The notes below the pieces were generated by a model, which saw nothing but the letters and a program-made list of their open reading frames with translations, made no database searches and was not told where the DNA came from. This document shows positions 1 to 53,924 of a DNA stretch of 53,924 bases, one piece after another; position 1 is the stretch's first letter; every line of letters starts with the position of its first letter. The DNA lies in the NCBI GenBank assembly GCA_903826205.1, contig CAIKDP010000413.1:1-53924 (forward strand). Direction: 5' to 3'. A program made the position numbers and the translations under genes. The DNA comes from Akkermansiaceae bacterium. GTDB taxonomy: Bacteria > Verrucomicrobiota > Verrucomicrobiia > Verrucomicrobiales > Akkermansiaceae.

Positions 1-456
1 CCGGCTCGGTCCGCCGACTTGTCCGCCCGCATGGGCGGTGCCAAGGCGCGGCGGATGAAGCGCCCAAGAACCTCCACTCGCGACTGCGGCTGGAAGCCGC
101 AGCTACTGACCGTGGCGGCGGTTTGCAAGCGCCACGCCCGGCACATCACAGGTAGGGCGGACCGGCTCGGTCCGCCGACTTGTCCGCCCGCATGGGCGGT
201 GCCAAGGCGCGGCGGATGAAGCGCTCATGGGCTGGCACTCGCATGGGCTGGCTGCAGACTGCGGCTGGAAGCCGCAGCTACTGACCGAGGCGGCGGTTTG
301 CAAGCGCCATGCCCGGCACTTCACAGGTGGGGCGGGCCGGCTCGGGCCGCCGACTTGTCCGCCCGCATGGGCGGTGCCACGGTTCGGCGGATGAAGCGCT
401 CATGGGCCGTCACTCGCATGGGCTGGCTGCCGACTGCGGCTGGAAGCCGCAGCTAC
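1..456. repeat. Tandem repeat, about 2.7 copies of a 161-175 bp unit
   Basis: Copies begin at 1, 162 and 337 with the same sequence (ccggctcgg...ccgccgacttgtccgcc). Each carries the perfect hairpin GCGGCTGGAAGCCGC (86-100, 261-275, 436-450; 6-bp stem, 3-base loop). Copies differ by substitutions and a short insertion, and the last is truncated. No credible gene is seen: frames here are short and built from the repeat. Confidence 0.85.
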
Positions 457-480
457 GAGCCACCCATGAACCGCTATTCC

Positions 481-633
481 CCCCCCGCGTTGTCACCAAC
501 GCGCCTACGAAGAGAAATCCAACTTGAAATTCTATCAGTGGTCTCAGTGTCATCAGTTCATTCAGTGGTAATCTTGGATCCGCCTCGCCCCCCCCCGCGT
601 TGTCACCAACGCGCCTACGAAGAGAAATCCAAC
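481..633. repeat. Two direct copies of a 43-bp hairpin repeat (family A)
   Basis: Copies at 481-523 and 591-633 are nearly identical and spaced exactly 110 bp apart. Each contains GCGTTGTCACCAACGC (6-bp stem, TCAC loop). Between them lies a more AT-rich stretch with several cagtg/catcag words. The same hairpin recurs at about 14604, 14718, 18075 and 18190, so this is a dispersed family. From 634 to 707 I see nothing beyond leader sequence of the next gene. Confidence 0.85.
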
Positions 634-707
634 ATAAAAACTTGCGAAGCTGCGGGGCATGCCCCAAATCCCTCGGGGTCACACGCCGTGACGGAGTCCC
701 CCCATCC

Positions 708-2213
708 ATGAGCCAATTTCTGCCAGCCAAAGGCTTTGCCGGTTTTCTGCACAAGTTCCTGTGCCTGCGCACGGCACCGCGCGAACTCTGGATCATCTAT
801 ATCGCCTATATTTTGGAAAACCTCGCCTACAAGACCGGCGCGGCCAGCGTGTTGCCGCTGTGGCTGTCGTCGGATCTGGGGTTTGATGACATCAAGGCCG
901 GGGCGATGGTTGCGGCGTGGTCGGCCATCATGACCTTGATCACGGTGTTTGTCGGGTCGCTCACCGATGCCATGGGCATCCGCCGGACGTTTCTGTTAGG
1001 ATTTGTGATCTGCCTGATTTCCCGGGTGGTGATGACCACCAGTGTGAGCCGTTGGATTGCCTTGCCCGGCGGGCTCTATCTGCAAGCGCTGGGTTTGGCG
1101 TTGATGGTGCCGGTGATGATCGCCGCGGTCAAACGCTACTCCAACGCGGCCCAGCGCTCGGTGGCCTTTTCGCTTTACTATGCCCTGATGAACCTCGGTT
1201 TTGCCTGTGGCGATTGGATTTTGGACCGCATCCGCGCCACGCCGCCGGTGGGTCTGGGCGAACACGGGTCGTGGCTGGTGCCCTGGCTGGGTATGGAGCT
1301 GAGCACCTACCGGGTGTTGATCTTGCTGAGCGTGGTGTTCACCGTGCCGGGGTTGTTGATTGTCTGGTGGGGTTTGCGCGATGGCGTGGAAATGACCGAG
1401 GACGGGGTGACCGTCACGCCCCGGGACGCGGCGGTGGCGAATGGCAAAAACTGGGCGGCAACCTTGATGGACAACACACGGGCCACGGCGGTCAAGACCG
1501 GCGAGATTTTCGCGGGGCTGTGGGGACAACCGGCGTTTTACCGGTTTCTGTGGTTCATGACCTTGGTGGTCGGCGTGAAAATGATTTTTTTCCACCTCAA
1601 TTACACATTTCCCAAATTCGCCATCCGCGAGTTGGGTGATGGCGCGCCGTTTGCGCGGCTCACCGGCATGCTCAACTCGCTTATGATCGTGGTGTTGGTG
1701 CCCATCTGCGGGGTGCTCACGCAGAAGGTCACAGCCTATCGGATGGTCACGGTGGGCAGTTTCATTTCCGCGCTGTCGGTGTTTTTCATCGCGGTGCCGC
1801 CGGAGTGGTTCCAGTCGCTGGCCGACGGTTGGCTTGGCCACACCATCGCCCACAGCTGGCTTGGTGTGCAAGGCGCGGTGCACCCGTTGTATGTGTCGAT
1901 TTTCCTGTTCACGGTGTTTCTGTCCATCGGCGAGGCGTTGTGGTCGCCGCGCTTGTACGAATATGCGGCGGCGATCGCCCCGCGCGGCCAGGAGGCGTCC
2001 TACATGGCCTTGTCGTTGCTGCCGTTTTTCGGCGCGAAGTTGTTAGTTGGCGGGTTGTCCGGGCCCTTGCTCACGCATTTTTGTCCGGTCGAGGGTCCGC
2101 GCAACTCCGGCATGATGTGGCTGATCATCGGCGGCATCGCCCTGATCACGCCCATCGGTGCGGTCCTGTTCCGCAAGCGCCTGCAACTCCACGAGGCCGG
2201 CCGCGACGCGTGA
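708..2213 (+). CDS. MFS transporter (POT/peptide-transporter-like)
   Basis: A 501-residue integral membrane protein with about 12 hydrophobic segments. A motif-A-like loop (LTDAMGIRR) lies between the second and third helices, as in major facilitator transporters. It aligns by eye with the MFS protein at 51763-53178, most clearly in the C-terminal stretch (PRLYEYAAAIAP here, PRFTEYIASVSP there) and the following ASYMALSLLP. The frame stays open upstream to 600, but that part is repeat sequence, so the ATG at 708 (MSQFLPAKGF) is the better start. Family knowledge suggests a proton-coupled symporter; POT-like proteins often carry peptides, but the substrate cannot be read here. It appears to be a single-gene unit. 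The fold is certain; the subfamily is an inference. Confidence 0.87.
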   Translation: MSQFLPAKGFAGFLHKFLCLRTAPRELWIIYIAYILENLAYKTGAASVLPLWLSSDLGFDDIKAGAMVAAWSAIMTLITVFVGSLTDAMGIRRTFLLGFVICLISRVVMTTSVSRWIALPGGLYLQALGLALMVPVMIAAVKRYSNAAQRSVAFSLYYALMNLGFACGDWILDRIRATPPVGLGEHGSWLVPWLGMELSTYRVLILLSVVFTVPGLLIVWWGLRDGVEMTEDGVTVTPRDAAVANGKNWAATLMDNTRATAVKTGEIFAGLWGQPAFYRFLWFMTLVVGVKMIFFHLNYTFPKFAIRELGDGAPFARLTGMLNSLMIVVLVPICGVLTQKVTAYRMVTVGSFISALSVFFIAVPPEWFQSLADGWLGHTIAHSWLGVQGAVHPLYVSIFLFTVFLSIGEALWSPRLYEYAAAIAPRGQEASYMALSLLPFFGAKLLVGGLSGPLLTHFCPVEGPRNSGMMWLIIGGIALITPIGAVLFRKRLQLHEAGRDA

Positions 2214-2527
2214 GGCAGCGCTGGCGTCAGGCGCATATCTTCCACACGACGGCAAGAATGTCGTCGCTCCTCAAGTGTGGCGCGGAAGCGATGAGGAGCC
2301 ACCACATTGCCTCGCTACGCTCGCCCTCCGGGCAGCCTATGGCTGGCTATCTCCGCTGCGCTTCGGTTCCTGTGGTGGTTGCGGAAGGGCGCTCCATGCG
2401 TGCGAGCCGAAGGCACGGCTCATGGGCCTTGCTTCCACCTGACGACAGGAATGTCGTCACTCCTCAAGGAGGCCGGTTTATTTGGCGGTTGCCCGTGCTG
2501 GCGGGGTGGCGTAGCGTCCCGTCGCGA
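2214..2527. repeat. Intergenic region with two copies of hairpin family B
   Basis: Two imperfect copies (about 2245-2275 and 2441-2472) contain gacgac-aggaatgtcgtc followed by ctcctcaag. This is the reverse complement of the elements near 15535-15586, whose core is the hairpin ACGACATTCCTGTCGT. Between them is GC-rich sequence with no convincing gene. No clear promoter or Shine-Dalgarno for the following gene is visible. Confidence 0.7.
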
Positions 2528-5500
2528 ATGAACGGCAAGTCCACGCGATACACCGCGCTCACCATCCTGCTGCTGGCCCTGCCAACGGCGGTGCAGGCAT
2601 ACTCGCCCATGCCGGATCTCAGGACGGCGGGTGCCATCGCCGCGCTGAAAGCGGATGCCAACAGCTCGCCGGTTTATCCGGAAAGCTACAACCTCGGGCC
2701 CACCGGTCTGCGCGGTTGGATCTATATCGATCGCAACAACATGGGCAACGACGGTCTGCAGACGGCCCGGAGTCGGCAGATCCTGGTCACGGTGGCCAGC
2801 ACGCCGGGCAGCTCCGTGCTGGCCGTGGATGATGTGATTCTCGGGGTGAAGGCGGGCAGCGGGGCGGACCTGAGCTATCCGGCGGATGCCTTCACCGGTG
2901 ATTGCCGCAAGGCCTTTGGCTGGGCCATCGGTGATGCCGAGACCACGGCCAACGCGGGTGTGATGCGGGTCTTGCGTTGGCGCGCGGGCACCACCAGTTC
3001 GGTTGTCCTCACCCTGCCCGTCAATGTCAGGGGGACTTACGCCACTAGCGCCCCATACGGCTGCGAGAAGTCCACGCAGATCCTTGCCAATGCCCGCAAC
3101 CGGCTCGTCGGCCAACTGTTAGCCTCCCCTAACTTTTTGGAAACCAACTACGGTGGCGCCATCACGGGCCTGGCCTTGTTAGGCGGGGTGGCGCCGGCCG
3201 ATCCGAATTTCAGCGCGGTGCAGGCGCGCCTGCAGGCCTTCGCCCGCGCGCTGGCACCCGCGGATCTGGTTCTAACGGGATGCGACACATGGAACTGGGG
3301 GTATATCGGGGTGTTTCTCAGCGAGTATTACCTGCGCACGGTGGCGGATGGCAGTCCGGACAACAGCGTGTTGCACGGGATCAATGCCTACACCGTGGGC
3401 CTGGCCAAAGGGCAGAGCAAGTATGGCACCTTCGGCCATGGCGGTGCTGAAAAGCACGCCGATGGCAGCTTGCACGGGTCCATCTCATGGTATGGCCCGG
3501 TCAATTCCGCGGGCATTCCGGCCAATGTCGCCATCGTCATGGGTAAAAAGGCGCTGCAAATGGCCATCACCGCAGGGGCTGCGGGGGCGCCTGCCGTGTT
3601 GGATCCGGAAATCAATCCGGCCATCGAGCGCGGTTCGAATTTCTTCGGTTGGTACGTCAACAAAGGGGCCATCCCCTATGGTGAACACGAACCCTACGGC
3701 GACGGCCATGCCTCTAACGGCAAGGACGAGATGTGCGCCGTGTTGTTCGGCTTGCAGGACAACCGGCCGGTGGAAGCCGAGTTTTTCGCCCGCATGTCGG
3801 TGGCCGGCTGCACCGGTCGCGAATACGGCCATACCGGCCAGGGCTTCAGTTACCTGTGGGGGGCCATGGGGGCTAACATGGGCGGGCCCACCGCGGTGGC
3901 GGAATACTTGAAAACCATCCGCTGGCACCTCGATCTGGAACGCCGCACGGATGGCTCGTTCGTCTATGACGGCGGCGAACAATACGGCGGCGGCACGACC
4001 GCGGATGGCACCTATCTGGGAGCCAGCGCTTACAATGATGTCAATCCCACCGCCAGCTATATCCTCACCTACGCCCTGCCCTTGCAGCGCCTCTACCTCA
4101 CCGGCAAGGATCTCAATGCGGCCCGCATCCTGACCCCGGCCAAGGTGGCCAACGCCATCGCCGCCTCGACCTTCAAGCAGGATTGCACGGATCAAACCGC
4201 CTACCCCGTGTCCCGCCTGATAGACGCTTTGCGCGAGTACGACCCGGCGCTGCGCAGCAATGCCGCCAGCGAGCTGGCCAGGCGCACTCTAACCACCGCC
4301 GAGGTGGACAGCCTGCTCGCGCTGGCCGAAGGCGCCGATGCCAACGCCCGCATGGGGGCTTGCGAAGCCCTGGGCGCACTCAAGGTCACGCGTGCCCTGC
4401 CTGTTCTGGCCGGCCGGCTCAACAAGACGCTCGAGCCGGACCCGTGGGTCCGTGGCAAAGCCTCCAACGCCCTGAAAAACTTCGGCTCGGCGGCCAGCGG
4501 GCAACTCACCCCGATGCTCACGGCCTTTGCCGCCAACGCCACGGATCCGGAGGTGATTGTGTGGGACGACCCGGTCCAGATTGCCAACGGCTATCTGGCC
4601 GACACCCTGTTCCAGGCGCTGGCATCTAACACCAACGCGCTGGTCGGTACGGCCAGGACCAGCCTGCTCTATCCGGCGCTGCGGGCCGGCTTGAAACAAC
4701 CCGATGGCATGGCGCGGATGTATCTGGGCGACTTCATCAAAAACCGCTTGTCCTTGGCGGATGTCCAGGCGGTGGCACCGAGCCTGGTTGCCGCCGCGGC
4801 GGAGCGCTCGCCGGCGGACCGCATGTTCAGTGACGTCATCCGCTACGCCGCACTCAACACCCTAGGCAAGTACAAGGTTGAAGAGGGGATTCCCTTGTGT
4901 CTGAGGGTCAAGGAGCAAACCTGGCATGGCGATGACTGGGACCCGTTCACCCTGTTGCAGAACACCTATCGCGGGGCCGCCAAGGATGCGCTGCCCACGC
5001 TCTACAAATGGCGGGCCCATCTGCCGCAGTTCGCCGCCGACAGCTCCACCAACACCGGCGAGCGCCTGGCCAATATCAGCTCCCGGATTGCCTCCACCAT
5101 CGCGGCGATTGAAAACGACGCGGCTCCGCCCGCTCTAACCTATTTCAAGACCCTGAGCGCAGCCTCCGCCCCAACCTCGCTCACCCTGCCCGCCACCACC
5201 ACCACCCTCACCGCCGCCGTGACCGACCTGGATGCCGGCAAGACCCACTTTGTCTGGACCAAGGTGAGCGGCGCGGGAAATGTCACGTTCACGCCGGGTG
5301 CCAGCACGGACAATTCCACCACCTGCAGCGCGACGTTTGATTCCCCGGGAAGCTACCAATTGCGGGTGATGGCCGTGGATCGATCCATTCTGGACAGCCT
5401 CACATGGATCACCTATTCGCTCGGCTATTATGATTTCCAGACCTACAACGAGTTGCTGGCGCCGGTCACCAAGGATCTAACCGTCACGGTGGGTGCTGAT

Positions 5501-8500
5501 CCCAATCGCGCGCCGGTGGCTCAAAACCAAAGCGTCCCAACCCCCGTCAACACCGCCGTGGCCATCACCCTGACGGCCAGCGATCCGAACGGCGACGCCA
5601 TGACCTTCGCCGTCGTGACCCAGCCAACTCACGGCACGCTTTCCGGGACAACACCCCAACTCTACACGCCCGCGGACGGCTACACCGGTCCGGACAGCTT
5701 CACCTTCCTCGCCAATGACGGCAAGCTGGATTCCGTCGCGGCCACCATCACCATCGATGTGGGCGCCGCCGGCAATCGCCGGCCCGTGGCACTCAACCAG
5801 TACCTCACCACCGCCGAGGACACCGCCAAGACCCTCGCTCTAACAGGAATCGACGCCGACGGCAATCCGCTGACCTATGAAATCGTCACCGGCCCCGCCC
5901 ATGGTACCCTCAGCGGCACCCCTCCTTCTCTAACATACACGCCGGCCGCCAATTATCCCGGGGGCAATGCCACCGGTGCGGACAGCTTCACGTTCACCGT
6001 GCGCGACGCCTCTCTCACCAGCGCGACGGCCACGGTGAGTCTCACCGTGACGCCGGTCAACGACCCGCCACTGGCCCAGGCGCAGAACGTGAGCGTTTCC
6101 GTGAACACCGCCAATCCGGTCACTCTAACCGGGGTTGACGTGGAGGGCTACGCCTTGTCCTACACGCTCGCGACCAACCCCGGCCACGGCACCTTGTCGG
6201 GCACCGCGCCGAACCTGACCTATCGGCCGGCGGCAAATTACCATGGTGCCGACAGCTTCACCTTCAAGGTGACCGATAGCGAGGGGGTGGCGTCGGCGAC
6301 GGCAACCGTTGCCATCACCGTCATCAACGACCCGCCGGTGGCCAACCCGCAGGTTCTGGAACTGCAACCCAACATCGGCAACGCCGTCACCCTGACCGGC
6401 AGCGACAACTGCAACGACGCGCTGACCTACAGCGTGGTCACCCAACCCGTACACGGCCAGTTGTCCGGTGCCGCGCCGAATCTAACCTACACGCCGACGC
6501 CCAACTATTCCGGACCGGACAGCTTCACCTTCAAGGTCAATGACGGGACCTACGATTCACCCGTCGCCGCGGTGAGTCTCAACGTGGTGGGCTGGCTGAC
6601 GTGGACGAATGTCGCGCCGGGCACTTGGTCAACCGGCGCCAACTGGCTCGGCGGCGTGGCCCCGGCCGCGGGTGGCAGCACCAACGGCTTGCTGGTTTTC
6701 AATACGGGGCCATACGCGGGCACCAGCACGCACAATCTAACCGGCACCTTCAGCCTGGGCCGCCTGAGCTTTGGCAGTGCCCTGCCCTCGATGAGTCTCG
6801 GCGGCAACCCGCTTGCGTTCAACGTCAACAGCTCGTCCCAGCCGCAGATGATCCAGAACAGTGCCGGGGCCATCACGGTTTCCAACAATCTAACCATTAT
6901 ATCCGGCACAACCGTCAGCGGCAGCGGCTCCGGTTCCCTGACGCTTGCGGGCATCATCTCCGGCACCGGCAGCCTCACCAAGACATGCAGCGGCAACCTC
7001 ATGCTCTCCGGCGTCAACACCTACAGCGGCGGCACCACGGTGAGCAGCGGGGCGTTCACCCTCGGCAATAAGAACGGTTTCGGCACGGGGGTGGTGACCT
7101 TGGCCGGCGGTGTGGCCTTTGAGACGAGCGGCTTTGAGGGCAATGGTGCCGGCGGGGCCTGGCCGAACCCGGTCGTTTTGAGTGGCGGCATGGTGACCGT
7201 TGATGTTTCGTTCGGGGCCAAGGATATCTGGACCAACACGGAGATTTCGGGCCCCGGCGGAATTGTGGTGACCGGTGGCGGACGCTCCCAAGGGCTGACC
7301 CTGCAAGGCAACAACACTTTCCAGGGCGGACTGACACTCGGCACCCCGGGCAGTGCCGATGGCTGCAATGTGCAATTGTTCAACGTCAATTCGCTAGGCA
7401 CGGGCACCCTGCGCTCGGAACTCATGAGCACCGACTATGGCAGCGGCGGCTTGCGCATCCAAGCCGATCTGTCCGCCGGTGTGGCCAACCCGATCTATCT
7501 GGTGAGCGACGCCCGCCTGGTCGTCAACACCAGCCCGGATGGAACCGCGCGGGCGGTGAAGTTCACCGGGCCGGTCACGGGCGGTGGCAGCCTGGTCAAG
7601 ACCGGCACGGGCACCCTGACTCTAACCGGTGCCAACACCTACAGCGGCGCCACCAGGGTCACCGCCGGTTCCCTCGCCTGTGCCAGTGCCTTCGCGCTGG
7701 GCGGCGGCACGCTGGAGATCACCAGCGGTGCCAGCGTCCAGTTGAATTTCACCGGCACCCGGCGGGTCGCGGCGCTGACGCTCGGCGGTACCGCACAGGC
7801 CGCCACCGGCACCTATGGGTCCACCAATTCCGGCGCAACCTATCAGAGCAGCTACTTCGCGGGCGCCGGCACGGTGACGGTGGGCGCCGCGTTTGCCGTA
7901 ACCACCACGGCGCTGGCTCTAACCGGAGGCACCGCCCAGTCCATGGCGGGCAATTCCCTGACCTTCACCGCCAGCGTGGCCAACGGCAACGCCCCAAGCG
8001 GCAGTGTGGCCTTTTATGCCGGCACCACCCTGCTCGGCACGGTCACTTTGGACCCCGTCACGTTCCAGGCCAGCTTCACCACCACCAACCTCGCGTCCGG
8101 ATCTAACACAATCACCGCCCGCTATGCCGGCGACCCGGCCAACGATCCCAGCGTCTCAACGCCCCTGACCATCCAAGTCACCAACCCCGCGGATATCCAG
8201 AGCTTCACGGTCCCGGGCATGCTCTCAGCGACTTTGTCTAACACCTCTGTCAGCGTGATCGTTCCCTACGCCACGGCGGTGACCGCGCTGGCCCCGAGTT
8301 ACACGCTTTCCCCCGGCGCCACCTGTGACAAGGTCAGCGGCGGCCCGACCACCTATGACTTCACCAGTCCGGTGACTTACAGCGTGAAATCCGCGGATCT
8401 GGCCACCACCAAGGCGTATAGCGTGACGGTCACCAAGGCTGCGGCCAGCACGGCCAAGGACATCACCTCGTTCGTGTTTCCGGGCCTGCCGACGCCGACC

Positions 8501-11500
8501 ATCGGGGCCACCACGATCACCCTGAGCGTGCCGTTTGGAACGGCGGTGGCCGCGCTCACGCCCTACTACACGGTTTCCGCAATGGCCGTGCCGGACGCGC
8601 TCTATCCATCCGGCAGCATGCGCAACTTCACAACCCCTCAAACTTATACCATCAAAGACCCGAGCGGTGCTTCCAAAATCTATACCGTGACGGTCACGGT
8701 CGCGGCGCCCAGCACGGCCTGTGACATTCTCGCCTGTAGCTTCACGGGCCTTGGAACGGCCACGATTTCCGGCAACTCCGTCGTCCTGACGGTGCCGCCG
8801 AGCCAGGCAGTGACCGCCCTGACCCCCGCCTTCACGCTGTCGCCGCTGGCATCGATCAGTCCGGCCTCCGGGGTCGCGCAGAATTTCACCGATCCGATCG
8901 TCTACCGGGTCACCGCCCAGAATGGCACCACATATAAGGATTACACGGTGTCGGTGTTGTCCTATCTGAAATGGTCCTACTCGGCATCGTTGTATATTCT
9001 AACCACTCCGGAGGGGGCCAATATTGCCGCCGGCGCCACGGAAACCAACTTCCCGCTGCTGGTGCGGCTCAATTCCAGCAACTTCAACTTCGGTCAGGCC
9101 CAGTCCGACGGGCGCGACATCCGCTTCGCCACGGTGGCGGGCGCGATCCTGCCCTATCAGATCGAGCAATGGGACGCGGCCGCGGGCGCCGCCAGCATCT
9201 GGGTGAAAATCCCCAGCATTGCCGGCAATGCCCGCCAGGAAATCAGGATGTATTGGGGGCAATCCGGCGTGGTCAGTGAATCGAGCGGCGCCAATGTCTT
9301 CAACGCTGCCAATGGCTTTGCCTGCGTGATGCACATGAATGAATCCCTCACGGATGAACTCGGTGCGGTGCTCCCCACCAATGTCGGCACCACCGTGACC
9401 TCCGGCATGATCGGCAAAGCCCGCAATTTCACCGCAGGCAATGGCGTCGCTTGTGGTAAAGCCATCAGCACGTTCGCGCAGGGCGCGACCGCCCACTCCA
9501 CCGAGGCATGGTTCCGCGCCGATTCGGTCAATACCGAGCTCGTTGACTGGGGTGTCGAGGGCGGCGGCTATAACAAAGTGCAAATCCGCATTGTCAGCCC
9601 GCCGCGCATCTACGTCGATGGCAACTTCGCCAGCGTCACCGGCACCACCACTGTCACCCCGTCACTGTGGCATCACGTCGTGCATACCTATGCCAGCGGG
9701 GTTGCCAAACTCTATGTTGATGGAGCCCTCGACGCCTCCGCCAGCGTCTCCATGAGCATGCCGAATCCGTCGCTGATGTGGATCGGCGGTTGGTATGATA
9801 GCTACAACCATGTGGGTGACATCGACGAGGTGCGGGTGTCCAAGGTCGCGCGCTCGGCAAATTGGATCAAACTGGAATACGAAAACCAAAAGCCCCTGCA
9901 AACATTGGTCGGAGCTCCGGTTCAGGCGGGCGCCACTTTCGCCGTCTCACCCACCAGCGTGACCCTCAACGAAGGGGGTGCAAGCACCCTAACAGGGCAG
10001 GCCGGGGGTGCCCAGAAAGTCTATTGGATCGAACGCAGAAACGGCGTGGATACGGTGATCGCGACCGATGTGTTCGCGCTCAGCGTGGCTGCCGGACGGG
10101 TCGCCGGCAGCCAGTCATATGCGATCCAGTTCAAGGCGGTCTATGCCACGGAAGTCAAAACCGTCGATGTTCCCATCACGGTCAGCGAGTATCTGCCGGA
10201 CCCGGTCTTCACGCTCAACGCTCCCGCCATCTGGGATGGCCGCCAGACTCTGAGCGTGACATCGAACCTAACCAACCTGGCCGACATGCAGGCCAAGGGT
10301 GTCGCCAGCCTCAATTACCATTGGAGCGCCACCGGCGTGGCGGCCACCACACAAACGTCCGCGGGGACCCTGACGTTGCTGCGCAGCCAAGGCAGTGGAC
10401 GGCTCACCGTCACTCTAACCATCGACAACGGCGGTACTTCGGTGAGCCAGACGAAGACGATCATGGTGCAGGAACCTGCCAGTGACGCCTGGGCGCAACG
10501 CTCGCCTGACATCGATGAACAGCCGGTGGACTATCAGTTTATCGCCCGCGATGACACCGGTTATGGCAGGATCCATTACAACGGCACCCAGACGGGTTCT
10601 CCCAGCTCGGTCTTTTTGAAAATCTACACGACCGATACGGGCACGGACGTCCCCTACGGCAGCACGTTGCGCCAAACGCTCGTGGGCACCCGTTATGCCT
10701 TTACTGCAGCCATCGCCGCTGGCAAGGCCACCTACAAGGTCGTCTATGGCACCACCACCGGTTCGACCGATACCATCGTCAGAACCGTGACCGATCTGAT
10801 TTGCGGCGATGCCTATATCATCGAAGGCCAGTCGAATGCCGTGGCCGATGATCCGGGTGCGGAAAGCCCCGTGTTCTCCAACCCTTGGATCCGCACCTAT
10901 ACCACCGCCGCGGGTTGGGGTAATGCCAGCCAGGCGGCCAACTCGTACAAGATCGGCTATTGGGGGGTGGATCTGGCCGCTCGTCTGTTAGCTAACAACA
11001 ACATGCCCGTCTGCATCATCAATGGCGCCGTGGGCGGCACCCGCATCGACCAGCACCAGCCGAATCCGGCGGATCACTACGCGGCGGGCAGCTCGTATTC
11101 CATCTACGCCAACCTGTTGACTGCCGTGGCCGACGCCAAGCTGACCCATGGCATCCGGGGAGTGCTGTGGCACCAGGGCGAGCAGGACCAGGGGTCCGGC
11201 GCACCCACCGGTGATTACGATTACAAGACCTATCAACAATACTTCGTGGACATGTCCGCCGCGTGGAAGCAGGACTTTCCTAACATCCAGCACTATTACA
11301 TCTTCCAGATTTGGCCCAACGCCTGCGGCGATGTCTCGCGCAACGACCAATTGCGGGAGGTTCAGCGGACGTTGCCATGCCTGTTTTCCAACATGCGGAT
11401 CATGAGCAGCGTGGGCATCGTCCCCGGATCGAGTTGCCATTACGTGCCGGATGGCTATCAGAAGTTTGCGGACTTGATGGGGCCGCTGGTGGAACAGGAC

Positions 11501-14500
11501 AATTACGGCTATGCGCCGGCTTCCGTGTTCACCGCGCCGGATTTGAAGCAGGCCTACTACACCACCGCGACGCATAACGAAATCACCCTCGAGTTCGGCC
11601 AAAACATGGCCCCGTGGGTCAGCGCCACGAAAGGCCTGTTCTATCTGGATGGCGTGGCGGGCAAGGTGTCCTCCGGCAGCGTCACCGGCAAGGTGGTCAA
11701 ACTGCAGGTGGCCGCCGCCACCGCGCAAAAGATCACCTATCTGCAAGGCACGTCATGGGACGGCGTGCAGGGTAATCTGCTCTACGGCACCAATGGGGTG
11801 GCCGCCCTAACCTTCGCCGAGGTGGGCATCGCCTTGCCGGCCCCGGCCGGTCTAACTGCAACTTCGCCGGACAGCTCGCGGATGGTTTTGAGTTGGAGCA
11901 GCTCCTCCGGTGCCACCGCTTACAAAGTGAAGCGCGCGCTGACCCAAGGGGGGCCATACACCCAGCTTGGCACCCCGACCAGCGGGGCCTTCACCGATCT
12001 GACGGTTAGCGGCGGCACGACCTATTATTACGTCGTTTCCGCCACCAACGGTGCCGATGAAAGCGCCAATTCCGCGGAAGTCAGCGCGATGGCATCGGTC
12101 AACGGCACGGGGGTGGCGAGCCTCACTGTGGCACGCCATGCCGGCACGGGTGCCGCCACGACCTATGGCGACAGCGTGAGCTTCGATGTGAGCCTGAGCG
12201 GCACCGGCATCCCGACGGGCACGGTTACACTGAAGGATGGTGGCGTTGCCGGTGCCATCATTGGCAGCGCCACTCTGGCCAACGGCACCTGCACGCTCAC
12301 GTCGGACTTGGGCGCGCTCAGCGTCGGCAGCCATAACAACATCGTCGCCGTCTATTCCGGTGATGTCAATTTCGCAGCCGTCACTTCCAGCGCTCTGCCC
12401 ACCCAAACCGTGAGTCAAAAGGCGTTGACCGTTTCCAACACGACGGTCGCCGCCAAGGTTTACGATGGCACCACCGCCGCCACTCTAAGCGGTGCCACCC
12501 TCAGCGGCGTGGTTGGCAGTGACGTGGTCACCCTTGTCAATGCCACCAGTGGCACCTTCAACACCAAAGACGTCGGTGCCGCCAAAGCCGTGGTCACCGC
12601 GATGACGCTTGCCGGCACGGCCGCCGGCAATTACACGCTCATCCAACCGCTGCCAAGCGGGGTCATCACCGCCAAGGCGCTGATCCTCTCAGGCACGACG
12701 ACGGTCACCGGCAAAACCTACGACGGCAGCACCGCCGCCACCCTGGCCGGCAGCACCCTGCAATCCGCGGAAGCGGTAGGCACCGGCAGCACCGGCGACG
12801 GCAAGCCCTACACCGGCGACGCTGTGACTCTCAATCTAACCGGCGCCTTCAACACCAAGAACGTCGGCACCGGCAAGGTGGTGACTTCCACCTCTAGTCT
12901 AACCGGATCCGAAGCGGGCAATTATTCGCTCACCCAACCGACGGGCCTGACGGGCACCATTCTTGCCAGGGTCGTTGCCCTGAGCGGCAACCGGTCCTAT
13001 GACGGCACCACCAGCGTGGCAGTGGCCGGATTGACTGTTTCTAACAAAGTTGTGGGTGATGATCTGACTTTAAACGGCAATGCCAATCTGGCTGGCAAGG
13101 GCACCGGAGCACAGATGATCTACGTTACGCCGATACGCATAGGGAACGCCGCCACCGGCGCCGTCGGCACTGCTGCGGCAAGCTCATTTACGGTCACCGT
13201 GGCTGCACCGACGAGCGGGAACACCCTCATTGCGGTGATCTCGACGCGCAGCTCGAGTGCCAGCGCAGTCACCGGCATCAGTAACAGCGGGACAGCCTTG
13301 GTCTGGACACGCGCGGCACAAAGCACCCCATCAACCAGCACAACGACGGAAATCTGGTATGCGCCGGTTGTTCCCGGCGCGGGGACGGATCTCACGGTTA
13401 ATCTAAATGCTTCCTTGTTCGCAGCCGCAGTGGTTGCCGAATACAGCGGAGTGTTGACTGCCGTACCGGTGGACAGGACTGCCAGCAATAGCAACGGCAA
13501 CAATAGCACATCGGCAACTACCGGCACAACTCTTGCAACCACGCTGGCGAATGAGTTGGCTATTGGCGGTATTGGCCTTCGGTCCAGCAGCTATTCCCTG
13601 GGCACACCTCTTAATTCTTTTGCCTCGGTCAACAACGCACAGTCGGGCAGCAGTACTGCGGGCAGCAACGCCAGAGTCTATTTTCTGGAAAAGGTTCTAA
13701 CTTCCAAAGAAATTACCAGTTCCGGCGGCGCAACCAGTTCCTCGCGCTGGTCCGGCGCGATTGCCACTTTCAAGGCCGGCGTGGCACTGGCCGGCGCGGA
13801 GATCGACAACTACACACTGACGGGTGCCAGCGGCTCGGTGCTGGTCACGCCCAAGGCGCTGAGCGTCACGGCTGACAACCAGGGCAAGACCTATGGTCAG
13901 ACGCTGACGTTTGGAAGCGGCAGCAGCCAATTCACCAGCAGCGGCTTGCAGAATGGGGAAACCATCGGGTCGGTGACGCTGGCTTGCAGTGGCGGCAGCG
14001 CGGCGGCAACCCCGGGGTCCTACACGATCACGCCCAGCACGGCTACGGGCGGCACGTTCAGTGCCAGCAACTACACTCTCAACTATGTGGCCGGCACGCT
14101 CACGGTCAACCCAACAGCTCAGATGATCGCCTTCGACACCTGGGCGCATGCCCCCGCGCAGGGGCTCGCGCCCGGCGGCAACGACGGGCTATTGGATGAC
14201 CCTGATCACGACGGTGTCGCTAATTTGTTAGAGTTCGCATTGGGCGGGCTGCCGCTGGTTGCCACGCGGGAAATCCTGCCCAAACTGGCACAGACCAACG
14301 GGACATGGGTCTTCGAATATGATCGCAGCAATCTGGCGCGGGCGACCACCCAACAAGTGGTGGAATACGGCAGTGATCTAACCGGATGGACCCCGTTGAC
14401 CATTCCTGAAACGAGTGCCGGTGCCGTGACGATCGTTCCCGGCACTGTCTCCGCACATGTGACAGTCACCCTGCCGGTCTTGGGAACCACGGGGTTCGTT

Positions 14501-14521
14501 CGCCTCAAGGTCGGCCAGTGA
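2528..14521 (+). CDS. Giant secreted modular protein: DUF6288-like head, adhesion repeats and a SASA-type esterase domain
   Basis: This 3,997-residue protein starts at ATG 2528, which gives a signal peptide (cleavage near AVQA-YS). Approximate domains: 50-180 PDZ-like DUF6288-type head; 200-870 alpha-helical toroid and HEAT-like repeats; 870-990 PKD-like; 993-1354 four cadherin-like repeats (PDSFTFKVNDG type); 1355-1788 autotransporter-associated beta-strand repeats (LTGANTYSGATRVTAGSL); 1788-1888 Ig-like; 1888-2145 three copies of a DUF5018-like repeat; 2146-2254 DUF2341; 2255-2458 LamG-like; 2651-3005 SASA/SGNH esterase with GQSN (Ser2769), NGAVGGT, WHQGEQD and a late His2971; 3106-3193 fibronectin III; Ig-like; YDG and MBG repeats; 3863-3997 a C-terminal domain shared with two other proteins here. 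The third YDG repeat is split by a foreign-looking insert of about 220 residues. Likely exported and surface-bound, acting on acetylated glycans; the substrate is unknown. No outer-membrane barrel is seen. Confidence 0.85.
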   Translation: MNGKSTRYTALTILLLALPTAVQAYSPMPDLRTAGAIAALKADANSSPVYPESYNLGPTGLRGWIYIDRNNMGNDGLQTARSRQILVTVASTPGSSVLAVDDVILGVKAGSGADLSYPADAFTGDCRKAFGWAIGDAETTANAGVMRVLRWRAGTTSSVVLTLPVNVRGTYATSAPYGCEKSTQILANARNRLVGQLLASPNFLETNYGGAITGLALLGGVAPADPNFSAVQARLQAFARALAPADLVLTGCDTWNWGYIGVFLSEYYLRTVADGSPDNSVLHGINAYTVGLAKGQSKYGTFGHGGAEKHADGSLHGSISWYGPVNSAGIPANVAIVMGKKALQMAITAGAAGAPAVLDPEINPAIERGSNFFGWYVNKGAIPYGEHEPYGDGHASNGKDEMCAVLFGLQDNRPVEAEFFARMSVAGCTGREYGHTGQGFSYLWGAMGANMGGPTAVAEYLKTIRWHLDLERRTDGSFVYDGGEQYGGGTTADGTYLGASAYNDVNPTASYILTYALPLQRLYLTGKDLNAARILTPAKVANAIAASTFKQDCTDQTAYPVSRLIDALREYDPALRSNAASELARRTLTTAEVDSLLALAEGADANARMGACEALGALKVTRALPVLAGRLNKTLEPDPWVRGKASNALKNFGSAASGQLTPMLTAFAANATDPEVIVWDDPVQIANGYLADTLFQALASNTNALVGTARTSLLYPALRAGLKQPDGMARMYLGDFIKNRLSLADVQAVAPSLVAAAAERSPADRMFSDVIRYAALNTLGKYKVEEGIPLCLRVKEQTWHGDDWDPFTLLQNTYRGAAKDALPTLYKWRAHLPQFAADSSTNTGERLANISSRIASTIAAIENDAAPPALTYFKTLSAASAPTSLTLPATTTTLTAAVTDLDAGKTHFVWTKVSGAGNVTFTPGASTDNSTTCSATFDSPGSYQLRVMAVDRSILDSLTWITYSLGYYDFQTYNELLAPVTKDLTVTVGADPNRAPVAQNQSVPTPVNTAVAITLTASDPNGDAMTFAVVTQPTHGTLSGTTPQLYTPADGYTGPDSFTFLANDGKLDSVAATITIDVGAAGNRRPVALNQYLTTAEDTAKTLALTGIDADGNPLTYEIVTGPAHGTLSGTPPSLTYTPAANYPGGNATGADSFTFTVRDASLTSATATVSLTVTPVNDPPLAQAQNVSVSVNTANPVTLTGVDVEGYALSYTLATNPGHGTLSGTAPNLTYRPAANYHGADSFTFKVTDSEGVASATATVAITVINDPPVANPQVLELQPNIGNAVTLTGSDNCNDALTYSVVTQPVHGQLSGAAPNLTYTPTPNYSGPDSFTFKVNDGTYDSPVAAVSLNVVGWLTWTNVAPGTWSTGANWLGGVAPAAGGSTNGLLVFNTGPYAGTSTHNLTGTFSLGRLSFGSALPSMSLGGNPLAFNVNSSSQPQMIQNSAGAITVSNNLTIISGTTVSGSGSGSLTLAGIISGTGSLTKTCSGNLMLSGVNTYSGGTTVSSGAFTLGNKNGFGTGVVTLAGGVAFETSGFEGNGAGGAWPNPVVLSGGMVTVDVSFGAKDIWTNTEISGPGGIVVTGGGRSQGLTLQGNNTFQGGLTLGTPGSADGCNVQLFNVNSLGTGTLRSELMSTDYGSGGLRIQADLSAGVANPIYLVSDARLVVNTSPDGTARAVKFTGPVTGGGSLVKTGTGTLTLTGANTYSGATRVTAGSLACASAFALGGGTLEITSGASVQLNFTGTRRVAALTLGGTAQAATGTYGSTNSGATYQSSYFAGAGTVTVGAAFAVTTTALALTGGTAQSMAGNSLTFTASVANGNAPSGSVAFYAGTTLLGTVTLDPVTFQASFTTTNLASGSNTITARYAGDPANDPSVSTPLTIQVTNPADIQSFTVPGMLSATLSNTSVSVIVPYATAVTALAPSYTLSPGATCDKVSGGPTTYDFTSPVTYSVKSADLATTKAYSVTVTKAAASTAKDITSFVFPGLPTPTIGATTITLSVPFGTAVAALTPYYTVSAMAVPDALYPSGSMRNFTTPQTYTIKDPSGASKIYTVTVTVAAPSTACDILACSFTGLGTATISGNSVVLTVPPSQAVTALTPAFTLSPLASISPASGVAQNFTDPIVYRVTAQNGTTYKDYTVSVLSYLKWSYSASLYILTTPEGANIAAGATETNFPLLVRLNSSNFNFGQAQSDGRDIRFATVAGAILPYQIEQWDAAAGAASIWVKIPSIAGNARQEIRMYWGQSGVVSESSGANVFNAANGFACVMHMNESLTDELGAVLPTNVGTTVTSGMIGKARNFTAGNGVACGKAISTFAQGATAHSTEAWFRADSVNTELVDWGVEGGGYNKVQIRIVSPPRIYVDGNFASVTGTTTVTPSLWHHVVHTYASGVAKLYVDGALDASASVSMSMPNPSLMWIGGWYDSYNHVGDIDEVRVSKVARSANWIKLEYENQKPLQTLVGAPVQAGATFAVSPTSVTLNEGGASTLTGQAGGAQKVYWIERRNGVDTVIATDVFALSVAAGRVAGSQSYAIQFKAVYATEVKTVDVPITVSEYLPDPVFTLNAPAIWDGRQTLSVTSNLTNLADMQAKGVASLNYHWSATGVAATTQTSAGTLTLLRSQGSGRLTVTLTIDNGGTSVSQTKTIMVQEPASDAWAQRSPDIDEQPVDYQFIARDDTGYGRIHYNGTQTGSPSSVFLKIYTTDTGTDVPYGSTLRQTLVGTRYAFTAAIAAGKATYKVVYGTTTGSTDTIVRTVTDLICGDAYIIEGQSNAVADDPGAESPVFSNPWIRTYTTAAGWGNASQAANSYKIGYWGVDLAARLLANNNMPVCIINGAVGGTRIDQHQPNPADHYAAGSSYSIYANLLTAVADAKLTHGIRGVLWHQGEQDQGSGAPTGDYDYKTYQQYFVDMSAAWKQDFPNIQHYYIFQIWPNACGDVSRNDQLREVQRTLPCLFSNMRIMSSVGIVPGSSCHYVPDGYQKFADLMGPLVEQDNYGYAPASVFTAPDLKQAYYTTATHNEITLEFGQNMAPWVSATKGLFYLDGVAGKVSSGSVTGKVVKLQVAAATAQKITYLQGTSWDGVQGNLLYGTNGVAALTFAEVGIALPAPAGLTATSPDSSRMVLSWSSSSGATAYKVKRALTQGGPYTQLGTPTSGAFTDLTVSGGTTYYYVVSATNGADESANSAEVSAMASVNGTGVASLTVARHAGTGAATTYGDSVSFDVSLSGTGIPTGTVTLKDGGVAGAIIGSATLANGTCTLTSDLGALSVGSHNNIVAVYSGDVNFAAVTSSALPTQTVSQKALTVSNTTVAAKVYDGTTAATLSGATLSGVVGSDVVTLVNATSGTFNTKDVGAAKAVVTAMTLAGTAAGNYTLIQPLPSGVITAKALILSGTTTVTGKTYDGSTAATLAGSTLQSAEAVGTGSTGDGKPYTGDAVTLNLTGAFNTKNVGTGKVVTSTSSLTGSEAGNYSLTQPTGLTGTILARVVALSGNRSYDGTTSVAVAGLTVSNKVVGDDLTLNGNANLAGKGTGAQMIYVTPIRIGNAATGAVGTAAASSFTVTVAAPTSGNTLIAVISTRSSSASAVTGISNSGTALVWTRAAQSTPSTSTTTEIWYAPVVPGAGTDLTVNLNASLFAAAVVAEYSGVLTAVPVDRTASNSNGNNSTSATTGTTLATTLANELAIGGIGLRSSSYSLGTPLNSFASVNNAQSGSSTAGSNARVYFLEKVLTSKEITSSGGATSSSRWSGAIATFKAGVALAGAEIDNYTLTGASGSVLVTPKALSVTADNQGKTYGQTLTFGSGSSQFTSSGLQNGETIGSVTLACSGGSAAATPGSYTITPSTATGGTFSASNYTLNYVAGTLTVNPTAQMIAFDTWAHAPAQGLAPGGNDGLLDDPDHDGVANLLEFALGGLPLVATREILPKLAQTNGTWVFEYDRSNLARATTQQVVEYGSDLTGWTPLTIPETSAGAVTIVPGTVSAHVTVTLPVLGTTGFVRLKVGQ

Positions 14522-14577
14522 CGAGCGCCGGGGAAAACATCTTTGCCTATGCCAAGGGCGTTTGGCACGGGCATGCC
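14521..14577 (+). pseudogene. 57-bp duplicated fragment of the CAP-domain gene
   Basis: These 57 bases match 16287-16343, inside the CAP-domain gene, with a single mismatch. The match begins at the last base of the giant gene's stop codon. In frame it would encode the TSAGENIFAYAKGVWHGHA stretch of the CAP domain. It leads straight into a hairpin-repeat array and cannot make a protein. Confidence 0.88.
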
Positions 14578-14789
14578 AACGGCGTCTCCGCCATCGCCCC
14601 ATCGCGTTGTCACCAACGCGCCTACAAAGCGTGGGCTTCTCCTGATCCCCGTAGGCGCGCTCGTTAGAACGCGGGGGGGAGAGTTCCGCCTCCACGGTGT
14701 CTCCGCCATCGCCCATCGCGTTGTCACCAACGCGCCTACAAGGCGTGGGCTTCTCCTTGTCCCCGTAGGCGCGTTCGTTAGAACGCGGG
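14578..14789. repeat. Family A repeat array, two ~114-bp units
   Basis: Each unit has a left hairpin GCGTTGTCACCAACGC (from 14604 and 14718), a spacer containing gcgtgggcttctcct, and a right hairpin of the type GCGTTCGTTAGAACGC (near 14657 and 14771), then a linker (ctccacggtgtctccgccatcgcc). The right arm is close to the inverted complement of the left arm, including the flanking GCGCCTAC, so a unit is one large inverted repeat. The same array lies at 17991-18211. Confidence 0.85.
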
Positions 14790-14840
14790 CTTGGGCGCGG
14801 CCACCCACGGGCGGATTTCCACGGTCACCGGGGTGCCAAC
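14783..14840 (-). pseudogene. 58-bp duplicated 3' end of the YdjY-domain gene
   Basis: Bases 14783-14840 are identical to 18233-18290, which encode the last residues of the minus-strand YdjY-domain protein (GTPVTVEIRPWVAA). Here the copy ends abruptly at 14840, where an unrelated plus-strand coding remnant begins. It is a non-functional fragment. Confidence 0.88.
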
Positions 14841-15485
14841 ACCGGCACCATCAGTCAGGCTCAAGCGACCATCGCACTCGGCAATCTAACAACCATCTAT
14901 GACGGTACGGCCAAGGTTGTGGCGGCAACGACCACGCCCGCGGGATTGGCGGTGAACCTGACCTACAATGGCGAGCCAACCCCGCCGACCGCCGCAGGCA
15001 GTTATGCCGTGGTGGCCACCCTCAACGAGGTCAACTACAGCGGCACTGCAACGGGCACGCTGGTCATCAGTAGCGGGGATGCGGTGGACTTATGGCGGGC
15101 CAGCCATTTCACGCCCGGGGAAATCACTGCCGGTCTGGCCGCGGACAGCATGGATGTGGATGGTGATGGCTTCAGCAACCGGGCGGAATATGCCTTGGGC
15201 AGCGACCCGCGCCTCTTCACCCCGCAGCCGCTGGCTCTCACGCCGGATTCCAACAGCACATTCACCCTGCGCTTCCATGCGGTGCCGGCGAGTGGGGCCG
15301 GCTATGCCGGGCGCACGCGCACGTATGCCGTGGAAGTCACCACCGATCTGGCCAATCCCGACTCCTGGCAGGGTTTGAGCGGCTACACCGACATCGATGG
15401 CAGTGTTCAACCCGCAGACCAGGCGATCCCATTGCCCATTGATGACACGCGGAAATTCTATCGCCTCAGTGTCCGCGTGGAATAA
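14841..15485 (+). pseudogene. Orphan 3' gene end: MBG repeat plus shared C-terminal domain
   Basis: The open frame reads out of the duplicated YdjY fragment into an MBG-type repeat (TIALGNLTTIYDGTAK, then SYAVVATLNEVNYSGTATGTLVIS). A C-terminal domain follows, of the kind that ends the giant protein and the CAP protein: DLWRASHF, DVDGDGFSNRAEYALGSDP, YAVEVTTDLANP and FYRLSVRVE before TAA at 15483. There is no signal peptide, no ribosome site and no ATG near the 5' edge; the first usable start is a GTG at 14919, inside the MBG repeat. I read it as the 3' remnant of a larger secreted-protein gene that lost its front through the rearrangement just upstream. A short expressed protein from the GTG is possible but unlikely, as it would not be exported. 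Confidence 0.7.
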
Positions 15486-15860
15486 TTACCAATCCCAGCA
15501 CCCTGCAGGCACAGAGAACGTCCCCGCTCCTTATGGAGCAAAGACATTCCTGTCGTTTGAGGAGCAACGACATTCCTGTCGTTTCCTGATACCGGCGTGA
15601 CAAAGAGCAGACGAGGACAAGAATGTCCCCGCTCCTTAAGGACGGCAAACCATCCGCGTTTGTTGGGAGCCGCGTGCAGGAGACCTTGAATTATCCGGGT
15701 GGCGTGGTGAGTGAGGCGGGCCGCTGCCGCGTGTCGTTCAAACCGTGACATGACAATCACAAAGCGTCGCACTATCTGCGCCGCGGTCCGGCCGCCAGAG
15801 TGAACGTGTCGGGAGGCTCCGCGGGAGGCTCCAAGAGTTGATAGAAAAACCCATCAACGC
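15486..15860. repeat. Intergenic region with hairpin family B copies
   Basis: Between 15520 and 15640 are tandem copies of ggagcaa-NGACATTCCTGTCGTTT (15535-15560 and 15561-15586) and a related inverted copy (gaatgtccccgctccttaag, near 15621). The core ACGACATTCCTGTCGT folds into a 6-bp stem with a TTCC loop. From 15640 to 15860 I see no gene. The CAP gene's promoter is presumably here, but no clear -35/-10 pair stands out. Confidence 0.65.
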
Positions 15861-17990
15861 ATGCAAGTTCGTTGGCACCCCTGTATCCGTGAGTGGCTCC
15901 TGTCCGCAGGTGGGTGGGTGGTGATGGCCGTCGCGTGCCAGGGGCAGGGCGTCTACAGCTTCGGCAACCCCAGCGCCGAAGAACAACTCTATATCGAATG
16001 CATCAACCGGGCCCGCGCCAATCCGGCCGCCGAGGGCGTGCGGCTGGCCACCACCACCGAGGTGGACGTCACCCGCGCCTACACCCAATACGCGGTGGAC
16101 CTGGTGCTGATGCAGAGCGAATTCAACGCCCTGGCCGCCGCGCCGCCGCTCGCACCGAACGCGAGCCTGAGCGCCTCCGCGCGGGGCCACTCGGCATGGA
16201 TGCTGGCCAATGCCACCCAGAGCCACAACGAAACGAATCCCGCCAACACGCCGTGGGACCGGATCAAGGCGGCGGGTTACATTTACACGAGCGCCGGGGA
16301 AAACGTCTTTGCCTATGCCAAGGGCGTTTGGCACGGGCATGCCGGGTTCAACGTCGATTGGGGGTTGGGCGGGACCGGTGGCATGCAAAGCGGACGCGGG
16401 CACCGGGCCAATATCCACAGTGCCAACTTCCGCGAAATCGGCGTGGGCGTGACGCTCGGTAGCAACGGTGCCGTCGGCCCCCAGTTGGTGACGCAGGATT
16501 TCGGCACGCGTTCCGTGATCTCCACCTTTGGCACCGGCGTGGCCTACTACGACCTCAATGGCAACAATGCCTATGACATCGGCGAAGGCATTGCCGGCCT
16601 CAACGTCAATGTGAGCGGTGCCACCGACTCGTGCCTAACCGCCAGCGGCGGCGGATGGGTCGTGCCGGTGCCCAATGCCACCGCCACCCGCACGGTCACT
16701 TTCAGCGGGTTGAACCTCAACCAGAGCGTCACTCTCGGGTTTGTGAAACCGGCGAGTGAAAGCGCGCCGAATGCCAAGGCGGACTTGAAACTGAGCTACG
16801 CGCCGCCTGCCATCAGCAGTCTTGCCAGTGCCACGGCGGGGGTTTTCCACACCCTGGCGTTTGCGGCCGTGGGCGGGGCCACCGGTTATCAGTGGAACCG
16901 CTGGACCCTCGCCAGTGCCGCGGTGGAAAATTGCGAAAGCGCCGCCAACATCACGACCGCGGGCACGGGTGTCTATGCCGTGCTCAACACCACGGTGAAA
17001 CAGCAGGGGGCGGCTTCATTCCATATCGCCAACTCAACCGGTGCCAGCCAGACACTCCAACTATCTCCGCTCTACTATGCTCAAGCCTCGCCATGCCTCT
17101 CCTTCCAAAGCCGTATCCGCTACAGCACCTCCTCGGAGACCTTTAAAGTACAGATTCAGGAGGATGGCAGCGCCCTTTGGCAGGATGTTTACAGCCAAGT
17201 CGGTGGTGCCGCCGAGTCGTCGTTTGCCCTGCGCAATGCGGTGCTCACCGGGATGGCGGGCAAGGCCTTCCGGCTCCGTTTCCAGCTGTGTTTCGGCGGC
17301 GGCAGCTACTATCCGTACACCGGCGACGACTTCGGTTGGTTTCTGGATGCCATCGCCTTGTCTGGCGTAGCCACCTTGCAAAACATCCAATGCCAGACGC
17401 TCACCGGGACCAGCGGCAGTTTCACCCCGGGCGTGGGGATCTATCTGCTAGCCGTGAGCCCGGTCATCTCGGAGCGCGCGTTTCCCGCAGCCTATCAAAT
17501 CCTGACGGTGGCCGACACCCAATATCAAGGTCAAGCCACCGACACCCTGGTGATTACCTCGCCGCCAACGGCCACCTTCGAGCAATGGGCCAGCGCTCTC
17601 GAAGTGGCCGGTGGGCTCGCCGCAGGCGCCCTCAGCAACCAACCTAACAACGACTTCGACCATGACGGCCGCAGCAATCTCATCGAATACGCCTTTGGGT
17701 CTTCCCCTGTCGTTGGTAACGACCCCGCGCCGCGTCTGCCCGCCTCATACACCACCGACACCCATTTCATCCTGCAATACCAAGTCGACACCGCGCTCAC
17801 CGATCTCACGTTCACCCCGCTGGCCAGTGCCACGCTGGGTTATTGGCAGGCACCCGGCGAGGCGGGTGCGCCGAGCGGCTTCAGCGACGCGGTGATCGCC
17901 ACCAACGGCAGCGTGCAGACCCATGTCGCGACGATCCCGCGCAGCGCCGGCGGCACGGGGTTCATGCAGGTGCGGGTCACCCGGCAATGA
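15861..17990 (+). CDS. Secreted CAP (SCP/PR1-like) domain protein
   Basis: A 709-residue exported protein. The N-terminus (MQVRWHPCIREWLLSAGGWV...) is a signal peptide with likely cleavage after VACQG; a lipobox reading (AVAC) is possible but weak. Residues 35-215 form a CAP domain: INRARANP, RGHSAWML, SHNETNP, a central SAGENVFAY, GHRANIHS and a closing GPQLVTQDFG. The usual His and Glu residues are present. Residues 230-320 resemble an SdrD-B/Ig-like segment. Residues 345-510 look like a jelly-roll or MAM-like domain ending DDFGWFLDAIAL. An MBG-like tail and the shared C-terminal domain (DFDHDGRSNLIEYAFGSSP...GFMQVRV) follow. CAP proteins are secreted and have varied roles; no specific activity can be assigned. 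Part of its coding sequence is duplicated at 14521-14577. The stop codon abuts a hairpin-repeat array. Confidence 0.87.
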   Translation: MQVRWHPCIREWLLSAGGWVVMAVACQGQGVYSFGNPSAEEQLYIECINRARANPAAEGVRLATTTEVDVTRAYTQYAVDLVLMQSEFNALAAAPPLAPNASLSASARGHSAWMLANATQSHNETNPANTPWDRIKAAGYIYTSAGENVFAYAKGVWHGHAGFNVDWGLGGTGGMQSGRGHRANIHSANFREIGVGVTLGSNGAVGPQLVTQDFGTRSVISTFGTGVAYYDLNGNNAYDIGEGIAGLNVNVSGATDSCLTASGGGWVVPVPNATATRTVTFSGLNLNQSVTLGFVKPASESAPNAKADLKLSYAPPAISSLASATAGVFHTLAFAAVGGATGYQWNRWTLASAAVENCESAANITTAGTGVYAVLNTTVKQQGAASFHIANSTGASQTLQLSPLYYAQASPCLSFQSRIRYSTSSETFKVQIQEDGSALWQDVYSQVGGAAESSFALRNAVLTGMAGKAFRLRFQLCFGGGSYYPYTGDDFGWFLDAIALSGVATLQNIQCQTLTGTSGSFTPGVGIYLLAVSPVISERAFPAAYQILTVADTQYQGQATDTLVITSPPTATFEQWASALEVAGGLAAGALSNQPNNDFDHDGRSNLIEYAFGSSPVVGNDPAPRLPASYTTDTHFILQYQVDTALTDLTFTPLASATLGYWQAPGEAGAPSGFSDAVIATNGSVQTHVATIPRSAGGTGFMQVRVTRQ

Positions 17991-18211
17991 GCCTCTCCTG
18001 GTCCCCGTGGGCGCGTTCGTTAGAACGCGGGGGGGAGAGTTCGCGCCTCCACGGCGTCTCCGCCATCGCCCCGTCGCGTTGTCACCAACGCGCCTACAAA
18101 GCGTGGGCTTCTCCTGGTGCCGTGGGCGCGTTCGTTAGAACGCGGGGGTGGGAGTCGCGCCTCCACGGCGTCTCCGCCATCGCCCCGTCGCGTTGTCACC
18201 AACGCGCCTGC
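17991..18211. repeat. Family A repeat array between the CAP and ydjY-domain genes
   Basis: It contains a truncated right half (17996-18034), a full unit (about 18073-18152) and a left half (18187-18211) of the ~114-bp family A element. Left hairpins read GCGTTGTCACCAACGC; right hairpins read GCGTTCGTTAGAACGC. It separates two convergent genes, so it may also act as a bidirectional transcription stop, although neither hairpin is followed by a T-tract. The linker and hairpins match 14573-14789. Confidence 0.85.
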
Positions 18212-18224
18212 CATGATGCCTCGA

Positions 18225-19055
18225 TTAGCGTGACGCGGGCTTGGGCGCGGCCACCCACGGGCGGATTTCCACGGTCACCGGGGTGCCAACGGCCGGGATC
18301 CGCTTGGTCAGGGCGAACCAATCCCCATAGTTTTCCCCTTGCTGGTTGCTGGTTCCAGGGTAGTTGAAAATCGCGACTTCGTTGGTCAGGATGGCGACGA
18401 TGTCTCCGGTGAGTTCGGCGACAAAGCGTCCTTGATCGACGAGGGAGCCCCCATAGACCCAAGGGCCGGCCGGCATGGGCTTGTTGTTCTTGGTGTTGGT
18501 GATCATCTCGTTGACGGTGGCCACCTGCTCGGCGGCATCGTCCTTCCACAGCATCCGGATCTCGACGCGGGCGGCCGCTTTGGTTTTCGCATCGACCGCG
18601 GGAAACAAGCCGGTGGGGTGTCCCTCGTCGCGCAACGGGAAAAGTTCCGGCGAATTTTGGTAACGCAACAACTTGAGGGCAATGTTGAGGTGGGTCGGGT
18701 TGATGGCCGTGCGCAGCAGCGATTCGTGCACCTTGCCCTTGTCGTGGACCACCACATATTCTAACAAACCCTCGCGCTGGTTGAGCGTGGCCGGAAAACG
18801 AATGACACGCGTGGTTTTGTCAAACTCGACCTCGCCGACCTTGAAGCGGTTCTCGTCGAGTTGCACGAACGCTGGCGTGGCGGGCGTGGCCGCGCTGCCA
18901 GTGGGGGCCGCTTGGTCGGCGGCGGGTGCGGCGGGTGCGGCGGGTGCGGCGGGTGCGGCGGGTGCGGCGGGTGCGGCGGGTGCGGCGGGTGCGTCCGCAG
19001 CGTGGACGGGAACGACCATAAGACACAGGGCAAGGCAACGCAGCATGAGACGCAT
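18225..19055 (-). CDS. Secreted YdjY-domain protein with an (AAP)n linker
   Basis: A 276-residue protein. The start at 19055 (MRLMLRCLALCLMVVPVHA) gives a clean signal peptide; a longer in-frame extension to 19289 lacks one and is rejected. After the signal comes a low-complexity run of about eight AAP triplets encoded by a 9-bp tandem repeat, then residues 55-276 with a YdjY-like domain: an acidic strand (VGEVEFDKTTRVIRFPA), EGLLEYVVV, the hallmark KVHESLL, and a late WFALTKRIPAVGTPVTVEI. YdjY domains are found in secreted proteins of planctomycetes and verrucomicrobia; no activity is established that I know of. It converges on the CAP gene. Its last 58 bp are duplicated at 14783-14840. Confidence 0.8.
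   Translation of the reverse strand: MRLMLRCLALCLMVVPVHAADAPAAPAAPAAPAAPAAPAAPAAPAADQAAPTGSAATPATPAFVQLDENRFKVGEVEFDKTTRVIRFPATLNQREGLLEYVVVHDKGKVHESLLRTAINPTHLNIALKLLRYQNSPELFPLRDEGHPTGLFPAVDAKTKAAARVEIRMLWKDDAAEQVATVNEMITNTKNNKPMPAGPWVYGGSLVDQGRFVAELTGDIVAILTNEVAIFNYPGTSNQQGENYGDWFALTKRIPAVGTPVTVEIRPWVAAPKPASR
18919..18993. repeat. 9-bp microsatellite (gcgggtgcg)n inside the ydjY-domain gene
   Basis: About eight near-perfect tandem copies encode alternating Ala-Ala-Pro just after the signal peptide. The 9-bp unit means copy-number change keeps the reading frame, so it would vary linker length rather than switch the gene off. Confidence 0.9.
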
Positions 19056-19306
19056 CCGGAAAGTATTGGACGGCTGCGGCAAAATGTCAAAGCCATCTCC
19101 AACGGGCGCTTTTCCGCACCTTCGGCGCAGATAGCAGACTTGCGATCCCACGGCGCGCCCGGATGACCGCGGAGGATCCTGAGCGTGCCAGGAATCAACG
19201 CGTGACCGCAGGAGTGTGGCGCTGCCAACTATGTTAGTTTGTCTTGCAATCCGCCGGTTCCGGTATGGAATGGCGGGTGGAAATACCAATCCTCCGCGCC
19301 AAATCC

Positions 19307-20710
19307 ATGAAACCCGCCCTGCCCCCGCTTTTTTTGTTAGCCATGTTCACGTGTGTGCCGCTGGCGCTCGCGCAGAAGGAAACCGTGATTGCACCGGAAG
19401 CCACGCGCAACAAGAACATCCCCATTGACAAGGTGTTTGAGCCCTCCGGGTTGTGGTCCTGCACGGACGCGGTGCTGGAGAAGGCGTGGAACGACAGCGG
19501 CTTCAAGTGGTTGTCCTCGCAAGTCAAGGATCACGGGGTGATCCGGCGCTCGAATCGCGGCTACGATCCGGTGAAGTTGACCGCCTTCAACGGGGCGCGG
19601 AGTGTGGAGGAGGTGACCTTTCTGTTGAAGGGCGGCAAGCTCTGCGAGGTGTCGATTGCCATTTGGAACAAGGGGGATTCGCGCGACACCGATCTCACGG
19701 AGAAGGAATTTTCCGAGATCGTGGAGGGTTGGACCGGGGAAATGAACCGCCTTGTGGCACCCAAATTCGAGGACCGCGGCAAGGACAAGGCGAGCGCGGC
19801 CAAGGCCGAGCGCCGGTTGTGGGTCGGCAAGGAAATGCTTGCCCAGTTGGAGTTTAGCGGGGCGAAGGAAAAGGTCCACGATCCGGGCACGGGACGCGAA
19901 CGCAACGGCAAGAACTTCCAAGGCGAGTTCATCCGTTTGCGGCTCCTGCCCAAGCCCTCGAGCTTGGTGGGCATCAACGCCAGCACGGGGGGCGCGGCGA
20001 CGGTGCGGCGCTCGGATTTGACCAAGAACGTCACGCGCGAGACCTCGGGCGATGTGTTCATCTCCAACATTCCGATGGTGGACCAAGGCGACAAGGGCTA
20101 CTGCGCGGTGGCGACTGCGGCGCGCTTGTTCAATTACTACGGGGTGCCGGCCGACCAGCACGAGATGGCCCAGGTGGTGGGCAACCAGGCGGGCGGCGGC
20201 GGGTCGAGCCCCGATGACATGGAAGAGGCACTGCGGAAAATTTCCGGCAAGTACAAGACGCGCTATCAGACGTTGCTGGATCTCGATTACTCGAGCCGCA
20301 AATACCAGAGTTTTCTGGCCAAGTACAATCGCGCCGCCAAGAAGCTCGGCAAGCGGGTGCTGGACACGGACAACTACATTTACTTCATGGGCGGCTTGAA
20401 TCCGGAGGTGCTGCGCGAGGTGAATGGAACGGGGCAGCCGTTTGACAAGTTCATGAAGATTGTGCGTGAGAACATCGACAAGGGCGTGCCAGTGATGTGG
20501 GGGCTGCAGCTCGGACTGTTCCCGGAAAACGGCCAGAAGGCGCGGCAGGCGGGAGGCGGCCACATGCGTCTCATCATCGGCTACAACACCGCCCAGAACG
20601 AAATCATCTTCAGCGATTCCTGGGGCGCGGGCCACGAGAAAAAGCGCATGGCCGCACCCGACGCCTCCGCCGCCACCATGGGCCTCTATCTGCTGCAACC
20701 TGCATCATGA
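19307..20710 (+). CDS. Secreted papain-like cysteine peptidase (C39-like)
   Basis: A 467-residue protein. The ATG at 19307 yields a signal peptide (MKPALPPLFLLAMFTCVPLALA, cleaved before QKE); the ATG at 19244 adds a polar extension and is less likely. Residues 30-230 form an uncharacterised N-terminal region. The C-terminal half has a papain-like catalytic layout: MVDQGDKGYCAVATAARL with Gln and nucleophile Cys266, GGGHMRLIIGYN with His419, and IIFSDSWG with Asp437. This matches C39-like peptidases that act outside the cytoplasm. Substrate and partners are unknown; the N-terminal part could be a prodomain or binding domain. A 30-codon membrane-peptide gene overlaps its stop codon and the kinase gene follows about 190 bp on, so a shared transcript is plausible. 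Confidence 0.8.
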   Translation: MKPALPPLFLLAMFTCVPLALAQKETVIAPEATRNKNIPIDKVFEPSGLWSCTDAVLEKAWNDSGFKWLSSQVKDHGVIRRSNRGYDPVKLTAFNGARSVEEVTFLLKGGKLCEVSIAIWNKGDSRDTDLTEKEFSEIVEGWTGEMNRLVAPKFEDRGKDKASAAKAERRLWVGKEMLAQLEFSGAKEKVHDPGTGRERNGKNFQGEFIRLRLLPKPSSLVGINASTGGAATVRRSDLTKNVTRETSGDVFISNIPMVDQGDKGYCAVATAARLFNYYGVPADQHEMAQVVGNQAGGGGSSPDDMEEALRKISGKYKTRYQTLLDLDYSSRKYQSFLAKYNRAAKKLGKRVLDTDNYIYFMGGLNPEVLREVNGTGQPFDKFMKIVRENIDKGVPVMWGLQLGLFPENGQKARQAGGGHMRLIIGYNTAQNEIIFSDSWGAGHEKKRMAAPDASAATMGLYLLQPAS

Positions 20711-20799
20711 GGGGGGTGGCGCTGGGTGCCAACCTGTTTGTGGTTGGGGTGGTCGCTTATGTGTTGCTGCGCAAGCGGCAGGAGGCCAGGCGGGTCTAA
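20707..20799 (+). CDS. Candidate 30-residue single-helix membrane peptide
   Basis: Its ATG overlaps the peptidase stop as ATGA. The peptide MRGVALGANLFVVGVVAYVL followed by LRKRQEARRV is one hydrophobic helix with a strongly basic tail, the usual look of a small inner-membrane protein with the tail in the cytoplasm. The coupled start and the clean helix-plus-basic-tail pattern argue for a real gene, but the frame is short and no homologue is recognised. It could be a subunit that anchors or modulates the neighbouring peptidase or kinase (inference only). Confidence 0.45.
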   Translation: MRGVALGANLFVVGVVAYVLLRKRQEARRV

Positions 20800-20898
20800 C
20801 CCGTGGCGGCGCGCGCGAGCTTCGACGCTTGACCCGGCGGGCGACGGCACCTACGGTCACGGGACGTTGGCGCGCTGGCCGGCGAACAACCCAAGCCC

Positions 20899-23800
20899 AT
20901 GGAATCCCCGACAAAACTCACCTACGGCTCTTACGAGGTGCTCCAGAACCCCGACGGCACTCCCTGCGTTCTCGGACAGGGCAGCTTCGGCGTCACCTAC
21001 AAGGCCCGGCATGTTTTGTTAGGCAGGGTCAACGCGCTCAAGGTGATCCGCGAGGAATTGCTCAACCGCGGCAGCAAGGAGGACCAGGAGGAAACGCAGC
21101 GGTTTCTGGGCGAGGCGCGCGCGGTGGGCCGCTTGCACCATCCCGGGATTGCGATGGTGCACGACTGCGCGCTGGACAACGGGGTTTTCTACTACGCGAT
21201 GGAGTATTGCGACGGTGGCACGCTGCATGCCTGGTGCGAAGACCACGGCCCCATGCCATGGCCCGAAGTGCGGGCGCTGGCGCTGCAGATTGCCGCCTCG
21301 CTGGATTACGCCCATGCCAACGGCTTTCTGCACCGCGACCTCAAGCCGGCCAACATCATGCTCAATGGTGAGGGCAAGGCGCGGCAAGCCAAGCTCATTG
21401 ATTTCGGGCTGGCCCAAAAAATCGACAGTGACAGCGATTCGTCGTCGGCGACGGTGCGCAAGGACGAGGATAATTTCCGTGGCAACTTTGCCACGGCCAG
21501 TCCTGAGCAAATCCTGGAAAAGCCGCTCGATGCGCGCAGCGATCTGTTTTCCTTTGGCGTGACGCTGTGGTGGTTGTTGCTCGGCAAAAACCCGTTTGGC
21601 GAGATGAAGCGTGCGCCCTTGATCGCCGACCGCGTGGGGCCCTCATCGTATGCGTCGGCGTTGCCGGGTGGGCTTGACCCCGAAGCCCAATGCCTGCTTG
21701 AAGGATTGCTTGAAAAGGATGCGCAACGGCGCATTGCTACGGCCCACGAGGTGGTCGAGCGACTCAGCGCCGCCGCCACCCTGCCACTTCCCGCCCCGGT
21801 CACCGCCAGCCTCGCGGTGGCACTGGAGCCCTTGCCGGCACCCGCTGATCTTGAGGACGGCTATGCGATTGGCAGTGGCTTGACCACCGCAGCCCAAGCC
21901 AAACTCTACAGCGGTGAGGATTTGGCGACCCGGGAACCGGTCGTCGTGGTCATTCCTGACGCCTCGCTCGAGGCGGACGCCCGCGGCGGCATGCGCGTGG
22001 CCGCCAGCCGCAAGCTGGACTTTGGCGCTTATGCGTTTCGTGCTTGGTGTGTCTCGGGGGGGGACGACGTGTTTGTCATTTCCAAACCGGCGGGTTGCAG
22101 TCTGCTGGCCATATTGCGCAAATTCGGCCCTGCCCGGTTTGCTGACACGCTTGCCTTGCTGGCGCATTTGGCGCGCTGTTTTGATGCGAGCCAGGCGTGG
22201 ACCAGTTTTGGCATCCACGTGGATCCAGGTGAAATCCTGGTGGGCACGCGCGACGGGTGCGCTGACCTCGAGCACTTTCGGGCGTGGTCCGACCTCGATC
22301 CGCAATCCGTGCGGTGTCTGCCGTTTTTCACCGCCGGTGCGGACCACGGCAACTCCAGCGAGGCCACGCTATCGTCTTCGGCGCGGGAGTTTCCGCCGCT
22401 GGCTCAATTTGCCGCGCTGGTGTACCGCGTCCTTGCCGGCAGCGCTGTCCGCTATGCCGCCTTTTTCACCACCGGTGGCTATGTGATGGCTTCCGGGTTG
22501 TCGGAAGACGGTAATGCCCTGCTCGCTGAAACACTCTGCGACCCGGAAAGCCAGCCGTCCGCTTGCCGCCTCATCCAATTGCTCGCCGGTTTGGAATCGC
22601 TCCCCGTTGCCGAGCTTACGCCGCTGGTCAATCCGCCAAGTGCCAGGGATATCGCGCAGGGCAAGCACGTGGCCTTGGCGTCTGCTACCGCCACTCCACC
22701 CAAGGAGGTGCCCCGCAGCCCGCAGCCAAAGGCCGCCCCGCCGGCCGCGGCGGACCCTGCGGCGTCGGTCACCGCCAGGGCCGCCGCACAGGAACGCCAG
22801 CTTGCGATGGCCAAACTCGCCGCCGAAGAGGAGGCGCGACAGGATGCGGCAAACGCCCAGCGCAAGCAGGAGGAGGTCAAACGCCAAGCCAGCGAGGCCG
22901 CCGCGCGCCACCAAACCACCGCCAAGGAAACCACCGCCAAGGAAACCACCGCCAAGGAAACCACCGCCAAGGAAGCCACCGCCAAGGAAGCCACCGCCAA
23001 GGAAGCCACCGCCAAGGAAACCACCGCCAAGCCGGAGCCGAGTGCGCGGCAGGGTGTCGATGAGCGCAGGGTGCCGCCTTCGTTGCCGTCTGCGGCCCCC
23101 GCCAAGGCTGTCCCGTCGGCGCCTCCCGCGCAGGGAGGGTTCCGGTCCCGGGGCAAGGTGATTGCCATCGTGGGTGCCGGCTGCGTCCTGGTCACCCTCC
23201 TCACCGCCCTGGTCATCAGGGGACGCGGGAAAACCCATCCGCAGGCCAAGGTGCCAGTGGTGGAGTCACGGCCAACGGAGGAACCGGCGCGCCCGCCTGT
23301 TGATGTCAAACCCGACAACGACGCCCAGCTCGTTGCCAACGAAAGCCAGCCCGCTGCCAAGGTCACGTTGCCCGCAACCACTGATCCGTTGTCCACCATC
23401 AAGGTGCCAGACGATGTGAAAACCCTCGTGGAAGCAGTCAAACGCTGCAAGGAGGGTGGCACGATCGAGATCGCCGGAGGGACCTATGCCGAGGCGCTCG
23501 AGTTGAAAAAATCCATATCCTTGGTGGCATCGCCCGCCGCCGTGTTGGATGGCCATGACCTCCGCTCCAATCTCATCGTCGCCCGTGGCGCGATTCAGGT
23601 GACCTTGCGCAACATTCAATTCAAAAACACGCAGGAAGAGGCCAAGGAGACCATTGATTCCTCACCCGCTTTGGTGCTAATCACCGACGAGGCGAGCGTC
23701 CGCTTCGAGGACTGTGGAATTGAAGGCTCCCTTGGCAATGGCGTGGCCTTGGCGGGCAAGGCCGCCGCCTCGTTTGTCAATTGCTCGCTGAGCAAAAACC

Positions 23801-24492
23801 GGGGCTATGGCATGGACGTCAGCAGCGCCTCCAAGGTGGAGGTGTCACAGAGTAAGATCCGTGACAACGGCCGCAGCGGCATCGCCCTGCGGAATGTCGA
23901 CACGTCGGTCGCCCTGGGCAGCGGTACCGAAGTGGAATCTAACAACAGCAACGGGGTCGAGGTCGGCTACGGAGCCGAGCTCAAATGCAAAGGCGTGATC
24001 CTCCGCGGCAATCAGAAGGTGGGGCTCACCGTGGATGGCAGCAACAGCCGGGCCCGGCTGGAAAGCGCCTGCGTGATTTCGGCCAACCGCAAATACGGCA
24101 TTGGCGTGCTCAATGCGGGCAGGGTGGTTCTGTCCGAGAGTACCGTCGAAGACAATAGCGAGGGCGGCCTCTACGCCAAAACCGGGGCGCAGGTGGAAAT
24201 TCTCTCCTGTCATTTCCTCGCCAATGGCGCGCTAGGCGCCAGTTTGATCGACAAACCCAGCAAGCTGAGCATAGCCAAGACGGAGTTCAAATCCCACTCC
24301 TCGCTGGCCACCGCTTTCGAGCAAGGCAGCGGCATCGTGACCGAGTGCACCTTCCTCAACAATGACACCGCCATCTATTTCGGCCAGGGCGCCAGCGGGT
24401 CGGCCTCCGGCAACCGCAGTCACCTCGGGCCGCTTGATGACATCAAAGACGCCTCGGTCACGGACCAAAGCGGTGAAGTGATCCGCAAGTAG
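20899..24492 (+). CDS. Transmembrane Ser/Thr protein kinase with degenerate second kinase domain and C-terminal beta-helix
   Basis: A 1,197-residue protein. Residues 10-290 are a Hanks-type kinase: GQGSFG loop, Lys48 (ALKVI), HRDLKPANIML (Asp147), DFG (Asp168), ATASPEQ activation segment and SDLFSFGVTLWWLLLG. Residues 318-573 look like a second, degenerate kinase fold: IGSGL, VVVVIP where VAVK should lie (no Lys), HVDPGEILV (His440, Asp442) where HRDxxxxN should lie, and no DFG. Residues 610-740 are an Ala/Lys/Glu-rich linker with a TAKE-type 5-residue repeat. Residues 754-776 form one membrane helix followed by RGRGK. Residues 835-1197 repeat as a right-handed beta-helix. By topology the kinase is cytoplasmic and the helix extracytoplasmic, suggesting ligand sensing, perhaps of glycans. 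The start is ATG 20899. It is followed closely by an envelope operon. Confidence 0.88.
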   Translation: MESPTKLTYGSYEVLQNPDGTPCVLGQGSFGVTYKARHVLLGRVNALKVIREELLNRGSKEDQEETQRFLGEARAVGRLHHPGIAMVHDCALDNGVFYYAMEYCDGGTLHAWCEDHGPMPWPEVRALALQIAASLDYAHANGFLHRDLKPANIMLNGEGKARQAKLIDFGLAQKIDSDSDSSSATVRKDEDNFRGNFATASPEQILEKPLDARSDLFSFGVTLWWLLLGKNPFGEMKRAPLIADRVGPSSYASALPGGLDPEAQCLLEGLLEKDAQRRIATAHEVVERLSAAATLPLPAPVTASLAVALEPLPAPADLEDGYAIGSGLTTAAQAKLYSGEDLATREPVVVVIPDASLEADARGGMRVAASRKLDFGAYAFRAWCVSGGDDVFVISKPAGCSLLAILRKFGPARFADTLALLAHLARCFDASQAWTSFGIHVDPGEILVGTRDGCADLEHFRAWSDLDPQSVRCLPFFTAGADHGNSSEATLSSSAREFPPLAQFAALVYRVLAGSAVRYAAFFTTGGYVMASGLSEDGNALLAETLCDPESQPSACRLIQLLAGLESLPVAELTPLVNPPSARDIAQGKHVALASATATPPKEVPRSPQPKAAPPAAADPAASVTARAAAQERQLAMAKLAAEEEARQDAANAQRKQEEVKRQASEAAARHQTTAKETTAKETTAKETTAKEATAKEATAKEATAKETTAKPEPSARQGVDERRVPPSLPSAAPAKAVPSAPPAQGGFRSRGKVIAIVGAGCVLVTLLTALVIRGRGKTHPQAKVPVVESRPTEEPARPPVDVKPDNDAQLVANESQPAAKVTLPATTDPLSTIKVPDDVKTLVEAVKRCKEGGTIEIAGGTYAEALELKKSISLVASPAAVLDGHDLRSNLIVARGAIQVTLRNIQFKNTQEEAKETIDSSPALVLITDEASVRFEDCGIEGSLGNGVALAGKAAASFVNCSLSKNRGYGMDVSSASKVEVSQSKIRDNGRSGIALRNVDTSVALGSGTEVESNNSNGVEVGYGAELKCKGVILRGNQKVGLTVDGSNSRARLESACVISANRKYGIGVLNAGRVVLSESTVEDNSEGGLYAKTGAQVEILSCHFLANGALGASLIDKPSKLSIAKTEFKSHSSLATAFEQGSGIVTECTFLNNDTAIYFGQGASGSASGNRSHLGPLDDIKDASVTDQSGEVIRK
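22915..23032. repeat. 15-bp tandem repeat coding TAKE(T/A) in the kinase linker
   Basis: About seven and a half copies of accgccaaggaaacc, with a gcc variant in copies 4-6, encode Thr-Ala-Lys-Glu-Thr/Ala. The unit is a multiple of three, so slippage changes linker length in frame. It lies between the kinase modules and the membrane helix. Confidence 0.92.
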
Positions 24493-24577
24493 GAACCTGC
24501 ATTTTCTGCATTTTTTGATTGACGCCACGGGGGGAAGGTCACAGATTGCGAAAGTTCCACAACAGCCCATCAAAATC

Positions 24578-25222
24578 ATGACCACAGCACTCAATCCATT
24601 CGTCCGCTACGGCAAACACTTCGCCATCTTCACCGCCATCACCATGGGGGCCACCCAATGCGCCGGCACCTCGGACGGCCGCTTGGCACAAGGCCAAGGC
24701 ACCGCCATCGGCGCGGGCGCCGGAGCGCTCATCGGGGCGGCCTTTGGCGGCCGGCAAGGGGCGCTCATCGGAGCCGCCATTGGTGGCGCAAGCGGCTTTG
24801 CCTATGGCTCGCACATCGCCAACAAGAAGGCCCAATACAAATCCACCGAGGACTGGCTCGATGCCTGCATTGCCCAAGCCAATTCGAAGCGTAGGGAAGC
24901 GGTCTCATACAACCATCAGCTCGAGACCAAGCTCGCCAACCTCCAGCGTGAGGTGAGGGTGGCTGCCGCCACGAAGGACAGGGCCAAACTGGCCACCTTG
25001 AAGCGTGAGATCAGCACCGAGCGGGCCGCCGCCCAAAAGCAAGCGACGGTCTTCAGCAAGGAAGCCGAGATGCAGCACTCCGCCATCAAACAGGCCGGCA
25101 GTCAGGGCGGTTCACGTCTCAGTTCACTGCGCGAGAGCACCAATGGGATTGAGACCCAGGTCTCGGTGATGAACAAGAATGTGCAGCGCTATGCCGCCCT
25201 CGAATCCCAAACCGACGTTTGA
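24578..25222 (+). CDS. Glycine-zipper envelope protein
   Basis: A 214-residue protein; the ATG at 24578 (MTTALNPFVRYG) is preferred because it gives a signal-like N-terminus ending near QCAG. A Cys is present, but the preceding residues (GATQC) do not make a standard lipobox. Residues 40-80 form a glycine zipper (GAGAGALIGAAFGGRQGALIGAAIGGASG), a feature of outer-membrane-associated proteins that insert or oligomerise. Residues 85-214 are charged and predicted helical, probably a coiled coil (LETKLANLQREV, LATLKREISTERAAAQKQ). It leads a three-gene set with the lipoprotein and peptidase that follow. The role is unknown; an envelope-spanning or membrane-organising function is inferred. Confidence 0.75.
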   Translation: MTTALNPFVRYGKHFAIFTAITMGATQCAGTSDGRLAQGQGTAIGAGAGALIGAAFGGRQGALIGAAIGGASGFAYGSHIANKKAQYKSTEDWLDACIAQANSKRREAVSYNHQLETKLANLQREVRVAAATKDRAKLATLKREISTERAAAQKQATVFSKEAEMQHSAIKQAGSQGGSRLSSLRESTNGIETQVSVMNKNVQRYAALESQTDV

Positions 25223-25252
25223 TCCAGCTTCCACCCTAACTATTGCACCCTC

Positions 25253-25492
25253 ATGAACGCCCCCCTTATTCGCGTTGTCACGCTGGCCTTTGCCGCCACT
25301 GCCACCTTGCTCGTTACCGGTTGTGAAACCACCGGCGACCCCAGCCAAGGCGGCATTTTCTGGAGTGAGAGAAAAGCCCAGGGCCGCCTGGCCGAACGCC
25401 AGAATACCCTCGAGCACGTCGAACGCCAAACCCAAAAAGCCGAGCGCAAGTCGGATCAGACCCAGAAGAAGATCGACGAGTTGCAGCAATGA
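25253..25492 (+). CDS. Small lipoprotein with coiled-coil tail
   Basis: A 79-residue protein with a clear lipoprotein signal: MNAPLIRVVTLAFAATATLL then VTGC, so Cys24 would be lipidated. The mature part starts ETTGDPSQGG and ends in a charged heptad-like helix (RQTQKAERKSDQTQKKIDELQQ region). It lies 30 bp after the glycine-zipper gene and overlaps the next gene by ATGA, so the three are almost certainly one operon. Small lipoproteins like this often tether or adapt envelope complexes; that role is an inference. Confidence 0.8.
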   Translation: MNAPLIRVVTLAFAATATLLVTGCETTGDPSQGGIFWSERKAQGRLAERQNTLEHVERQTQKAERKSDQTQKKIDELQQ

Positions 25493-26697
25493 CGGGCCTG
25501 ATCAACCGGCAGGGTGTGGCCTGCCTCGCGGGGATGTTGGCGTGCGTTTCGACCCTGGTGGCCGAACCCGCGCCGGCCTCCGCCGACGCGGCGGCCGATC
25601 GCCTGTGGAAGAGTTTCAACGAGAAATACACCCAGTACTCGCTCAGCCCGCTGGATGCGCAGACGGTCGACGAAAAGGCACGTGCGGCCCTGATTCGGAC
25701 GGCGGGGCCCAAGTTCCGTGCATGGCTGCCTTCGCGCGCGCCGACATTTCCCGAATTGGCCAACGCCATCATGGCCGAGGACAGTTCCATCCCCAAATTC
25801 GACCGGATTGAGCAAGCCCTTACCGCCTTGCTCCCCCAAATCGATTCCTACGGCCACTACAAATCCGCGGCTGACATCGCGCAATGGCTTGAGGCGATGC
25901 GCCAGACTCCCGGCAGCGTGCACATGACCCTCGATCAGGCGGCAGACGGACGCGTCCTCTGCTACCCCATGCCCGACGGACCGGCCGAACAGGGCGGCGT
26001 CAATGCCGGGGCCCAGCTTCTGGCAGTCGACAACCGGACGGCGCAAGGCAAGTCCATTGACTCCTTGCGGCTCGCTTTTGTGGGGCCGCCTAACAGCCAG
26101 ATCATTCTTAAAATCAAGCAACCTCAAGGCAAAGTCGAGGAGTTGACCCTCACCCGCACCGATAAGGAGGCGCCCATAGTCACCACCACCAAGACGCCCA
26201 TGGGGGTGACCCTCCGGGTTCGCAAATTCGACAAGGACACCGTTCTCACGATCCAACACCAGCTCGAAGCCTACCCGCAACCCGGCCGGCTCACCTTGGA
26301 TTTGCGCGGCAACCCGGGCGGCTTGCGCGAAGAGGCGCTGATGACCGCGGCGTTGTTTCTTCCTGAAGGCACGCCGATCGGAAAATTCACAACCCGCAAG
26401 GGGGTGCAGACGGCCACGGATCGGGACGGGGTGGCCGTGAACCCCTCCTCCATCCAGATTCTTCAGGATGGACGCACGGCCAGCGCGGCGGAATATCTCA
26501 TCGCCACCCTCAAGGAAGGCCTGCCGGACAAGGTGACCTTGTTTGGCAAAAAAACCTACGGCAAGAGCCACTCGACCGTGCGCGTCATGCTCGAAGGCGG
26601 CGGAGAGTTGGCAGTGACGGAAGCCTTGCTTGCGACCGCCTCCGGCCGCTCATGGGACAAAACGGGAATTGAGCCCGACCGCGCCGACAAGGAGTGA
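25489..26697 (+). CDS. S41 (C-terminal processing)-type peptidase with PDZ-like domain
   Basis: A 402-residue protein whose start overlaps the lipoprotein stop (ATGA). The N-terminal signal peptide (MTGLINRQGVACLAGMLACV) is cleaved near LVAEP. Residues 20-140 are helical. Residues 145-225 resemble a PDZ domain (AEQGGVNAGAQLLAVDNR). Residues 235-400 are S41-like: DLRGNPGG, then QDGRTASAAEYLIATLK, which matches the family's Ser-bearing motif, and KKTYGKSHS, which supplies the family's Lys. Such peptidases trim C-termini of envelope proteins. The catalytic pair looks intact, although the Ser motif is a little divergent from the usual SASAsE. Operon context suggests it processes or is regulated by the two small envelope proteins before it (inference). 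Confidence 0.82.
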   Translation: MTGLINRQGVACLAGMLACVSTLVAEPAPASADAAADRLWKSFNEKYTQYSLSPLDAQTVDEKARAALIRTAGPKFRAWLPSRAPTFPELANAIMAEDSSIPKFDRIEQALTALLPQIDSYGHYKSAADIAQWLEAMRQTPGSVHMTLDQAADGRVLCYPMPDGPAEQGGVNAGAQLLAVDNRTAQGKSIDSLRLAFVGPPNSQIILKIKQPQGKVEELTLTRTDKEAPIVTTTKTPMGVTLRVRKFDKDTVLTIQHQLEAYPQPGRLTLDLRGNPGGLREEALMTAALFLPEGTPIGKFTTRKGVQTATDRDGVAVNPSSIQILQDGRTASAAEYLIATLKEGLPDKVTLFGKKTYGKSHSTVRVMLEGGGELAVTEALLATASGRSWDKTGIEPDRADKE

Positions 26698-26704
26698 GCC
26701 GGCT

Positions 26705-27382
26705 TCAGGGTTTGGTGGCTTGATAGAGAGTGACCACGCCAAGGGTCAGGGGGGTGAAGGCGGTTTGCTCAAAGCCACAGGATTCCAGCAGGGCACCCAT
26801 GGCATGGCCGGAAGGAAAGGTTTCGATGGACGTGCCGAGGTATTCGTAAGCATCCCGCTGGCCGGTGAGCCACCCCGCCAGAAGCGGCAGAAGTCGGTGC
26901 AGATAGAAGCGGTAGGGCCGCCGCAGCCAGCCCCGGGGTAGGGAAAAGTCGAGGATGACGAGATGTCCGCCAGGCTTGAGAACGCGGCACATCTCACCCA
27001 GGGCCTTGGCATAATCGGCCATGTTGCGCAGCCCGAAGGCAACCGTCACGACGTCGAACTCGCCCGCCTCGAACGGCAGCGCCAAGGCATCGGCAACCAC
27101 CGTCTTGCGCAACCCGCGGGTGGCGGCATGGGCCAACATTTCAGCACAGAAATCCGAGGCGGTGACGTCGCAGGCAGGCAGCGCGCGCTGGATGGTCAAG
27201 GCCAGGTCGCCGGTGCCGCTGGCGACGTCCAGAAGGCGCGCCGGCTGCCATTGGCGGAGGCGCGTGGCCACCCCATGCCGCCACCACCAGTCCGCCCCGC
27301 CGCTGAGCACGTGATTGGTTAGAACATAGCGGTCGGCGATGCGGGCAAACGCGTCGCGGACATAGATGGGATCGGGTGCCAT
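26705..27382 (-). CDS. ubiE: Demethylmenaquinone/ubiquinone C-methyltransferase
   Basis: A 225-residue protein. It shows the UbiE/MenG pattern: VRDAFARIADRYVLTNHVLS at the N-terminus, the S-adenosylmethionine loop LLDVASGTGDLA, FDVVTVAFGLRNM, and LKPGGHLVILDFSLP. The start at 27382 (MAPDPIYVRDAF) fits the family length; an alternative in-frame ATG at 27469 would add 29 residues with no family resemblance. The family methylates the quinone ring in menaquinone or ubiquinone synthesis on the cytoplasmic side of the membrane. Which quinone is made here cannot be seen. It stands alone on the minus strand and is divergent from the glucan synthase gene. Confidence 0.92.
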   Translation of the reverse strand: MAPDPIYVRDAFARIADRYVLTNHVLSGGADWWWRHGVATRLRQWQPARLLDVASGTGDLALTIQRALPACDVTASDFCAEMLAHAATRGLRKTVVADALALPFEAGEFDVVTVAFGLRNMADYAKALGEMCRVLKPGGHLVILDFSLPRGWLRRPYRFYLHRLLPLLAGWLTGQRDAYEYLGTSIETFPSGHAMGALLESCGFEQTAFTPLTLGVVTLYQATKP

Positions 27383-27707
27383 GGGGGTTGTTGCCGGGGT
27401 CGTCTGGATGGCATCGGTGAGGGCTTGACTGGCACCTGTTTCATCAGCTGCGGAAGCAAATCCAGCCATGCACCCGGGACCCATATCGGGATGCTGGCAT
27501 GCGCGCAAGCGGGGATTGTGCCTTTTTCGGCAAAGAAAAAAGAGCTTGCCAATAAATTCGGCTTGGCCTATCACTTGAATGTTATCCCTCGCGTAAAATT
27601 TCCACAAAGCATCGCGGATGGGAATGTCGATCCACCGCCATTCAAGTTGGACTTGAGGCGCGGCGGGCAGGTCCGTTGGAGTCGTTGCGGAAGCCGAGAA
27701 CACCCCC
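27383..27707. other. Divergent intergenic region, promoter zone
   Basis: This 325-bp gap between ubiE and the glucan synthase gene contains an AT-richer core (27515-27610), unlike its GC-rich surroundings. TTGCCA at 27546 and TATCAC at 27569 are 17 bp apart and could be a plus-strand promoter, but the -10 match is weak. No gene or riboswitch is recognised. Confidence 0.35.
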
Positions 27708-30700
27708 ATGCAGAGTCTTTCGAAACGCTGGCAAACTTGGAAGACGGGACCCTCTCGCGAGCGGGACGGCGAAGCGCCGCTGCGGGCGGAGTTGTTCAGC
27801 ATCGAACAACTCAAGCGCCATGCCCGCAACCTGGCCGCCAGTCATCAGGTGGCACCCCGGCACAAGGTCAACCGCCTGTTGGCCTGTCTGGATGCCAACG
27901 AGCGGGCGCTGCTGGCTTTCAATCGCTCGACGCGCCTCGTCAACCACAACCGGCGCATCACCCCTGCGTCCGAATGGCTGCTGGACAACTTTTACCTGAT
28001 TGAACAGCACATCCAGATGGCCAGGCTGCATCTGCCGCGTGGCTACAGCCGTGAGTTGCCACGCCTCTTGACTGGCCCGTCCGCCGGCTTTCCGCGCGTC
28101 TACGATATCGTGCTCGAATTGGTCTCGCACGTGGATGCCCAAGTGGATGAAGGTGCCATGAGCGCCTTCATCGCGGCCTATCAGACGGTGGAGTCGCTCA
28201 AGCTCGGTGAATTGTGGGCCGTGCCCATCATGTTGCGGCTGGCCCTGATAGAGAACCTGCAGCGCATCACCAGTCGCCTGACCCGCGCCCGCCAGGATCG
28301 CGACCTTGCGGATCAGTGGCTGGACCGCTTGCAAGACATGGCGGAAAGCGACCCGTCCCAGATCATTGTGGTGGTGGCGGAAATGGCCAAGGCCAATATT
28401 GAGCTGACCAGTTCGTTCGTGGCGGAATTTTGTCAGCGTTTGTCGCGGCACAGTTCGGTGTTGTATCTGGCCCGGACTTGGCTCGAACACCGCCTGCTGG
28501 AACAAGGCTTGTCAATCGAACGCCTGATCGATTTGGAAAGTCAAAGCCAGGCGGCCAATCAGGTGTCCGTCAGTCATAGCATTGCCAGTCTGCGTTTCCT
28601 GGGGGCCACGGACTGGAAGGAGTTTGTGGAGACCGTCAGTCAGGTCGAGGAAACGTTGCGCGCCGATCCGGCCGACTCATACCGGCAAATGGACTTTCCC
28701 ACCCGTGACCGCTATCGCCACGCGGTCGAGACCATCGCCCGCCACAGCCAGCATCCGGAAATGACGGTGGCCCAAATGGCCGTCCAACTGGCAGAGGAAG
28801 CGGCCCGGGAGAAGGGGGCCGAGGACCGCACGGCGCATATCGGTTACTACCTGATCGACAAAGGGCATGGCCTGTTGGTGGGCAAGACGAAGGTCAGTTG
28901 GCCTTGGCGCACATTCATCGAGCGCGGCATCCAGCGCTTTCCCTTGCCTTATTATGCGGGCGGGATTGGATTGTTGACCCTGTTAGTCACGCTGGGCTTC
29001 ATGCAGCAGGCACAGGTACTCGATGTGGCGGGTTGGAAACGGGTGGTTTTGACGCTGGTGTTCCTGCTGTGTGCCAGCCAACTGGCCGTGGCTTTGATGA
29101 ACTGGCTATCCACGCTGCTGGTGCCCCCGCGCTTGCTGCCGCGGCTGGATTTTTCCGGCGGCCTGACGCCGGAGTGCCGCACCATGGTGGTGGTGCCCAC
29201 CCTGCTGACGAGCGAGGCCGGCATTGAACACCTGCTCGAAACCTTGGAGATTCATTATCTGGCAAATCGGGACACGCACCTGCACTTTGCCTTGCTGACG
29301 GATTTTCGCGATGCGCAGCTGGAACAGCTCCCGGACGATGAGGCCTTGCTCCAGCAAGTGCGGGCCGGCGTCGAAAATCTCAACCGCAAATACGCGGCCG
29401 CCGGACAAGATTTGTTTTATCTGTTTCACCGCCCGCGCCGTTGGAATGCCGGTGAAGGCTTGTGGATGGGATACGAACGCAAGCGGGGCAAACTCGCCGA
29501 ATTCAACGCGCTGCTGCGCGGGGGCTCCAGCGATTGTTTTTCCGTGATCATCGGGCAGACCGGGATCCTTCCCATGGTCAAGTATGTCATCACGCTGGAC
29601 ACCGACACCCAACTGCCACGCGAAGCCGCCCGGCGGCTCGTGGGCACGATGGCCCATCCGTTGAACCGTCCGGTGTTTGATGCGGAGCGCGGGATCGTCA
29701 CGGAGGGTTACGGCATCCTGCAGCCACGGGTCGGGGTGAGCCTGCCGAGCTCCCGGCGCTCCTGGTTTGTGCGGCTGTTTGCCTGCGACGCGGGCATCGA
29801 TCCCTACACGCGGGCGGTGTCCGATGTCTATCAGGACCTGTTCCGGGAAGGGTCCTTTATCGGCAAGGGAATCTACGATGTGGACGCCTTCCAACGTGCC
29901 ATGGACGGCCGCTTTCCGGAAAACACCGTGCTCAGCCATGATTTGTTAGAGGCGTGTCATGCCCGCTCCGCCCTGATCAGCGACGTGGAATTCTATGAAG
30001 CCTATCCATCCCGCTACAAGGTGGACGTGGACCGGCGCCACCGTTGGATGCGCGGCGACTGGCAGATCACGCAATGGCTGTTGCCGCGGGTGCCGGGGGC
30101 CGATCCACCGAGCCTGGCCAATCCACTCTCCGGCCTGTCATTGTGGAAGATTTTCGACAATCTGCGGCGCAGTTTGGTGCCCGTGGCGTTGCTGTTATTC
30201 CTGATAGGGACATGGGTGCTGGCACCCGCACTGACGGATCTGGGCCTGCTGCTGGTGCTCGTCATCATCACGCTGCCCGGCATGCTCTCGATGTCGGTCA
30301 ATGTGCTGCGCAAGGCGGACGATCTGCCGTGGCGCATGCATCTGTTGGAATGCAGTGAGGTATGTGCCCGGCAGCTCGGTCTGATTTTTCTCACCCTGGT
30401 GTTTCTGCCCTATGACGCCTTTCTCAGTCTGGACGCCATCGGCAGGACCTTGTGGCGCTTGTTAGTGACCCGCAAGCGCCTGCTCCAATGGCAGACGTCT
30501 AGTGATGTGGAGCGGACTCATCTGGCGGACCTCCGCAGTTATTGCACGACGATGTGGATTGCGCCGGTGGTGGCATTGGCAGGTGGTCTGTTTGTTGCCA
30601 TCATGCAACCGGCCCATCTGGGGTGGCTGCTGCCATTGCTGGTTGGCTGGTTGGTCGCGCCGTGGATCGCGTGGCGGCTCAGCCAGTCGATCGAACCCGC

Positions 30701-33700
30701 CACCCTGGATTTGGCGGCCGAGCAAGTGACGTTTTTGCGCCGCACGGCCCGCAAGACCTGGTATTTTTTCGAGACCTTTGTCAACGCGGAGGAAAATTGG
30801 CTGCCGCCCGACAATTTCCAGGAAGTTCCCGTCCCGTTGATCGCCTCCCGCACCTCGCCCACCAATATGGGTCTGGCGCTGCTGGCCAATCTGGCGGCCC
30901 GGGATTTCGGCTACCTTTCGGTGGGTGGCTTGCTGCGGCGCACTCAAGACGCCCTCGCCACCATGCACCGGTTGGAGCGCTACCACGGGCACTTCTATAA
31001 TTGGTATGACACCCGCACGCTCCAACCGCTCCTTCCGCATTATATATCAAGTGTGGACAGCGGCAATCTGGCCGGTCATTTGCTCACGCTCGGTTCCGGC
31101 CTGCGGGAGTTGGCCGATGTGGAAATTTTGCCGGCCGGGGTGTTTGGCGGGTTGCTTGACACGCTGCGCATGCTGCAGGAGTTGGATCGCGAAAATTCCG
31201 CGCTGGCTGGTCTCGAGGCGGACATGGAACAGTCCCCGGCCACTTTGCGCGCGGCGTTTTGTTTGTTAGAAAAGGTGCTCGCACAGGCCACCTCGCTGGC
31301 CGCCGCATTGCAGAATGCGGACGATGAACTCAAGGGCTGGGCGCAAGCGCTGCAGCAAAATTGCGCGGACCAATTGGATGACTTGCGCTGGCTCGCACCG
31401 TGGCTGGCTTTGCCATACCCCGCGCACCACCCGAAGTTTGGGGAGCAATCCGCCACCCCGACCGCGCCGAATGGCGGGCCCGTCCCGGTCGCGGCGACCC
31501 GGCTCGAGGAATTGCTGTCCAGCCTCGACCAAGTTCCCACGTTGCGCGAGCTTGCCGGGATCGAACAGAAGTTGCTCCCGCTGCTGGATGAGGTCATGCG
31601 GGAGGGGGTGTCGGGATCTAACAATTCAAGACCCAAGCCGCCTCCCATCCTCATGGCTCTTGGGCGCAGCCTGAGCGAGGCCAGCGCTCGTGCCAACCAG
31701 CGCCTGCTCGCCTTGGAATCCTGTGCCGCACAATCCGATGCGTTGGCGGCGATGGATTTCACCTGCCTCTTTGATCAGGCCCGGGGTTTGTTTGCCATCG
31801 GCTTCAACGTCAGTGACCGGCGCAGTGACAGCAGTTTCTACGACCTGTTGGCTTCGGAGGCGCGCTTGTGCAGTTATGTGGCCATTGCCTTGGGGCAGGT
31901 TCCGCAGGACCACTGGTTCGCAATGGGGCGCTTGTTGGTGGCCGCGCGCGGGGCCCCGATTCTCATTTCCTGGAGCGGTTCGATGTTTGAATACCTGATG
32001 CCGCTGCTGGTCATGCCAAGCTATGAGAACACCTTGCTCGACCACACCTGCAAAGCCGCCGTGCTCCAACAAATCAAATACGGCAAATCGCGTGGCGTGC
32101 CATGGGGGATTTCCGAGTCCGGTTACAACCGGACCGACCTCCAGCTCAATTACCAATACCGAGCGTTCGGGGTGCCGGGTCTGGGTTTGAAACGCGGCCT
32201 GCGCGAGGATCTGGTGATTGCGCCGTATGCCACGACCATGGCGCTGATGGTGGCGCCGCTGGCCGCGTGTGCCAACCTGCAACGTCTGGCGCAGGACGGG
32301 CGCGAGGGTAGCTTCGGATTCTACGAGGCGGTGGACTACACGCCGACCCGTCTGCCGCCGGACAAGACCAGCGTCACGGTCCGTTCCTACATGTGTCATC
32401 ATCAGGGGATGAGTCTGTTAGCACTGTCCAATCTGCTGTTGGACTATCCGATGCAGCGGCGCTTCATGGCCTGTCCCATGCTCAAAGCGGCCGACCTGCT
32501 CTTGCAGGAACGGGTGCTCAGGACCGCGGTGAGCACGGTCGCCTATGATCTGGTGCCGGAATTGTCACACACTCTTGAAAGCGAAGATGTGATGCGCGTG
32601 TTCACCAATCCCACCTCCTCGGTGCCGGAGGTGCATCTGTTGTCTAACGGGCGCTATCATGTCGCCATCAGCAGTGCCGGTGGTGGCTACAGTCGTTGGC
32701 TGGATCTGGCGCTCACCCGCTGGCGTGAGGATGCCACGCGCGATCATTGGGGCACCTTCATCTATGTGCGCGATATGGCCACCGGGGGATTTTTTTCCAC
32801 GGCCTATCAGCCGACACTGCAAGCGACTGACGGCTATGAAGCCATCTTCACGCAGGCGCGTGCGGAGTTCCGGCAGCGGCATCTCGATCTCGACCTGCAC
32901 ACTGAGATTTGCGTGTCACCGGAGGATGACGTGGAGTTGCGGCGCATCACCCTCACCAATCGCAGTGCGGTGACGCGCGTCATTGAGTTGACCAGTTACG
33001 CGGAAGTGGTGTTGACGGCACCGGCGGCGGACGCGGCCCATCCGGCATTCAGCAACCTTTTCGTGCAAACGGAATTTGTCCGCCAGGCCTCGGCGGTGCT
33101 TTGCACCCGGCGCGCCCGCTCGGTGGAAGAAAGCCCGCCATGGCTGGTGCACCTGATGGTGGGAAAAAATGCCGAGCAAGGCGAACTCTCCTGTGAAACC
33201 GACCGGGCCCGCTTCGTCGGGCGCTGCGGTAACCTGATTCATCCCGCCGCCATGCGCACCCTTGCGCCCTTGTCCGATACCGTGGGCTCCGTGCTCGATC
33301 CCATCATCTCACTGCGCCGCACCCTCACTGTGCCCGCCCACTCCTCTGTCACCCTCGACTTGATTTGGGGCGTGGCGGAAAGCCGCCAGGCCGCGCTGGC
33401 TTATGCCGAAAAATATCAAAGCTCGCGCATGGCGGACCGTGCCTTCGAGTTGGCATGGACCCATGGCCAGGTGATGTTGCATCACCTCAACGCCACGGAG
33501 GCTGAGGTGCAACTCTATGATCGCCTGGCGGGTGCCCTGATCTACGCCAATCCCGCCCGCCGCGCCCATTCTAACATTCTACTCGCCAACCGCCGCGGCC
33601 AGAGCGGACTTTGGAGTCAAGGCATTTCCGGTGATGTCCCGATCCTTCTGCTGCATATCAGCGATGCGGAAAAAATCGAGATTGTGAAGCAGTTGATTCA

Positions 33701-36467
33701 GGCCCACTCGTACTGGCACATGAAGGGGTTGACCGTGGACCTGGTCATCCTCTACGAAGACGTTTCGGTCTACCGCAATTCGCTCCACGAGCAAATCACC
33801 AACCTGATTTCTACCGGGATTGAATCCCAAGTGCTGGACAAGCCGTGCGGCATCTATGTCCGGCGCCTCGAACAAATCCCCCCGGAGGATCGCGGGTTGC
33901 TGCAAGCCATGGCCAGAGTCGTGCTCGACGATGCACGGGGGACCCTCGCCGAACAACTCGAACACCGCGTCGTCGCCGGTCCCAGGGTGCCGGCTTTGGT
34001 GCCCACCCGCCCCAGCGTCTTCGGCTTGCCCGCGCCCTTGCCACCCCGCGACTTGATCTTCCAGAATGGCTATGGTGGCTTCACCCCGGACGGTCGCGAA
34101 TATGTCATCACCCTCAAGCCCGGGCAAACAACCCCCGCACCGTGGGTCAACGTGTTGGCCAATTCCCAATTTGGATCGGTCATTTCCGAAAGCGGCGCGG
34201 CTTACACCTGGATGGACAACGCCCATGAATTCCGCCTGACCCCGTGGAGCAATGATCCGGTGCGGGATCCTACGGGTGAGGCCTTCTACATTCGCGACGA
34301 GCAAACCGGCCAGTATTGGTCGCCTACGCCGTCACCTGCGGGCGGAGCCTCGCCCTATGTGATTCGTCATGGCTTCGGGTATACGGTGTTTGAGCACGCC
34401 GAATTTGGCATCACCTCCGAGTTGTGGGTGTATGTGGCGGTGGATGTGCCGGTGAAATTCGCGGTGTTGAAATTGCGCAACACCTCGGGACGGCCGCGCC
34501 GGTTGTCCGTCACCGGGTATGTGGAGTGGGTGTTAGGGGACTTGCGTCACAAAAACCTGCTGCATGTGCAAACCGAAGTGGATAACAAGACCGGCGCACT
34601 GCTGGCGCGCAATTACACCAACGCCGAATTTCCCGATCGCATTGCGTTTTTCGACGTCAGCGACACCACGCGCATGCTCACCGGGGATCGCAAGGAGTTC
34701 ATCGGCAGGAATGGCAGCCTCGCGCATCCCGCCGCTCTCAAGCGCGCCGGCCTGTCCGGCAAAACCGGCGCCGGCCACGACCCGTGTGGCACCATCCAAG
34801 TCGCTTTTGACTTGCCCGGAGGCCAGGAACGGGAAACCTGTTTCCGCCTCGGGGTCGGCCGCAGTCAGGCCGACACCCAAGGCCTGATCTATCGGTTCCG
34901 GCGCGCGGAATCATGGAGCAACGCGTTGGAAGATGTGCAGTCCTATTGGACGCGCACGCTGGGTGCGGTCAACGTGCAAACCCCGGACCCCGCGGTGAAT
35001 GTGATGGCCAACGGTTGGTTGCTGTATCAGACGCTCAGTTGCCGGATCTGGGGACGCACCGGGTTCTATCAATCCGGCGGCGCCTACGGGTTCCGCGACC
35101 AGTTGCAGGACGTGATGGCCCTGGTGCATGCCGAACCGGGTCTCACCCGCGAGCATTTGTTACGCGCCGCCGCGCGCCAATTCCGCGAGGGCGATGTGCA
35201 ACATTGGTGGCACCCGCCGGAGGGACGCGGCGTGCGGACCCATTTCTCCGATGACTATCTGTGGTTGCCCTATGTGGCCTGCCGCTATGTGGCCTGTGTC
35301 GGGGATGTCGCCGTGCTTGACGAAATCATCCCCTTCCTGGAAGCCCGCCCGGTCAAGCCGGAGGAGGAAGCCTACTATGATTTGCCGGGACGTTCCGCAG
35401 AGGCGGCCTCGCTCTATCAACATTGCGTGCGCGCCATCGAGCACGGCCTGACCTTCGGTGAACACGGGTTGCCGCTCATCGGCTGTGGCGACTGGAATGA
35501 TGGCATGAACCGGGTGGGCCACCAAGGCCGCGGCGAGAGTGTCTGGCTGGCATTTTTCCTCTATGACGTGCTCACCCGCTTTGCGCCATTGGCGCGCCAG
35601 CACCGTGATTTCGGATTTGCCGAGCGCTGCCTCGCCCAGGCCAAACAACTGCAAGACAACATCGAGCACCACGCATGGGACGGCCAGTGGTATCGCCGGG
35701 CCTACTTCGATAATGGCGAACCCCTCGGCTCACAGGCCAATCCGGAATGCCAGATCGATTCCCTGCCTCAAAGCTGGTCGGTCATCAGCGGCAGCGGCGA
35801 GGCGTCCCCCGCGCGCCTGGCGATGCAAATTCAAGCGCTGCAATCCGTCGATCAACGCCTGGTCCGGCGTGACGCCGGACTGATACAATTGTTTGATCCG
35901 CCGTTTGACAAGTCCGCGCTCAATCCGGGTTATATCAAGGGCTACATTCCCGGCGTGCGGGAAAACGGCGGGCAATACACCCACGCGGCGATTTGGACGA
36001 CCATGGCCTTTGCTTTGTTAGGAGAAAACGAGCGGGCCTGGGAGCTTTTCCATATGCTCAATCCCGTCCATCACGGCGGCTCCCCGGCGCAAATCGCCAC
36101 CTACAAAGTCGAGCCGTACGTTGTCGCCGCGGATATCTACGGGGTGGCGCCGCACATCGGGCGTGGCGGTTGGTCTTGGTACACCGGCGCCGCCGGCTGG
36201 ATGTACCGCCTGCTCATTGAGACCCTCCTGGGCGTCAACCTGGAAGGCGAACAATTGCGCTTGGCGCCCCGCCTGCCGCAGGCCTGGCAAACCTATCAAA
36301 TCCACTATCGCTACCGCCAAACGGTTTATCACATCACCATCAGCCGCTTGGCCGGGGATGCGCCCGGCACCAACCGGCTCACTCTTGACGGCCAGGTGCT
36401 AACAGGTGACTGCATTCCCCTCGTGGACGATCAGCTGGAACATGTCGTCGAATTGCAAGTCCGTTAG
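27708..36467 (+). CDS. ndvB: Cyclic beta-1,2-glucan synthase (NdvB/Cgs type)
   Basis: A 2,919-residue protein, close to the length of the Brucella and Rhizobium enzymes. The N-terminal 400 residues are cytoplasmic and helical. Membrane segments near 410-470 and 820-1000 bracket a GT84 glycosyltransferase: VITLDTDTQLPREAARRL with the DxD pair Asp631/Asp633, then YDVDAFQRAMDGRFPENT and HRWMRGDWQITQW. The C-terminal half has repeated beta-sandwich modules and ends in a GH94 phosphorylase-like domain with QSGGAYGFRDQLQDVMAL and GCGDWNDGMNRVG (catalytic-type Asp2598). In the known family the transferase builds beta-1,2-glucan from UDP-glucose on a protein-linked intermediate, the phosphorylase-like part trims it, and the enzyme closes the ring. 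The product is normally periplasmic. No NdvA/Cgt exporter is in this window. The gene looks complete. Confidence 0.95.
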   Translation: MQSLSKRWQTWKTGPSRERDGEAPLRAELFSIEQLKRHARNLAASHQVAPRHKVNRLLACLDANERALLAFNRSTRLVNHNRRITPASEWLLDNFYLIEQHIQMARLHLPRGYSRELPRLLTGPSAGFPRVYDIVLELVSHVDAQVDEGAMSAFIAAYQTVESLKLGELWAVPIMLRLALIENLQRITSRLTRARQDRDLADQWLDRLQDMAESDPSQIIVVVAEMAKANIELTSSFVAEFCQRLSRHSSVLYLARTWLEHRLLEQGLSIERLIDLESQSQAANQVSVSHSIASLRFLGATDWKEFVETVSQVEETLRADPADSYRQMDFPTRDRYRHAVETIARHSQHPEMTVAQMAVQLAEEAAREKGAEDRTAHIGYYLIDKGHGLLVGKTKVSWPWRTFIERGIQRFPLPYYAGGIGLLTLLVTLGFMQQAQVLDVAGWKRVVLTLVFLLCASQLAVALMNWLSTLLVPPRLLPRLDFSGGLTPECRTMVVVPTLLTSEAGIEHLLETLEIHYLANRDTHLHFALLTDFRDAQLEQLPDDEALLQQVRAGVENLNRKYAAAGQDLFYLFHRPRRWNAGEGLWMGYERKRGKLAEFNALLRGGSSDCFSVIIGQTGILPMVKYVITLDTDTQLPREAARRLVGTMAHPLNRPVFDAERGIVTEGYGILQPRVGVSLPSSRRSWFVRLFACDAGIDPYTRAVSDVYQDLFREGSFIGKGIYDVDAFQRAMDGRFPENTVLSHDLLEACHARSALISDVEFYEAYPSRYKVDVDRRHRWMRGDWQITQWLLPRVPGADPPSLANPLSGLSLWKIFDNLRRSLVPVALLLFLIGTWVLAPALTDLGLLLVLVIITLPGMLSMSVNVLRKADDLPWRMHLLECSEVCARQLGLIFLTLVFLPYDAFLSLDAIGRTLWRLLVTRKRLLQWQTSSDVERTHLADLRSYCTTMWIAPVVALAGGLFVAIMQPAHLGWLLPLLVGWLVAPWIAWRLSQSIEPATLDLAAEQVTFLRRTARKTWYFFETFVNAEENWLPPDNFQEVPVPLIASRTSPTNMGLALLANLAARDFGYLSVGGLLRRTQDALATMHRLERYHGHFYNWYDTRTLQPLLPHYISSVDSGNLAGHLLTLGSGLRELADVEILPAGVFGGLLDTLRMLQELDRENSALAGLEADMEQSPATLRAAFCLLEKVLAQATSLAAALQNADDELKGWAQALQQNCADQLDDLRWLAPWLALPYPAHHPKFGEQSATPTAPNGGPVPVAATRLEELLSSLDQVPTLRELAGIEQKLLPLLDEVMREGVSGSNNSRPKPPPILMALGRSLSEASARANQRLLALESCAAQSDALAAMDFTCLFDQARGLFAIGFNVSDRRSDSSFYDLLASEARLCSYVAIALGQVPQDHWFAMGRLLVAARGAPILISWSGSMFEYLMPLLVMPSYENTLLDHTCKAAVLQQIKYGKSRGVPWGISESGYNRTDLQLNYQYRAFGVPGLGLKRGLREDLVIAPYATTMALMVAPLAACANLQRLAQDGREGSFGFYEAVDYTPTRLPPDKTSVTVRSYMCHHQGMSLLALSNLLLDYPMQRRFMACPMLKAADLLLQERVLRTAVSTVAYDLVPELSHTLESEDVMRVFTNPTSSVPEVHLLSNGRYHVAISSAGGGYSRWLDLALTRWREDATRDHWGTFIYVRDMATGGFFSTAYQPTLQATDGYEAIFTQARAEFRQRHLDLDLHTEICVSPEDDVELRRITLTNRSAVTRVIELTSYAEVVLTAPAADAAHPAFSNLFVQTEFVRQASAVLCTRRARSVEESPPWLVHLMVGKNAEQGELSCETDRARFVGRCGNLIHPAAMRTLAPLSDTVGSVLDPIISLRRTLTVPAHSSVTLDLIWGVAESRQAALAYAEKYQSSRMADRAFELAWTHGQVMLHHLNATEAEVQLYDRLAGALIYANPARRAHSNILLANRRGQSGLWSQGISGDVPILLLHISDAEKIEIVKQLIQAHSYWHMKGLTVDLVILYEDVSVYRNSLHEQITNLISTGIESQVLDKPCGIYVRRLEQIPPEDRGLLQAMARVVLDDARGTLAEQLEHRVVAGPRVPALVPTRPSVFGLPAPLPPRDLIFQNGYGGFTPDGREYVITLKPGQTTPAPWVNVLANSQFGSVISESGAAYTWMDNAHEFRLTPWSNDPVRDPTGEAFYIRDEQTGQYWSPTPSPAGGASPYVIRHGFGYTVFEHAEFGITSELWVYVAVDVPVKFAVLKLRNTSGRPRRLSVTGYVEWVLGDLRHKNLLHVQTEVDNKTGALLARNYTNAEFPDRIAFFDVSDTTRMLTGDRKEFIGRNGSLAHPAALKRAGLSGKTGAGHDPCGTIQVAFDLPGGQERETCFRLGVGRSQADTQGLIYRFRRAESWSNALEDVQSYWTRTLGAVNVQTPDPAVNVMANGWLLYQTLSCRIWGRTGFYQSGGAYGFRDQLQDVMALVHAEPGLTREHLLRAAARQFREGDVQHWWHPPEGRGVRTHFSDDYLWLPYVACRYVACVGDVAVLDEIIPFLEARPVKPEEEAYYDLPGRSAEAASLYQHCVRAIEHGLTFGEHGLPLIGCGDWNDGMNRVGHQGRGESVWLAFFLYDVLTRFAPLARQHRDFGFAERCLAQAKQLQDNIEHHAWDGQWYRRAYFDNGEPLGSQANPECQIDSLPQSWSVISGSGEASPARLAMQIQALQSVDQRLVRRDAGLIQLFDPPFDKSALNPGYIKGYIPGVRENGGQYTHAAIWTTMAFALLGENERAWELFHMLNPVHHGGSPAQIATYKVEPYVVAADIYGVAPHIGRGGWSWYTGAAGWMYRLLIETLLGVNLEGEQLRLAPRLPQAWQTYQIHYRYRQTVYHITISRLAGDAPGTNRLTLDGQVLTGDCIPLVDDQLEHVVELQVR

Positions 36468-36547
36468 CTGTCATGGCGGATTTCGTGAGGCACATTCCGG
36501 GATGGACCTCCTAGCGGTTTTCCACCAGCATCGCCCCCATCGCCATC

Positions 36548-38572
36548 ATGCCACCGAACTTTTCCTCCACCGCCAATGAAATCTGGGCCGTCGCCGACCT
36601 GTTGCGGGGCGATTTCAGACAGTCCCAATACGGCCGTGTGATTCTGCCCTTCGCTTTGCTGCGCCGTCTGGAATGCGTGCTGGCGCCCACCAAGCCCGCC
36701 GTGCTGGCAAAGCTGCCCGCCGTCGCCAAAATGCCGGTGGAGGCGCAGGAGAAGCTGCTCTTGCGCGAGGCGAAGCAATTTTTCTACAATTCCTCGCGGC
36801 TGGACCTTTCATCCCTTGGATCGAGCGACACCGCGGCGGATCTGGAAAAATACGTGCAATCGTTCTCGCCCGACGCCCGCGAGATTTTCGAGCACTTCAA
36901 GTTCAGCGAGTTCATTCACCAGTTGGATGCGGCGAACCTGCTCTATCTGGTCGTCCAGCGCTTCGCCGCGTGGAATCTCTCACCCAAGGCCATCGACAAC
37001 CACCACATGGGACTGGTCTTCGAGGAACTGATCCGCAAATTCGCGGAATCGTCCAACGACACCGCCGGCGAGCACTTCACGCCCCGCGACATCGTGCGCC
37101 TGACCACTGCACTGGTCTTCATGGAGGACGACGAGGTGCTGACCCGTCCCGGCATCGTGCGTTCGATCTACGACCCGACCGCGGGCACCGGCGGCTTCCT
37201 CTCCAGCGGGATGGAATACGTCCACGAACTCAACCCCAAGGCCCGGCTCGCCCCCTTCGGCCAGGAGCTGAACCCGGAGTCCTATGCCATCTGCAAGGCG
37301 GACATGCTCATCAAGGGGCTGGACGTTTCCAAAATCCGCCTCGGCAACACGCTTTCCGACGACCAGCTTTCCGGTGAGTGTTTCGATTACATGCTCAGCA
37401 ATCCCCCCTTTGGCGTGGATTGGAAAAAGATCCAGAAAGCCATCAACGACGAACAAAAACTCAAGGGTCACGACGGTCGCTTCGGTCCCGGCCTGCCGCG
37501 GGTCTCGGACGGTTCGCTCTTGTTCCTGCTCCACCTGGTTTCCAAAATGCGGCCCCTGCGTAAAGACAAGGACGGCGCCATGCAGGGCGGCTCGCGCATC
37601 GGCATCATTCTCAACGGTTCGCCGCTCTTTACCGGCGGCGCGGGCTCCGGCGAATCGGAGATCCGCCGCCACCTGTTGGAAAACGACTTGATTGAAACCA
37701 TCGTCGCGCTGCCCACCGACATGTTTTACAACACCGGCATCGCCACCTACATCTGGATTCTATCCAACCACAAACCCGCTCATAGAAAAGGCATCGTCCA
37801 GCTCATCCACGCTGCCGATTGCAGCGAGAAGATGCGCAAAAGCCTCGGCTCGAAGCGCAAGCAACTCTCCGAGGATCACATCACAGGCATCACCCGCCTC
37901 TTTGCCACCGCCGCCGCCCACGAACCCGACCCCGGCTATCTCCCGCTCCGCTCGAAACTCTTTCCCACCACCGCCTTCGGCTACCGCCGCATCACCGTCG
38001 AGCGGCCACTCCAGCTCCGCTTCGAGCCGCGGAACCCGGAAAAACGCGCCGCCCTAACCGCCGATGCCGGCTGGGAGAAACTTTCGCCTAACGAACAGGC
38101 CGCCATCCTCTCCGCTCTCGACGCCCTCAAGCCGTCCTACCTTTCCCGCACCACTTTCAGAAAAGACCTGAGCGCTAGGCTCAAAGCCACCCGCCTCATG
38201 CTTTCCCCCGCCCATTTCAAGGTCCTAACGAAATGTCTCGGCGAGCACGATGACGACGCGGAAGTGTGCAAAGACGCCAAGGGCAATATCGAGCCGAACC
38301 CTGACCTCCGTGACAATGAGAACGTCCCGCTTGGCGAGGACATCTATCAATACTTCGCCCGCGAGGTTACGCCCCATGTCCCGCTGGCATGGATCGATGA
38401 AACCAAGCGCGACGACAAGGACGGCGAGATTGGAACCATCGGTTACGAGATTCCCTTCAACCGCCACTTCTACACCTATAGCCCGCCGCGTCACCTCGAT
38501 GCCATCGACGCGGAACTCGCGGAAGTCACCGCCGAAATCCAAGAACTGCTCCAGGAGGTGAGCGGAGCATGA
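36548..38572 (+). CDS. hsdM: Type I restriction-modification methylase subunit (HsdM)
   Basis: A 674-residue protein. The N-terminal helical bundle ([27 protein letters not shown]) is typical of HsdM. The methylase core has [12 protein letters not shown], motif [10 protein letters not shown] (about residues 208-216) and motif IV NPPFG (about 284). The family transfers a methyl group from S-adenosylmethionine to adenine N6 as part of an M2S complex. The C-terminal 200 residues are longer than in minimal HsdM. It starts 80 bp after the glucan synthase stop and its own stop overlaps the next gene by ATGA, so it heads the restriction operon. Confidence 0.95.
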
Positions 38573-39753
38573 GTGCCGAACTGACCATCTACAGCGAACT
38601 TCTCACTGACATCAAGGTGCGGGTGCGGCAGGCGCAGCACAGGGCCGCGCTTTCCGCCAATGCGGAAATGATCCTCCTGTATTGGGACATCGGCCGCATG
38701 ATCGCCGCCCGCCAGAAACAGGAAGGTTGGGGCAAAGGGGTCATTCCCAGGCTGGCCGTGGATTTGAAAAATGAGCTGCCGGAGGAGAAGGGGTTTTCCG
38801 AATCAAATTTGAAACGGATGGTCCAGTTCAGCCGGGAATACCCCGGACTGTTTCCAATTGGGGCACGGCCCGTGCCCCAATTGCCCCACGCGCCCGAGTC
38901 TCCCGGGCGGCTGCCGACACTGGACGAAATTGGGGCACGGCTTGTGCCCCGATTGGAGACGGTGACTCCACAGGGACCCATGGTGCAACGGGCCATTGCG
39001 CAATTGAGCTGGGCTCACAACATCGTCCTCATTCAGAAACTGAAACATCTCCCCACCCGCCTCTGGTATGCCCGGCAGACCTTGGAGCACGGCTGGAGCC
39101 GGGACACCCTCACCGTCCAAATCAACAACCGCGCCCACGAACGGCATGGCACCGCCATCACCAACTTCGCCGCCACCCTGCCCGAGGTTCACGCCAACCT
39201 CGCGCAAGGCCTGCTCAAGGACCCCTATCTTTTCGACTTCCTCACTCTGGAGGAGCCGTTCCATGAGCACGAATTGGAAACCGGCCTGCTCACCCACATC
39301 CAAAAATTCCTCCTCGAACTCGGCCGCGGCTTCGCCTTCGTCGGTCGCCAGCACCGCCTCGAAGTCAGCAACCGCGAGTTCTATCTCGATCTTCTGTTCT
39401 ATCATCTCCACCTCCGCTGCTTCGTCGTCGTGGACCTCAAAAAAGGCGACTTCAAACCGGAGTATGCCGGCAAAATGAATTTCTATTGCTCCGCCGTGGA
39501 CGCGCAACTCCGCCACCCGCACGACGCGCCCACCCTCGGCCTGATCCTCTGCCAGACCAAGGACCGCGTCATCGCCGAGTATGCCCTGCGCGACATCCAC
39601 AAACCCATCGGCATCGCCGACTACGAACTCACCCGCGCCCTGCCCGCCGAGTTCCGCTCCAGCCTCCCCAGCATCGAAGCCATCGAAGCCGAACTCTCAC
39701 GCGTTCTCGAAACAGGAGACTCGCCTGACACGCCGGAAGAGAAAACCCCATGA
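38569..39753 (+). CDS. YhcG-like PD-(D/E)XK nuclease (DUF1016) in the hsd operon
   Basis: A 394-residue protein starting within the hsdM stop (ATGA). Residues 1-85 are the helical DUF1016 head ([36 protein letters not shown]). Residues 145-370 continue with [13 protein letters not shown] and [15 protein letters not shown], then the nuclease core: [23 protein letters not shown], and [20 protein letters not shown] with a D-x-K active-site pair. Between them, residues 96-142 are a Pro/Gly-rich insert encoded by two hairpin elements (38855-38883 and 38928-38954), which is not usual in the family. The fold is that of a Mg-dependent endonuclease. Its place between hsdM and hsdS suggests an accessory defence function; direct evidence is absent. 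Confidence 0.85.
38855..38954. repeat. Two palindromic elements inside the YhcG-like gene
   Basis: At 38855-38883 two perfect 13-bp arms (caattggggcacg and its complement) flank a gcc loop. At 38928-38954, 11-bp arms (aattggggcac / gtgccccgatt) flank ggctt with one mismatch. Both encode similar peptides ([16 protein letters not shown]) and keep the reading frame. Confidence 0.92.
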
Positions 39754-39896
39754 GCGCCTGCAAAACCTATCCGAAATACAAACCCTCCGGCGTGGTGTGG
39801 CTCTTTCGCCCCAACGGGGCACCATACCTCAGCCCAGGGCAACGCGCCCAGGGCAACGCCCTGGGTCCGACATCCCACAACGACACCCAGCCCTGA
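39750..39896 (+). pseudogene. Duplicated hsdS start running into a repeat element
   Basis: The ATG overlaps the upstream stop (ATGA), like the other junctions in this operon. The first 18 codons ([18 protein letters not shown]) nearly copy the real hsdS start (MSAYQPYPKYKPSGVEWL at 39913). The frame then enters a hairpin element (cccaggg-caacg-ccctggg, about 39832-39865) and stops at 39894. The 48-residue product would have no known function. I read it as the original hsdS start, displaced when a repeat arrived. It may still be translated and feed ribosomes to hsdS. Confidence 0.7.
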
Positions 39897-39905
39897 AAGG
39901 GCGGC
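39787..39905. repeat. Hairpin-bearing repeat element between nuclease and hsdS
   Basis: This ~119-bp stretch contains gccccaacggggc (near 39810), cccagggcaacgcccag and cccagggcaacgccctggg hairpins, and ccctgaaaggg near its 3' edge. It has no coding similarity to its neighbours and is bounded by two copies of the hsdS 5' sequence, as expected for an inserted element. Confidence 0.75.
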
Positions 39906-39912
39906 CTAACCG

Positions 39913-41247
39913 ATGAGCGCGTATCAACCGTATCCCAAATACAAACCTTCCGGCGTGGAGTGGCTCGGGGATGTGCCGGGGGGGTGGACCGTGTCGAGGA
40001 TCAAGAATGTTGCTACGATTAACGCTTCGAAATCGGAGGTCGCTCACCTCAAGCCAGAAACGGAAATTACATTCCTGCCAATGGAGGCCGTTGGGGATGA
40101 CGGTTCGTTAATTACGACATCCACCCGTCAACTTGGCGACGTTCTAACCGGTTACACCTATGTCCGTGAAAACGACGTATTGGTTGCAAAGATCACCCCC
40201 TGCTTTGAAAACGGCAAGGGATGTATCGCGAGAGGCCTGAATAATGGAATCGGTTTTGCAACCACCGAGGTGGTTCCCATTCGTCCCACCAAGCATTCAA
40301 CACCTGAGTTCTTATACTATCTCCTCCATGGTCTTCCCTTTCGCAAAGTCGCAGAAGGGAGCATGTATGGCGCCGGTGGTCAGAAGCGCGTCTCTGACAC
40401 TTTCGTTGCCGGTTATTCCTTTGCCCTCCCACCACTCCCCGAGCAACGCCAGATCGCCGCGTTTCTGGACCGCGAGTGTGGCAAGCTGGATACCTTGCAG
40501 GCCAAGCAGGAGCGGCTGATCGAGTTGCTCAAGGAAAAACGCCAGGCCCTCATCAGCCACGCCGTCACCCGTGGACTTAACGCAGCCGCAACCCTCAAAC
40601 CTTCCGGCAGCGAATGGCTCGATGACGTACCGGCGCATTGGATCGTAACGAGACTCAAGTTCGAGGTTTCTAAAATCGTAGACTGCCCACACGAAACACC
40701 AAAATACAATCCGGACGGCGAATATCTAGTCATTCGTACGGCCGACGTTGATCGGGGTCGATTGGATCTCTCGAAAGCCTATCGCCTTGATAGGGCCGAA
40801 TTTGTCAACCGGACGCGAAGAGATCGCCTGTGCCCTAACGATATTGTCTATGGCCGTGAGGGTGAGCGATGGGGGCACGCCGCCCTTGTCCCGGACTCGC
40901 CGGAAGTCTGCCTGGGTCAGAGAATGATGCAGTTCCGAGCTTCCCGTTCAATCTACCCGGCATTTCTATCACACCTGCTCAATTCAAACGCTGTTTATGA
41001 ACAGGGCGCAGTCGATACCGTCGGCGCGACATCCCCACATGTAAATATCTCCACAATCAGGAACTATAATTTCCCTCTTCCGCCCCTCGCCGAGCAACGC
41101 GCCATCGTTGCGCATCTGGACGAGAAATGCGACAAGCTCGACCGCTTGAAGGCGAAGGCGGAGCGGGCCATCGAGTTGCTCAAGGAGCGCCGCAGCGCCC
41201 TCATCGCCGCCGCCGTGACCGGGAAGATTGACGTGAGGAAAGCTTGA
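39913..41247 (+). CDS. hsdS: Type I restriction-modification specificity subunit (HsdS)
   Basis: A 444-residue protein with two tandem target-recognition domains: residues 12-185 (VEWLGDVPGGWTVSRIKNV ... FALPPLPEQRQIAAFLD) and 235-405 (SEWLDDVPAHWIVTRLKFE ... FPLPPLAEQRAIVAHLD). Each is followed by a conserved helical spacer (KLDTLQAKQERLIELLKEKR, KLDRLKAKAERAIELLKERR). This is the normal full-length arrangement: each half reads one half of a split target and the helices set the gap. The recognition-domain DNA is visibly more AT-rich than the spacers, common for exchangeable HsdS domains. It binds HsdM and HsdR. The target sequence cannot be predicted from sequence alone. Confidence 0.95.
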   Translation: MSAYQPYPKYKPSGVEWLGDVPGGWTVSRIKNVATINASKSEVAHLKPETEITFLPMEAVGDDGSLITTSTRQLGDVLTGYTYVRENDVLVAKITPCFENGKGCIARGLNNGIGFATTEVVPIRPTKHSTPEFLYYLLHGLPFRKVAEGSMYGAGGQKRVSDTFVAGYSFALPPLPEQRQIAAFLDRECGKLDTLQAKQERLIELLKEKRQALISHAVTRGLNAAATLKPSGSEWLDDVPAHWIVTRLKFEVSKIVDCPHETPKYNPDGEYLVIRTADVDRGRLDLSKAYRLDRAEFVNRTRRDRLCPNDIVYGREGERWGHAALVPDSPEVCLGQRMMQFRASRSIYPAFLSHLLNSNAVYEQGAVDTVGATSPHVNISTIRNYNFPLPPLAEQRAIVAHLDEKCDKLDRLKAKAERAIELLKERRSALIAAAVTGKIDVRKA

Positions 41248-41280
41248 AGTAGCCTGGGGATCCCTTATCTTGCCGCAAGA

Positions 41281-42432
41281 ATGTCCGTTCGCGTCACCAT
41301 CCTTCCCGAGTTGATCCGCTGGGCGCGTGAGCGCTCCGGGTGGAGCGTGGAGGCATTGACTGCGGTTTTTCCGGCGTTCCCCAAGTGGGAGGCCGGGGAG
41401 GCGCATCCGACCATGAAACAATTGGAAAAACTCGCGGCCCGCACCTACGCGCCGCTCGGCTATTTTTTCCTCACCGCGCCCCCGGAAGAACCGCTGCCGA
41501 TCCCTGACTTTCGGACGGTGACGGACCGGCGGGTGGCACGACCCTCGCCCCATCTGCTTGATACGATTCACGCGGTGCAATTGCGGCAGGATTGGATGCG
41601 CGGATTTCTCATCGAACAGGGTGAGCCCCCTCTCGACTTCGTGGCCACACGCACGGCACAAGACGCACCCCGGGAGGTGGCCTTGGAAATTCGCAACACC
41701 CTGGGGCTCGAAGCGCGCTGGAGTCGCGGGCTGGACACTTGGGAGGAGGCCCTGCGCCTGCTGGTTCAGAAGATCGAAGGCATCGGCGTGTTGGTGATGA
41801 TCAACGGGGTGGTGGAGAACAACACCCATCGTCCGCTGAATGTGGATGAATTCCGGGGATTCGTGCTTTGCGACTCCTATGCGCCGGTCATCTTTATCAA
41901 CGGGGCGGATGCAAAAGCAGCCCAGATGTTCACCCTGGTGCACGAATTGGCACACCTTTGGTTGGGACAGGGAGGACTCACTGATTTCAAGGAACTCATG
42001 CCGTCGGACAACGTGGTGGAGATTTTCTGCAACCGTGTGGCAGCCGAGTTTCTGGTGCCCGCAGAGGAAATGAACCCCGCTTGGCAGGAAGTGAAAGACG
42101 GGGATACGCCTTTTGAGAGCTTGGCACGCTTTTTCAAGGTCAGTCCTGTGGTGGTGGCGAGGCGGGCCCTGGATTTACAGTTGATTTCCAGAGGGCAGTA
42201 TTTCGATTATTACAAGTCCTACAAGGAAGCGGCCGCCGACCGGAGAGCCCGCAGTTCTGGCGGCGGAAATTTTTATCTTACGTTGGGCAGTCGTCTTGGG
42301 AAACGTTTCCCGGCAGCGGTTTACAGTGCCGCCAAAGGGGGACGTTTGCAGTATCGGGATGCCTATCAGCTCACCGGTCTCAGCGGCACCAGCTATGACC
42401 GTTTTGGAAAGGAACTCGGATTCGCCGTATGA
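41281..42432 (+). CDS. ImmA/IrrE-family metallopeptidase with XRE-like N-terminus
   Basis: A 383-residue protein. Residues 1-60 are a degenerate XRE-type helix-turn-helix (RWARERSGWSVEALTAVFP, WEAGEAHPTMKQLEKLA). Residues 180-290 are the zinc peptidase: FTLVHELAHLWLG with His221, Glu222 and His225, then a downstream acidic helix (NVVEIFCNRVAAEFLVP) where the family's third ligand lies. The C-terminus (RDAYQLTGLSGTSYDRFGKELG) is common in toxin-linked members. Known ImmA proteins cut a repressor; others act as antitoxin partners. The overlap with the next gene (ATGA) and the PIN-type neighbour point to a toxin-antitoxin-like pair inserted between hsdS and hsdR. Zinc binding looks intact. Confidence 0.9.
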   Translation: MSVRVTILPELIRWARERSGWSVEALTAVFPAFPKWEAGEAHPTMKQLEKLAARTYAPLGYFFLTAPPEEPLPIPDFRTVTDRRVARPSPHLLDTIHAVQLRQDWMRGFLIEQGEPPLDFVATRTAQDAPREVALEIRNTLGLEARWSRGLDTWEEALRLLVQKIEGIGVLVMINGVVENNTHRPLNVDEFRGFVLCDSYAPVIFINGADAKAAQMFTLVHELAHLWLGQGGLTDFKELMPSDNVVEIFCNRVAAEFLVPAEEMNPAWQEVKDGDTPFESLARFFKVSPVVVARRALDLQLISRGQYFDYYKSYKEAAADRRARSSGGGNFYLTLGSRLGKRFPAAVYSAAKGGRLQYRDAYQLTGLSGTSYDRFGKELGFAV

Positions 42433-42929
42433 CAGAGGGGAACTTGAAGTATCTGCTGGATGCCAACGTGCTGATTACGGCGCACCGGTCCTATTATGCG
42501 TTCGATATTTGCCCCGGCTTTTGGGCAGCGGTGCAAACCGGCCACTCCGCGGGTCGCATCTACAGCACCCAACGAGTACTGACCGAACTCAAGCGGGGCG
42601 GTGACGTGCTGGTGGTCTGGGTGGAACAGGAACTTTCGGCGGATTTTTTCCTGGATGATTCGGCGCCCGGCGTGATCGCAGCCTATGCCCCGATGATGCA
42701 ATGGGTCCAGTCACGGGACTACCATCAGGCCGCCAAAACCAAATTCGCCAGCGATGCCGACGGCTGGCTGGTGGCCATGGCCAAACATGAGGGGCACATG
42801 TTAGTAACCCATGAGACTCGCAGCGACGCCAAGGCCAAAGTCCCAATGCCGAATGTTTGTGAACATTTCGGAGTGAGCTATTGCAACACCTTCGAGATGT
42901 TGCGTGCATTGTCGTGTCAGTTCTGCTAG
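42429..42929 (+). CDS. DUF4411-type PIN-domain ribonuclease (toxin-like)
   Basis: A 166-residue protein that starts inside the ImmA stop codon. The N-terminal strand LKYLLDANVLITAHRSYYAF carries Asp11, the first PIN acidic residue. RVLTELKRGGD supplies the next Glu region, and ASDADGWLVAMAKHEG has the clustered Asp residues of the third motif. HMLVTHETRSDAKAKVPMPNVCEHFGV is the usual DUF4411 ending. PIN enzymes are metal-dependent ribonucleases and many are toxins. DUF4411 proteins commonly pair with XRE-ImmA proteins. It is followed 15 bp later by hsdR, so all three would be co-expressed. Confidence 0.88.
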   Translation: MTEGNLKYLLDANVLITAHRSYYAFDICPGFWAAVQTGHSAGRIYSTQRVLTELKRGGDVLVVWVEQELSADFFLDDSAPGVIAAYAPMMQWVQSRDYHQAAKTKFASDADGWLVAMAKHEGHMLVTHETRSDAKAKVPMPNVCEHFGVSYCNTFEMLRALSCQFC

Positions 42930-42944
42930 AAGCTCCCCAAGCTC

Positions 42945-45900
42945 ATGTCCGACCCTGCTGCAGAACGTGCCTTTCAGGATGAAATCATCGCTCATTTGAC
43001 GGCCCATGGCTGGCTATTGGGCGAGTCCTCAAACTACGACCGGGAACGCGGGCTCTATCCCGAGGATGTGGTGGGATATTTCAAGGACACCCAGCCGGCC
43101 GCATGGCAACGGATTTGCGGCAATCATCCGCATGATCCCGAGGCGGCCGTGTTGCGGAAGGTGACCGAACAACTCGCAAAGGTGGACCCCAGCGCATCGT
43201 CCGCGGAGATGCGGAAATATGGCACCCTCGGTGTCTTGCGCCATCCGTTCAAGGACCGCGGCGTGCCTATCAAGCTTTGCCAGTTCAAACCGGATCACGG
43301 GTTGAACCCGGACACCCTGGCCGCCTACGCCGCGAATCGCCTGCGCGTGGTGCCGGAGCTGAAGTATTCGCCATACGCCCACTATCCGCCGGGCAAGACG
43401 GAAGCGGAGAGCGGCAAGGACTGGCGCATTGATCTGGTGCTTTTCATCAACGGCATCCCGGTGGCGACGCTGGAGTTGAAGAGCGAATTCAAGCAAGCCG
43501 CCCGCAACGCGGTGAAGCAGTATTGCAGGCACCGGCTGCCAAAAGATGCGGTGACGGGCAAAGCCGAACCCTTGCTCACTTTCAAGCGCGGCGCCCTCGT
43601 TCACTTCGCCGTCAGCCAGTATGAGGTGCAAATGTGCACGCGGCTGGCGGGGAACGATTCATTCTTCCTGCCGTTCAATCGCGGCACCAAGGACGGTGGC
43701 GCGGGCAACGACGTGCCGGACGATGGCTCGCACCCGACCAGCTATCTCTGGCGGGAAGTCCTCCAAAGGGATCATTTTCTCAATATCATCGGACGCTTCG
43801 TCCATCTGCAAATCGAGGAAAAGGAGGATTGGCAGGGCAAAAAGGCCAAAATAGAGACGCTCATTTTCCCGCGCTACCATCAGTGGGATCTGGTGCGGCT
43901 GTTGGTTGCCACCTCTCTCGCGGAAGGCCCTGGCCATGCCTATCTGGCGCAGCACTCGGCCGGCTCAGGGAAATCCAACTCCATCGCCTGGGCTGCACAC
44001 CAACTCGCCACGCTCCACGATGCACAGGGCAACAAGGTGTTTCAATCGGTGCTCGTCATCACCGACCGAACGGTGCTGGACGATCAACTCCAGGACACGA
44101 TCTATCAATTCGAACACCGCGAGGGTGTGGTCGGTCGCATCAACCGCGAGGAAGGCGAAGGCGCAAAGTCACACAAACTCGCGGAGGCATTGCTCAAGGG
44201 CCAACCAATCATCATCGTCACCATCCAGACGTTTCCTTTTGTATTGGAGGAAATCCAAAAGAACGCCTCCCTCAAGCAACGGAATTTCGCGATTATCGCC
44301 GACGAGGCGCACAGTTCCCAAGCTGGCACCAGTGCCCGTAAGCTCCGCGAGGTGCTGATGGCCGAACAGCTCGACGAGGAACAGGAAATGAGCGCCGAAG
44401 ACATGATCGACCTCGCACTCGAAGCCCGCCGCGGGTCGAAGAACCTGAGCTACTACGCCTTTACCGCCACGCCGAAACCGCGGACTCTGGAACTCTTCGG
44501 CCGCGTGCCGAATCCCGCGCTGCCGCCCGGCAAGGACAATCTGCCGGTGGCGTTCCACGTCTATTCCATGCGCCAGGCTACCGAGGAAGGGTTCATCCTT
44601 GACGTGCTCCGCAACTATATCACCTATGGCACGGCCTACAAGATCGTCCAACAGAAAGCCAGGGCCGACGAGGAAGTGGACAAAAAGAAAGCCGCGAAGG
44701 AACTCGGCATCTGGATCAAGCTCCATCCCCACAACATCGGCCAGCGCGTGCAGGTCATCGTCGAGCATTTTCACCAACACATCCAGGGACTGTTGGGCGG
44801 GCAGGCGAAGGCCATGGTGGTCACTTCCAGCCGCTTGGAAGCCGTCCGCTACAAACTCGCCTTCGACAAATACATCGCCCGGCTAGGTTACAAGAACATC
44901 CGCGCCATGGTCGCATTCTCCGGCGAGGTGATGGACAAGGAATCGGCCGATTTGCCCTTCACCGAGCGCAACATGAACCCGCAACTCAAGGGCCGGGACC
45001 TGCGCAAGGCGTTCGACACTGGAGACTATCAGGTGATGATCGCGGCCAACAAGTTCCAGACCGGCTTCGATCAGCCGAAACTCTGCGCGATGTATGTGCT
45101 GAAAAAACTCAGCGGCGTGGATTGCGTGCAGACCCTATCGCGCCTGAACCGGACGTTTCCCGGCAAGAATGAAGGCGGCACCTTTGTGTTGGATTTCGTC
45201 AATGACCCGCAGGACATTTTGGACGCATTCAAGGTTTACTACCGCACCGCCGCTTTGTCCGATGTCTCGGACCCTAACCAAGCCCACGCGCTTTTCGACA
45301 AGCTGGGTGCTGCGGGAATCTATCAGTGGAGTGAGGTCGAGCAGTTCACGGAGGTCTTTTTCAACAAACGCAAGGCGGAGTTGGCACTCACCTCGATCTG
45401 CAAACCGGCGAAGGACCGATGGTGCAAACGCTACGCACAAGCCCGCGCCGACATCAAGGAGGCCAGCGACACGCTGCGGCGGGCCAAGAAATCCGGGGAT
45501 GCGGTGTTGATCGCCAACGAGGCTAACAAACTCAAGGATGCCCAAACCCGCAAGGACGCTCTCGATATCTTCAAGAAAGACCTCGGAACCTTCAGCCGGT
45601 TTTATGAGTTCATCTCCCAAATTGTCGCGTTCGACGACAAGGAACTTGAAAAGCTCAACCTCTACGCCCGCCACCTTGCGCCGCTTTTGCGGGAGGATGA
45701 AGAGGAACCCGATCAAATCGACCTCAGCGGGGTGGAACTCACCCACTACCGGCTTCAAAAACAACGCGAGCAGACTCTCAAACTCAACGATGAGGAAGGG
45801 AAGAAGCTCAAGCCCGGCTCGGAGTTTGGATCCGGCAGCTCGCGCAATAAGGAGACGGAGCTGCTCTCCCGGATCATCCAGCGGATGAATGATCTGTTCG

Positions 45901-46166
45901 CTGCCGAGAACCTCAGCGAAGCCGATCTCGTGAGTTACGCCCGCACCATAGCCGACAAGATTCAGGAGAACGAGGCGGTCATGTCCCAAGTGACCAACAA
46001 CACGCCGGATCAAACGATGCTCGGGGATTTTCCTGCGGCAGTTCAGGAGGCGGTGCTTGCCAGCGGCGACGCCCATCAGGAGCTGATGACCCAATTTCTT
46101 TCGAACAAGGCGATCCAACTTGGTTTCGGCAAACTCATTCTCGAAATGCTCACGAAGTCGGCATAG
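42945..46166 (+). CDS. hsdR: Type I restriction endonuclease subunit (HsdR)
   Basis: A 1,073-residue protein. Residues 10-250 hold the nuclease domain: DWRIDLVLFINGIPVATLELKS (about 160-180) matches the PD-(D/E)XK core D...ExK. Residues 320-760 are the two RecA-like motor domains: HSAGSGKS Walker A (about 337), LVITDRTVLDDQL, ADEAHSSQ (DEAH, about 452), FTATPK, and a late QTLSRLNRTFPGKN. The C-terminal helical region (770-1073) would bind the M2S core. In the family, HsdR translocates DNA using ATP and cuts unmethylated DNA far from the site. All key motifs are present, so the system looks active. Only 50 bp separate it from the convergent SNF2 gene; no clear terminator is visible there. Confidence 0.95.
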   Translation: MSDPAAERAFQDEIIAHLTAHGWLLGESSNYDRERGLYPEDVVGYFKDTQPAAWQRICGNHPHDPEAAVLRKVTEQLAKVDPSASSAEMRKYGTLGVLRHPFKDRGVPIKLCQFKPDHGLNPDTLAAYAANRLRVVPELKYSPYAHYPPGKTEAESGKDWRIDLVLFINGIPVATLELKSEFKQAARNAVKQYCRHRLPKDAVTGKAEPLLTFKRGALVHFAVSQYEVQMCTRLAGNDSFFLPFNRGTKDGGAGNDVPDDGSHPTSYLWREVLQRDHFLNIIGRFVHLQIEEKEDWQGKKAKIETLIFPRYHQWDLVRLLVATSLAEGPGHAYLAQHSAGSGKSNSIAWAAHQLATLHDAQGNKVFQSVLVITDRTVLDDQLQDTIYQFEHREGVVGRINREEGEGAKSHKLAEALLKGQPIIIVTIQTFPFVLEEIQKNASLKQRNFAIIADEAHSSQAGTSARKLREVLMAEQLDEEQEMSAEDMIDLALEARRGSKNLSYYAFTATPKPRTLELFGRVPNPALPPGKDNLPVAFHVYSMRQATEEGFILDVLRNYITYGTAYKIVQQKARADEEVDKKKAAKELGIWIKLHPHNIGQRVQVIVEHFHQHIQGLLGGQAKAMVVTSSRLEAVRYKLAFDKYIARLGYKNIRAMVAFSGEVMDKESADLPFTERNMNPQLKGRDLRKAFDTGDYQVMIAANKFQTGFDQPKLCAMYVLKKLSGVDCVQTLSRLNRTFPGKNEGGTFVLDFVNDPQDILDAFKVYYRTAALSDVSDPNQAHALFDKLGAAGIYQWSEVEQFTEVFFNKRKAELALTSICKPAKDRWCKRYAQARADIKEASDTLRRAKKSGDAVLIANEANKLKDAQTRKDALDIFKKDLGTFSRFYEFISQIVAFDDKELEKLNLYARHLAPLLREDEEEPDQIDLSGVELTHYRLQKQREQTLKLNDEEGKKLKPGSEFGSGSSRNKETELLSRIIQRMNDLFAAENLSEADLVSYARTIADKIQENEAVMSQVTNNTPDQTMLGDFPAAVQEAVLASGDAHQELMTQFLSNKAIQLGFGKLILEMLTKSA

Positions 46167-46215
46167 CCAAGGCCTATCCGCCACCCATTACCCATGCAAC
46201 TTCGGAGTTCGGCCC

Positions 46216-49200
46216 TCAATCCTTGAACTCTTCCTCGTCGATGCTGTGGGTGAGGATGAATTGCAGGTCGTTGAGGTCGAGGTTGGAGGCAAAACCCTCA
46301 TCGCCGAGCACGTTGGTGACCAGCTGGGTCTTCTGGTGCTGCAGGATGCGGATTTTTTCCTCGACGGTATCGCGGGTGAGCAGACGATAGGCGATGACCT
46401 TGTTTTTCTGGCCGATACGGTGGGTCCGGTCGATGGCTTGGTTTTCCACCGCGGGATTCCACCACGGGTCGTAGAGAATGACGTAGGAGGCGGAGGTCAG
46501 GTTGAGGCCGGCGCCCCCGGCCTTGAGCGAGAGCATGAACACCGACGGATCCTTGGTCGTTTGGAAACGCTCGATTTCCCCCTTGCGATCCTTGGTTTGG
46601 CCGGTGAGGTAGTGATAGGGGCGGTTTTCCAGATCGAGGCGGGCCTTGATCAGATCCAGCATCGAGACAAACTGGGAGAACACGAGCACCTTGTGGCCTT
46701 CTTCGTAGAGTTGATCCAACAGATAGAACAGCGATTCCATCTTGGCGCTCTCTTCCTTGAGGTATTTCTGGTCGATGAGCCCCGGGTGGCAGCAGATCTG
46801 GCGCAGGCGCATGAGCCCTTGCAGAATGGCAAACGAGTTCTTCTTGACCGCTTCCTCCGAGTCGAGACCGAGCAGGGCTTTCTGGATGCGCTTGAGCTCG
46901 GCTTTGTAGAGCTCGTGCTGGACGCCCTCCATCTTGGCATAGACCTCCTCCTCGGTACGCGGCGGCAGGTCCTGCGCCACCTGCAACTTGGTGCGGCGAA
47001 TGAGGAACGGCCGCAAGCGCGAGGCGAGGCGGGCCTGGCTGAGCGGGTCCTTGCGTTTGTCGAAGCGTTTCTTGAAATACGCGCGGGACCCGAGCACCCC
47101 GGGCATGGCAAAGGCCATCAGCGACCACATGTCCATGAGCCGGTTTTCAATCGGCGTGCCGGTGAGCACCAGGCGGTTTTGGGAATCGAGTTCGCGGGCG
47201 CACTTGGCGGCCTTCGAGTCCGGGTTTTTGATTTGCTGGCCTTCGTCAAGGATGGTGGTGAGCCACTTGATGCCATTGAGTTCCTCGCCGCACACGCGCA
47301 ACTGCGCGTAGTTGAGCACCAACATGTCCACGTTGTTTTGGATCTCATCCACCTGGATGTCGCTGCGGCTGCGCAGGATCTTGACGCGGATGTGCGGGGC
47401 GAACTTTTCGGCTTCTCCGGCCCACACGTCCAACACGGATTTGGGGCAGACGACGAGGGCGGGCTTTTTCGGGATGCCGGCCTTTTCGTTCTCCTCCATC
47501 AGCCAGATCAGATAGGCCAGGGCTTGCACGGTCTTGCCAAGGCCCATGTCATCGGCAAGGATGCCGCCGAAGTTGTTGATCGCCAGATAGGCGAGGAATT
47601 TGAATCCATCAATCTGATAGGGCCGCAGCACCGCCTTGAGCAAGCTGGGAACGTCCGGATTGACTTCCAGCTTGATGTCGCTGGCGCGGTCCTTGATGCG
47701 CTTCCACGCCTTCGGATCGAAGACTTCCGCCGCCTTCGGATCAGCCAACTGCAAGGCGTGCATGCGGTGGGTCTCACCGGACAAGTCAAACGGATCAAGC
47801 CCGAGCCGGGTGACCGCCTCGCGTTGGTCCGCATCAAGTTTGATTTCCAGGCGCATCCAGGAACCATCTTCCATCCGGACGTAGCCGCCGCGGGCCGCCA
47901 CCAACTGGCGGATTTGCGCTTTGGATAGATTGACCCCCTGCACATCAATGACGATGCGCAGGTCAAACCAGTCGATGTCCTGACCGACAACTTCGAAGCG
48001 CACGGCGGCAGTGACCGGGTCGGCGAGGATGGATTTGAGGCGCAGGTCGATATCGAGCTCGATAGTCTCCGGCATGTTCTTGATCCACTCGGCGAATTTC
48101 TCCGGGAACTGCTTGGTGATGCGGGATTTGAAGGAGAGGATTTTCTCGTCGTAGGCAAGGCCCATCTCATCGAGGGCGGAGGGAACCGGATAGAGGTCCT
48201 CGCGGGCGAAGCGCAGGAGTTGTTTGCCCTTGACCGGTTGTTGTTCGGCGAGTTCCCAACCGTCCTTGGTGAGATGCTCGGTGCGGCGGCCCTTGGTTTC
48301 GATGGCGGTCACATCCACCACGAGGTGCTCGGTCTCCGCGGCGGTGAGGCCGGCGACGAGCTTCATCTCGAAGCGCGGCTTGAGTTCGAGATCGACGACG
48401 CGTTTCTTGAGGGATTCCGGCAGGGAGGCGCCGATCTTGCGCAGGAACTCGACGCCTTCGAGGGAATCAATGACGCGCTTGGGAATGAGATAGCGCGGCA
48501 TGACTTCGGTTTCCTCGAGCCAGCGGGGCGGGCCGGGAAAGACGGTTTCGTCGGATTGATAGAGTTCCTTGCGGCCGGGGAGCAAGCGCACCGAGTGGGA
48601 GACATTTTCGCCCGAGGCAGTGACCAGTTGCAGCGCGAAGCTGGCGCCGTCATAGGGATCGTCTTCGCAGACCCAGCGCAGGGCCTCCGCCACGACCTTG
48701 AATTCCTTGTCATCCAGGTTGACGATGTAGCCGGTGAGCGCGGGTTGGCGGAACACGCGGTTCATGAAACGGCAGGATTCCTCCTGATCGAAATCCAGCG
48801 TGGTGTCGCCGTATTTCCTCATGAACGCGAGAAAATGCTCCCACAACGTCTGGCTGGAGGCATCCATCAGCAGGGCCGCCTCGTGGTGCAACTCGACGTA
48901 GCGCTCGATGTCGTTTTTCTCGCGGAGCTGGACCCAGAGATTGGACTTGGCTTCCTTGACTTCGAGCCGGGCCTCATTGACCGTGGCCACGAGGCGGAAC
49001 TTGACGGTTAGCGGGGCTTCTTGCGGCGGTCGCTCGTTGACCTTTTCGATGCGCTCATACCAAGCCGCCACTTCGCGCTCCTGCTCCCAATCCGCCATCT
49101 TTTTCTGCACGTGCCCGAGGTCGGTGATCACGCTCATGAACTCCGGATAAGCGAGCTTTTTCTTATAGAAGGCGTAGGCGATGTAGTTCCAGAACTCGAG

Positions 49201-49713
49201 GATGTCCCCGGGCGGCATGGGCCACAGTTCGAGCGGTTCGTAGGTGGTGATTTCCCAGCGCGGGGTGATGCGCACCATGTCGTGGTCGTGCAGTTCCCCT
49301 TCAATCACGTAGCGGCGGTAGCGCTTTTCAATCTTGGTGACAAAATCCGCTTCCTTGTCGTCGAGTTCACGGCCGAGCTTTTCCTCGATGATATCGAGCA
49401 CGGGAGTATCGTCGAATTCGTTAGGCGACTCGGGCAGGTCCTCACCGCGGTGCATGCGCTCCATCATGGTGGCGTATTGGCAGGCCCCGGAGACGGTTTC
49501 GTCCTCGGCGGTGCAGGAGCCGAACCAGCGGTTGCCTTGGAGGCGGAGGCTGGTGCGGAAGGTGCCGGATTCGTCCTCAACGCGGCCTTGAATGAACAGG
49601 TGGTTGCCGAAAATCTGGGTGACGCCGCCATCTTTTTGCAGCATCTCACCGCGCTTCCGGGCCTCGGCGGCAAAACTGTTGAGGAAATTAAGTGTGGCTC
49701 GATCAGGATTCAT
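46216..49713 (-). CDS. SNF2-family helicase-like ATPase
   Basis: A 1,165-residue protein. Residues 1-650 are a long N-terminal region of mixed alpha/beta character, partly resembling those of bacterial SNF2 proteins. Residues 690-1165 form the Swi2/Snf2 engine: YQIDGFKFLAYL, motif I DDMGLGKT (about 721), LVVCPKSVLDVW, motif II DEGQ (about 821) in place of DEAH, LTGTPIENR, KVLVFSQFVSMLD, LKAGGAGLNLT and QAIDRTHRIGQ. The family moves along double-stranded DNA using ATP and remodels protein-DNA complexes. No nuclease or SWIM zinc finger is evident. It converges on hsdR. It could be housekeeping or part of the defence cluster. Confidence 0.92.
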   Translation of the reverse strand: MNPDRATLNFLNSFAAEARKRGEMLQKDGGVTQIFGNHLFIQGRVEDESGTFRTSLRLQGNRWFGSCTAEDETVSGACQYATMMERMHRGEDLPESPNEFDDTPVLDIIEEKLGRELDDKEADFVTKIEKRYRRYVIEGELHDHDMVRITPRWEITTYEPLELWPMPPGDILEFWNYIAYAFYKKKLAYPEFMSVITDLGHVQKKMADWEQEREVAAWYERIEKVNERPPQEAPLTVKFRLVATVNEARLEVKEAKSNLWVQLREKNDIERYVELHHEAALLMDASSQTLWEHFLAFMRKYGDTTLDFDQEESCRFMNRVFRQPALTGYIVNLDDKEFKVVAEALRWVCEDDPYDGASFALQLVTASGENVSHSVRLLPGRKELYQSDETVFPGPPRWLEETEVMPRYLIPKRVIDSLEGVEFLRKIGASLPESLKKRVVDLELKPRFEMKLVAGLTAAETEHLVVDVTAIETKGRRTEHLTKDGWELAEQQPVKGKQLLRFAREDLYPVPSALDEMGLAYDEKILSFKSRITKQFPEKFAEWIKNMPETIELDIDLRLKSILADPVTAAVRFEVVGQDIDWFDLRIVIDVQGVNLSKAQIRQLVAARGGYVRMEDGSWMRLEIKLDADQREAVTRLGLDPFDLSGETHRMHALQLADPKAAEVFDPKAWKRIKDRASDIKLEVNPDVPSLLKAVLRPYQIDGFKFLAYLAINNFGGILADDMGLGKTVQALAYLIWLMEENEKAGIPKKPALVVCPKSVLDVWAGEAEKFAPHIRVKILRSRSDIQVDEIQNNVDMLVLNYAQLRVCGEELNGIKWLTTILDEGQQIKNPDSKAAKCARELDSQNRLVLTGTPIENRLMDMWSLMAFAMPGVLGSRAYFKKRFDKRKDPLSQARLASRLRPFLIRRTKLQVAQDLPPRTEEEVYAKMEGVQHELYKAELKRIQKALLGLDSEEAVKKNSFAILQGLMRLRQICCHPGLIDQKYLKEESAKMESLFYLLDQLYEEGHKVLVFSQFVSMLDLIKARLDLENRPYHYLTGQTKDRKGEIERFQTTKDPSVFMLSLKAGGAGLNLTSASYVILYDPWWNPAVENQAIDRTHRIGQKNKVIAYRLLTRDTVEEKIRILQHQKTQLVTNVLGDEGFASNLDLNDLQFILTHSIDEEEFKD

Positions 49714-49944
49714 CGTTCGGAAGGGTGGAATTCATGCCCTGAAGTCATCGTGGCATTGGCCTGCGGATGCCCACACGGGCGGAGGGCCAGTATATGACCT
49801 GAAATTCACATGACGCAATACAAACCTCGGGCCGGTCGCGGAATTAGGGGCTGGAAATGTCTCACAGTTAGGCATGCTCCGGCCAAAATAGGTCAATACT
49901 GAGAATTTTGCTACTTTTTTTCGGTTTGGCGGTTTTATTCAGGC

Positions 49945-51561
49945 GTGCGCCACTACCGTCCGTTTTTTCTGTTTCTCGGATTTTGCCTGACCGCGCTGTT
50001 GGGTTACTGGCTGGCGCGCACGGCGGTTCCAGGCCCTGCGCCACACCGCCCGCTCACCGCCCTGGCCGAGTCCTCTGCCGGACAGGCGTCCATCCAAGAG
50101 CCCAAATTCCGCCATGGCGATCGTCCGCCGGCATTTCGTAACGACGATCGGGCGCTTGAAGCGGGGGCGTTGCCGGGGCAACGGGCCTTGGTGTTCAAGG
50201 ATCGCGCCGCGCTGGAGCGGTTTCTGGCACGCGCGGGCCAACGGGTGAAAATCCTCGGGCGCATCGATGCGCTCAATGCACTGCACATTGGCTTCCTGAA
50301 TCCGGATGACCTGGCTGGATTGTTAGATGGCAACGAGGAGCTGTCGATGATTTTCCCGGCCAACTTGCCCAATCCCAAGCCCGGAATCATTCAGGACGGG
50401 ATGGTCGGGGTGGGGGACAAGTTGCTGCGCGTGCTGGGTATCACCCGCGACAACTCCAACTGGGGGAAAGGGGTGCGTGTGGCCATTTTGGACACCGGGG
50501 TGAGCCCGAACTCGGCCTTTGGCAGCAAGATCAGCTCGATCAACTTGGTGGCGCTGCCCGCCAACCTGGCCGATTGGAATGGCCATGGCACGGCGGTGGC
50601 CTCGCTCATCATCGGCAGGAGTCGGCTCACACCGGGGGTGGCACCGGGAGCGGAGATCCTGTCGGTGCGCATTGCCGATGATCTGGGGCAATCCAACAGC
50701 ATGCTCATTGCCCAAGGCATCGTCGCGGCGGTGGATGCCGGGGCCAACCTGATCAACATCTCCCTGGGTAGCTACGGGGACAGCCCGCTGATTCGCAACG
50801 CCATCGAGTATGCCAACAATGCGAAAGCCGTCATCATCGCCTCGGCCGGCAATGACGGGCTCGATCATCTGGCCTATCCGGCGGCCAATGAGGGAGTCAT
50901 TGCAGTGGGGGCGGTGGATGCCAACGGCACCTCGCTGGCGTTTTCTAACAGCGGAAAGTCGCTCGCGGCAGCCGCACCCGGGTTTGAAATCAATGCCGCA
51001 TGGACCGGCAACCAAGCGGTGGGGTTCACCGGCACCTCGGCGAGCGCGCCGATCATGACCGGGGCGATCGCTGCGGCCATGAGCTTCGCCGGATCGGTCC
51101 AGCGCAATGCCTGGGATGCCACCACGCTGGTGCTATCCAAACTTGATGATACGGGAGCGCCAGGCGTCGATGCGCTGAGTGGTGGCGGTACCGTGGACCT
51201 GGGGCGGGTGATGAATGCGGGCACGCCGGGCATTTATGACGCGGCGGTGGCCTCGAACTATCTGGTGCCACCCACTGCGGAGGTGCCCTATCCGCAGTTG
51301 CAAGTGGTCATTCAGAACCGTGGCACGGAAACCTTGGTCAATGCCGGCGTGCAGGTGCGGACTTCCGCAGGCAACGTGCCGTTCAACATCACCACCTTGC
51401 TTCCCAACGCCATCCAGACCTTTACCCTGCCCCTGCCCAGCTCAAGCTGGAACTCGTCCCAGCCCCTCCAATTCGACTCCGCCGTGACGCTTTCCGGCGG
51501 ACAAACCGACTCGAACCCGTCCAACAACCGCAGGGTCGAAACCTTCACACCCGCGAAATAA
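49945..51561 (+). CDS. Secreted subtilisin-like serine peptidase (S8)
   Basis: A 538-residue protein using a GTG start at 49945 (encoding MRHYRPFFLFLGFCLTALL), followed by a membrane-targeting segment that could be a signal peptide or anchor. Residues 50-155 look like an inhibitor-type propeptide. The catalytic triad of the S8 family is clear: VAILDTGV (Asp183), NGHGTAVAS (His214) and GTSASAPIMTG (Ser365), with the oxyanion region SAGNDG. After residue 410 a beta-sandwich (LQVVIQNRGTETLVNAGV ... SNNRRVETFTP) resembles a CARDB or P-type domain. It is probably exported and active; no sorting tail is present. An upstream AT-rich stretch (49890-49935) may hold its promoter. Confidence 0.9.
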   Translation: MRHYRPFFLFLGFCLTALLGYWLARTAVPGPAPHRPLTALAESSAGQASIQEPKFRHGDRPPAFRNDDRALEAGALPGQRALVFKDRAALERFLARAGQRVKILGRIDALNALHIGFLNPDDLAGLLDGNEELSMIFPANLPNPKPGIIQDGMVGVGDKLLRVLGITRDNSNWGKGVRVAILDTGVSPNSAFGSKISSINLVALPANLADWNGHGTAVASLIIGRSRLTPGVAPGAEILSVRIADDLGQSNSMLIAQGIVAAVDAGANLINISLGSYGDSPLIRNAIEYANNAKAVIIASAGNDGLDHLAYPAANEGVIAVGAVDANGTSLAFSNSGKSLAAAAPGFEINAAWTGNQAVGFTGTSASAPIMTGAIAAAMSFAGSVQRNAWDATTLVLSKLDDTGAPGVDALSGGGTVDLGRVMNAGTPGIYDAAVASNYLVPPTAEVPYPQLQVVIQNRGTETLVNAGVQVRTSAGNVPFNITTLLPNAIQTFTLPLPSSSWNSSQPLQFDSAVTLSGGQTDSNPSNNRRVETFTPAK

Positions 51562-51644
51562 TAGGCACCGGGCAAGCCCGGGCTGGACGCCGGGGCGCAA
51601 ATCGCTATGTTCGCGCGGTCGTCGCGCAACGATGTGGAACAAAT

Positions 51645-51727
51645 GCCGCCGTGGCGGAATGGTAGACGCTGCGGATTTAAAATCCGTTGACTGCAAAGTC
51701 GTGGGGGTTCGAGTCCCCCCGGCGGTA
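51645..51727 (+). tRNA. tRNA-Leu (anticodon UAA)
   Basis: An 83-nt class II tRNA. The 5' acceptor GCCGCCG pairs with CGGCGGT near the 3' end, with a G-U at the end. The D-arm region is tggcggaatggtagacgc. The anticodon stem is GCGGA/TCCGT around loop TTTAAAA, giving UAA. A long variable arm (tgactgcaaagtcg) and T-arm GGGGGTTCGAGTCCCCC follow. CCA is not encoded. It reads UUA and UUG codons. The next gene starts 35 bp after it. Confidence 0.95.
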
Positions 51728-51762
51728 TTTTTCCCAGCAGCCCCATTGCAGAGAGATTTCGC

Positions 51763-53178
51763 ATGTCAAACCCGGTCCGCAACTACTTTTCCGAATTTGG
51801 TGTCCTCAAGAGTGCGTCCAGGGATTTCTGGCTGACCAACGCCATTCAGTTCTTCGATGGCCTGGCGTATTTCTCGATGGTCACGGTGCTCTCCATCTAC
51901 CTCACCACCAACTGCGGGTTCAATGATGTGGATGCCGGGGCATGGTTTGGCATTTACATGCTTTTTGTCACCGCCTTCATGTTTGGGGTTGGCTCGATCT
52001 GCGACGTCATTGGGATTAAGAAATCCTATTTCATCGGTTTCGGACTGTTAGCACTGGCGCGGCTGGGGCTCGGGGTGGTGCCCGTGTTGCTTCACGGTGA
52101 AGCCCTGCAGTGGGTCGTCAAGGGTTTGCTGCTCATCATGTCCCTTGGCACCGCCTTCATTGCGCCGGTGACGATGACCTCGCTGCGCCGCTACACCACC
52201 AAGTCGGTGCGGGCCACCGGCTTCAACGTCTATTACCTGTTGATGAACATCGGTGCCATCATCGCCAACGCGCTGATCGTCGATGGCTTTGCCAAAATCT
52301 GGGGGGATGTTGACGGCAAGCTGGCCATCCTGGATTTCGGGTTTCTGATGTCGCTGTGTGCCGTGGGTTGCACGGCGCTGCTGCGCGAAGACAACTATGC
52401 CGAGGACAGCGAACGGGCCACCGGCGGGAACGACACCAAGCGCCCGCTGCACATTTTGTTGGAAGTGTGGAAGGAGCGGGCCTTCCAGAAGCTGCTGCTG
52501 TTCCTTGTTCTAACGATCGGGGTGCGCCTCGTGTTCACCAATCAGATGTTGGTGATGCCGAAATATTACACCCGGGTACTCTACACCGATTTCGAGCTGG
52601 GCCTGGCCAGTTCCATCAACCCGTTCATCATCGTGCTGGGCCTGATCGCGATTATTCCCATCATCAACCGCTTTGCCACCGTGAGACTCATCATCATCGG
52701 CATGGCGATTTCCGCCTTGTCGCTGGTGTTTCTGGCGCTGCCGCTGGAGTGGGTGCTGCGGATGCCGGGGATTCACAATATCACGCAAGCCTATTTCTTT
52801 GTCATTATCGCCCAGATCGTGGTGTTTGCCTTTGGCGAACTGATCTTCATGCCGCGCTTCACGGAATATATCGCCTCGGTGTCGCCGCCGGACAAGGTGT
52901 CCTCCTACATGGCGCTGGCCGCCTTGCCGATGTTCATTGCCAAACCCATCAACGGCTTCGTCAGCGGCATCCTCATCTCCAAGTTCTGTTATGACGGGAT
53001 CCGCCCGAAAATCGATACCGGCAACATCGCCTTCTGGGACTCGCCCGAGTTCATGTGGGTTATCTATCTGATTCTGGCGGCACTCAGCCCGCTCGCGGTC
53101 ATCGCCCTGCGCAATTTCCTCACCCAACAGGGGCCGGAGGCCTCCGCCACCACCGCCAACGAGGGAGGTACACCATGA
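51763..53178 (+). CDS. MFS transporter (POT/peptide-transporter-like)
   Basis: A 471-residue protein with about 12 hydrophobic segments and a motif-A-like loop (GSICDVIGIKK) after the second helix. It resembles the transporter at 708-2213 over its length, notably GELIFMPRFTEYIASVSP and SSYMALAALPMF near the end. The start ATG (MSNPVRNYFSEFG) lies 35 bp downstream of the tRNA-Leu. A proton-coupled symporter is the likely mechanism; the substrate is not predictable. The stop overlaps the following ankyrin gene (ATGA), so they are probably translated together. Confidence 0.87.
   Translation: MSNPVRNYFSEFGVLKSASRDFWLTNAIQFFDGLAYFSMVTVLSIYLTTNCGFNDVDAGAWFGIYMLFVTAFMFGVGSICDVIGIKKSYFIGFGLLALARLGLGVVPVLLHGEALQWVVKGLLLIMSLGTAFIAPVTMTSLRRYTTKSVRATGFNVYYLLMNIGAIIANALIVDGFAKIWGDVDGKLAILDFGFLMSLCAVGCTALLREDNYAEDSERATGGNDTKRPLHILLEVWKERAFQKLLLFLVLTIGVRLVFTNQMLVMPKYYTRVLYTDFELGLASSINPFIIVLGLIAIIPIINRFATVRLIIIGMAISALSLVFLALPLEWVLRMPGIHNITQAYFFVIIAQIVVFAFGELIFMPRFTEYIASVSPPDKVSSYMALAALPMFIAKPINGFVSGILISKFCYDGIRPKIDTGNIAFWDSPEFMWVIYLILAALSPLAVIALRNFLTQQGPEASATTANEGGTP
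53163..53169 (+). promoter_or_regulatory. Strong Shine-Dalgarno for the ankyrin gene
   Basis: The sequence gggaggt lies 5 bases before the ATG at 53175, inside the last codons of the transporter. It is one of few clear Shine-Dalgarno sites in the window and fixes the start of the ankyrin gene. Confidence 0.8.
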
Positions 53179-53879
53179 AAAAATACCGGCTTATCCTCAT
53201 TGATACCCTGATCCTGTGCCTCGTCTCCACGGTGCTCGCGATCCTGGTTTACTCCGCGGTGGGCATGTTGAAGGGCAAGGTGAAAAAGGATGATCCCATC
53301 GTCACCGCCATCCTCCAGGGCAACGCCAAGGAAGTGGAAACACTCGTCAAACAAGCCGGGGATGTCACCAATGAGACCGACGACTTGGGGCGCACCGCCC
53401 TGATGCGCGCGGCTTTTGTCAACTATTCCGACACGCGTGCCGAACCCGGCAGTGAGGCACGCAACCTCCTCAGCACTGCCGATGACGAGCGGGCCGGCAT
53501 CGTCGCGCTTTTACTCAACCATGGCGCCAAGCCCGACTCGCGCGACAACGACGGATGGAGCGCCCTGATGTGGGCGTCATGGAGCGGCTTGAACAAGGTG
53601 GCGGCTGAATTGTTGGATCTCGGCGCGTCCCAACAATTTGTGGACAAGCGGGGCAACACCGCGCTCATCATCGCCGCCCGGCGCGGCAACGCCGAAATCG
53701 TCAAGACACTGCTGGCCAAGGGCGCGGACAAATCCGTCACTAACAAGGCCGGCCAATCCGCGCTGGATGCCGCCAAACTGGGCATGGCGCAGTTCCCGGA
53801 AAAGCAACCGGGATACGCTGGGGTCATCTCGCAACTCACCCTGGCAAAGCCCGCCGCCGGCGCCCCCGCCAGCCATTAG
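53175..53879 (+). CDS. Membrane-anchored ankyrin-repeat protein
   Basis: A 234-residue protein with a strong ribosome site and an ATGA overlap with the transporter stop. Residues 5-32 form one membrane helix (LILIDTLILCLVSTVLAILVY). From about residue 40 there are four ankyrin repeats, seen as DDLGRTALMRAAFVN, DNDGWSALMWASWSGLNKVAAELLDLGA, DKRGNTALIIAARRGNAEIVKTLLAKGA and NKAGQSALDAAKLG. The second is extended by an insert (SEARNLLSTADDERAG). Ankyrin repeats bind other proteins; the coupled transporter is the obvious partner (inference). Confidence 0.88.
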   Translation: MKKYRLILIDTLILCLVSTVLAILVYSAVGMLKGKVKKDDPIVTAILQGNAKEVETLVKQAGDVTNETDDLGRTALMRAAFVNYSDTRAEPGSEARNLLSTADDERAGIVALLLNHGAKPDSRDNDGWSALMWASWSGLNKVAAELLDLGASQQFVDKRGNTALIIAARRGNAEIVKTLLAKGADKSVTNKAGQSALDAAKLGMAQFPEKQPGYAGVISQLTLAKPAAGAPASH

Positions 53880-53887
53880 CTGCGGGT

Positions 53888-53910
53888 AACGGGACTGGGC
53901 AAGTCCCGTT
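53888..53910 (+). terminator. Hairpin after the ankyrin gene, terminator-like
   Basis: Perfect 9-bp arms AACGGGACT and AGTCCCGTT flank a five-base loop (gggca), 9 bases after the stop codon. It is not followed by a T-tract, so intrinsic termination is uncertain; it could equally be a repeat element. Confidence 0.45.
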
Positions 53911-53924
53911 CCATGGCTGGATTC

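Follow-up and report, generated by a model that had tools for sequence, protein, structure and literature searches.

A predicted pseudokinase under purifying selection, in tandem with an active-looking Ser/Thr kinase, in a receptor-like bacterial protein

The window, a stretch of 53,924 nucleotides from an Akkermansiaceae genome (contig CAIKDP010000413.1), encodes a protein of 1197 residues in which an active-looking kinase is followed in tandem by a second domain that, judged from its sequence relatives, is a pseudokinase by descent. Purifying selection acts on the second domain about as strongly as on the kinase, the two have diverged in step, and the layout is a property of a family, not unique to this gene. 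We lean towards a receptor-like membrane Ser/Thr kinase, with a selection-kept pseudokinase between the kinase and the membrane helix that would relay an envelope signal.

Domain layout and ancestry of the second domain

As the first-pass annotation had proposed, the protein begins with a complete Hanks kinase, and a repeat linker, one membrane helix and a beta-helix follow the second domain (Table 1). The catalytic residues of the first domain are intact, involving GQGSFG (26-31), K48, E72 and HRDLKPAN (145-152), with DFG (168-170), SPE (201-203) and R278 also retained; these comprise the Gly loop, VAIK Lys, HRD, DFG and APE-like motif of Hanks-type Ser/Thr kinases. A Pfam scan of neighbouring genes returned no match for 7 of the 10 genes in one set and 3 of the 6 in another.

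Table 1. Positions of the gene, its domains and two downstream genes in the window
Feature	Position	Strand	Residues	Basis or remark
Kinase-pseudokinase-TM-beta-helix receptor-like protein	20899..24492	+	1197 aa	Single ORF, ATG
Hanks Ser/Thr kinase domain, active-looking	20971..21756	+	25-286	PF00069 E 3.1e-44; own-genome PF00069 scan
Predicted pseudokinase domain	21850..22617	+	about 318-573	Profiles against PDB; landmarks in 21 relatives
C-terminal pseudokinase signature (FAALVYRVLAG ... LSEDGNALLAE)	22396..22590	+		Profile A9
TTAKE/ATAKE repeat linker	22915..23019	+	673-707	
Single hydrophobic (membrane) helix	23161..23217	+	755-773	Kyte-Doolittle scan
Right-handed beta-helix, sensor-like	23395..24489	+	about 833-1197	Beta_helix PF13229 E 3.5e-25
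Glycine-zipper protein, directly downstream	24578..25222	+		Relatives adjoin beta-helix kinase in G151, G117
S41/PDZ (Prc-like) peptidase, downstream	25489..26697	+		Relatives near beta-helix kinase in G151, G165

The second domain has lost the Gly loop, beta3 Lys, HRD and DFG at their places, where the loss of at least one VAIK, HRD or DFG residue marks a pseudokinase. By our reading of the profile-to-PDB alignments, the equivalent of the glycine loop is LTTAAQAKLY (328-337), which contains no glycine, and not IGSGL as first proposed. The catalytic Asp position is occupied by His440, within GIHVDPGEILV (438-448), so that HVD does not align with HRD; the earlier pairing of HVDPGEILV with HRDxxxxN was thus right about the loss and wrong in register. 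DFG is absent from the metal-binding place, as had been stated, although the string itself occurs at residues 374-376, ahead of beta4 and away from that place, and the helix quoted as LAALVYRVLAG really reads LAQFAALVYRVLAG (501-514). These register errors do not weaken the claim that residues 318-573 are a degenerate kinase, which the lost catalytic residues, bridging relatives and family profiles against the PDB uphold. HRD is kept in none of the second domains of 21 relatives and beta3 Lys in two, both G442 members, being lost in the other 19; the DFG place was judged for the 1197-residue protein only. Four positions (D429, P475, G514 and N539) are invariant across 21 second-domain sequences.

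The second domain appears to be kinase-derived through family profiles and bridging relatives, and through no direct match of its own. The profile of the relatives' second domains (A8, 21 rows after dropping L091, L092, L093 and L096 as divergent, cut or frameshifted, and L097 as a duplicate of L004) has PknE as its best PDB match (E 3.4e-18), and the best 60 of its 1054 PDB matches are all kinases. A stricter 5-row profile, with kinase-like rows removed, gave 8 PDB matches up to E 10, all kinases, the best at 0.0042. Both profiles were built from second domains only, with no first-domain sequence. Isolated second domains matched Pkinase or PK_Tyr_Ser-Thr at 0.0012 or better in six of ten relatives scanned, all six below Pfam's cut-off, and gave no kinase match in the other four; it is through such relatives that the domain joins the protein kinase superfamily. 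The second domain of the 1197-residue protein alone gave no match by Pfam or phmmer, an HMM of the family's kinase domains scored it at -1.4 bits, within decoys, and hhalign between second-domain and family first-domain alignments was weak, with probabilities of 26% and 5%. Pfam and NCBIfam scans of the protein do not report this domain, which has therefore probably been overlooked in annotation.

The AlphaFold model of the second domain, from a two-row alignment, is poor (pLDDT 40.7), with a kinase-like N-lobe order of beta1-3, alphaC and beta4-5 and a C-lobe that is not so modelled. Foldseek on this model gave a best E of 1.2e-3, VIA gave Z of at most 7.8 over 91 residues, a range the tool rates as common, and the matches listed for the N-lobe include TYK2 JH2 entries. 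In a two-row model of the tandem, even the certain kinase domain did not fold at such depth, so the failure of the C-lobe is no evidence against a kinase fold.

Family spread, selection and an associated transporter

Most occurrences of the layout fall in a single bacterial order, four families of which have the pseudokinase signature (A9); the C-terminal domain joined to the cassette varies. Sought in related genomes, the same domain order was found, with the kinase N-terminal to the signature in 17 of 20 loci, all from genomes outside signature building. These 20 loci come from 24 signature matches in such genomes, of which G595:C17, G617:C334 and G027 were left out and G048 had already been read. 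Variants include L134 and L136, which have a pseudokinase with no preceding kinase, L128, in which the first domain is degenerate as well, and L091 and L092, which match Pkinase with no HRD[LIV]K string. The family was counted with A9 in place of an earlier profile, A2, whose count in the phylum (98 of 288) was rejected as family size because many weak matches span the extent of an ordinary kinase; one of them, L026, proved on reading to be a kinase standing alone, with HCD and DLG. Searches returned no relative from viral contigs and one from genome contigs.

For four pairs, dN/dS of the second domain and the kinase was 0.154 and 0.156, 0.136 and 0.109, 0.090 and 0.089, and 0.137 and 0.102, respectively, giving ranges of 0.09-0.15 against 0.09-0.16. 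Kinase and pseudokinase distances are correlated (Mantel r 0.81, 0 of 5000 permutations, n=36). The set combined 21 proteins read earlier, L077 standing in for L095, with 15 of the 20 new loci, from which L128, L134, L136, L139 and L143 were left out.

A new observation is that genomes with the pseudokinase signature usually hold an FHA-domain ABC transporter, found in 24 of 26 such genomes against 13 of 262 others, with kinship ignored. The transporter gene lies within 6 kb of the kinase, a limit chosen after the distances were seen, in 16 of the 28 genomes holding both, where 0.15 are expected; the remaining 12 show no linkage within 6 kb. An FHA motif is present in nine of ten transporters read. 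The source genome does not have the gene pair, its transporter gene lying on contig C29, which has no PF00069 match, and the kinase on C413. A Thr-rich linker was considered as an FHA docking site and dropped, the L095 linker having no such repeat.

Possible roles of the pseudokinase

In the receptor reading that we favour, the C-terminal beta-helix would be extracytoplasmic and sense something in the envelope, and a change in it would reach the juxtamembrane pseudokinase by way of the membrane helix; the pseudokinase may then hold, release or pair the catalytic domain. The kinase would in turn phosphorylate itself or partners, a likely reader in many genomes being the FHA-domain ABC transporter, whose activity could be tuned by phosphorylation by analogy with the modulation of Rv1747 by PknF. 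It is plausible that the pseudokinase gates the kinase, and the observations would be almost equally well explained if it served as a scaffold or docking site.

In the scaffold reading catalysis would be ungated, and the pseudokinase would bring about receptor dimers or provide a docking site for substrates or phospho-readers; this is on the unlikely side yet deserves serious weight. The pseudokinase of EssB/YukC serves scaffolding, recruitment and homodimerisation, and that of MviN has a crystal dimer interface, according to the available parts of PMC12599244; the family signature around LSE.GN and the pseudokinase-only proteins L134 and L136 also suit a binding role. A scaffold alone leaves the usual kinase-then-pseudokinase order unexplained, whereas a dedicated scaffold would explain it. 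A gain of some other enzymatic or ligand-binding activity on the kinase fold is improbable: SelO and SidJ took such a path, the same source describes repurposing of this kind in bacteria, and the four invariant positions would fit, but with all four catalytic landmarks lost little of an ATP site remains.

Still less probable is another fold altogether, with the kinase resemblance due to chance or to the neighbouring kinase; the domain's own lack of matches, the poor model and the weak hhalign result are in keeping with it, yet profiles free of first-domain sequence find kinases best and the relatives' isolated domains match Pkinase. Least credible is the reading in which a kinase was duplicated and the second copy is now decaying. 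The unequal loss of catalytic residues, including beta3 Lys, and a dN/dS slightly above the kinase's in two of the four pairs would agree with decay, but dN/dS far below 1, the correlated divergence and a signature shared by four families largely contradict it.

Comparison with known systems

In JAK/TYK kinases (JH2-JH1), a pseudokinase and a kinase are joined in a single polypeptide, as they are here. The present protein differs in being kinase-first, bacterial and Ser/Thr-type, with a membrane helix and beta-helix of its own. Plant tandem kinase-pseudokinases such as WTK1/Yr15 likewise form a protein family, as far as the available text of PMC6170490 describes, whereas the bacterial family is set apart by its membrane helix and by C-terminal domains that can be exchanged. 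That selection preserves the apparently dead half in relatives suggests that the pairing of kinase and pseudokinase found in animals and plants is also in use in some bacteria. It is possible, and put forward tentatively, that these are bacterial pseudokinase-gated receptor kinases resembling JAK and the plant tandems, with exchangeable envelope sensors and a Ser/Thr kinase controlling an FHA-ABC exporter. A family whose members have gone different distances in catalytic decay, with or without beta3 Lys, and which includes naturally occurring single-module variants would offer a system for asking how a dead kinase comes to control a live one, and the transporter link provides a concrete, measurable output.

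Bacterial pseudokinase families include ActPs1-3, GLW, DLHK, CP1 and DYD, with MviN in ActPs3, catalytic motifs lost in ActPs3 and a membrane region C-terminal to the pseudokinase in ActPs2, ActPs3 and GLW; the available parts of the source describe no fusion of any of them to an active kinase (PMC12599244). No bacterial kinase-pseudokinase tandem was among the matches listed in the open PMC literature, which mostly does not cover subscription papers and bioRxiv preprints. PknF and the ABC exporter Rv1747 form a two-gene operon in which the kinase modulates the transporter (PMC3908365, available parts), and Rv1747 carries FHA domains (PMC5549992, available parts). That pair resembles the kinase and FHA-ABC genes described above, whereas the kinase here bears a pseudokinase and the linkage is confined to a subset of genomes that excludes the source.

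PknB/StkP-type transmembrane kinases share the N-terminal Hanks kinase, one membrane helix and a C-terminal domain, and in NCBIfam the first domain best matches a PASTA kinase model, over 25-293 only and far below cut-off. Unlike these kinases, the protein has no PASTA repeats among its Pfam matches up to E 1 over its whole length, beta-helix models being listed instead, and the juxtamembrane place is taken by the pseudokinase. Contig C108 of the source genome carries another copy of the beta-helix, with 76% identity.

Domain architecture and catalytic residues

The window's protein opens with a Hanks kinase whose landmarks are all in place, followed by a degenerate second domain (residues about 318-573, called the pseudokinase), a repeat linker, a single hydrophobic helix and a right-handed beta-helix, in agreement with the first-pass annotation, which had described a complete kinase and one membrane helix in this layout.

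Features of the tandem gene, its product and its downstream neighbours
Feature	Position	Strand	Evidence or remark
Tandem gene, 1197 aa	20899-24492	+	ORF
Kinase domain PF00069	residues 25-286		Pfam, E 3.1e-44
TTAKE/ATAKE repeat	residues 673-707		
Hydrophobic helix, single	residues 755-773		
Right-handed beta-helix PF13229			Pfam, E 3.5e-25
Glycine-zipper protein	24578-25222		downstream of tandem gene
S41/PDZ peptidase	25489-26697		downstream of tandem gene

The second domain carries VVVVIP at the place of the beta3 lysine, as originally read, and among the 21 second domains of profile A8 this lysine is retained in only two, both from genome G442, with arginine in one. The further claim that HRDxxxxN and DFG are lost stood in part: HRD occupies the aligned place in 0/21, and the metal-binding place of the window's domain lacks DFG, but a DFG string does occur at residues 374-376, located before beta4 by sequence and model.

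Kinase ancestry of the second domain

In isolation, residues 316-584 gave no Pfam match up to E 1, and residues 308-584 no PDB match by phmmer up to E 10. Profiles of related domains were searched against the PDB. A2, built from six second domains and used to find further relatives in the family and phylum, matched PknE best (9.1e-9), then PknA and StkP, with kinases filling the best 60 of 264 rows. A4, comprising the window, its paralogue on C209, two G044 sequences and one from G135, was built to remove the pull of more kinase-like rows and gave eight matches up to E 10, every one a kinase (best 0.0042). A8, some of whose members are less degenerate than others, reached 3.4e-18, the best 60 of 1054 rows all being kinases, and the three alignments displayed cover everything between the glycine and catalytic loops, both included.

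Isolated second domains matched Pkinase or PK_Tyr_Ser-Thr with E <=0.0012, all below the Pfam curated cut-offs, in six of ten relatives scanned (L082 at 1.5e-5, L094, two of L081, L080 and L083), with no kinase match in L081:1776-2705, L087, L090 and L078. Only one of the six A2 members had a Pkinase match (7e-4), and the pseudokinase-only proteins L134 and L136 matched it at 2.8e-6 and 3.8e-5. Scored with an HMM built on the kinase domains of the family, 8/21 second domains exceeded every one of the 1071 decoys (shuffled or reversed sequences) and the 19 C-terminal controls. Because the window's own domain scored -1.4 bits, within the decoys, and hhalign support was weak, its homology to kinases runs through a chain of relatives, not directly.

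Both structure models used two-row alignments (window and L077, the protein of Verrucomicrobiaceae bacterium E54). The second domain modelled alone (pLDDT 40.7) displayed beta1-beta2-beta3-alphaC-beta4-beta5 in kinase order, the remainder being unresolved. Foldseek with this model returned protein kinases in all of the best 50 rows (best E 1.2e-3, none at or below 0.001), and VIA-align, comparing 1000 chains preselected by Foldseek, placed PknA best over 91 N-lobe residues (3.1 A, Z 7.8; values below 8 can reflect an arrangement that is common). The tandem model failed even for the first domain, whose kinase identity is certain (mean pLDDT 33.6).

Conservation and spread of the tandem

Nei-Gojobori dN/dS, calculated with our own script for four pairs, was 0.154 for the second domain versus 0.156 for the kinase (window-C209), 0.136 versus 0.109 (window-G044), 0.137 versus 0.102 (the G044 pair) and 0.090 versus 0.089 (G165-G117), the last being the sole unsaturated pair because dS exceeded 1 in the other three. 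Linkers and C-termini were under weaker constraint where a ratio was obtainable. Pairwise distances of the two domains correlated (Mantel r 0.81, 0/5000 permutations, n=36), the nearest neighbour was identical for both in 24/36, and four positions are invariant across A8: D429, P475, G514 and N539.

The window's own genome holds three second-domain matches, on C413 (a contig of 53,924 bases that the window spans completely), C209 (60% identical) and C51, and the named relative, E54, belongs to Verrucomicrobiales. E54 shares an identical transporter gene with G135, a genome of the window's family; this order is most likely the window's too. The same domain order recurs in related genomes. Among 23 whole proteins (22 relatives and the window), 22 have an N-terminal Pkinase match, the exception (L093) being cut by a contig end; L091 and L092 have the match and no HRD[LIV]K string. 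C-terminal Pfam domains comprise beta-helix (5), Sel1 (4), FGE-sulfatase (3) and TPR (1), with none named in 10, including L080, which stops after the second domain. A hydrophobic helix occurs in 21 of 26 sequences scanned (L097 repeats L004; L095 is truncated).

A 65-position C-terminal signature (A9) was used for loci outside the profile. It occurs in 26/288 genomes of the order sample, from four families, and 13/387 of the phylum sample, where matches outside the order are strong in G442 and weak in five genomes (E 1.2e-4 to 8.7e-4); the module is patchy and mostly confined to one order. Twenty of the 24 order-sample matches in genomes not in A9 were fetched, and a kinase precedes the pseudokinase in 17, 16 with HRDxKxxN and L139 before a masked stretch. 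The first domain of L128 is degenerate, and L134 and L136 have no kinase before the pseudokinase in the frames read. The latter (2414-4990 and 2293-6573) share a contig of G651, as two genes whose products each have an N-terminal pseudokinase and a hydrophobic helix. L125 (49-2910) places two kinase domains before the pseudokinase in a single frame, and in L091 (454-5379) the pseudokinase profile matches twice. On C108 of the window's genome, L160 (736-4377) joins a kinase to what by eye is a STAND-like NTPase stretch, with a hydrophobic segment. Its beta-helix shares 76% identity with that of the window; the genome carries this sensor on two different signalling frames.

Candidate partner, role and neighbourhood

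In E54, G044 (L078) and G442 (L081) an adjacent neighbour of the tandem gene encodes an FHA-domain ABC transporter (FHA-ABC). Taking two 288-genome draws of the order as the same genomes and scoring two candidates per genome, FHA-ABC (E <=1e-60) was present in 24/26 genomes with the A9 signature versus 13/262 without (Fisher P 1.6e-23, kinship ignored). One of the 13, in the window's genus and with no A9 match listed, has an internal stop (G178:C4:500046-501743). In the family sample FHA-ABC occurs in 4/60 genomes, all four with the tandem; G067 carries the second domain but lacks FHA-ABC. Among 31 genomes searched, 28 have both genes, and in 16 these lie within 6 kb, where random placement predicts 0.15. 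The 6 kb limit was picked once the distances, measured from match or ORF edges, had been seen. Several of the other 12 have them on separate contigs of broken assemblies, and in G588 (one contig) they are plainly unlinked. The FHA motif (GR, S..H, NG) is present in 9/10 transporters, four by regular expression and five by eye, and absent from the printed stretch of the L156 transporter; near-threshold matches in G027, G617 and G026 begin only inside the FHA domain.

In the best-supported reading the second domain is conserved as a relay or control module, without catalysis of its own, within a receptor-like kinase. The kinase's output may be FHA-read, for example by an ABC transporter, by analogy with PknF, which modulates Rv1747 (PMC3908365). 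The pseudokinase may gate the kinase, as the first-pass annotation held, and membrane topology, ligand and substrate are likewise inferential. None of the bacterial pseudokinase families is described as kinase-fused in the parts consulted of a 2025 review (PMC12599244), and no bacterial kinase-pseudokinase tandem was found among the open-access literature matches listed. The word pseudokinase is absent from the portion seen of a planctomycete kinase survey (PMC11032199).

In the window's genome FHA-ABC lies at C29:9721-12624, apart from all three tandem genes. Relatives of the glycine-zipper protein stand next to a beta-helix kinase in G151 (55%) and G117 (48%), and those of the peptidase near such a kinase in G151 (55%) and, at a distance of 2 kb beyond the kinase, in G165 (47%). 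The window thus looks like a transporter-less version of the G151 locus, ordered FHA-ABC, kinase, glycine-zipper, peptidase. Elsewhere the window encodes a protein of 4238 aa that combines DUF6288 with several Ig/cadherin-like domains and one domain resembling a sialic-acid esterase (1805-14521), and a 2919-aa GH94/glucoamylase/glycosyltransferase protein (27708-36467) resembling a cyclic beta-glucan synthase. It also contains the Type I restriction-modification genes HsdM and HsdS, accompanied by a YhcG-type nuclease and an M78 peptidase (36548-42432).
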